Shown here piece by piece: positions 1 to 26,699 of a stretch of DNA of 26,699 nucleotides; the first letter of the stretch is position 1; the number at the start of each line of letters is the position of its first letter. The position numbers and the translations under genes are program-made. The DNA is from a virus, in IMG/VR virus record IMGVR_UViG_3300017987_000313, positions 1-26,699 of that record; one strand, 5' to 3'. The notes under the pieces were generated by a model, which was not told where the DNA came from, did no database searches, and was given only the letters and a program-made list of their open reading frames with translations.

Positions 1-1
1 C

Positions 2-394
2 AATTTAGTCGAGTTGGCAGAGGCAGCTATCAAGCTATATGATATTGATTTCCTATTGATTGATAATCTCCAAAAGATTCTTATTCCTGGGAAATATTAC
101 ACCACTGAAACAGCAAAAGTAATTTCCAAACTGAAGAATCTAGCCATAGATGCTAAAATTCCCATTCTTCTTATTTGTCACTTGAGAAAACCGGATAAGG
201 ATTCAAATAGAAAAAAGCCACAGCTTTACGATTTGAAATCGAGTTCAAACATTTATCAAGATGCTGATATGGTCTTAATTTTATGGGAATGGAAAGGGAA
301 GATTCAACTTGATGTTCTTAAAAACAGAACAGGACCCACGGGGAAAGTGGAAATGGAGTTTAACAAAGACATTGGGAAATTTAAAGAAATATGA
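2..394 (+). CDS. DnaB-type replicative helicase, C-terminal end (5' end outside window)
   Basis: The reading frame is open to the left edge of the window, so only the last ~130 residues are present. They match the RecA-like ATPase core of DnaB-family helicases. A hydrophobic Walker-B-like strand (FLLIDNLQKI) comes first, then a strand ending in LLICHLRKP (sensor-like His), then a segment DLKSSSNIYQDADMVLIL that corresponds to the DnaB 'DLR.SG.IEQDAD' motif. The close is KNRTGPTGKVEMEF, which matches the 'KNR.GPTG.v.l.F' end of the family. Such a helicase unwinds DNA at the phage replication fork. Walker A must lie upstream of the window. It is the first of four co-directional plus-strand genes. 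A TTG at 14 could be misread as a start, but the frame continues upstream of it. The family assignment is strong; whether the phage also encodes a primase or loader cannot be seen here. Confidence 0.85.
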   Translation, partial: NLVELAEAAIKLYDIDFLLIDNLQKILIPGKYYTTETAKVISKLKNLAIDAKIPILLICHLRKPDKDSNRKKPQLYDLKSSSNIYQDADMVLILWEWKGKIQLDVLKNRTGPTGKVEMEFNKDIGKFKEI

Positions 395-400
395 TATAAT
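372..400 (+). promoter_or_regulatory. possible sigma70-type promoter inside the helicase 3' end
   Basis: TTGGGA (372-377) is followed after 17 bases by a perfect TATAAT (395-400). The predicted transcription start (about 407) falls at or within two bases of the ATG at 409, so any transcript from it would be leaderless or nearly so. This is pattern matching only. Confidence 0.35.
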
Positions 401-408
401 AAAATGAA

Positions 409-693
409 ATGGTGACAGAAAAAGGCCTTCAAGAGCTTGTAATTAGGCTTTTAAAAAATACTCTTCACCATATTGAAAACCCATATATGATTATTGGGGT
501 TTCATCGAACCCCAGCAATAGGGAGGAACGAGAATTATACATAGAATATCTTATAGACTTACGAGAGTGGACAAATGAAAAACCAAACTTTTGGTTTTGT
601 GCCTGGGAAGAGTATACTGGTTATTCTAAAGAAAAAATCCAGACAACTTTTCAAGAAAAAATTGATAATAAATTAAAACAACTTCAAAAATAA
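409..693 (+). CDS. hypothetical protein, 94 aa
   Basis: I do not recognise this protein. It is a small soluble product with aromatic residues in the middle (NFWFCAWEEYTGY) and a lysine/glutamine-rich C-terminal helix. No membrane segment or signal peptide is visible. The ATG at 409 is chosen because the ATG at 404 meets a stop after three codons. There is no clear ribosome-binding site; a TATAAT box ends nine bases upstream. Its stop codon overlaps the next gene by one base (TAATG), so the two are probably translationally coupled. It lies directly behind the DnaB-like helicase, so a replication-associated accessory role is possible but unproven. Confidence 0.7.
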   Translation: MVTEKGLQELVIRLLKNTLHHIENPYMIIGVSSNPSNREERELYIEYLIDLREWTNEKPNFWFCAWEEYTGYSKEKIQTTFQEKIDNKLKQLQK

Positions 694-926
694 TGATTAT
701 TATATTATGTGACTGCTGTGGAAAAAAAATAGGAGAGAGTAATTCTGTGGGACAGTTTGTAATCTCTAAGAAGCCGTCAAAAGCACTTCTTAGCTTAGGG
801 AATAAAAAAAATACTCAACAAACAGAAACAATGTATCAGCTGTGCTCCAAATGTGCTGAAGAAACGGAAAAATTTCTTGTCAACAGAAGACAAAAGAACC
901 AAGCAACTCAAAACATAAAATCTTAA
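693..926 (+). CDS. small zinc-ribbon-like protein, 77 aa
   Basis: The N-terminus contains CDCCGKKIGES and the middle contains CSKCAEETEKF. This gives two CxxC knuckles about 40 residues apart, typical of a small zinc ribbon. The region between them is basic (SKKPSKALLSLGNKK). The C-terminus is a charged, Gln/Asn-rich tail. No enzymatic motif is visible; nucleic-acid or protein binding is the usual role of such small phage ribbons, but the target is unknown. Its ATG overlaps the upstream stop by one base, suggesting coupled translation within the helicase operon. Confidence 0.7.
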   Translation: MIIILCDCCGKKIGESNSVGQFVISKKPSKALLSLGNKKNTQQTETMYQLCSKCAEETEKFLVNRRQKNQATQNIKS

Positions 927-959
927 TAAAGGTCAGATAAAAAATAATTTATTAATTGA

Positions 960-1313
960 ATGGGATACAAAAAGAGGGACACAAAAGGGCGGGTTGATTG
1001 CCGACCCCCAAAATATCAAGAATTTCTTTATCCTATGCCCCCTACAACATGTAGTAAGGATTGTGTTTATTGGCCACAATGCAAAGAGGGAAAGGAAATT
1101 ATTTTACCACTGAAACAAAGAGAGGAAAAAATTTGCCAAGTATTAGGGATGCCAAATCGAATATGGAGTATAAACCAAGATGGGCTAAGAAAACTAACGC
1201 TTGAATCCGACTCAGGAAAAGAAAAAAGGACCTTCACCGGCAATACTATGTTATTAACAATAAGAGCTGCAGAAAATTGGATTTTAAACGAGAGGAAAAT
1301 GGGGCAATTGTAA
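960..1313 (+). CDS. hypothetical Cys-containing protein, 117 aa
   Basis: I do not recognise this protein. The N-terminal third is basic and proline-rich and carries a cluster TCSKDCVYWPQC (three Cys, after one earlier Cys) that could bind a metal. The C-terminal half is predicted mostly helical and ends with RAAENWILNERK. The start is the ATG at 960; there is no convincing Shine-Dalgarno site. It is the last plus-strand gene and is followed within 30 bases by a strong intrinsic terminator, marking the end of the helicase transcription unit. The antisense frame over 1067-1336 was judged a shadow. Confidence 0.65.
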   Translation: MGYKKRDTKGRVDCRPPKYQEFLYPMPPTTCSKDCVYWPQCKEGKEIILPLKQREEKICQVLGMPNRIWSINQDGLRKLTLESDSGKEKRTFTGNTMLLTIRAAENWILNERKMGQL

Positions 1314-1340
1314 TATAAAAATATTACATCTTCCAATCAA

Positions 1341-1368
1341 AAAGAGGGATTTTATTCCCTCTTTTTTT
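1341..1368. terminator. bidirectional intrinsic terminator between convergent units
   Basis: A perfect 9-bp stem (AAAGAGGGA 1341-1349 / TCCCTCTTT 1356-1364) with a 6-base loop is followed on the plus strand by a T run (1362-1368). On the minus strand the same hairpin runs into TTTTT. It separates the plus-strand helicase unit from the minus-strand lysis unit. Confidence 0.85.
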
Positions 1369-1391
1369 ATTAGAGAAGAGCAAGAAATTAT

Positions 1392-1448
1392 TTATTCACA
1401 CTCTTCTTCGTCATCAAATTCTTCTTCGTCTTCTTCGTCAAAAAACAT
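1392..1448 (-). CDS. possible acidic micro-ORF, 18 aa
   Basis: An ATG-to-TAA frame encodes MFFDEEDEEEFDDEEECE, in which 13 of 18 residues are Asp or Glu. It sits 47 bases downstream of the transglycosylase gene at the end of the lysis unit. No ribosome-binding site is visible. It could be a translated acidic micropeptide, or merely a GAA/GAC-rich low-complexity tract. Confidence 0.25.
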   Translation of the reverse strand: MFFDEEDEEEFDDEEECE

Positions 1449-1495
1449 AATAATTTTTAATTTTAAACTGATATATGGCGACCTTTTATTTCTTT

Positions 1496-2131
1496 TTATA
1501 ATTTGGGTGACCAGCAATGCCTACTTTGGTCCCACCTCCAGCTTTCTCCCTGTTCCAAAAGCCATAATGCCAAAATAGAACAACAAGAATCTGAAAATAC
1601 AGGATGTGTCCTTTGAGATACAGGAATACCATCCAATTCTCTCCAATTCATTTTTTTATTACATTCCGGGGGGATATACTCTCCATCTTTCTTCATTCTT
1701 TCCAATGTTTCATTCCAAGTAGAAGAAACAAATCCACAGGGCCCAGCTCCAGCTATACATCCATATCTTAAATTACAATCACGTGGGTCGGGTCCACACT
1801 CACAACCCTTAATATTTTCAAGCATCCAAGAATAATAATCGTGTGTTGTTTGTGAATTATTTGATATAACCCCTTTTCCTGTTGTTATATTTGCTATAGA
1901 AACTAGACTATTATTTTGGTCAGTAATAATAGTTCCCAGGCTTTCTGTGCTTATATAATAAGGGGAAACAATAGGTTTTAGGAACAAATTATATGAATCC
2001 CTCTCAGGAAGCTCCAGGAGGCTGATAGAAGCGTTTTCTTTTTTTGCTAGTATTTGGGATAGGTTTAAGACAAAAACGCTTAGAATAGTAAAGAGAATCG
2101 CCTTAAACAAGATTTTTTGTTTAATACTCAT
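1496..2131 (-). CDS. exported lytic-transglycosylase-like protein (endolysin candidate), 211 aa
   Basis: Residues 1-30 form a signal peptide or N-terminal anchor (two or three Lys, then AILFTILSVFVLNL). The mature part has a transglycosylase-like layout. A possible catalytic Glu111 lies in GCECGPDP, followed by a Gly-rich turn and GFVSSTWNETLERM (about 133-146), which resembles 'GLFQF.PSTW'. The C-terminal region has a helix CCSILALWLLEQG and SWRWDQSRHCW, typical of the end of these domains. Many Cys residues (110, 112, 119, 125, 132, 157, 183, 184, 206) suggest disulphides outside the cytoplasm. It would cleave glycan strands of peptidoglycan during lysis or entry. It lies just downstream of a holin candidate. 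A SAR-type (signal-anchor-release) endolysin is an alternative for the N-terminus. Family-level confidence is moderate. Confidence 0.65.
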   Translation of the reverse strand: MSIKQKILFKAILFTILSVFVLNLSQILAKKENASISLLELPERDSYNLFLKPIVSPYYISTESLGTIITDQNNSLVSIANITTGKGVISNNSQTTHDYYSWMLENIKGCECGPDPRDCNLRYGCIAGAGPCGFVSSTWNETLERMKKDGEYIPPECNKKMNWRELDGIPVSQRTHPVFSDSCCSILALWLLEQGESWRWDQSRHCWSPKL

Positions 2132-2139
2132 ACATTAAA

Positions 2140-2169
2140 GGGGTGGGAAAGCAAAATACTCCCCACCCC
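2140..2169 (-). other. G-rich intergenic hairpin between holin and endolysin genes
   Basis: GGGGTGGG (2140-2147) pairs with CCCACCCC (2162-2169) over a 14-base loop. On the minus strand it contains the 11-mer GGGGTGGGGAG, also present in the hairpin at 11082-11152. It ends nine bases before the transglycosylase start codon and has no U-tract, so it is more likely an RNA processing or translation-control element than a terminator. Confidence 0.5.
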
Positions 2170-2175
2170 CAAGCA

Positions 2176-2445
2176 TTATTCGTCAATTACAGGAAGTTTC
2201 CATCCAAGGCCGTGTTTTAGAAGGTCAACAATGAAGACTAGTGCTCCAAAAGTAGTTAACATTCCAATTAACTCAGCATTTCCCAAAATTGTATCTAGGA
2301 TAGGAAATTCAAGAGTTACTCCTATTGTAGACAATAATTTTGTAACGATTTCAACCCCAAGTGTTAAAAGGCTTCCCCAAACTGGGTATCTGACAGCCTT
2401 TTTAACTGACTTTTCTGCTTTATAGCTCGATTTTAGCAAGCTCAT
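2176..2445 (-). CDS. holin candidate, 89-aa membrane protein
   Basis: The protein has a basic N-terminus (KSSYKAEKSVKKAVRY), then two hydrophobic stretches at about residues 22-48 and 58-76 (LIGMLTTFGALVFIVDLL), and a short C-terminal tail. Length, topology and position next to two cell-wall-degrading genes fit a small two-TM phage holin that permeabilises the cytoplasmic membrane to time lysis. No specific holin family motif is recognised. The start is the ATG at 2445; there is no strong Shine-Dalgarno site. A promoter-like pair lies upstream (2502-2530). Confidence 0.6.
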   Translation of the reverse strand: MSLLKSSYKAEKSVKKAVRYPVWGSLLTLGVEIVTKLLSTIGVTLEFPILDTILGNAELIGMLTTFGALVFIVDLLKHGLGWKLPVIDE

Positions 2446-2501
2446 AGTTCATTTTCTTAGGTTTTTTAAGCGACCTTTGCTAAAAATGAATTGTCTCTTA
2501 C

Positions 2502-2530
2502 ATTGTCATTAAATTATATAGAAAAGTCAA
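2502..2530 (-). promoter_or_regulatory. possible promoter for holin/endolysin genes
   Basis: On the minus strand TTGACT (2530-2525), 17 bases, then GACAAT (2507-2502). It lies between the stop of the peptidase gene and the holin start. The -10 matches only 4 of 6 consensus positions. A TATAAT also present in the spacer is too close to the -35 to serve it. Confidence 0.35.
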
Positions 2531-2536
2531 GAAAAC

Positions 2537-3607
2537 TTAGTTGAACATTGAGTTCAATTTTGCTCTAGTTTTGGGACCAACTTTACGTCCCTGTAATGCA
2601 TTCAGTTCTTCGTCTGAAGCTACCTGATACTTCCTCTGGAACGCCAGAACCGCTTTTGCTGTGATTGTACCATAATATCCTGTCGCTGGCACATTCACAG
2701 GAAACAGTTCCTCGTACATTAAAGCTCTCTGTAAATAAGAAACTTCTAAATTATTCATTCCGAAGATTAAATCTTTTTTCCATTGATGGGTAGGTTTTGG
2801 AATTTCACTTACTTCCTCTTTCTCTCTCCATGTATTCTTTAAATCTTTCAGGAATCCCCAAGCCCTTATTGGCTGGTCTTCAGTAATAATTCCCTGTCCA
2901 TCAAAACCCCAATCATATCCCCAGCTGTTATCAAAAAAGATAGCTCTCTTTCCTTTCCAAAGTCCATAATCAACCCCCGTCACCAAATGTCCGTAAGTTC
3001 CATCATCCCTGTTAGTAACCTCTGCGTTTGTCCAATCTCCCCTGCTGAATCGGCAAGCCAATGACACTCCCCCTACTTCCCTGATAGCATTAGCTATCAA
3101 GTCAAAATTAGCATCCTTTGATTGGGCATACCCTCCCGCCTTTCCTACTAAAGCCACCTGCCTGTCTATACTTTTTCTGTCCGAGTCATCATTCATCTTT
3201 TCCTCTGTCATGTCCTGTGAAGGCATTAATTGTTCTAAAGTTACTCCTTTCCGATATGCAATATCTAACGCATCCTGTTGCCACATTCCCTTAATTCCCT
3301 GATTAGCCCTCTGGGAGTAAATGTCCCTTGCTGAATAGTGTACAAATTTTCCTTCCTCTTTAACATTTGAAATCCCCAAGAGCTTTGAAACGGTCTGGGC
3401 AACGCATGACCCTGACCCATCTTGTTCAAAAATAGGATATTTCTTCCATTGGTCGGGGTCTTTGCCTGACCAAACAAGCGGCTGGTCGGCTAAAATTTCC
3501 TTAGCTTCGTAGTCCTCCTCCTTTTTCTCTGGTGGTCTCTTATCTCGAATAAGCCCTGTTCCAGAGGGTTTGTAATACTTACTGAATTTTTTAAAAAAAT
3601 TAAACAT
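2537..3607 (-). CDS. papain-like (C1) peptidase with C-terminal peptidoglycan-binding domain
   Basis: The product is 356 aa from the ATG at 3607. A longer frame to 3754 is rejected because it would run through the tRNA-Cys and tRNA-Gln genes. The catalytic domain (about 45-260) shows the papain signature: EQDGSGSCVAQ with Cys68, GHLVTGVDYG with His207, and FFDNSWGYDWG with Asn227. The C-terminal part (about 285-356) reads NNLEVSYLQRALM...GYYGTITAKAVLAFQRKYQV, a standard PG_binding_1 three-helix domain. There is no signal peptide. It probably cleaves peptide cross-links of the host wall, acting with the holin and transglycosylase next door as a second endolysin. A virion-associated wall hydrolase is the alternative. 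No clear Shine-Dalgarno site precedes the start. Confidence 0.8.
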   Translation of the reverse strand: MFNFFKKFSKYYKPSGTGLIRDKRPPEKKEEDYEAKEILADQPLVWSGKDPDQWKKYPIFEQDGSGSCVAQTVSKLLGISNVKEEGKFVHYSARDIYSQRANQGIKGMWQQDALDIAYRKGVTLEQLMPSQDMTEEKMNDDSDRKSIDRQVALVGKAGGYAQSKDANFDLIANAIREVGGVSLACRFSRGDWTNAEVTNRDDGTYGHLVTGVDYGLWKGKRAIFFDNSWGYDWGFDGQGIITEDQPIRAWGFLKDLKNTWREKEEVSEIPKPTHQWKKDLIFGMNNLEVSYLQRALMYEELFPVNVPATGYYGTITAKAVLAFQRKYQVASDEELNALQGRKVGPKTRAKLNSMFN

Positions 3608-3614
3608 ATGTTTG

Positions 3615-3690
3615 AGATATGGGTGAGATTTGAACTCACGTAAACGGGTTTGCAATCCGTTGCCTTCTAACCAGACTTGGCTACCATATC
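3615..3690 (-). tRNA. tRNA-Cys(GCA)
   Basis: Acceptor GATATGG pairs with CCATATC. The anticodon loop is TTGCAAA-like with GCA between ACGGA/TCCGT stem halves. D-loop GG and T-loop TTCAAAT are canonical. Discriminator U73 is as expected for Cys. No CCA is encoded; CA follows position 73. It is the most 3' gene of the array. Confidence 0.93.
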
Positions 3691-3695
3691 TTATG

Positions 3696-3769
3696 TTCCA
3701 GAGGGTGGATTCGAACCACCAGATACAAGGTTCAAAGCCTTGCGACTTTACCATTTTGTCTACTCTGGA
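3696..3769 (-). tRNA. tRNA-Gln(TTG)
   Basis: Acceptor TCCAGAG/CTCTGGA, anticodon arm CAAGG-CTTTGAA-CCTTG giving TTG (codon CAA). T-loop TTCGAAT, D-loop GG, A73. U1-A72 is typical for glutamine. CA follows the discriminator. Confidence 0.92.
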
Positions 3770-3775
3770 ATATTG

Positions 3776-3847
3776 CTCTACCGAGAGGACTCGAACCTCT
3801 AACCCTTCCCTTAACAGGGGACAGCTCTACCATTGAGCTACGGTAGA
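3776..3847 (-). tRNA. tRNA-Asn(GTT)
   Basis: Acceptor TCTACCG/CGGTAGA, anticodon loop CTGTTAA (GTT; codons AAU/AAC). T-loop TTCGAGT, D-loop GG. G73 is the expected Asn discriminator. CA follows. Confidence 0.93.
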
Positions 3848-3850
3848 ATC

Positions 3851-3869
3851 TAAAAACTAGAGTCAAGAA
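3851..3869. repeat. left copy of 19-bp inverted repeat flanking the 3887-4321 gene
   Basis: TAAAAACTAGAGTCAAGAA is the reverse complement, with one mismatch (18/19), of the sequence at 4335-4353. The two copies bracket a single gene inside the tRNA array, defining a 503-bp unit. Confidence 0.75.
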
Positions 3870-3886
3870 AAATTAGTTTATTTTAC

Positions 3887-4321
3887 TTATTTATCCTCCT
3901 CATATTCAGAGTTTTTCACAACCTTTACAAATTCATACTTGAGAATCCCATTCTTAATATCGTTCCAAGTTTCATTATTACATTCTCCATCCGGCAAGTC
4001 ATTTCCCCTTGTCCACTCTTCTCCAGCTCTTGGTTTTCGGTTTTGGACATAGGCACCAAGATAACCTTTAGATTTTCCATTCTTTGGTTTGATGACATGA
4101 ATGGGGTAATAGTAATTCTTAGTGTATAGTCTAACTACAATTCTTTTTTCATCAAGAGAATCTTTATAGTCTGATATATACACATATTTTTCAATTTGTC
4201 TATAGGGAACTATCTGTATAAGCCATCCAACCAATTCTGGAAATCCTTTTAGCAATTCCAAGTTATATTTTAATTTTCTCTTAGATTTTATTTTTTCTTT
4301 GTTCAACGGTGTTTCGTTCAT
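3887..4321 (-). CDS. hypothetical protein, 144 aa, flanked by inverted repeats
   Basis: I do not recognise this protein. It has a very basic N-terminus (NKEKIKSKRKLKYN), a hydrophobic stretch GFPELVGWLIQIVPY, and a beta-rich centre with tyrosines (VVRLYTKNYYYPIHVIKPK). The C-terminus ends acidic. No catalytic motif is visible. It stands alone between tRNA-Asn and a hairpin-rich spacer, and a 19-bp near-perfect inverted repeat begins 17 bases after its stop and ends 14 bases before its start. This suggests an inserted cassette, although no transposase motif is present. Start ATG at 4321; no good Shine-Dalgarno site. Confidence 0.7.
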   Translation of the reverse strand: MNETPLNKEKIKSKRKLKYNLELLKGFPELVGWLIQIVPYRQIEKYVYISDYKDSLDEKRIVVRLYTKNYYYPIHVIKPKNGKSKGYLGAYVQNRKPRAGEEWTRGNDLPDGECNNETWNDIKNGILKYEFVKVVKNSEYEEDK

Positions 4322-4334
4322 AATTTTTATACCG

Positions 4335-4353
4335 TTCTTGACTCTAGATTTTA
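4335..4353. repeat. right copy of 19-bp inverted repeat
   Basis: TTCTTGACTCTAGATTTTA pairs with the copy at 3851-3869 (18/19). The embedded TTGACT also resembles a -35 box. Confidence 0.75.
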
Positions 4354-4370
4354 AAGTCCAAAATAATTTC

Positions 4371-4545
4371 CTGAGAGGTGGAGAAGGGAAAACTAAAACT
4401 ATAACTAAAAAAATATAAAACCTTTCTCCACCTCCTAGGAAACTATTAATTTCCTAGGTAAAAGAAAACCTTAAACAATAAATTGTATGAAGTTATAGTA
4501 AGGTATTTTCCTAGAAAATACCAATTGCCCTATTGGTTGGCAACC
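4371..4545. other. hairpin-rich spacer, possible structured RNA
   Basis: No gene is visible between 4322 and 4563. The stretch holds successive perfect hairpins. Stem 1 is GAGGTGGAGAA 4375-4385 with TTCTCCACCTC 4424-4434, around an A-rich loop. Stem 2 is CCTAGGAAA 4434-4442 with TTTCCTAGG 4450-4458. Stem 3 is GGTATTTTC 4502-4510 with GAAAATACC 4514-4522. Stem 4 is TTGCC 4525-4529 with GGCAA 4539-4543. None is followed by a convincing T-tract. It may be an RNA expressed with the tRNA operon on the minus strand, or from a plus-strand promoter-like TTGACT-18-AATAAT at 4338-4367. Confidence 0.45.
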
Positions 4546-4563
4546 TCCTACAACTTATCTTGT

Positions 4564-4634
4564 TGGCTTGATAGGACTTGCACCTATACTCTTTCCCATA
4601 TCAGAGGAAGGCTTTACTATTTAAGCTACAAGCC
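4564..4634 (-). tRNA. tRNA-Ile(GAT), A18/G55 type
   Basis: Acceptor GGCTTGT/TCAAGCC (last pair mismatched). Anticodon arm TTCCT-CTGATAT-GGGAA gives GAT (AUU/AUC). The D-loop is AAATAGTA (A18G19 instead of GG) and the T-loop is TGCAAGT (G55 instead of U55). A73; next bases ACA, not CCA. Its 5' end overlaps the stop of the 4626-4898 gene. Confidence 0.87.
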
Positions 4635-4898
4635 AAAATTATTTTTCTTTATTTCTTTATATTCTTCTTCTGTACATTCATACTCTATATAATATCCTTC
4701 TTCATCTCCTTTCAATATTCCCTTGTCCACTAGACCTTTCATCTTGTTCAAAAAAGATATAAATTCTCTACAATTCGCATTTTTATCAATATCTTCAATA
4801 CATTTTTTGTCTTTACATTTAATATTATCCGGCCAATCTTTAATCTCTTGGCATAATTTATTAATGTATTTATTTGAAAATGTTGTTTTAATTTTCAT
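4626..4898 (-). CDS. hypothetical protein, 90 aa
   Basis: I do not recognise this protein. It is rich in Lys, Glu and Asn with four Cys (LCQEIKDW, IKCKDKKCIED, NANCREF) and one later Cys (YECTEEEY). The C-terminal part looks like an alternating strand/helix (GYYIEYECTEEEYKEIKKNN). The start is ATG 4898, 8 bases after the 3' end of tRNA-Thr. The stop TAG lies inside the first bases of tRNA-Ile, so gene and tRNA overlap by nine bases. The protein-like composition and correct spacing between tRNAs support a real gene, but no function can be given. Confidence 0.6.
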   Translation of the reverse strand: MKIKTTFSNKYINKLCQEIKDWPDNIKCKDKKCIEDIDKNANCREFISFLNKMKGLVDKGILKGDEEGYYIEYECTEEEYKEIKKNNFGL

Positions 4899-4905
4899 AT
4901 TTTTG

Positions 4906-4980
4906 AGCCAGCAAGAGGATTTGAACCCCTAACCTACTATTTACAAGATAGTAGCTCTACCAGACTTGAGCTATACTGGC
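4906..4980 (-). tRNA. tRNA-Thr(TGT)
   Basis: Acceptor GCCAGTA/TGCTGGC. Anticodon arm ACTAT-CTTGTAA-ATAGT gives TGT (codons ACN). T-loop TTCAAAT, D-loop GG. The discriminator is U, unusual for Thr (commonly A). CA follows. Confidence 0.9.
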
Positions 4981-4987
4981 CAAATTG

Positions 4988-5058
4988 TGGTAACTCTTAG
5001 AATTGCACTAAGAACTCCGGCTTATGAGACCGATGAGGTACTGTTCCTCTAAGTTACC
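4988..5058 (-). tRNA. tRNA-Met(CAT), elongator-like, A18/G55 type
   Basis: Acceptor GGTAACT/AGTTACC (G1-C72 pair, so not a bacterial initiator). Anticodon arm TCGGT-CTCATAA-GCCGG gives CAT, and the stem lacks the initiator GGG/CCC run. D-loop AACAGTA has A18G19; T-loop TGCAATT has G55. A73, CA follows. An Ile2 (lysidine) identity is less likely because a tRNA-Ile(TAT) is also encoded. Confidence 0.88.
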
Positions 5059-5060
5059 AG

Positions 5061-5134
5061 CAGGAGCTGAAGGGCTCGAACCTCCATTATTGGTTTTGGA
5101 GACCAATGTTTTAAGCCAGTTAAACTAAACTCCC
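5061..5134 (-). tRNA. tRNA-Trp(CCA)
   Basis: Acceptor GGGAGTT/AGCTCCT with a terminal G·U pair. Anticodon arm TTGGT-CTCCAAA-ACCAA gives CCA (UGG). T-loop TTCGAGC. G73 is as expected for Trp. The C34 anticodon reads only UGG, consistent with UGA being a stop. Confidence 0.9.
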
Positions 5135-5138
5135 ATAG

Positions 5139-5215
5139 TGAGCAGAAAATGAGTATCTACCCACTTCCGCTCAACTATCTTTTATCAGTCAAACGAATAA
5201 AAGATTGAGGATAGA
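5139..5215 (-). other. two-hairpin spacer between tRNA-Trp and tRNA-Gly
   Basis: The bases 5135-5255 hold no tRNA or gene that I can fold. On the minus strand there is a long imperfect hairpin with ends TGAGC/GCTCA (5139-5173), about 15 pairs with one bulge, and a second hairpin ATCTTTTAT/ATAAAAGAT (5177-5185/5198-5206) enclosed by CTATC/GATAG. It could be a tRNA-precursor processing site or a small RNA. Confidence 0.4.
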
Positions 5216-5255
5216 ACTTGTTAGCACTATATAGTTTTAAAGTTCCACATCCCTG

Positions 5256-5327
5256 AGTGCCTAATGAGACTTGAACTCACATCATCTCCTTGGAAGGGAG
5301 AGGTCCTGCCGATTAAACGATAGGCAC
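5256..5327 (-). tRNA. tRNA-Gly(TCC)
   Basis: Acceptor GTGCCTA/TAGGCAC. Anticodon arm TCTCC-CTTCCAA-GGAGA gives TCC (GGN). T-loop TTCAAGT, D-loop GG, U73 as in bacterial tRNA-Gly. CA follows. Confidence 0.93.
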
Positions 5328-5333
5328 TTATTG

Positions 5334-5407
5334 CGGGACTCACGGGATTTGAACCCGTAATTACTCCGTGACAGGGAGCCGTGATGACCAGGTTTCACCA
5401 GAATCCC
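5334..5407 (-). tRNA. tRNA-Asp(GTC)
   Basis: Acceptor GGGATTC/GAGTCCC. D-stem GTGA/TCAC. Anticodon arm GCTCC-CTGTCAC-GGAGT gives GTC (GAU/GAC). T-loop TTCAAAT. G73 is as expected for Asp. CA follows. Its first 13 bases overlap the 3' end of the YdcF-like gene. Confidence 0.92.
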
Positions 5408-5820
5408 AAATAATTTTTAATTTTCAAGTATATACTCGCTATAATGTTCCATATTTTGAACACAAGTTCATTTCTGGTCCACCATTGTTTAGATTTAGGA
5501 TTATAAGAGAAACTTCCCTTAACTCCCCTTGAAATATTTATTCCTAGGTAGTTTGCCGTATCCCAAACCCTTTTCAAGTGGTCAGCATGGGCTACTAAAA
5601 CAATTTCCTCTTTGGAATTTATCCACTTACTTGCTTGGGACAATACCTCTACTGTGTCTAGATACTTACCCTTATCTCTATGTTCGCTAATTACTGAACA
5701 CTTGTCAATATACTTTGCAACTTCTTTTTGGGCAATGATTATTCCACCTTCTTTTTTTGCAGCCCTTGCTATTTCCTTATTAGGATAACCTGTTCCAAAT
5801 GATAATGCAATAACTATCAT
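5395..5820 (-). CDS. YdcF/DUF218-like protein, 141 aa
   Basis: The layout resembles the small DUF218 (YdcF/SanA/ElyC-like) fold. An N-terminal strand MIVIALSFGTG comes first. A central strand-turn-helix EEIVLVAHADHLKRVWDTANYLGI fits the family's 'hhlVs...H..Ra...a..lGi' site with the conserved His. A C-terminal segment ELVFKIWNIIASIYLKIKNYLG resembles the usual end of YdcF proteins. Family members are tied to envelope metabolism, but the biochemical role is poorly defined. The N-terminal DUF218 part is shorter than usual. The start is ATG 5820, eight bases after the 3' end of tRNA-Arg. The TGA stop at 5395-5397 falls inside tRNA-Asp, so transcription is probably shared with the tRNA operon and processing of the tRNA would trim this mRNA. 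Confidence 0.6.
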   Translation of the reverse strand: MIVIALSFGTGYPNKEIARAAKKEGGIIIAQKEVAKYIDKCSVISEHRDKGKYLDTVEVLSQASKWINSKEEIVLVAHADHLKRVWDTANYLGINISRGVKGSFSYNPKSKQWWTRNELVFKIWNIIASIYLKIKNYLGFW

Positions 5821-5827
5821 ATTTTTG

Positions 5828-5901
5828 TAGGGCTAGTGAGACTTGAACTCACAGTCTTGACTTTAGAAGAGTCCTGCTCTGTCCAATTGAGCTACAGCCC
5901 T
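5828..5901 (-). tRNA. tRNA-Arg(TCT)
   Basis: Acceptor AGGGCTG/TAGCCCT. D-stem GCTC/GAGC with GG loop. Anticodon loop CTTCTAA gives TCT (AGA/AGG). T-loop TTCAAGT. A73, CA follows. Confidence 0.92.
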
Positions 5902-5907
5902 GCTATG

Positions 5908-5979
5908 TGCCTTCAGTTGGAATTGAACCAACACCCCCTTACTTTTCAGATAAGTGCTCTACCCTTGAGCTACGAAGGC
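5908..5979 (-). tRNA. tRNA-Phe(GAA)
   Basis: Acceptor GCCTTCG/TGAAGGC. Anticodon arm CTTAT-CTGAAAA-GTAAG gives GAA (UUU/UUC). T-loop TTCAATT, D-loop GG. A73, CA follows. Confidence 0.93.
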
Positions 5980-5985
5980 TTTTTG

Positions 5986-6059
5986 TGGACCTGGCGAGAT
6001 TCGAACTCGCAACCTGCTGAGTGCAAAACAGCTGCTCTAGCCGTTAGAGCTACAAGCCC
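5986..6059 (-). tRNA. tRNA-Ala(TGC)
   Basis: Acceptor GGGCTTG/CAGGTCC carries the G3·U70 wobble pair that identifies tRNA-Ala. Anticodon loop TTTGCAC gives TGC (GCN). T-loop TTCGAAT. A73, CA follows. Confidence 0.93.
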
Positions 6060-6064
6060 TTTTG

Positions 6065-6136
6065 TGGGGATACAAAGAATCGAACTCTGATTGATTCCTT
6101 AAAAGGGAACTGTTCTTCCAATTGAACTATATCCCC
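6065..6136 (-). tRNA. tRNA-Lys(TTT)
   Basis: Acceptor GGGGATA/TATCCCC. Anticodon arm GTTCC-CTTTTAA-GGAAT gives TTT (AAA, and AAG by wobble). T-loop TTCGATT, D-loop GG. A73, CA follows. Confidence 0.93.
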
Positions 6137-6227
6137 ATTAGAAGCTGTTGACATTCTCAACAACTCTTAGAAAGGATGTGCAAGATATGACATTAGTCAT
6201 ACTCCCTGAATAAAATGTACATTTGTG
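6137..6227 (-). other. spacer with small hairpins between tRNA-Lys and tRNA-Val
   Basis: No gene or tRNA is visible. TATGAC (6186-6191) and GTCATA (6196-6201) form a tetraloop hairpin, and GTTGA/TCAAC-type complementarity lies at about 6145-6165. The ATGAC/GTCAT hairpin and an adjacent GGGAGT on the minus strand resemble elements in the 10930-11330 spacer. Confidence 0.35.
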
Positions 6228-6298
6228 TAGCCACGACAGGAATTGCACCCGTATTTACTGTATGTAAAACAGCGGTTCTGCTATTGAACTACATGGCT
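6228..6298 (-). tRNA. tRNA-Val(TAC), A18/G55 type
   Basis: Acceptor AGCCATG/CGTGGCT. Anticodon arm GCTGT-TTTACAT-ACAGT gives TAC (GUN). D-loop AATAGCA has A18G19 and T-loop TGCAATT has G55. A73, CA follows. Confidence 0.9.
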
Positions 6299-6304
6299 GT
6301 CTTG

Positions 6305-6376
6305 TAGGGCTAGAAGGATTTGAACCCTCATTTATTGCTTCGAAGGCAATTACTCTATCCATTGAGCTATAACCCT
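6305..6376 (-). tRNA. tRNA-Arg(TCG)
   Basis: Acceptor AGGGTTA/TAGCCCT. Anticodon arm ATTGC-CTTCGAA-GCAAT gives TCG (CGN). This replaces the usual bacterial ACG (inosine) tRNA. T-loop TTCAAAT. A73, CA follows. Confidence 0.93.
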
Positions 6377-6382
6377 ATTTTG

Positions 6383-6454
6383 TTGCAGGATTAGGATTCG
6401 AACCTAAATTTTGAAAGTCAGAGTCTCATGTCCTACCAATTAGACCACCCTGCA
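6383..6454 (-). tRNA. tRNA-Gln(CTG)
   Basis: Acceptor TGCAGGG/TCCTGCA (U1-A72, typical Gln). Anticodon arm TGAGA-CTCTGAC-TTTCA gives CTG (CAG). T-loop TTCGAAT, D-loop GG. A73, CA follows. Confidence 0.91.
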
Positions 6455-6462
6455 ATTTTTTG

Positions 6463-6534
6463 TTGGGACAATAGGATTTGCACCTATACTCAATGGTATA
6501 TAAGACCATTGCTTTTCTATTAAGCTATGTCCCA
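6463..6534 (-). tRNA. tRNA-Ile(TAT), A18/G55 type
   Basis: Acceptor TGGGACA/TGTCCCA. Anticodon arm ATGGT-CTTATAT-ACCAT gives TAT, reading AUA directly. D-loop AATAGAA has A18G19 and T-loop TGCAAAT has G55. Most bacteria instead read AUA with a lysidine-modified CAT tRNA. A73, CA follows. Confidence 0.9.
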
Positions 6535-6540
6535 ATTTTG

Positions 6541-6615
6541 TGAGAGTGGAAGGAATTGAACCTACACGCTTCTGATTAAGAGTCAGGTGCTCTGGCCTAA
6601 TTGAGCTACACTCTC
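6541..6615 (-). tRNA. tRNA-Lys(CTT)
   Basis: Acceptor GAGAGTG/CACTCTC. Anticodon loop CTCTTAA on a CTGA/TCAG stem gives CTT (AAG). T-loop TTCAATT with one mismatch in the T-stem. D-loop GG. A73, CA follows. Confidence 0.91.
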
Positions 6616-6656
6616 ATAAATGAGATAAAACATAAAAAAATTATTTTATCTCTTAT

Positions 6657-6893
6657 TTAAAAATTTACCCTCGGCTCACCCTGTCGGTTTTCCCATTCAA
6701 TTGCTATGAAATCTGGTCTAATCCAGTATGCTTTTCCTTTTTTATCTATAACTCTTTGTCCGTGGTCTCTCCTGGCACAGACAGCTAATGGTTCTTCTAT
6801 CTTATACCGTACTCCGTTTGGAAAAACATATATTCTGTACTTTTCACTCGAAATGTCTTTAAATTTTAGTCCAGGATTATCTGTAAATTTCAT
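6657..6893 (-). CDS. hypothetical protein, 78 aa
   Basis: I do not recognise this protein. It looks like a small beta-rich protein (YRIYVFPNGVRYKI, DKKGKAYWIRPDFIAIEW) with one Cys and no membrane segment. The start is set at ATG 6893, not the in-frame GTG at 6902, because a Shine-Dalgarno-like GAGGGG overlaps that GTG and is correctly placed for the ATG. This ribosome-binding site lies in the last codons of the radical SAM gene, whose TAA ends two bases before the ATG. The two are therefore almost certainly co-translated and may work together. Confidence 0.7.
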   Translation of the reverse strand: MKFTDNPGLKFKDISSEKYRIYVFPNGVRYKIEEPLAVCARRDHGQRVIDKKGKAYWIRPDFIAIEWENRQGEPRVNF

Positions 6894-6894
6894 A

Positions 6895-7620
6895 TTATCC
6901 ACCCCTCATTCTTTCTAATGTTACAAAGTATTCTCTGATACAATTTCCACACCTGGCACACTTGGTAGTGCCTAATTCTCCTTCAATTTTACCACAACTG
7001 TAGACCCATTGATTGTATTTGTACGGCTTCATTACTTTCTCCCACGCCTTGGTAGTGATTGCGTAATATGAATTCAAGGTTCTTTTCCTAAAAATATAAC
7101 TGTTTTCATGTCCCTTCTTAATCGGAGTTGTAAAATAAGCCATAAATGTCAGGACTATTGGCACTTTTCTTTTACTATAATATCTTATAGCCGGCTCTAC
7201 AACATCAATTAAATTCCAAGTGTTCGTCCTTACACGGACAAACATAAGATTCTTGGGAATTTCTTCCAACTTATAAAAATTAACATCAGTCATCTTGCCG
7301 GGGTTTATCGTTAAAACTACCGGTGCATCAAATTCTTCAAGGTCTACAGCTATTGCTGTGTTGTAAAACTTCATTTTATAACCCTTGGTTACCGCTATCA
7401 CATAATTCCTATGAATATTACTATCATTTCCGTCATTAACTCTGACTATTCTGTTTTCTGTATCTTCCGGCATATTGGGTAGATTCTCATCTAATGGTTC
7501 CAAATAGGAACGTCCTGATTGAAAGAAACAATCGTTACAGTTATTTGGGCATCTGCCTTTTTGGGGAATACAACAAAAAATTCCACTTCCTTTCGTTTTT
7601 GGGTTCTCTTTATATCCCAT
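6895..7620 (-). CDS. radical SAM family protein, 241 aa
   Basis: Residues 24-31 read CPNNCNDC, the CxxxCxxC triad (C24, C28, C31) that binds the 4Fe-4S cluster of radical SAM enzymes, preceded by two further Cys (16, 17). Strand-like segments follow as in a partial TIM barrel: NYVIAVTKG, APVVLTINPG, NLMFVRVRTNTW, VPIVLTFMAYF. The C-terminus has four more Cys (YSCGKIEG, KCARCGNC), suggesting an auxiliary Fe-S site as in SPASM/Twitch types. It would cleave S-adenosylmethionine to a 5'-deoxyadenosyl radical; the substrate is unknown. It has a clear Shine-Dalgarno GAGGTG seven bases before ATG 7620. It sits between tRNA-His and tRNA-Lys with a small partner gene downstream, so a tRNA or peptide substrate is conceivable but unproven. 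Confidence 0.75.
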   Translation of the reverse strand: MGYKENPKTKGSGIFCCIPQKGRCPNNCNDCFFQSGRSYLEPLDENLPNMPEDTENRIVRVNDGNDSNIHRNYVIAVTKGYKMKFYNTAIAVDLEEFDAPVVLTINPGKMTDVNFYKLEEIPKNLMFVRVRTNTWNLIDVVEPAIRYYSKRKVPIVLTFMAYFTTPIKKGHENSYIFRKRTLNSYYAITTKAWEKVMKPYKYNQWVYSCGKIEGELGTTKCARCGNCIREYFVTLERMRGG

Positions 7621-7712
7621 TTAAATCACCTCATCTTTTTTTGTTAAAGTTAGAGAATATTACATCAACTAAAGATAATAATTTTTATTACTTTTAGTTT
7701 AATATCCTCTGG

Positions 7713-7785
7713 GGTGACTGGAGGAGCTCGCATCCTCATCATCGGTGCCACAAACCGAAGCTTTAACTATTTAAGCTACAGCCAC
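7713..7785 (-). tRNA. tRNA-His(GTG), A18/G55 type
   Basis: Acceptor GTGGCTG/CAGTCAC. Anticodon arm TCGGT-TTGTGGC-ACCGA gives GTG. D-loop AAATAGTTA has A18G19 and T-loop TGCGAGC has G55. C73 is as in bacterial tRNA-His, and this is the only tRNA here followed by an encoded CCA (7712-7710). The base before G1 is T, so the usual G-1 is not encoded. Confidence 0.88.
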
Positions 7786-7797
7786 ACCGGAAGATAT

Positions 7798-7864
7798 TAA
7801 ATGTTTGTATGGGGAGAGAGGAAATCTATTAAGCTCGCTTCTCTCCCCATTACACAGAACACCG
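7798..7864 (-). other. GGGGAGAG hairpin element in tRNA array
   Basis: ATGGGGAGAGA (7809-7819) pairs with TCTCTCCCCAT (7840-7850), an 11-bp perfect stem over a ~20-base loop. Flanks (minus strand GTGTTCTG before, ACATTTAAT after) are shared with the hairpin at 11082-11152. There is no T-tract, so it is not an intrinsic terminator. Confidence 0.5.
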
Positions 7865-7875
7865 TCATATTTTTG

Positions 7876-7960
7876 CGGAAGAAACAGGACTCGAACCTGT
7901 AACGCTTTTTACACGCCATGGTTTAGTAAACCACTTCCTTGCCAATTTGGATATTCTTCC
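7876..7960 (-). tRNA. tRNA-Ser(ACT)
   Basis: Acceptor GGAAGAA/TTCTTCC. Class-II variable arm of 17 bases with a GCGT/GCGT wobble stem. G73 as in serine tRNAs. Anticodon arm GTGGT-TTACTAA-ACCAT places ACT at 34-36 (codon AGU), where bacteria normally have GCT. T-loop TTCGAGT, D-loop GG. CA follows. Confidence 0.82.
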
Positions 7961-8019
7961 TTATGAAAAATTAATTCTCTCATATCCCCATAATTCAATG
8001 AATAACATTCACCCTGTTG

Positions 8020-8104
8020 CGGAAGATGAGGGATTCGAACCCCCACGACTATTACATCTCCTGTTTTCAAGACAGGTGCCTTACCGGTTCGGCGACAATC
8101 TTCC
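8020..8104 (-). tRNA. tRNA-Ser(TGA)
   Basis: Acceptor GGAAGAT/ATCTTCC. D-stem GCC/GGC. Anticodon arm CCTGT-CTTGAAA-ACAGG gives TGA (UCN). Long variable arm and G73 as for serine. T-loop TTCGAAT. CA follows. Confidence 0.93.
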
Positions 8105-8112
8105 ACTTCTTG

Positions 8113-8199
8113 TGCACAGGGTAGGATTTGAACCTACAATGTTTACCACGAGGGTGCCAGTTTTACAGACTGGTGCATTCTCCATTCTGCCACCTGTAC
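8113..8199 (-). tRNA. tRNA-Tyr(GTA)
   Basis: Acceptor GTACAGG/CCTGTGC. Anticodon arm CCAGT-CTGTAAA-ACTGG gives GTA. A long variable arm (ACC..GGT stem), as in bacterial tRNA-Tyr. T-loop TTCAAAT. A73, CA follows. Confidence 0.93.
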
Positions 8200-8206
8200 A
8201 TATTTG

Positions 8207-8280
8207 TCAGGATAATTGGATTCGAACCAATACTATATACGCCCAAGGTATATGTGCTGACCGTTAAACACCATATCCTG
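8207..8280 (-). tRNA. tRNA-Pro(TGG)
   Basis: Acceptor CAGGATA/TATCCTG with the C1-G72 pair typical of Pro. Anticodon arm ATATAC-CTTGGGC-GTATAT gives TGG (CCN). T-loop TTCGAAT. A73, CA follows. Confidence 0.93.
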
Positions 8281-8285
8281 TTTTG

Positions 8286-8359
8286 TGGCCTCACGGAGAC
8301 TCGAACTCCGATTACCAGAGTGAAAGCCTAGCGTCCTAGCCAAATTAGACGATGAGGCC
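8286..8359 (-). tRNA. tRNA-Glu(TTC)
   Basis: Acceptor GGCCTCA/TGAGGCC. Anticodon arm CTAGG-CTTTCAC-TCTGG gives TTC (GAA). D-arm TCGTCTAAT resembles bacterial tRNA-Glu. T-loop TTCGAGT. A73, CA follows. Confidence 0.92.
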
Positions 8360-8364
8360 AATAT

Positions 8365-8577
8365 TTATAATCTGTAAATTATTCTTCCTTTTTCTTCATA
8401 CGGACCAATCTCCACTAACACTTTATCTCCTGGCAAGGTTTTAATCTGGTTGTGCCTCATTTTTCCAGAGAGATAGGCCCTAATAGTCTTTCCGTTCTTT
8501 AGTTCTACCTCAAAATCAATTCCTTTAAGGTGTTTAGTAACAAAGCCTTTCTTTTTATCTTTTTTTTGTTTACTCAT
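8365..8577 (-). CDS. infA: translation initiation factor IF-1 homologue, 70 aa
   Basis: The product is close to the usual 70-72 aa of bacterial IF-1 and has its single S1-like OB-fold. After a basic N-terminal tail (SKQKKDKKKG), residues 20-70 follow the IF-1 pattern: DFEVELKNGK, then AYLSGKMRHNQIKTLPGDKV, then VEIGPYEEKGRI. The SGKMR, GDKV and KGRI blocks are diagnostic. In the family, IF-1 binds the 30S A-site and cooperates with IF-2 and IF-3 in start-codon selection. The ATG at 8577 is chosen because upstream in-frame codons lie inside tRNA-Glu(CTC), whose 3' end is seven bases away. The gap to tRNA-Glu(TTC) is five bases, so the gene is embedded in the tRNA transcript. One residue is missing in the loop before KGRI compared with E. 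coli. A phage-borne IF-1 could bias initiation towards phage mRNAs, which mostly lack strong Shine-Dalgarno sites. Confidence 0.9.
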   Translation of the reverse strand: MSKQKKDKKKGFVTKHLKGIDFEVELKNGKTIRAYLSGKMRHNQIKTLPGDKVLVEIGPYEEKGRIIYRL

Positions 8578-8583
8578 TTCTTG

Positions 8584-8655
8584 TAGCCCCAAAGGGAATT
8601 GAACCCTCATCTGTTGGCTGAGAACCAACTATCCTTTCCTTTAGACGATGAGGCT
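8584..8655 (-). tRNA. tRNA-Glu(CTC)
   Basis: Acceptor AGCCTCA/TGGGGCT. Anticodon arm GTTGG-TTCTCAG-CCAAC gives CTC (GAG). D-arm TCGTCTAAAGG is Glu-like. T-loop TTCAATT. A73, CA follows. Confidence 0.91.
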
Positions 8656-8658
8656 ATG

Positions 8659-8732
8659 TGCCGCTAGAAGGAGTTGAACCTTCAACAACTAATTTTTGAG
8701 ATTAGCACGTCTGCCAATTGCGTCACAGCGGC
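8659..8732 (-). tRNA. tRNA-Leu(CAA), short variable loop
   Basis: Acceptor GCCGCTG/TAGCGGC. Anticodon arm CTAAT-CTCAAAA-ATTAG gives CAA (UUG). D-arm ACGCAATTGGCAGACGT is Leu-like, but the variable region is only five bases (TTGTT) instead of a long class-II arm. T-loop TTCAACT. A73, CA follows. Confidence 0.88.
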
Positions 8733-8740
8733 ATATTATG

Positions 8741-8822
8741 TGCTCCCTACTGGATTCGAACCAGTAAGCTTCTCAGCAAGTGGTTTTAAGCCACTTGTGT
8801 TTTCCTATTTCACCAAAGGAGC
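8741..8822 (-). tRNA. tRNA-Leu(TAA)
   Basis: Acceptor GCTCCTT/AGGGAGC. Anticodon arm AGTGG-CTTAAAA-CCACT gives TAA (UUA). A class-II variable arm (GCT-GAGA-AGC). T-loop TTCGAAT. A73, CA follows. Confidence 0.93.
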
Positions 8823-8828
8823 TTTTTG

Positions 8829-8902
8829 TAGCCGACCAGGGACTCGAACCCTGAGAACTTAGTTTCTAAAACTAATATGTTTGCCAATTACATCAGTCGG
8901 CT
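8829..8902 (-). tRNA. tRNA-Leu(TAG), short variable loop
   Basis: Acceptor AGCCGAC/GTCGGCT. Anticodon arm TTAGT-TTTAGAA-ACTAA gives TAG (CUN). The variable region is five bases (GTTCT), class I. D-loop GG, T-loop TTCGAGT, A73, CA follows. First tRNA of the array, 30 bases downstream of the -10 box of a strong promoter. Confidence 0.9.
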
Positions 8903-8931
8903 ATAACATTTATTCCACTCTATGTGCTTTT

Positions 8932-8960
8932 ATTTTATTTTAGTGTTTCAAAAATGTCAA
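8932..8960 (-). promoter_or_regulatory. near-consensus sigma70-type promoter for the tRNA array
   Basis: On the minus strand a perfect TTGACA (8960-8955), a 17-base spacer, and TAAAAT (8937-8932). It lies between the stop of the 8982-9287 gene and the first tRNA (5' end at 8902). The transcript would start at about 8925 and read the whole array. Confidence 0.75.
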
Positions 8961-8981
8961 ATTTATAGCCTGTGAATAACT

Positions 8982-9287
8982 TTATTTTTTTTCACCCAAA
9001 TCTTTTCCCTTGTTAAATTCATTCTGTTCTTTTAGCCATAATATAAAAGCATATACTGCAATTTTATAAAGATTTTGTTCATATCTCATATTACGATATT
9101 CACCAGCATATTTTACAATATTACCCAGTATCCAGTCATTTCCCGCCAATTCACACACTAAGTCAGTCATTTCTTTATCATTTCTTTCTGGAAGATTATA
9201 TCTATTTCCCCCATGCTCAAGTTGTTCTTTCATTTTTTTGATAAATTTAGGGAAATACTTCTTTTTTTGTTTAAGATTTGTATTCAT
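8982..9287 (-). CDS. hypothetical protein, 101 aa
   Basis: No firm family can be given. The N-terminus is basic (LKQKKKYFPKFIKKMKEQ). A middle motif EHGGNRYNLPERNDKEMTD is followed by two predicted helices, WILGNIVKYAGEYRN and NLYKIAVYAFILWLKEQNEF. The spacing of 'N.VKY...Y......L.KIA.YA..L' is reminiscent of small phage DUF3310-type or MazG-like helical proteins, but this is only a resemblance. It overlaps the upstream glycyl-radical gene by four bases (ATGA), so the two are translationally coupled. It is the last gene before the tRNA-array promoter. Confidence 0.65.
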   Translation of the reverse strand: MNTNLKQKKKYFPKFIKKMKEQLEHGGNRYNLPERNDKEMTDLVCELAGNDWILGNIVKYAGEYRNMRYEQNLYKIAVYAFILWLKEQNEFNKGKDLGEKK

Positions 9288-9559
9288 GTTTCTTTTCTTT
9301 TATATTCTTCCCTCTCTTTAAATTCCTGCCTCTTGCCCTTGTTCCATTGTTTTACAGGTCTTAAATAGCCCACCACCCTTGAATAAACCTCACAATCCTG
9401 GAAGTCTTTGAGTGCTGGGTCTTTTTCATAACACTCGTTGCACTTGTAAACATAAATCTTCTTGCCTTTATGTTTATAAGCCAAGAGCTTTCCGTTTTTA
9501 ATTTTTTTGTCCTTGATTATTATCTTTTTGCCGCAATCACGGCATAATATATTCTCCAT
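9284..9559 (-). CDS. stand-alone NrdD-type zinc/glycyl-radical tail protein, 91 aa
   Basis: Residues 6-9 (CRDC) and 40-43 (CNEC) form a zinc-ribbon pair. They are followed by CEVYSRVVGYLRPVKQWNKG (56-75). RVVGY with Gly64 corresponds to the RV.GY glycyl-radical motif at the C-terminus of class III anaerobic ribonucleotide reductase (NrdD), and WNKGK..EF..R matches the conserved tail after it. The catalytic 10-stranded barrel (about 500-600 aa) is absent here. It could be one half of a split NrdD, a replaceable radical-bearing subunit analogous to GrcA for pyruvate formate-lyase, or a degenerate ribbon. A radical SAM activase would be required; the radical SAM protein at 6895 is in the same window but is not obviously NrdG. 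Translationally coupled to the downstream gene. Confidence 0.7.
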   Translation of the reverse strand: MENILCRDCGKKIIIKDKKIKNGKLLAYKHKGKKIYVYKCNECYEKDPALKDFQDCEVYSRVVGYLRPVKQWNKGKRQEFKEREEYKRKET

Positions 9560-9599
9560 TTTATTTCTTTTATTAACTTTTATTAGTTAGTATAAGAAA

Positions 9600-9666
9600 A
9601 GAAATTGAGGTGTCCCAGACATTAGTGTCAAATCCCTAGAACATTGTTTTTAAGAGAACACCTCTT
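9600..9666 (-). other. structured intergenic spacer
   Basis: GAGGTGT (9607-9613) pairs with ACACCTC (9658-9664) around a ~44-base loop that contains a smaller GACA/TGTC hairpin. On the minus strand it begins GAGGTGTTCT, sharing GTGTTCT with the elements at 7798 and 11082. A TTGACA at about 9631-9626 (minus) has only a poor -10 partner. Confidence 0.35.
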
Positions 9667-9924
9667 TTAATTAAATTGGGATTTTTTCTCCTTCATACAG
9701 CCGTAAATTCCGTATCCGTTGACACATATCAGTATTATCTGGAGTCCAGCCCAGACAAACCTTGCTATTATAAGAAGCAGAATCACATAAAGCACACCAG
9801 CTATAATACAGACTACGAATCCCCATATTCTGAAAACAGGTTTAAAAGATTTCCTTGAAGCGGTAAGTAAAACGCCTACTAAGAACAGAATAGATGAACT
9901 CCACTCTAAGATTACCTCTATCAT
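9667..9924 (-). CDS. small 3-TM membrane protein, PnuC/SemiSWEET-like resemblance, 85 aa
   Basis: Three hydrophobic helices are visible at about residues 8-24 (SSILFLVGVLLTAS), 30-56 (IWGFVVCIIAGVLYVILLLII) and 58-76 (FVWAGLQIILICVNGYGIYG), with a basic C-terminal KEKK. The three-helix layout and the ending 'Q......NGYGIYG' recall single repeats of PnuC/SemiSWEET-type transporters, where dimers form the channel. This is fold-level resemblance only; a substrate such as nicotinamide riboside cannot be claimed. It overlaps the upstream gene by four bases. A plain phage membrane protein is the alternative. Confidence 0.6.
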   Translation of the reverse strand: MIEVILEWSSSILFLVGVLLTASRKSFKPVFRIWGFVVCIIAGVLYVILLLIIARFVWAGLQIILICVNGYGIYGCMKEKKSQFN

Positions 9925-10250
9925 TGGTATAACCTTTCTCCGTTCTCGGAGAGTTTCTTTTTTTTAGGTTTCTTTCTCCTGACTTCCCCGAATGAGGGGT
10001 TTCCTTTTTCAACATTGTAGTTGAGTTTCATACCAGATTCCTTTTTGGCTCGGTGCAAAGATATAATCTTGCAGTTTTTTTCAATAGCTTCTAAGTCAAA
10101 CATCAGTTGTTTGATGTGGATTCTGGTTCTGTCGTTAATTTTCTGGATTTCCTTTGGTATAAGGGATAGCTCTTTTTTTGCCCACTCTATAAGTTCCAAG
10201 TGGAATTTTTGCATTAAAATAAGATACTCCTTTTCTGTTATCTCGGTCAT
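9921..10250 (-). CDS. hypothetical helical protein, 109 aa
   Basis: I do not recognise this protein. The first ~75 residues are predicted as long amphipathic helices (EKEYLILMQKFHLELIEWAK; KQLMFDLEAIEKNCKII). The C-terminal third is strongly basic (RRKKPKKKK), suggesting nucleic-acid contact. It overlaps both neighbours by four bases, so it belongs to a tightly coupled operon with the zinc-ribbon gene upstream and the membrane protein downstream. Confidence 0.65.
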   Translation of the reverse strand: MTEITEKEYLILMQKFHLELIEWAKKELSLIPKEIQKINDRTRIHIKQLMFDLEAIEKNCKIISLHRAKKESGMKLNYNVEKGNPSFGEVRRKKPKKKKLSENGERLYQ

Positions 10251-10477
10251 TTTGGCTTCACCTCATAGAAGATTAAACTGGAAACTCCAGCACCTTTGTT
10301 GCATCGGGAGCAATGTAGCCCCAAATCATATGGTCGCCAAGTCCTTCCGCAATGGAAGCACTCTGCTGTGTCCCTGTCCACATAACTGAGTTTCAGCCTG
10401 CATAAAGGACATTTAGCTACGACGGCAACAACTGCGTGGCAGTCAAATTCTTCGCATATGACAGCACAAAAGCTCAT
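10247..10477 (-). CDS. zinc-ribbon protein with three CxxC knuckles, 76 aa
   Basis: Three regularly spaced CxxC pairs are visible: CPLC (about 23-26), CFHC (40-43) and CSRC (56-59). Additional Cys lie near the N-terminus (CAVICEEFDC). The ribbon layout resembles rubredoxin-like or RNA-polymerase-type zinc ribbons, and no enzymatic motif is present. Start ATG overlaps the upstream stop (ATGA), so it depends on translation of the 10474-10929 gene. Function unknown; a transcription or replication accessory role is possible. Confidence 0.65.
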   Translation of the reverse strand: MSFCAVICEEFDCHAVVAVVAKCPLCRLKLSYVDRDTAECFHCGRTWRPYDLGLHCSRCNKGAGVSSLIFYEVKPK

Positions 10478-10929
10478 TGGAACATCCCCTTTTTGGATTT
10501 ATCCCTGTTGATAAAATCTCTGGTATCAAAGCCCCAGCCGTCTTCAAAGGAATACATTTGAACCACATCACGCAGTTCCTTGTTCTCCTTGCAGACCTCA
10601 AAGGCAAAGGTAACCTCTATAGTGTCTATCAGTTCACACCCTATTGTGTGTATCCTTGCTATGATAACTCGGTTTCTTAGACCGATTCTAAGCTCAATTA
10701 AGTCCTCAAGCTGGTATGTGATATCATCTAAGGCGTGATAAACGCTCTCTGGGTCTTTCTCGTTAAGCTCTGATAGTTTTTCTTTGAGTTTTGATAGCTT
10801 ACGCCTGTATCTCCATTTGGATTCTTTGGGTTTAATCATTTTCCCGAACTCTTTGATGACTTTAGTGTCTATCCTCGCTGTTTCTTTCCGTTGTTCTAAA
10901 ATTTCAGCTTCTTCCTTTGTCAATTCCAT
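10474..10929 (-). CDS. hypothetical protein, 151 aa
   Basis: I do not recognise this protein. Residues 1-75 are charged helices with coiled-coil character (LTKEEAEILEQRKETARID; KLSKLKEKLSELNEKDPE). Residues 75-150 appear more globular (RVIIARIHTIGCELIDTIEV; DGWGFDTRDFINRDK). It is the first gene of a five- to six-gene minus-strand operon and has a clear ribosome-binding site, AGGTGATG, just before ATG 10929. Upstream is the 400-base structured spacer, which therefore forms or contains its 5' leader. Confidence 0.7.
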   Translation of the reverse strand: MELTKEEAEILEQRKETARIDTKVIKEFGKMIKPKESKWRYRRKLSKLKEKLSELNEKDPESVYHALDDITYQLEDLIELRIGLRNRVIIARIHTIGCELIDTIEVTFAFEVCKENKELRDVVQMYSFEDGWGFDTRDFINRDKSKKGMFQ

Positions 10930-11330
10930 TCACATCACCTAGTATTAAATTTTTAATTAGATTTAGAGCCACTAAGTAGCTCTTGAGGGGCGAGGTATAC
11001 CTCCTATCCATAGTCCCTATCACTAGAGCTTTTAGGATTTCGCTAGTAGCCTAGACCCCCAACAACTATTTAATGTCCTAAGGTGGGGAGAGAAATAAAA
11101 GGCAATTCAATATGAGTAAAATGAATAATATTACAACTCGGCTCTCCCCACCCCAGAACACTAAGGTTATGAGGAACTCTCCATCAACTATGACACCAAT
11201 GTCATATGTCGGGAATAACTATGACAGCAAATTAACTTCGTGTCATATAACTCCCTCTGCCCTGACTTCCTCTCAGATGAGGAAATCAACAGGCGTGAAT
11301 AATCTGACTGACTAGTCAGGGCAGAAGGAA
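10930..11330 (-). other. 400-base gene-free, hairpin-rich region (structured RNA candidate)
   Basis: No supported ORF or tRNA is present. The perfect or near-perfect pairings are as follows. TCTGCCCTGACT (11256-11267) pairs with AGTCAGGGCAGA (11314-11325) and encloses TTCCTC/GAGGAA (11267-11272/11279-11284). ATGACA/TGTCAT occurs twice (11190-11205 and 11221-11246). GGTGGGGAGAG (11082-11092) pairs with CTCTCCCCACC (11142-11152). There is also a palindrome GAGGTATACCTC near 10992-11003. It separates the APS-kinase-like gene from the 10929 operon. It may be a non-coding RNA or a long regulatory leader. Confidence 0.55.
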
Positions 11331-11657
11331 TTAAACTTCAAAAGGATAGTCTGGGTGTTTAATACCACCCTCCAAGTAGATAAATTTACAACCGCAGATT
11401 CTTCTTACTTCTTCCCTTAATTTCCTATAAGGGCAAATAGTTGCCACAATTACGTCAACCCCCTGTTTATCAATCACTTTGGCTAATCTCGCTATCCTTA
11501 AATTATTTTCCCAACGGTCTTCTTTTGAAAAACCCAAGTCATTGTTTATAGCAGACCTCATATCGTCACCATCTAAGACAACCTCATTAGTCCTTATCTT
11601 GCGAGCCAATGTTGATTTACCCGATTTGCTCTGTCCATATATCCAAGTTATTGCCAT
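11331..11657 (-). CDS. adenylylsulfate-kinase-like P-loop protein (short), 108 aa
   Basis: Residues 8-16 (GQSKSGKST) form a Walker A P-loop. They are followed by LDGDDMRSAINNDLGFSKED (28-47), which closely follows the APS kinase (CysC) substrate-binding segment 'LDGD..R..l..dLgFs..dR.eN'. A helix-strand then ends VIVATICPYRKLREEVR, matching the 'iSPyr..R...R' block. The protein stops at about 108 aa, whereas CysC is near 180-200 aa, so the C-terminal third is missing. APS kinase phosphorylates adenylylsulfate, but phage relatives often act as kinases on other small molecules or nucleic-acid ends, so the substrate is open. It overlaps the upstream HxGH nucleotidyltransferase by 10 bases, suggesting a functional pair. 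Confidence 0.75.
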   Translation of the reverse strand: MAITWIYGQSKSGKSTLARKIRTNEVVLDGDDMRSAINNDLGFSKEDRWENNLRIARLAKVIDKQGVDVIVATICPYRKLREEVRRICGCKFIYLEGGIKHPDYPFEV

Positions 11658-12001
11658 AATTCTTTTTGTTTATTTTTTTCTCTTACTTTTGTAGCTGATA
11701 TTTTTTCAAGGTCAGGAGATAATTTAATTTCCTTTATCTCGTAACCAACCTTTCTCCCGTAGCATACAGCCTTAATGTTAGGGATTTTAATTATTTTTAC
11801 TTTGTCCCCCCACTTCTTAAATGCTTCTTTTAATGCTCGCTTTCGCTGTTTTACCGAATAAGGATTATTCTTATCTTTTTTTGTATCTCTTATAGCTATC
11901 AACACAGGATTACCTTTCTTCAATTCAGACTCTATTAGGGCAATGTGTCCTGCGTGAGGAGGTAGGCATTGCCATCTGCCGATAAATAATGAATATTTCA
12001 T
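11648..12001 (-). CDS. HxGH nucleotidyltransferase-like protein, 117 aa
   Basis: Residues 5-19 (LFIGRWQCLPPHAGH) carry the HAGH form of the HxGH nucleotide-binding motif after a first beta-strand. Near the C-terminus KISATKVRE (100-108) is the ISxTxxR motif. Together these define the cytidylyl/adenylyltransferase superfamily (NadM, glycerol-3-phosphate cytidylyltransferase, ATP sulfurylase core). It transfers a nucleotide from NTP to a phosphorylated acceptor. The 'GRWQ' start is closest in look to NMN adenylyltransferase (GRFQP). Length fits a minimal domain. The 10-base overlap with the APS-kinase-like gene invites comparison with bifunctional PAPS synthases, but a surface or nucleotide modification is just as possible. 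Confidence 0.75.
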   Translation of the reverse strand: MKYSLFIGRWQCLPPHAGHIALIESELKKGNPVLIAIRDTKKDKNNPYSVKQRKRALKEAFKKWGDKVKIIKIPNIKAVCYGRKVGYEIKEIKLSPDLEKISATKVREKNKQKELWQ

Positions 12002-12004
12002 AAA

Positions 12005-12145
12005 TTAAAAGGTAACACAAGCAGTCAGAACCAGAGCCGCAATCCAGTATATTCCGTGCTTTACATCTCCCTTAGCGAAATACACCAGAGAAGCTCCAGC
12101 GTCTAATACCATTAAAAGTGTTGGAAAAATAAGTTGTGTTTTCAT
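12005..12145 (-). CDS. small membrane protein, 46 aa
   Basis: A short frame encodes two hydrophobic helices (LIFPTLLMVLDAGASLVYF and IYWIAALVLTACVTF) joined by a KGDVKHG turn. Such 45-50 aa two-TM proteins are common in phages; function unknown (accessory holin-like or membrane anchor). It fills the gap between the nucleotidyltransferase start and the phosphoesterase stop. No Shine-Dalgarno site is visible. Confidence 0.6.
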   Translation of the reverse strand: MKTQLIFPTLLMVLDAGASLVYFAKGDVKHGIYWIAALVLTACVTF

Positions 12146-12179
12146 AAAAAAATCATTGGGGATAAGATTAAAAAGACAC

Positions 12180-13289
12180 TTACCCCCTCTTGTCTAGCTC
12201 TAGGTCAAACTTCCACGTCTTTGGTCTTTTGGGAGAAATGCCAAAATAAATTTGCTTGGGTCTGGTAATATAACCATACTTTTTCCAGCTCCAGCTGTCC
12301 TTGGGTATCCAGCATCCATTAACTAAGGTAATGGAATTTGAGCTGATAGGGATATTAAATACCCTGTGAAAGTGTCCAATACACTCAATGTCTATGTTCA
12401 TTTCCATACGCCTTGATTTTCCCTGCCTTGAAATACCATAGTAGGGGAAACCCATCCAAGAATGAACAGTATCACCGTGATGGAGAAAATATCTCCATTT
12501 GCCGATTTTCTTTCTGAAAAACCAAGACTGGGGTGTCACTATCTTAATCCGTGACTGGTCTTTAAAAAGCCTTTTAAGCATACTACCAAGCAGGTATTCC
12601 CAACTGTTATAAAATGGTTTAGCTTCTGAAGCTCTAGATGAAACTCTACCGTGGTTTCCGCCAACTAAGGTAACTTCAATTTCCTTAAAAATTCCAAGAA
12701 GTTCCCTGAACAAATAAGTAAAAGTATCAATAGCTTCAATAAACTGCATACCGGCTCCAATATCTACAAGCCACTTCTGACCACTGAATATCATATCGTT
12801 ATCCAAGAAATCTCCTACTCCGAATATATGGAGCTTTTCAATGTCATAACCACCTGAAAGCAGTTGGTTAATATCTTCAACAGAATAAAGAAGATTATTC
12901 ACTTCTTCCTGGAAAATATCCAAGTTATAAGTCAACTCACTTAATCCTGTATCTTCATTAACCCAGTAGTTGGTTTTTCCGATATGGAGGTCACTTAATA
13001 ATAAGCAAGCTTGTTCTTTTGTTTTACCCTCAAATACTTTTTTATACTTAGCGGGTCTGGTCTTTGGCTTTTTCTTTTCTAGTGTTTCAGAAATTTTGTC
13101 ATAAAAATCTTTGTACTCAATAGTATCTTCTGGTTTTTGTTTACTCTTTTCTCTATGGAGCCCCAAGTTATAAGCTTTGGCTGTAATTGCTCCCCAAGTT
13201 CTTTTAGGCAATAGTCGTTTCAGCTGTTTCTTGCTGGCTTTAGCAAAATTTTCTTTTAGCAATTTCTCTTCCGTTTCTGTCCATCTCAT
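12180..13289 (-). CDS. calcineurin-like phosphoesterase with N-terminal SANT/GcrA-like HTH, 369 aa
   Basis: Residues 1-45 (WTETEEKLLKENF...RTWGAITAKAYNLGL) look like a Myb/SANT or GcrA-type DNA-binding helix-turn-helix. The catalytic part has the full metallophosphoesterase set: SDLHIGK (D100, H102), GDFLDND (about 158-164), GGNHGR (about 212-217), HHGD (about 280) and GHFHR (about 318), which bind two metal ions. Relatives include SbcD/Mre11 nucleases and phage DNA-repair exonucleases, so cleavage of DNA ends or recombination intermediates is likely. It has a clear Shine-Dalgarno AAGGTGAG before ATG 13289 and is preceded by its own promoter and terminator-containing leader. A paralogue with the same fusion lies directly upstream. 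Confidence 0.8.
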   Translation of the reverse strand: MRWTETEEKLLKENFAKASKKQLKRLLPKRTWGAITAKAYNLGLHREKSKQKPEDTIEYKDFYDKISETLEKKKPKTRPAKYKKVFEGKTKEQACLLLSDLHIGKTNYWVNEDTGLSELTYNLDIFQEEVNNLLYSVEDINQLLSGGYDIEKLHIFGVGDFLDNDMIFSGQKWLVDIGAGMQFIEAIDTFTYLFRELLGIFKEIEVTLVGGNHGRVSSRASEAKPFYNSWEYLLGSMLKRLFKDQSRIKIVTPQSWFFRKKIGKWRYFLHHGDTVHSWMGFPYYGISRQGKSRRMEMNIDIECIGHFHRVFNIPISSNSITLVNGCWIPKDSWSWKKYGYITRPKQIYFGISPKRPKTWKFDLELDKRG

Positions 13290-13320
13290 TCTTTTCTCAC
13301 CTTATTAAATTTTAAAATAC

Positions 13321-13369
13321 AAAAAAGCGAAGACGATGGGTAACTAAAAATAGTTTTCCGTCTTCGCTT
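13321..13369 (-). terminator. intrinsic terminator / attenuator hairpin upstream of the phosphoesterase
   Basis: An 11-bp perfect stem (13359-13369 with 13325-13335; GCGAAGACG core) with a 23-base loop is followed on the minus strand by TTTTTTG. The loop contains TTAGTTACCCA, which is complementary over 11 bases to TGGGTAACTAA at 13406-13396 upstream. It terminates read-through from the 13471-14490 gene and may act as a conditional attenuator for 13289. Confidence 0.75.
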
Positions 13370-13430
13370 CTTTATATTCTTTTTTATTATTTTGGTTAGT
13401 TACCCACATACCCTTTATGAATCTATCTAA

Positions 13431-13459
13431 CTAATAAATAATATCTTCAATTTTGTCAA
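13431..13459 (-). promoter_or_regulatory. promoter driving the 12180-13289 phosphoesterase leader
   Basis: On the minus strand a perfect TTGACA (13459-13454), 17 bases, then TATTAG (13436-13431). The transcript would start at about 13424, giving a ~135-base leader containing the terminator hairpin at 13321-13369 and its complementary upstream arm. Confidence 0.55.
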
Positions 13460-13470
13460 CTGTGGAAAAC

Positions 13471-14490
13471 TTATTTGTATTGTTTGTCGCTAAAAATAAA
13501 TGAACTATTCTTAATTGCAATATTATAAAAAGAACTGTTTTTTCCCTTAATATATAACATCCCAATTCCCTGTTGCCAATCCGGTTTTCGTTGATAAGCA
13601 GGATTCAGTTTACAGGTACAACCAATCTCAGCACCAAACTTTGTTTTATCAACATAAGTCCTATAAGAACTACCTATACGATGTACATGAAACTGAATAA
13701 TATTAGTTCCAAATTCATCCCTTAACATCCTGCCAGAATAACAAGCATTTTTGAGTGCCTTGTCAAAATGACCAATACAGAAATCATTTATTTGCAAAAA
13801 GTTGTGAGAAAACTTATTCAATTCAGGGGGACAGGGTATATAAGTAATATTTAATTTTTCCAGCATCAATAAATCAGTAAACCTCAGAGAAAAAAGTTCA
13901 TAAAAAATTGGAGCATTTTCTATCAAATAACTCCTCCATCGAAATTCATGATTTCCCTCTATATAGAATATCCTGGATTTTGGAACAGACTCCCTAATCT
14001 TTATTAAAATTTCATGTGCTTCATCTAAATCACTTTCTATGTTTGAAATACTTAATGGGTTTTTCCGGAATTTAGATATTTGATAAAAATCAAGAAAATC
14101 ACCACCTATAATTATTATGTCCGGATGTTCATCAGCAAGAAAATTTAGTATAAGTTCTATAATTTTATTGTCTTGGAAAGGAATATGAGAATCAGCAAAT
14201 AAAAAAATCTTCTGAAGCTTAGTCTTGGGAATCTCGATATTTGTTTTCGGTCTCTTTATTTTCCCAGCCTCTTGAATTTCTTTTAAGAGATGACCCATTT
14301 GATTTTCTTTTTTATTTTGGGGTCTTCTCCACCCCATTTTAGCAACTTTTGATTGGATAGCACCTTTACTTCTCCCTGAAAGTTTTTCATTGATTTCCCT
14401 CATTGGGATTCCGCTTTCCCACATTGCTTTCAATTTCTCTTTCTCTTCTTTGCCCCAAGGGTGAGTAAACTGATTCTCAGATTTCCTCAT
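13471..14490 (-). CDS. second calcineurin-like phosphoesterase with N-terminal HTH, 339 aa
   Basis: The layout matches the 12180-13289 product. An N-terminal helix-turn-helix (EKLKAMWESGIPMREINEKL; GRSKGAIQSKVAKMGW, about 18-54) is followed by a metallophosphoesterase core: ADSHIPF (D100, H102), GGDFLDF (about 138-144), EGNHEFR (about 185-191) and FHVHR near residue 270. First-motif residues fall at the same positions (100/102) in both, supporting common ancestry, although overall sequence has diverged and this copy has the more canonical GNHE. Likely a DNA- or nucleotide-directed phosphoesterase or nuclease. It ends before a promoter and strong terminator. The upstream neighbour is a small XhlA-like membrane protein eight bases away. 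Confidence 0.8.
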   Translation of the reverse strand: MRKSENQFTHPWGKEEKEKLKAMWESGIPMREINEKLSGRSKGAIQSKVAKMGWRRPQNKKENQMGHLLKEIQEAGKIKRPKTNIEIPKTKLQKIFLFADSHIPFQDNKIIELILNFLADEHPDIIIIGGDFLDFYQISKFRKNPLSISNIESDLDEAHEILIKIRESVPKSRIFYIEGNHEFRWRSYLIENAPIFYELFSLRFTDLLMLEKLNITYIPCPPELNKFSHNFLQINDFCIGHFDKALKNACYSGRMLRDEFGTNIIQFHVHRIGSSYRTYVDKTKFGAEIGCTCKLNPAYQRKPDWQQGIGMLYIKGKNSSFYNIAIKNSSFIFSDKQYK

Positions 14491-14497
14491 TTATCTA

Positions 14498-14800
14498 CTA
14501 TCTGGTCAATAGATACATTACCAGAGCTGTAATTAATGATAGAAGGGTACTAAAAACACCGGTTACTAACCATGTGGGTCTGTTATCTAATTTCTTTTCT
14601 ATTTTATTGATTTTTTCATCTGTTTCTTCGAATTTTTCAGAAAGGTCATGAACATGATTACTTAATTTTAAATCAATTTTTGCTATTGATTTTTCAAACC
14701 GAACACAAAAAGCTGTTAATTGATTATTAAGACTAGTAAGGCTAGTTTCAAGCTTAGTGAACCTGTGTTCAATTTCCTTTATATCATTTTCATCTATCAT
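14498..14800 (-). CDS. coiled-coil protein with C-terminal TM helix (XhlA/hemolysin-like), 100 aa
   Basis: Residues 1-72 are continuous heptad-like coiled coil (IEHRFTKLETSLTSLNNQL; FEETDEKINKIEKKLDN). They are followed by a single TM helix at about 77-97 (WLVTGVFSTLLSLITALVMYLL). This 'coil plus C-terminal TM' plan is that of phage XhlA-type proteins, which associate with holins in some Gram-positive phages; sequence similarity is not decisive. It sits after the tail fibre gene, a usual location for lysis accessory or membrane proteins. It overlaps the upstream coiled-coil gene by 11 bases. Confidence 0.65.
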   Translation of the reverse strand: MIDENDIKEIEHRFTKLETSLTSLNNQLTAFCVRFEKSIAKIDLKLSNHVHDLSEKFEETDEKINKIEKKLDNRPTWLVTGVFSTLLSLITALVMYLLTR

Positions 14801-14975
14801 TTTTCTTTTTTTCTTTACTTTCTTCTTTAATTAATTCTTCTACAAGTTGAAGTTTACCCCTGAGAATAAGAATTTCCTGGCTTAGATTTTGTTGAGCCTG
14901 TTGAAGCTGGGAAAACTGATTAACCTTTTGCTGTAAAAGTTGTTCCAACTCCGTTTTTCTTCTTTGTAAGTCCAT
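14790..14975 (-). CDS. small coiled-coil protein, 61 aa
   Basis: Almost the whole product is one Gln/Leu/Glu-rich heptad coil (RRKTELEQLLQQKVNQFSQL and onward), ending basic. Comparable short coils follow tail-fibre genes in many phages and may act as fibre trimerisation or assembly factors, but no function is demonstrated. Overlaps the downstream gene by 11 bases; 52 bases separate it from the tail fibre stop. Confidence 0.6.
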   Translation of the reverse strand: MDLQRRKTELEQLLQQKVNQFSQLQQAQQNLSQEILILRGKLQLVEELIKEESKEKKKNDR

Positions 14976-15027
14976 ATTTTATTCTACTATTTTAGCTTTT
15001 ATCAGGTCAAATTATACCTACAACCTT

Positions 15028-18000
15028 TTATTTAGCTTCTAATTTTTGCAATCTGGTTTCTAATTCTTTAATAGCTCCTAACATGATAGAAATTAGAGAC
15101 GTTAATTCTGCCCCATCCTCACCCATTTTTTCTCCCTTTTTCCACCTAATTTTTCCTTTCTTATCTTTAATGTCTTTTTTTGCTATGGGTGCTGGCTTAT
15201 AGACTGCTTTGGGCATCGAAGCATAATCTAATCTTGGAACCCCATATCCTGTTTCTAATTCTGGGTGTTTCTTAATTCTTTTCAAAGCTTCTACGTCTGT
15301 AACTCTTTCACCACTTTGTAATTCAACTCCATCCTCAAACCAACCAAGACAACCCCTATCAGTAAGATATTTATAATTAATTTCATTCCAATACAAACTA
15401 GCAGAACCTATATTTAAATTAGCTGCAGTACTATTTACAACTAAATGCTTGTATACGGTAATATCAGATGAGTCAAAATCAAAAACATTATCGCTTGCCC
15501 TATCAATCTCGTATGTGTATATTGTTTGCCAGCTATAAGTTGAAGAACCTAAATTATAAGTATCATTTGATTCTGGAACTAATGAATGAACATCAACATC
15601 AACAGGGATATTAGATACATATAAATTCTGCCATGAAGTACCCGAAGAACCCAAGTCGTAAGTAGCATTTGCTGGAATAAGATTATTTATTGTATGATAT
15701 GAAGAAACAACCCCACCATCATGTGCAGAAACATCGACCCCATCAACGTTTCCACTTACAGTAATATTTCCACTCACAGATAAATCTCCTGTTAATGTCA
15801 TATCAACACCCCTAATGTCTGACCATTTTAATCCAGAACTTCCCAGTGTAAAGCTATTGTCTGAGGATGGAACATAATTTTTATTAATACGGAGTTCTGA
15901 AGTATTTGACGAATTATCAAATGTTGCATTTCCAGTACCAATATGAATATCACCTACAGCATCTATGTAGGATTTTAATGTTGTTCCTTGTGCAAAAACA
16001 ATCTTTCCTCCCGATGGACAACTTAAATATAATTCTCCACTTGCTCCTGTTGCACCCACATATAGAAAGGGGGTTCCCCCAGATTCATCACCATATATAG
16101 CACCCGTTTCTCCAGATGATGAATAAAACTTTTGAAGATTCTGTTCAATTTCAACACGTTGATTTGGAGAATCATCACTTTTCAAAGTACCAGTTAATGT
16201 CGCAGCTCCAATACTCCCTGAGAAGTAAGCATCTCCAGAACTATTAATATAAAAAGTGGTAGAGCCTGATTTTCTTCCATAAATTCCATTACTATCAATA
16301 CGTACCCCATTTGTAGGTAAGGCGTCAGAGTTTAAATCTGAATTTACAAATCCTTTTGTAATTTGGTAACTAGAATTTAATCCCTCATAAGCTCTCCCAG
16401 CTCCTGTTTTTTCATTTGTTGTTGTTCTTTTATAGGTAGAACCATCACCAACATCATCCAAATCCCCACCCCATTCTCCGATATTAATTCCGGAAGTATT
16501 AATTTGAGTAGCGGTAAGGGTTCCATCAACCACCAAATCTCCAGTAATACTCTTTTCGGTTAAAATATTTGGAGCATCTCTTTTTATACTATCGGTTAAA
16601 CTGCTTATATCCGTAACAACTTGAGCCTCTGAAGAAGCATTAGTGGTAGGTTTTGCTTTAAAAAGATAAACCTGATTTTCCGGACTCAAATACATTTCAT
16701 ACTTATCTCCCTGAGAACAGGCTGACGGCAAGTCTTTATTCATGGTTAAGACATGAGAGCTTGAGTCGTAGTCATCAATTTTTCTCACTAAGCTGGCATT
16801 ATCACCTGATGTTATTTTTATTTCATAACCATTCCAGAAATCATTAACCCCACTTAGGTTTAAATCCTTTATAGTGCTCACAGTACACCCTGTGCTTGCA
16901 GTGCTTGATTTACTTCTTTTGGCTGAGGGAATATTCCTCAACATTAATTTATGCACCTCATAGGGACAAGCCGCATCCGTAGTGTCAAAGGGGTCATGGG
17001 CTTCTATGTAAATTACCTTCTCTGTATTCCTTGAAATAATATGTTTCTCTTCATCACCCCCATCTGGGTCTACCCAAAGAACATATCCCTTGTATTGGTC
17101 AGAATCCCAACTTACACCCTCATCAACAAGAAAGTTTTCCCCAGCCTTAATAGAACCAGAATTTCCACTTGTTTCAGCTGATTTTCCCACATCTTTAGTA
17201 CTCCAAACCGATTCTTCATCTACAAAAAGAATTGTATCTTCACTCATTTGAACAGAACCACTAGAAATTACCCTCCTTACATCATTAGGAAGATAGAACG
17301 TCCCCTCTGTCCACTCAATAGTGTCATTATTAGAAGGGGCAATTGTAATTCCTTCTTGTGTCCAGTGCTGAACACCCGAATGAATCCTTGTCCCATCTAT
17401 TCTTGTTAAAATATTCCCAAACCATTTTAGCTGCTGTTCAACATATTCCCTGTCAGCTTCCACCTGTTTTGCTAAATCAGGCTTGGGGGTGGAAAGCTCA
17501 ATAGTCAATTCGTTTTGTGTTAAAATCAAATTCCTTACCACCATTCTTTCCGGAAAAACATCATTATCTTGGATATCCCTTATGCTTACAGTATCCCCCA
17601 AATTCACAGAGCAAACATCATAGCTATCAGCAGATATTCTGATTGTAGCTTCGGCAGAATAATCTTTACTCTCTTTCAGCCGAGCTTCTGTATATAGCTC
17701 TGCAGCGTCCTTGAAATATATCTGGCTATCAGTAATTCTATCAGCAACAATATCGTAATTGGATTGGGAGGTGGCATCATCTTCCACTAATAATACCTGT
17801 TCACCCTCAGCTCCCTCCTCATTCCAGAAAAATACCTTATTAACAACTCCTTCAATATTCTTTTTGGCATCCAGGTATGTTATATGTTTTCTTATTTGAA
17901 AAGTATGGTCAGCCGTAGAGGAAAGTTTCTTTAGCCTAAATCTTCCATCATCCCCCAAATACCAGTACCAGAAATTGTCTGCACTATCGTTTTTAGGAAG

Positions 18001-18612
18001 AAACTTGGTAATTTCTCTAATTGCCCCCAAGTGCTTCAAATTGAAATATCGGTATGGAATTGTACCAATTGAAGAAGTATCCTCAATATAATCTGTATCA
18101 GCCCAATAATCCGCTGGGTCATCAATCATCGAATAGCTATAACTGGCATAAGTATCATTAATCCTCTCCCTATAATGCTCAAGAATATCCCTGACATGGC
18201 CATCCACATCTTCCATCTCTATTTCGTAAGCCAAAGGAGAACCAAGATACCCTGATGTTTGACGCAAAAAATCATTGTTCAGTTTAGAAATAGCTCCCAA
18301 ACAAGTTATACTAGTTATATCCATTTCTGGAGTTTTTATTGGGTCAATACTAACTATATACCCATAATAAACAAGCTGGGGTGTAGTATTATATGCATCT
18401 CTTCTGTAAATTTTTATTTTAGCATTAAACGTGATATCGCTCTCTAAATCCTCAATACTACTGCTTAGCCTCAAGGTTAAAGGACCAGAACCCCCATAAA
18501 GACTTTTCTGAATACTGATTTCTCCAGTAACTTCACTCAAAACACGCTGGTATGTTCCAGCGGAGTTGTAGAGTTTAATCGTGTATTCAATTTGAGAAGT
18601 TTTATAAGGCAT
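15028..18612 (-). CDS. baseplate/tail-fibre protein with C-terminal S74-like chaperone region, 1194 aa
   Basis: The N-terminal ~370 residues (YTIKLYNSAGTYQRVLSEVT...) look like the hub/baseplate domain of siphophage tail proteins (Gp37-like, tail-endopeptidase-associated). A middle region holds beta-rich fibre sequence (about 400-880), with DGTLTATQINTSGINIGEWG as a typical fibre linker. Residues ~915-1080 contain four imperfect repeats with an 'LGSS...W..IY' core: LGSSGLKWSDI, LGSSGTSWQNLY, LGSSTYSWQTIY, IGSASLYWNEI. The last ~110 residues (YGVPRLDYASM ... LTSLISIMLGAIKELETRLQKLE) resemble the S74 intramolecular chaperone that trimerises and self-cleaves in tail spikes, though the catalytic Ser/Lys pair is not certain. 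It overlaps the upstream distal tail gene by one base (TAATG). Probable receptor-binding protein. Confidence 0.8.
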   Translation of the reverse strand: MPYKTSQIEYTIKLYNSAGTYQRVLSEVTGEISIQKSLYGGSGPLTLRLSSSIEDLESDITFNAKIKIYRRDAYNTTPQLVYYGYIVSIDPIKTPEMDITSITCLGAISKLNNDFLRQTSGYLGSPLAYEIEMEDVDGHVRDILEHYRERINDTYASYSYSMIDDPADYWADTDYIEDTSSIGTIPYRYFNLKHLGAIREITKFLPKNDSADNFWYWYLGDDGRFRLKKLSSTADHTFQIRKHITYLDAKKNIEGVVNKVFFWNEEGAEGEQVLLVEDDATSQSNYDIVADRITDSQIYFKDAAELYTEARLKESKDYSAEATIRISADSYDVCSVNLGDTVSIRDIQDNDVFPERMVVRNLILTQNELTIELSTPKPDLAKQVEADREYVEQQLKWFGNILTRIDGTRIHSGVQHWTQEGITIAPSNNDTIEWTEGTFYLPNDVRRVISSGSVQMSEDTILFVDEESVWSTKDVGKSAETSGNSGSIKAGENFLVDEGVSWDSDQYKGYVLWVDPDGGDEEKHIISRNTEKVIYIEAHDPFDTTDAACPYEVHKLMLRNIPSAKRSKSSTASTGCTVSTIKDLNLSGVNDFWNGYEIKITSGDNASLVRKIDDYDSSSHVLTMNKDLPSACSQGDKYEMYLSPENQVYLFKAKPTTNASSEAQVVTDISSLTDSIKRDAPNILTEKSITGDLVVDGTLTATQINTSGINIGEWGGDLDDVGDGSTYKRTTTNEKTGAGRAYEGLNSSYQITKGFVNSDLNSDALPTNGVRIDSNGIYGRKSGSTTFYINSSGDAYFSGSIGAATLTGTLKSDDSPNQRVEIEQNLQKFYSSSGETGAIYGDESGGTPFLYVGATGASGELYLSCPSGGKIVFAQGTTLKSYIDAVGDIHIGTGNATFDNSSNTSELRINKNYVPSSDNSFTLGSSGLKWSDIRGVDMTLTGDLSVSGNITVSGNVDGVDVSAHDGGVVSSYHTINNLIPANATYDLGSSGTSWQNLYVSNIPVDVDVHSLVPESNDTYNLGSSTYSWQTIYTYEIDRASDNVFDFDSSDITVYKHLVVNSTAANLNIGSASLYWNEINYKYLTDRGCLGWFEDGVELQSGERVTDVEALKRIKKHPELETGYGVPRLDYASMPKAVYKPAPIAKKDIKDKKGKIRWKKGEKMGEDGAELTSLISIMLGAIKELETRLQKLEAK

Positions 18613-19376
18613 TATAAATAAGTTGGATAATATTCAATGTAAAAATCATAATCCGGTGAAGCCGCAGAAAGAGTCACCTTTATACTGTTTGTGTTTGGTT
18701 CAAAACTTGGAAAAACTCCATCAAAATCAATATCTACAGAATCAAGTTGAAATGTTTGGTTTTCAATATCAATCTCAATTACACTATTAGTGCTTATTGA
18801 TTGAGTGCTACTAGTTTGAATCCAATCTCCTGTAGTTTCATTCTCTACTTTCACGGTAGTTGACATTAATTTGTTAGCTGTAATTTGAATGAGGGGGAAA
18901 GGAGAATGTGAACCAGTTATATTGATACTATTAGTATAAGTGCTTGAGCTTATACTGCTCCAGGTTTCGGAACTAGTTGAGGTAGCCTTTCCCCAAGGTT
19001 CTGCAGAAAAAACAATTGTAAAGGGAACTTGGGTTATGTGATAGTGTTCTTCTGGAATATCCAAGGAACGAACCGTAGCTTTGTAGCGAAGAGTATTGCC
19101 ACCATAATCAATATCCAAGTTTCCCTCTTCTGTTCTAAGATTTTCTTTTAAATTATCAATTTTAGTCCTCAAATCAGAAGAGGAACTCCCAATTATCCAT
19201 CCGGAAACTTCAATTTCTTTTTCTGTATACCAAGTATCTAAAATTTCTCTCTTTCCATCACGAAGAGTATTCCTAGAAACCAATGTTTTATTGGCCATTT
19301 TACGATGCCTAATATCTCTTGTAAGATAGTTAGAATCTTGTAAATCAAATGAATTAAATGTTATATTATCTGCCAT
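18612..19376 (-). CDS. distal tail (Dit-like) protein, 254 aa
   Basis: The product follows the siphophage Dit layout. An N-terminal half-barrel has RHRKMANKTLVSRNTLRDGK, then EIEVSGWIIGSSSSDLRTKIDNL (replacing segments of measured data, as in Sipho_tail proteins) and LDIDYGGNTLRYKATV. A galectin-like C-terminal half ends DYDFYIEYYPTYL. Length (about 250 aa) and position between tape measure and the fibre/baseplate gene are exactly as expected. It would form the hexameric ring joining tail tube and baseplate hub. Its stop overlaps the start of the next gene by one base. Confidence 0.85.
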   Translation of the reverse strand: MADNITFNSFDLQDSNYLTRDIRHRKMANKTLVSRNTLRDGKREILDTWYTEKEIEVSGWIIGSSSSDLRTKIDNLKENLRTEEGNLDIDYGGNTLRYKATVRSLDIPEEHYHITQVPFTIVFSAEPWGKATSTSSETWSSISSSTYTNSINITGSHSPFPLIQITANKLMSTTVKVENETTGDWIQTSSTQSISTNSVIEIDIENQTFQLDSVDIDFDGVFPSFEPNTNSIKVTLSAASPDYDFYIEYYPTYL

Positions 19377-19392
19377 ACGAACTTGTGTTCAA

Positions 19393-21768
19393 TTAGTAAG
19401 CTCCTAATTTTGCCCACCTTTGTTTTTGAGAAATAGCTTTAGATACAGCATCAGCAATCAGCTGAATATCCTCATCATTCCTAACAACAGGATTATTTAT
19501 ATTTATTATTGTGTCCCCCCATGATTTTTCTCTATTTTCTCTCGCTGGGATAACAGCTTCCCCTTTATGTAGTTGATACCAATCAGTTCTCGGAACAAAA
19601 TCAGTTCCTTGCTGATAGGAATAAACAGGAGCTGTGCTCCCTGCATAATCAATAGGAAGCGTTCCAATACCACCCGGTCCTGGAGTTGTAGTAGCCCTAT
19701 GAATTTCTTGCAACATCCTTGCTTCTCTCTCTCCTGGTTTTTCCCAAGGAAGGGCTCCCATCTCTCTGATTGTAGGTATCCATCCCATACCTGGAAGACT
19801 TCTTATTACAGTAATTTGTCTATTTACTAAAGCAATGAATTGATTCAATTTATCTCTTATCCATATAATTGTGTCCTGAATTGGGTCTTTTATTGCTAAC
19901 CAAAGACCAGAGAACACAGTCTTAATTGCCTTATATATCAAACTAAATACATCAAATATTACTTGAGCAACAGCAGCAAATCCCTCCCCTACTTTCTTAA
20001 GGGCTTCTATTCTCCATTCATTATCCCAAAGTAAATCCCATATTTTTTTGATTTTTCTTCCTAAATCTATAAAGAAATTTTTCCACGTAACTGGGTCAAG
20101 CATTGAATCCCAAAAGGCTTGCCAAAACTTATCTCCAGCTTGTCCCCATTCCTGTTCTATTTTTTCTCTCTCTTCTTTCATCATTTCAGCCATCAATCCC
20201 AACCTATACTCAAGCTCTGTTTGGGCGGTATCTGTATCTTTCTCCTGAGATTTCTCATAATCATCATTCCATCTTCTCATAAATAGTGCAAAATCCTCTT
20301 CTTCTCTAGCAAGTCTTTTTCTTAAATCTTTTACTCTCTGTTTGTCTGCCCAAAGTCCCTTGGAAACTTCTTCTTCCATTTGTTCTTTAATATCATCAAC
20401 AGTTCTCTGGTGTTTTCTCTTCCTGTCCTCCAACCTCCTCATAGCAGCCTCGTCAGGAGCATCATCTCCCACCTCTTCATTTACACCATGTATCCTTTGC
20501 TTCAACTCCAATAATTCGTCATTCAACTTGCTTGTTACGTCCCTGTGCCTCTCTGCCCTACCGGATAATTTGGAAAAAGCATAGACAGCAATACCAATTG
20601 CCGCACCAATCGCTCCCAAAATAGCTATTAACTTTCCAGCAGTCAATCCGGACACAACCAGCATTGCACTAAGCGAACCCGATGCAACTGCCATTGATTT
20701 GATACCCTTAACAACACTCATGGCAACCCTGTATACAATTGTAGCCGTTCCCCCTAATGTTGTCATGGCAGTTATCATTCCTAAACTTCCAGTAGTTGCT
20801 GATAACAAAGCCCCACTTAAATCACCGAATGCACCAACAAGCTGGGTAGCTTTTTGGGTTATTTCTGTCAAAATATCAGCTACAGAGCCAATAATTGGTG
20901 CCAACCCCTCTCCAAAAGCCCGTTTAAGCTCCCAGACAGCCGTAGAGAGGCGATTTAGAGTAGCGGTTAATGTATCTGACGCAGTTTCATGTAAACCAGC
21001 CATAGCAACGCTCTCCTGCATCATAACATTATATACTCCTTCCGCTTCCTCTAAATCATTTACTTGGCTTTCCTTTTTACCTAAGGTCCTAGCGGCTTGT
21101 GCTGTTCCTTTATCAAAAATACCCTGAATCAGTAATGCGTCTGCTAACCGTTCTTTATGAGACCTGATACCACGTGAAGACATTAACACAGCTTCACCAA
21201 AATTATATTGAGCTTCCCTAGCAACAACAGAACGGTCAAGCATCGCCCAAAGCATTTTTTCTACCTTGTCCAATCCCAATCCAGTAGCCATTAAGTTCCT
21301 TGTCGCTTCTGCTGCTTCGTTGAATCTTATCAATCCCGTTTCTGTCAATTCCTGGGTAATCCTAGTTGCCTCATCTCCACTTTCCCCATACCGAATAGCT
21401 TCTACCTGCAACCCCAAAATAGCATTCTCAGCTTCAGCCGCAGCACCAACAAATTCTTTCATAGCATTTACAAGGGTTGCAGTCGCAGCACCAGCAACCA
21501 CACTCAGGTAAAAGAATTCATGAGAAAGCCTAGCTAAGAAATTTTCCATATCAGTAGTAGAATTTTCCGTAGCATTTCTCATCTTTCTGACTTCACCAGA
21601 AATACTGTCCAATCCCTTGGTCATTTTTTTAGTCTGGTCTTTCATTGATTTCCCCATACCCTCAGCACTTTTTGCAATGCTTTGAATATTTTTGGAAACC
21701 TTATTAAATTCCTTCTCGCCAATAAATTGGCTTGCTATTATAATTTTTAATTCGTTACTATCTGCCAT
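19393..21768 (-). CDS. tail tape measure protein, 791 aa
   Basis: The N-terminal 80 residues are a charged coil (FNKVSKNIQSIAKSAEGMGK). A helical domain follows with ATATLVNAMKEFVGAAAEAE and the phage_TMP-type block EEATRNLMATGLGLDKVEKM. Hydrophobic, Gly/Ala-rich segments lie at about 320-400 (SLGMITAMTTLGG; GKLIAILGAIGAAIGIAVYAF). A long charged coil spans about 410-560, and the C-terminus reads GTDFVPRTDWYQLHKGEAVIPA, a motif common at the end of tape measure proteins. It sets tail length and may form the DNA channel at infection. At 791 aa it would suggest a tail of roughly 110-120 nm by the usual 1.5 Å per residue rule (inference). It overlaps the tail-chaperone frame by 11 bases. Confidence 0.85.
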   Translation of the reverse strand: MADSNELKIIIASQFIGEKEFNKVSKNIQSIAKSAEGMGKSMKDQTKKMTKGLDSISGEVRKMRNATENSTTDMENFLARLSHEFFYLSVVAGAATATLVNAMKEFVGAAAEAENAILGLQVEAIRYGESGDEATRITQELTETGLIRFNEAAEATRNLMATGLGLDKVEKMLWAMLDRSVVAREAQYNFGEAVLMSSRGIRSHKERLADALLIQGIFDKGTAQAARTLGKKESQVNDLEEAEGVYNVMMQESVAMAGLHETASDTLTATLNRLSTAVWELKRAFGEGLAPIIGSVADILTEITQKATQLVGAFGDLSGALLSATTGSLGMITAMTTLGGTATIVYRVAMSVVKGIKSMAVASGSLSAMLVVSGLTAGKLIAILGAIGAAIGIAVYAFSKLSGRAERHRDVTSKLNDELLELKQRIHGVNEEVGDDAPDEAAMRRLEDRKRKHQRTVDDIKEQMEEEVSKGLWADKQRVKDLRKRLAREEEDFALFMRRWNDDYEKSQEKDTDTAQTELEYRLGLMAEMMKEEREKIEQEWGQAGDKFWQAFWDSMLDPVTWKNFFIDLGRKIKKIWDLLWDNEWRIEALKKVGEGFAAVAQVIFDVFSLIYKAIKTVFSGLWLAIKDPIQDTIIWIRDKLNQFIALVNRQITVIRSLPGMGWIPTIREMGALPWEKPGEREARMLQEIHRATTTPGPGGIGTLPIDYAGSTAPVYSYQQGTDFVPRTDWYQLHKGEAVIPARENREKSWGDTIININNPVVRNDEDIQLIADAVSKAISQKQRWAKLGAY

Positions 21769-21958
21769 TAGAAGCTCTTCTTTTTGCTTTATTTATTTCT
21801 CTTTGTTGGAATTGCCCTTCAATATTTAGGGCATTGATATAAAAATCAATCTTATGAGCGGGCTGTGAATAAAGTTGCTCTGGAGTCCAACCAAACTTTT
21901 CAAGCAACTTCATCTCGATATACTCAAAAGGCACTCCACGCCCACTCTGGAGTGCCAC
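21758..21958 (-). CDS. tail assembly chaperone T-domain (made as gpGT by -1 frameshift)
   Basis: This frame (from GTG 21958, 66 aa) is in the -1 frame of the 21961-22284 gene and probably is not started independently. The upstream gene ends over a slippery A9C run, and after a -1 shift reading continues LKKLVVALQSGRGVPFEY without a stop. The fused product would be about 170 aa. The T part contains EYIEMKLLEKFGWTPEQLY and a basic tail, as in lambda gpT-like extensions that bridge the tape measure and tail tube subunits. It overlaps the tape measure start by 11 bases. Confidence 0.75.
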   Translation of the reverse strand: MALQSGRGVPFEYIEMKLLEKFGWTPEQLYSQPAHKIDFYINALNIEGQFQQREINKAKRRASNGR

Positions 21959-21982
21959 AACTAGCTTTTTAAGTTTTTTTTT
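21930..21982 (-). promoter_or_regulatory. programmed -1 ribosomal frameshift site with downstream stem-loop
   Basis: On the minus strand a run of nine A followed by C (21982-21973) contains the slippery heptamer AAAAAAC in the correct phase (A AAA AAC). After a 16-base spacer that includes the 0-frame TAG, a perfect 9-bp stem GGCACTCCA/TGGAGTGCC (21956-21948 with 21938-21930, 9-base loop) follows and could stall ribosomes. Confidence 0.85.
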
Positions 21983-22284
21983 CCCTCTTTCTTGGTTTCA
22001 TCAAAAATCTTTCCAACCTCGTCAAAGACATACATTAAATCTTTTCTTGGAAACATTTCCAAGTTTTTTTCAGTAATTTCTAATACATTTCCTTCGCTAT
22101 CTGTCAAATTCCATTCCTTGGCTAGCACCAGAAAAGTCTCTATACCTTTCTGATAATTATCCTTCACCTTTTCAAGCTTTCTCATGTCCCGATAAAGGAA
22201 ATCAGTATAGAGAGTTATTTCTCCTCCCTCAAAAGAAAGAAGTTTTATTGTTTTTGTTTCACGAACATCCTTAAGTTCTGGCAT
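21961..22284 (-). CDS. tail assembly chaperone, G part, 107 aa
   Basis: A small acidic/helical protein between the major tail tube and tape measure genes, the invariant position of gpG-type chaperones. It begins KTIKLLSFEGGEITLYTDFL and continues with helices (DMRKLEKVKDNYQKGIETFL; PRKDLMYVFDEVGKIFDETK). The C-terminal codons (KKEGKKNLKS) lie on the slippery sequence. In the 0 frame it ends at TAG 21961; a minority of ribosomes should shift -1 to give the longer gpGT. It would hold the tape measure protein soluble and recruit tail tube subunits. Not recognised by sequence beyond the position and frameshift signature. Confidence 0.8.
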   Translation of the reverse strand: MPELKDVRETKTIKLLSFEGGEITLYTDFLYRDMRKLEKVKDNYQKGIETFLVLAKEWNLTDSEGNVLEITEKNLEMFPRKDLMYVFDEVGKIFDETKKEGKKNLKS

Positions 22285-22332
22285 GTTGTGTTTGCCCTCT
22301 AGGGGCTTGTTTTAGGTTCTTAATAACGACCT

Positions 22333-23313
22333 TTAATATGAAGCAGTTTCATTTGTCACAGTTACTTGGAGACTGTATCCTTCTGAATCGTCATAGTCTA
22401 TCACAAATTCCGGATTTTCTGTTACAAATCCAGCAGGAGCCGTATCAACTGACCTCTCTGTAATGTGAAAAGCAGGAATTTTAATCAAGATTTCTTCTGT
22501 TTCTGCATTTCCAATACTATCTCCCTGGAAACTTACTACCATAGCTCTTTGTGTTTGGTTCTCATGAGCACTCCTTTCTGTTGTATCTTCAAAGAATAGA
22601 GTGTAAGAACCGTTTGCATCAAATTCTCCCAGAGCAATATGGTCTGGGCTTGAACTTCCGCTCAAGTAGTGAGCCTCTGCGTTGTTGTTAATTGTCAAAG
22701 TGAACTCAGACAATTCTTTAGAGTTAGTATCACTATTGTAATTTGATTCAGCTGCAGTCAGGTTAGCACCAAAGTAAATTTTAGCATCCTTAAATGCCAA
22801 AACTCTTTCTTCGGTAATAGATTTAGTTCCAGTTCCACTTGATGGTGCTTTAGAAATAATAGATGCTGTAGTTTCTACCCATCCATCACTAAAGTTTATT
22901 TCCAAACTATCAACTGTTCCATAGGTATATTCCCTCGTTTCAACTGTGTCATTAAAGTTAAGAGTAATAGTCTTGGGAGGATTACCTGCTTTTCTGGTAA
23001 TAACATGCTCATAAACAGAACTTTCCCCCGAAGCTGTGTCAGATGACACCGAACCCAATGCAGGAACCAAAAGATAGGGAGCGTTTTCTACATCCATCAA
23101 AATAGTAATATCTCCTTCTCCCCTAGTTCTGGCTGCAACGGAACCCCAAGCTCTTTCCCTGATACCCTTAGCTGCTTCATCATCCAAAACCTCAACTACA
23201 TTCCGTAGTGTACAATCGGTGTAAGGAAGATACTTCACTGGGTCTAATCCTGTACCTGGAGTAGATTCAACAGCTACTCCAAGCGACCCTTTTCGTCCAA
23301 TATCTACTGCCAT
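22333..23313 (-). CDS. major tail tube protein, 326 aa
   Basis: N-terminal segment GRKGSLGVAVESTPGTGLDP with KYLPYTDCTLRN and later GEGDITILMDVENAPYLLVPALG are typical of siphophage tail tube proteins ('a.e...gt...p...l......'). Most of the sequence is predicted beta (TITLNFNDTVETREYTYGTV; NGSYTLFFEDTTE). It is followed by chaperone and tape measure genes, which fixes the role: hexameric rings stack to form the tail tube. The C-terminal ~90 residues may form a decorating domain. No ribosome-binding site beyond weak purines. Confidence 0.8.
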   Translation of the reverse strand: MAVDIGRKGSLGVAVESTPGTGLDPVKYLPYTDCTLRNVVEVLDDEAAKGIRERAWGSVAARTRGEGDITILMDVENAPYLLVPALGSVSSDTASGESSVYEHVITRKAGNPPKTITLNFNDTVETREYTYGTVDSLEINFSDGWVETTASIISKAPSSGTGTKSITEERVLAFKDAKIYFGANLTAAESNYNSDTNSKELSEFTLTINNNAEAHYLSGSSSPDHIALGEFDANGSYTLFFEDTTERSAHENQTQRAMVVSFQGDSIGNAETEEILIKIPAFHITERSVDTAPAGFVTENPEFVIDYDDSEGYSLQVTVTNETASY

Positions 23314-23318
23314 AATTT

Positions 23319-23513
23319 TTATTGATTGTTATCAATTAATTCACGACCTTTTGTATTTTTATCTATAATCTTTACATAATTTATCCAATAATTTCTCAAT
23401 ATTTTTTTACCCAAAGAATCATCCACCTCTTTAATCTCGTGTGATTTTATATAAAATGATTTTCCCTTTATCTCAAAAGACAAAGGCTTATGATATAAAT
23501 TTACTACTTCCAT
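23319..23513 (-). CDS. hypothetical protein, 64 aa
   Basis: I do not recognise this protein. A small beta-rich product (LYHKPLSFEIKGKSFYIKSHEIKEV) with a C-terminal basic helix. It lies between the Com-like ribbon and the tail tube genes and overlaps the ribbon gene by 10 bases. Its pattern (short strands, 'I..h....V.d..GK') is similar in look to small phage tail-associated proteins, but no family can be named. Confidence 0.6.
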   Translation of the reverse strand: MEVVNLYHKPLSFEIKGKSFYIKSHEIKEVDDSLGKKILRNYWINYVKIIDKNTKGRELIDNNQ

Positions 23514-23704
23514 CTTTCTATTTTTTTAAGTTGGTTAACGATATCCACAATCGGTTCAAGATTAATATGGAAAATATTAAACTTTTTACAATTAGGGCAT
23601 TTGGTTTCCACATAAACAGTATCTTTATGAATAGCATATTTGAATTGTAAACGATTACAATCACCACACCTGAATTCTCTCCACTTCAAGTCTTTTTTGT
23701 TCAT
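23504..23704 (-). CDS. Com-like zinc-ribbon protein, 66 aa
   Basis: FRCGDCNRLQFKYAIHKDTV followed by ETKCPNCKKFN matches the Mu Com family pattern (RC..CN.LL........ikCP.C...N), with Cys 13, 16 and 36, 39 as zinc ligands. In phage Mu, Com binds the mom mRNA and activates its translation; here there is no mom gene in view, and the gene is embedded in the tail operon, so an RNA-binding regulator of a tail or neighbouring gene is only a suggestion. It overlaps the downstream gene by 10 bases and starts two bases after the previous stop. Confidence 0.7.
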   Translation of the reverse strand: MNKKDLKWREFRCGDCNRLQFKYAIHKDTVYVETKCPNCKKFNIFHINLEPIVDIVNQLKKIERWK

Positions 23705-23706
23705 AA

Positions 23707-24180
23707 TTACCTATTTTTGATTCTAATAACTTCTAACCTGCAAGCTGCTTCTTTTGTAATACCCTGTTCCGGTCTAGGTCTAATTCCATAATCAATACTA
23801 CTAATATTATTTATCATCCAGTTGCTTCCTAAGGTCAAATTATTCCTTAAAACATATAAAACAGTATGTTCATCAAGATTTCCATCAGAATCCCTTTTCT
23901 CCATAATTTCAGCTAACTTTCTAGCCCCCACCATTTCCTCATTGTATTTTTTCAACTCCCGTAAGGCACTAATAATAAAATAAATGTCAACACTGTAAGT
24001 ATATTGGTCTCTTCCTGTATCTGCTACATTAATTTCCGTAGAAATAGGAGTTACAGCAAAACAGGGTAGCATACTCATAGGAATCAAATTTGGGTCATCA
24101 ATAAAGTATTTCTTTATTTCATCTCCAAATTCTGCCTTTAATAAATTTCTTAATTTTTCAAGTGTTTTAAACATCTCCAA
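23707..24180 (-). CDS. tail terminator/completion protein candidate, 157 aa
   Basis: The protein has an N-terminal helix (KTLEKLRNLLKAEFGDEIKK), a strand MLPCFAVTPISTEINVADTG, and YTYSVDIYFIISALRELKKYNEE, then an alternating region ending CRLEVIRIKN. The alpha-beta layout, the ~150 aa length and position between a gp10/gpG-type head-tail protein and the tail tube agree with tail terminators (gpU/gp17-like) that cap the tail and join it to the head. This call rests on layout and context, not a diagnostic motif. Overlaps the upstream gene by 14 bases. Confidence 0.6.
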   Translation of the reverse strand: MEMFKTLEKLRNLLKAEFGDEIKKYFIDDPNLIPMSMLPCFAVTPISTEINVADTGRDQYTYSVDIYFIISALRELKKYNEEMVGARKLAEIMEKRDSDGNLDEHTVLYVLRNNLTLGSNWMINNISSIDYGIRPRPEQGITKEAACRLEVIRIKNR

Positions 24181-24715
24181 ATGTATCTTTTATTTTTTCC
24201 AAAACCCACATCTTATATTGAGCTTTTATTTCTTCGGCAGCATCTTTAGTTAATTTAAGCATTACCCTGCGAGGAAGGGGCATCATTTCAGCATTTCTTT
24301 TCACATATACTTTTCCATCCTTTGTAACTGATGCCGGAAAAATTCTTCTGTCTACACTATTAGAAGATTGGTGTTTCACAAAATAGGGCATAATATTGTA
24401 AACCTCCATAACTCCTTTGCCGGTAGAATCCTGTATTTGATAAACAAACCCTTCTTTCAATGCTCCAGTTCTTACCATTGGTGGCTTATTCCCGTATCCT
24501 AGTGCTTTCTTTATTTTTTTAGTAGTTTCCGAAAGGGGTGCCCAATTCACTCCCCAGTGAGAACCCATGCTTTCAAAATTTTCTCTAATATCAGATTTTA
24601 AAAATATCCCAGCTCTCTGGAGAACCCGATGGTGCCTTTTCATTTTCCCCTTTAGGGAATTGAGCTTTTTCTGAAGCTCTTCAACGCCCTCAACTTGAAC
24701 TTTTACTATGTACAT
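24167..24715 (-). CDS. virion morphogenesis / head-tail joining protein (Mu gpG or HK97-gp10-like), 182 aa
   Basis: Typical blocks are VEGVEELQKKLNSLKGKM near the N-terminus, LKSDIRENFESMG with the 'W..LSETT.KIKK' segment (NWAPLSETTKKIKKALGYG), then MVRTGALKEGFVYQI, YFVKHQ and LPRRVMLKLT near the end. This order (helix, W.pLs..T, R(T/S)G.L, R.fl.l) is that of the phage virion morphogenesis family PF05069 and of HK97 gp10-like proteins, which complete the tail-head interface. The gene overlaps both neighbours by a few bases. Confidence 0.75.
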   Translation of the reverse strand: MYIVKVQVEGVEELQKKLNSLKGKMKRHHRVLQRAGIFLKSDIRENFESMGSHWGVNWAPLSETTKKIKKALGYGNKPPMVRTGALKEGFVYQIQDSTGKGVMEVYNIMPYFVKHQSSNSVDRRIFPASVTKDGKVYVKRNAEMMPLPRRVMLKLTKDAAEEIKAQYKMWVLEKIKDTFGDV

Positions 24716-25686
24716 TAACTTGTGGAACCCTTTCCCGTAGAGGGGTCAGCTGCTTCAAAGTGTTCATCCTCCAATGTAAAGAGTTCTCCCTTATCAGCAG
24801 TAGAGCCATCATACACATTACTTCCAGAGGCCTCTAGTGCCGTAGTAGCCGTTAATGCACTACCATCATCATCAACCAATTTCAAATCTCCGGAAACAAT
24901 TCTATCCATTAAATTTTCTGCCTCACGAATCATTCTCTCTCCACTTTTTGATATATCTACATTTGCCTCCACCCCATACTCTTTCAAAAGCAAAGACCCA
25001 GCAGCCAATTTAGTTACAATATTTCTTGCCAATTTAGGTTTTGTGCTTAAAGGAACAGAATAAGAAGTTGCAATCCGAGATTCAAATAAATTTTCAGCAT
25101 CCTCTCTTTTATCAGAAATTAACTGGTCCCTTATTCCCTCCGCATCTTCAAATCCAGCCTCCCTTCTTATAGCATAAAGAGAAGTATAATGGTCGCTTTC
25201 TCCTGCTTTAGAAGCTATTGCGTCCGTAGTCAATGTTTCTGTGGAAGTAGTAGAATTATAATAAGTAGCCTTATACCAAGAAGTAGAACTGCCGGTAGAA
25301 TCTTCAAGCAATGTTCCCTCCATCTTATCCACATCAATATCCACAGGAGAACCCTCACCACTCAAATGACTATATGTTCCACTCTCTGAACTAGCACGAT
25401 AAAATTTTCTCTGATTATAGAAAATTTTAGTTATTGGTTCACCTTCTTCGTGTGCATGTTTGGTAGCAGTTTTTAAAGTAATACTTTTTAAATCAGCTGC
25501 AACACTAGAAATTTGTTTTAATTCAGCACTCTCGTGCCCAAGACGACCCACTATAACATAATCGTCAGCCGAAAAATCACTATTATTTTGAACACTAAGT
25601 TCAGTTTGTCCAATATCTTCATCAGTTGAAATTTCAGTAACTTCACCTAAAACGTGTTCTTCTGTTGGTGCTATAACTATTTGCAT
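24715..25686 (-). CDS. head-tail adaptor (Mu gp36 / DUF1320-like) with N-terminal beta domain, 323 aa
   Basis: Residues ~165-275 read YTSLYAIRREAGFEDAEG, then FESRIATSYSVPLSTKP and KLAAGSLLLKEYGVE. They fit the all-helical head-tail connector fold of Mu gp36/DUF1320 (diffusible helices with 'Y.vPl...P......ia..l'). It is preceded by ~160 residues of beta-rich sequence (GQTELSVQNNSDFSADDYVI; YNQRKFYRASSESGTYS) not usual in the minimal family, perhaps an added Ig-like or decoration domain. The last 40 residues are acidic and low complexity (TADKGELFTLEDEHF). Expected to sit between portal and tail terminator. It overlaps the downstream gene by one base. Confidence 0.7.
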   Translation of the reverse strand: MQIVIAPTEEHVLGEVTEISTDEDIGQTELSVQNNSDFSADDYVIVGRLGHESAELKQISSVAADLKSITLKTATKHAHEEGEPITKIFYNQRKFYRASSESGTYSHLSGEGSPVDIDVDKMEGTLLEDSTGSSTSWYKATYYNSTTSTETLTTDAIASKAGESDHYTSLYAIRREAGFEDAEGIRDQLISDKREDAENLFESRIATSYSVPLSTKPKLARNIVTKLAAGSLLLKEYGVEANVDISKSGERMIREAENLMDRIVSGDLKLVDDDGSALTATTALEASGSNVYDGSTADKGELFTLEDEHFEAADPSTGKGSTS

Positions 25687-25726
25687 ATCATTTTATTTTA
25701 CCCCTTTGTATTATTTGGGGTCAAAA

Positions 25727-26698
25727 TTACCTGAAAAGATGTGTTTTTCCATCTTTAGTCACTAATTTTGTTACTTGACCTTTAGTTATCACGTATGTTT
25801 TATTTCTTGTTGTTACCACAATTGCTTTACCTGGCTCTGGCTCCCCCTGAAGGGTTTTTAAGGAATCAATCAAGCTTAATGCTTCGGTTAATGTTAATTT
25901 AGCCCCAGTTATTAACATTTCTACCAATGTAAGATTATCTACCAATTCCACCTTAATTTCTTTTCCAACTTGTTCATCTAATATCAACTCCTCTTCTTTA
26001 TCTATGCTAATGCCTTTTCCAAAGGTTTCTGTAATAACTAGATTATCAGTAAGAAGTAATTCCCTGGTAATATCGCTAATAACTTCCGAAATGACCAAAG
26101 ATTCGGAAAGGGATTGAAGATAAGGAACACCTCCGGTGGGAGTAACATAATCTTCTATAGGAAAACTATCACTCAAAGATTTATAAATAGCACTAATTCT
26201 TTCCGATATTTCAGATAGGTCCAAAATATCTGTTAAGTGGAATCCAATTGTTTTTCTTAAAGTTTCTGAAAAGGTTAAAGTATCTGATGGTTTTAATCCT
26301 ATCGCTGTTTTTAAATCTTCTTGAAAAGATAATGCTTCTGCCTTTCTTAATCCATACAACCTTTCCAAGGATTCAGCTAGGGATACAACATCATCAACGG
26401 GTAAATCATATTTCTTTGCAATCACTTCGGTCAAAGATAAAGTATCTTCAGTTTTCAAAATAATATCTTTAATGAGTGCTTCAGCAAAAACTACAGCATC
26501 AGCAAGTCTTTTTCCAGTTTCAAATCTATCTAGATTCTCTGTAAAATCTATATTATCAGACAAATAATGACCAATTCCTTCCTGAAAAGCTATTTGCACA
26601 TCTGCTAAAGAAACCAATTCTGATTTCTCCAAATCTAATTTTTTCTTAACCGATTCTAATAAGGATAAAGTATCAGTTAACTTTCTTTCAGCAATAAA
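25727..26698 (-). CDS. repeat-containing protein, C-terminal end (5' end beyond window)
   Basis: The frame is open to the right edge, so at least 323 residues are visible. An apparent start at 26632 is a TTG inside the frame. Most of the sequence is an irregular 18-22 residue repeat with core 'D.l.L.E.l.k..g': DTLSLLESVKKKL, DTLSLTEVIAKKY, DVVSLAESLERLY, EALSFQEDLKTAIG, DTLTFSETLRKTIG, DILDLSEISERI, DNLVITETFGKGI, DNLTLVEMLITG. The C-terminus (about 45 residues) has a distinct beta segment AIVVTTRNKTYVITKGQVTK. It lies upstream of the head-tail adaptor, where capsid or head-fibre genes usually are, so a virion fibre or decoration protein is plausible. Not assigned to a family. Confidence 0.7.
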   Translation of the reverse strand, partial: FIAERKLTDTLSLLESVKKKLDLEKSELVSLADVQIAFQEGIGHYLSDNIDFTENLDRFETGKRLADAVVFAEALIKDIILKTEDTLSLTEVIAKKYDLPVDDVVSLAESLERLYGLRKAEALSFQEDLKTAIGLKPSDTLTFSETLRKTIGFHLTDILDLSEISERISAIYKSLSDSFPIEDYVTPTGGVPYLQSLSESLVISEVISDITRELLLTDNLVITETFGKGISIDKEEELILDEQVGKEIKVELVDNLTLVEMLITGAKLTLTEALSLIDSLKTLQGEPEPGKAIVVTTRNKTYVITKGQVTKLVTKDGKTHLFR

Positions 26699-26699
26699 A

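Follow-up and report, generated by a model that had tools for sequence, protein, structure and literature searches.

In phage lambda, the slip site of the tail assembly chaperone genes is G_GGA_AAG. The switch between a short chaperone (G) and its fusion to a downstream T part (GT) is standard among long-tailed phages and is described as ribosomal in the relevant portions of the literature cited here. The lambda gpG/gpGT system, as presented in passages of PMC5009743, shares with the locus described here the gene order, the −1 direction, and a short C-terminal T extension. HK97-like tail assembly chaperones, which resemble it by description, also switch to the −1 frame, and a section of PMC3711429 gives measured frameshifting of 6 and 7% for two genes. 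A different mechanism, transcriptional slippage on A9–A11 runs, is described for Thermus dnaX, IS elements, and Citrobacter tssM1, where a long A run lies near a 0-frame stop or a frame change and products of two lengths are made (parts of PMC1088944, PMC5009743, and PMC4256274). Slippage in dnaX and tssM1 rests on experiments, whereas polymerase slippage at our locus is a possibility raised by the sequence. Homologous T parts with a −1 overlap and the same gene order are found in the Andromedavirus phages Riggi, Finn, and Blastoid, and Bacillus phage vB_BpsS-36, retrieved through weak similarity in G (E 0.1), has a G/T pair with a −1 overlap in the same order. These phages differ from our locus in carrying in-phase A_AAA_AAG on A7 runs instead of A9 and in having T annotated as a separate gene.

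A G/T gene pair with a nine-A run

We analysed a 26,699-base stretch of viral DNA, hereafter the window, in which a tail tube gene, G, T, and a tape measure gene follow one another on the (−) strand:

22333–23313, (−): tail tube protein gene, upstream (PF18906, E=3e-17; phrog_290, E=5.8e-28)
21961–22284, (−): G ORF, short tail assembly chaperone, 107 aa plus stop, between tail tube and T/tape measure
21973–21985, (−): GGGAAAAAAAAAC, three overlapping in-phase heptamers (G_GGA_AAA, A_AAA_AAA, A_AAA_AAC)
21974–21982, (−): nine-A run, proposed slip site, the only run of at least nine A or T in the window
21964–21970, (−): AAAAAGC (A_AAA_AGC), 7 nt before the stem
21961–21963, (−): TAG, 0-frame stop of G, 9 nt past the last heptamer
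21758–21997, (−): T part, open −1 frame (79 codons and a stop codon) sharing 34 nt with the 3′ end of G
21930–21956, (−): perfect 9-bp stem with a 9-nt loop, starting 16 nt after AAAAAAC
19393–21768, (−): tape measure protein gene, downstream (phrog_1535, E=2.7e-15)

The last codons of G read GGA AAA AAA AAC TTA AAA AGC TAG, and T lies in the −1 frame, which is open from 21997 to its stop at 21760–21758 and reads GKKKLKKLVVALQ across the junction. Two overlapping ORFs between the major tail protein and tape measure genes, with a slippery sequence in phase inside the overlap, constitute the arrangement by which a G/GT chaperone pair is recognized. The heptamers occupy 21985–21979 (G_GGA_AAA), 21982–21976 (A_AAA_AAA), and 21979–21973 (AAAAAAC); the first two, which overlap the third, were absent from the first-pass annotation. 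That annotation had described AAAAAAC in phase, a nearby 0-frame stop, a −1 frame running into the next ORF, and a 9-bp stem 16 bases downstream, and all of these were found at their coordinates. A lambda-type G_GGA_AAN heptamer also lies inside the run, whereas the nine A's, the three overlapping heptamers, and the stem 16 nt away set the window apart from lambda.

In profile searches, T matched phrog_9001, a tail assembly chaperone (E=7.5e-5), and the G protein of the window had no match at E 0.01, its best being 0.1. No named lambda-type family was returned for either part in these scans. Among the related G proteins, 8 of the 13 in alignment A7 matched phrog_9046, for which no function is given (E 0.01), and one G protein of the phage group matched phrog_313, Tail assembly chaperone (E 0.0067). 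T profile matches were obtained for 6 of the 13 sequences in alignment A6 and for 5 of the 10 scanned among 15 later T parts.

We consider it very likely that this locus encodes two tail assembly chaperones, G and GT, with the switch placed on the nine-A run (GGGA9C). Translation would mostly stop at the TAG at 21963–21961 to give G, and a minority product would pass into the −1 frame by slippage on the run to give GT. Ribosomal −1 slippage at the three in-phase heptamers is the default for such genes, and slippage by RNA polymerase, gaining one A or losing two, the main alternative; both routes may act. For the window itself, we rate the ribosome as the main route at slightly better than even. 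GT production, its level, and the machine that slips are predictions from these features. By analogy with lambda, G would bind the tape measure protein and T would recruit tail tube subunits.

Recurrence of the −1 overlap

Relatives were reached among viral contigs through the tail tube protein and then through an alignment of G. No relative came from searching viral contigs with the G, tape measure, and 1194-aa tail proteins of the window, or from two scans of genome contigs with tail tube alignments. We counted 28 distinct viral loci, omitting copies and near-copies (L005/L026, L009/L031/L032, L015, L017, L025, L028–L030, L035, L041, and L044), the truncated L008 and L045, and L018/L019/L020, which show 24% tail tube identity; the named Bacillus phages L021, L023, and L024 were also kept outside the 28. 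L018–L020 form a very distant group in which the second ORF stands in the +1 register. Of the 28, 26 were aligned; they form 25 clusters at a G identity of 70%, with a median pairwise identity of 33%.

In 27 of these 28 loci, G ends within a −1 ORF of 46–96 aa (in L049 this ORF is cut by the contig end), and the G/GT switch is well supported because of this recurrence. The single miss, L050, has a −1 ORF of only 30 codons. An in-phase X_XXY_YYZ heptamer lies within the overlap in 25 of the 28; L014, L034, and L050, all included in the count, have no canonical one. The lambda-like G/GT logic in the −1 direction, proposed in the first-pass annotation, is borne out by the gene order, the chaperone profile match of T, and this recurrence. 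A tblastn search with T retrieved three Bacillus phages whose RefSeq records name the match a tail assembly chaperone; in them, the end of G carries in-phase A_AAA_AAG and T follows in −1. In a later, separate scan, 14 of 15 junctions had a −1 ORF of at least 46 aa and 10 had a run of at least nine A's.

Length of the A run

In 19 of the 28 loci, the last 60 nt of G contain an A9–A10 run, so that the run, which had been noted as unusual and is indeed the sole one in the window, is no peculiarity of this locus. Runs of at least nine A's at G ends were expected in only 7.0 loci from protein tails and codon usage. This and the other statistics take the loci as independent and the overlap as coding in one frame, with ORFs called mechanically. 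Elsewhere, a single such run was seen in 288 ORFs (229 kb of coding sequence), where a codon shuffle predicted 19.6. The junction runs occupy all three codon phases, in 9, 5, and 5 loci, although shorter runs would suffice for an in-phase heptamer. Among phase-3 runs of at least seven A's, 5 of the 8 at junctions (two of which, L040 and L043, are close relatives) reached at least nine, against 0 of 41 elsewhere. In the same shuffle, A8 outside the junctions was depleted in every phase, to 0.33, 0.29, and 0.49 of expectation (2, 2, and 9 seen), whereas A6 (1.13, 1.15, and 1.02) and in-phase A_AAA_AAG (26 seen, 26.1 expected) were at expectation. The tripeptide KKK was never written as nine A's outside G ends (0 of 30, 12.1 expected); its equally absent spelling AAA AAA AAG (0 of 30) does not discriminate because that codon string holds eight A's together with an in-phase heptamer. 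After the codon shuffle, we doubt that in-phase heptamers are the sole selected feature. The conserved junction element is the A run, and its length looks selected in this phage group.

This pattern suggests tracking of run length, as slippage by RNA polymerase would produce, and a homopolymer of about nine or more A or T with unfixed codon phase, as found here, is the hallmark of transcriptional slippage. A host or phage polymerase would add an A, or drop two, on the run, and normal translation of the altered message would yield GT without any slip of the ribosome. Parts of PMC1088944 and PMC5009743 state that slippage is efficient at nine A/T and that such runs are selected against in the genes of many bacteria. 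The 60 nt after the heptamers are also unremarkable in most long-run loci, 14 of 19 lying outside the most stable 10%, with a median rank of 0.42–0.49. Against this reading, the −1 overlap persists where long runs do not: on in-phase A7 (L006, L040, and L043), A8 (L049), U_UUU_UUA (L007 and L012), and A_AAA_AAG (the Bacillus phages). In most loci lacking long runs, in-phase heptamers are retained, and stable structure follows them more frequently, in 4 of 6 cases compared with 5 of 19 among long-run loci. Only ribosomes would be served by the additional short in-phase heptamer that directly precedes the stop of G in L002, L003, L004, L013, and L022, and the very stable stem past the run in the window and in L003 has no role in polymerase slippage. 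Elsewhere in the coding sequence, in-phase U_UUU_UUU (13 seen, 24.2 expected) and U_UUU_UUA (17 and 25.6) were somewhat depleted, and A7 fell from 1.19 of expectation in phase 1 to 0.81 in phase 3; both hint at a ribosomal cost, and the depletion of long runs may stem from replication slippage. Polymerase slippage as the source of GT in the window is, in our judgement, a serious but tentative proposal that falls short of even. To the same tentative degree, this widespread group of tailed phages might set G/GT mainly by polymerase slippage on selected A9–A10 runs, with structure-assisted ribosomal frameshifting in cousins that have shorter or other sites, the switch having moved between transcription and translation in evolution, as reported for bacterial dnaX. 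A junction peptide cannot separate the ribosomal from the transcriptional route because the protein that results is identical.

Downstream structure and other readings of the junction

Ribosomal slippage in its textbook form, with the 9-bp stem required for efficiency at the in-phase heptamers, we regard as rather unlikely, below the polymerase reading. The stem, with arms GGCACTCCA (21956–21948) and TGGAGTGCC (21938–21930), is stable, with pair probabilities of 0.94–1.0, and the 60 nt past the heptamers rank within the most stable 0.8–1.2% of 60-nt windows on the window's strand. This strand holds 11 perfect stems of at least 9 bp, compared with a mean of 2.4 in 10 Markov resamples, and 0.001–0.007 stems were expected to begin in the given 16-nt stretch, which was picked after the stem had been seen; its position is unlikely by chance. 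Against dinucleotide shuffles, a 76-nt stretch is of moderate stability only (z = −1.98; 9 of 200 shuffles equally stable). A stable structure follows the heptamers (most stable 10%) in 9 of the 25 loci with heptamers (binomial p 0.0005), and L010 and L006 carry stems of 10 and 7 bp beginning 1–2 nt after theirs. The classic signal places the structure about 5–9 nt after the heptamer (parts of PMC5009743 and PMC4066793; a range of 3–14 is also quoted in PMC5009743), whereas the spacer here is 16 nt, as long and unusual as the first-pass annotation had remarked. In the 12 loci folded, where the stretches of the window, L010, and L011 begin one base early (the stability ranking uses the correct base), a stem at the window's position was recognized in L003 alone; L002 lacks it, and the remaining 9 relatives showed none at that place. 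The 9-bp stem of L003, with one compensatory pair as judged by eye, sits 8 nt past a different, second heptamer, A_AAA_AAG. A lower helix, CUUAAAA/UUUUGAG, was dropped: once the heptamer is excluded, no base of its strand pairs any partner above 0.20 in the partition function. According to a section of PMC4066793, the efficiency of the heptamer A_AAA_AAC in E. coli is low, although some IS elements probably use it. Of the "textbook" signal initially claimed, the frame architecture stands and the stem and heptamer fit less well. The window combines a long run with a stable stem, which may help ribosomes in this window and which, in the loci folded, does not recur at that place beyond L003.

A late switch at A_AAA_AGC, just before the stop, through slippage of the P-site tRNA-Lys, would have the usual spacing to the stem. 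In the T alignment A6, this site corresponds, in degenerate form, to the second heptamer that L002, L003, L004, and L013 carry in phase. The tRNA on AGC would re-pair poorly on AAG, and the A9 run upstream provides three full heptamers; we find this route very improbable.

Still more doubtful is a T made separately from the GTG at 21958, or by stop and restart after TAG, with no fusion at all. This GTG lies 2 nt downstream of the G stop, but it has no Shine-Dalgarno-like 4-mer upstream, and its last base is inside the stem. Across the 13 loci examined, a start codon appears by codon 15 of the −1 frame in only 3 (GTG in the window, ATG in L013, and TTG in L021), the first one lying at codon 20 to 50 in the other 10, and no Shine-Dalgarno-like start was found in the first 25 codons. 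Such starts occur deeper in T, before the FGW-like core, in L012 (codons 37–39) and weakly in L014 (codon 27).

Indels in homopolymers are frequent errors, but an assembly or sequencing error splitting one fused gene is hardly credible, with the identical −1 split in many separate records, including T6 and A7 sites and named Bacillus phages.

In summary, the locus probably produces its chaperone in two versions by way of the nine-A run, a frame-switch trick that is itself well known. In this phage group the length of the run looks selected, which raises the possibility that RNA polymerase slips as well as the ribosome. If run length is selected, transcription may account for part of the tail-chaperone frameshifting on long A runs, and, if true, this would alter both the control of the G:GT ratio and the features that frameshift predictors should seek. 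The collected loci offer A7, U_UUU_UUA, and A9–A10 versions of one junction, which makes the question directly testable.

The G-T junction of the window and its neighbours

The short tail assembly chaperone ORF (G) and its -1-frame extension (T) lie among the following features of the window, a virus record of 26,699 bases.

Upstream of G: tail tube gene (PF18906, phrog_290)
22284..21961, minus strand: G ORF, 107 aa
21982-21974, minus strand: nine-A run, the sole run of at least nine A or nine T within the window
Downstream of T: tape measure gene (phrog_1535)

The 3' end of G reads GAG GGA AAA AAA AAC TTA AAA AGC TAG on the minus strand, and the nine-A run holds three overlapping in-phase heptamers (slippery sites of the form X_XXY_YYZ), namely G_GGA_AAA, A_AAA_AAA, and A_AAA_AAC. 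The -1 frame has 79 open codons starting at 21997 and shares 34 nt with G. The in-phase AAAAAAC, nearby 0-frame stop (the TAG ending G), and open -1 frame described in the first-pass annotation are all present, as is the perfect 9-bp stem that it placed 16 nt past AAAAAAC.

In profile searches, T matched the tail assembly chaperone family phrog_9001 at 7.5e-5, and G gave no profile match at 0.01. A tblastn search of 50,697 phage records with T matched six records from three Bacillus phages, whose three RefSeq versions are labelled tail assembly chaperone; in these phages and in Bacillus phage vB_BpsS-36, T lies in the -1 frame at an in-phase A_AAA_AAG. Phrog_9046, for which no function is given, matches eight of the 13 G proteins that we aligned and is probably the G-type chaperone family, because the matched G proteins precede T parts of the phrog_9001 kind.

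Elsewhere in the window, 28 tRNA genes (3614-8902, minus strand, about 5.3 kb) jointly cover all 20 amino acids and include tRNA-Lys(ttt), tRNA-Lys(ctt), tRNA-Asn(gtt), and tRNA-Ile(tat). This array encloses a homologue of translation initiation factor IF-1 (8365-8628, minus strand, PF01176, E=3.2e-18) and overlaps the called start of a papain-family peptidase gene with a peptidoglycan-binding domain (2537-3754, minus strand). An APS-kinase-like gene (PF01583) adjoins a cytidylyltransferase-like gene (PF01467) at 11331-12001 on the minus strand.

Recurrence of the -1 overlap among related loci

Relatives were sought first with the tail tube protein and alignments of it and then with a G alignment; 28 distinct viral loci, including the window, were kept (related loci carry L numbers). 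Of the 28, 27 have a -1 ORF of 46-96 aa overlapping the 3' end of G, the exception being L050 with 30 codons, and a canonical in-phase heptamer lies inside the overlap in all except L014, L034, and L050 (25/28). The arrangement recurs among highly diverged G proteins, as 26 of the loci, once aligned, split into 25 clusters at 70% identity with a median pairwise identity of 33%. Phrog_9001 was matched by six of 13 aligned T parts and by five of ten run through hmmscan from the 15 of the last scan. When the first five starts were inspected in each of 13 loci, none with a Shine-Dalgarno-like 4-mer fell within codons 1-25 of the -1 frame; such a start lies deeper in L012 and, weakly, in L014. We consider it very probable that a -1 frame switch yields both G and the GT fusion.

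In the very distant relatives L018, L019, and L020, the second ORF overlaps the first in the +1 register rather than -1; it has 180 aa in L019 and L020 and runs off the contig in L018. A TnpB-like ORF in L007 (6068-7243) and an HNH-endonuclease-like ORF in L011 (3528-4169), both named by eye, separate the tail tube gene from G.

Proposed slippage at the A run: ribosomal or transcriptional

The frame could change on the ribosome or by slippage of RNA polymerase on the nine-A run. Ribosomal slippage is favoured by loci lacking long runs, which keep an in-phase A7 (L006, L040, L043), A8 (L049), or U_UUU_UUA (L007, L012), by the A_AAA_AAG of the Bacillus phages, and by a second short in-phase heptamer immediately 5' of the G stop in L002, L003, L004, L013, and L022; its counterpart in the window is a degenerate A_AAA_AGC. 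It is also favoured by the 60 nt past the heptamers, which rank among the most stable 10% of the locus in nine of 25 loci (4/6 without a run of at least nine A, L040 and L043 being close relatives, vs 5/19 with one), the extremes being the window (0.8-1.2%) and L003 (0.4-1.1%).

The minus strand has 11 perfect stems of at least 9 bp with loops of 3-20 nt, and ten Markov resamples averaged 2.4; on this basis, 0.001-0.007 stems would be expected to start in a given 16-nt stretch, here a stretch picked after the stem was seen. L003 has a 9-bp stem at the same place, 8 nt past its second heptamer and with one compensatory pair (by eye); L002 has no stem there. The stem of the window may therefore be the stimulator of a since-decayed second site, or may remain active across its 16-nt spacer.

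For polymerase slippage, the distribution of the runs themselves has to be weighed. Mechanical ORF calling in the 28 loci gave 288 ORFs (229,401 nt) with 20 runs of at least nine A, of which 19 lie in the final 60 nt of G and one elsewhere, in L039; no run of at least nine T occurs. Extending the count to the complete coding strand of 14 loci, with intergenic regions (144 kb), adds two. Lys-rich protein tails and per-locus codon usage predict 7.0 G ends with such runs vs the 19 observed (Poisson-binomial 1.2e-10, on the assumption that loci are independent and with the second reading frame left aside), and the run is present in all 19 loci whose G tail is able to carry it. The pattern was first suggested by nine of the initial 13 loci and recurred in 10/15 junctions found later.

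Junction runs are 9-10 long regardless of the codon position at which they start (9, 5, and 5 loci). Outside G ends, synonymous shuffling of 287 genes gave 1.02-1.15 of expectation for six-A runs, 0.29-0.49 for A8 in each phase (2, 2, and 9 seen), and one run of at least nine A vs 19.6 expected. In-phase A_AAA_AAG is not depleted there (26 vs 26.1), A_AAA_AAC stands at 13 vs 18.5, and A_AAA_AAA is depleted (44 vs 91.4) but forms part of long runs. Overall, the A pattern tracks run length more than reading frame. Lower in-phase U_UUU_UUU (13 vs 24.2) and U_UUU_UUA (17 vs 25.6), together with A7 at 0.81 of expectation in phase 3 vs 1.19 in phase 1, hint at some ribosomal cost.

Transcriptional slippage has been suggested for a phage methyltransferase gene in PMC2853527; our literature search, covering titles, abstract openings and selected passages from a library that omits most subscription papers, recognised no paper on it in phage tail chaperones. 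Replication slippage could account for the avoidance of long runs elsewhere, according to PMC1088944, but hardly for an A-run enrichment at the G end alone.

As the main route to GT in the window, we rate ribosomal slippage marginally likelier than polymerase slippage, and the two mechanisms could share the A run.
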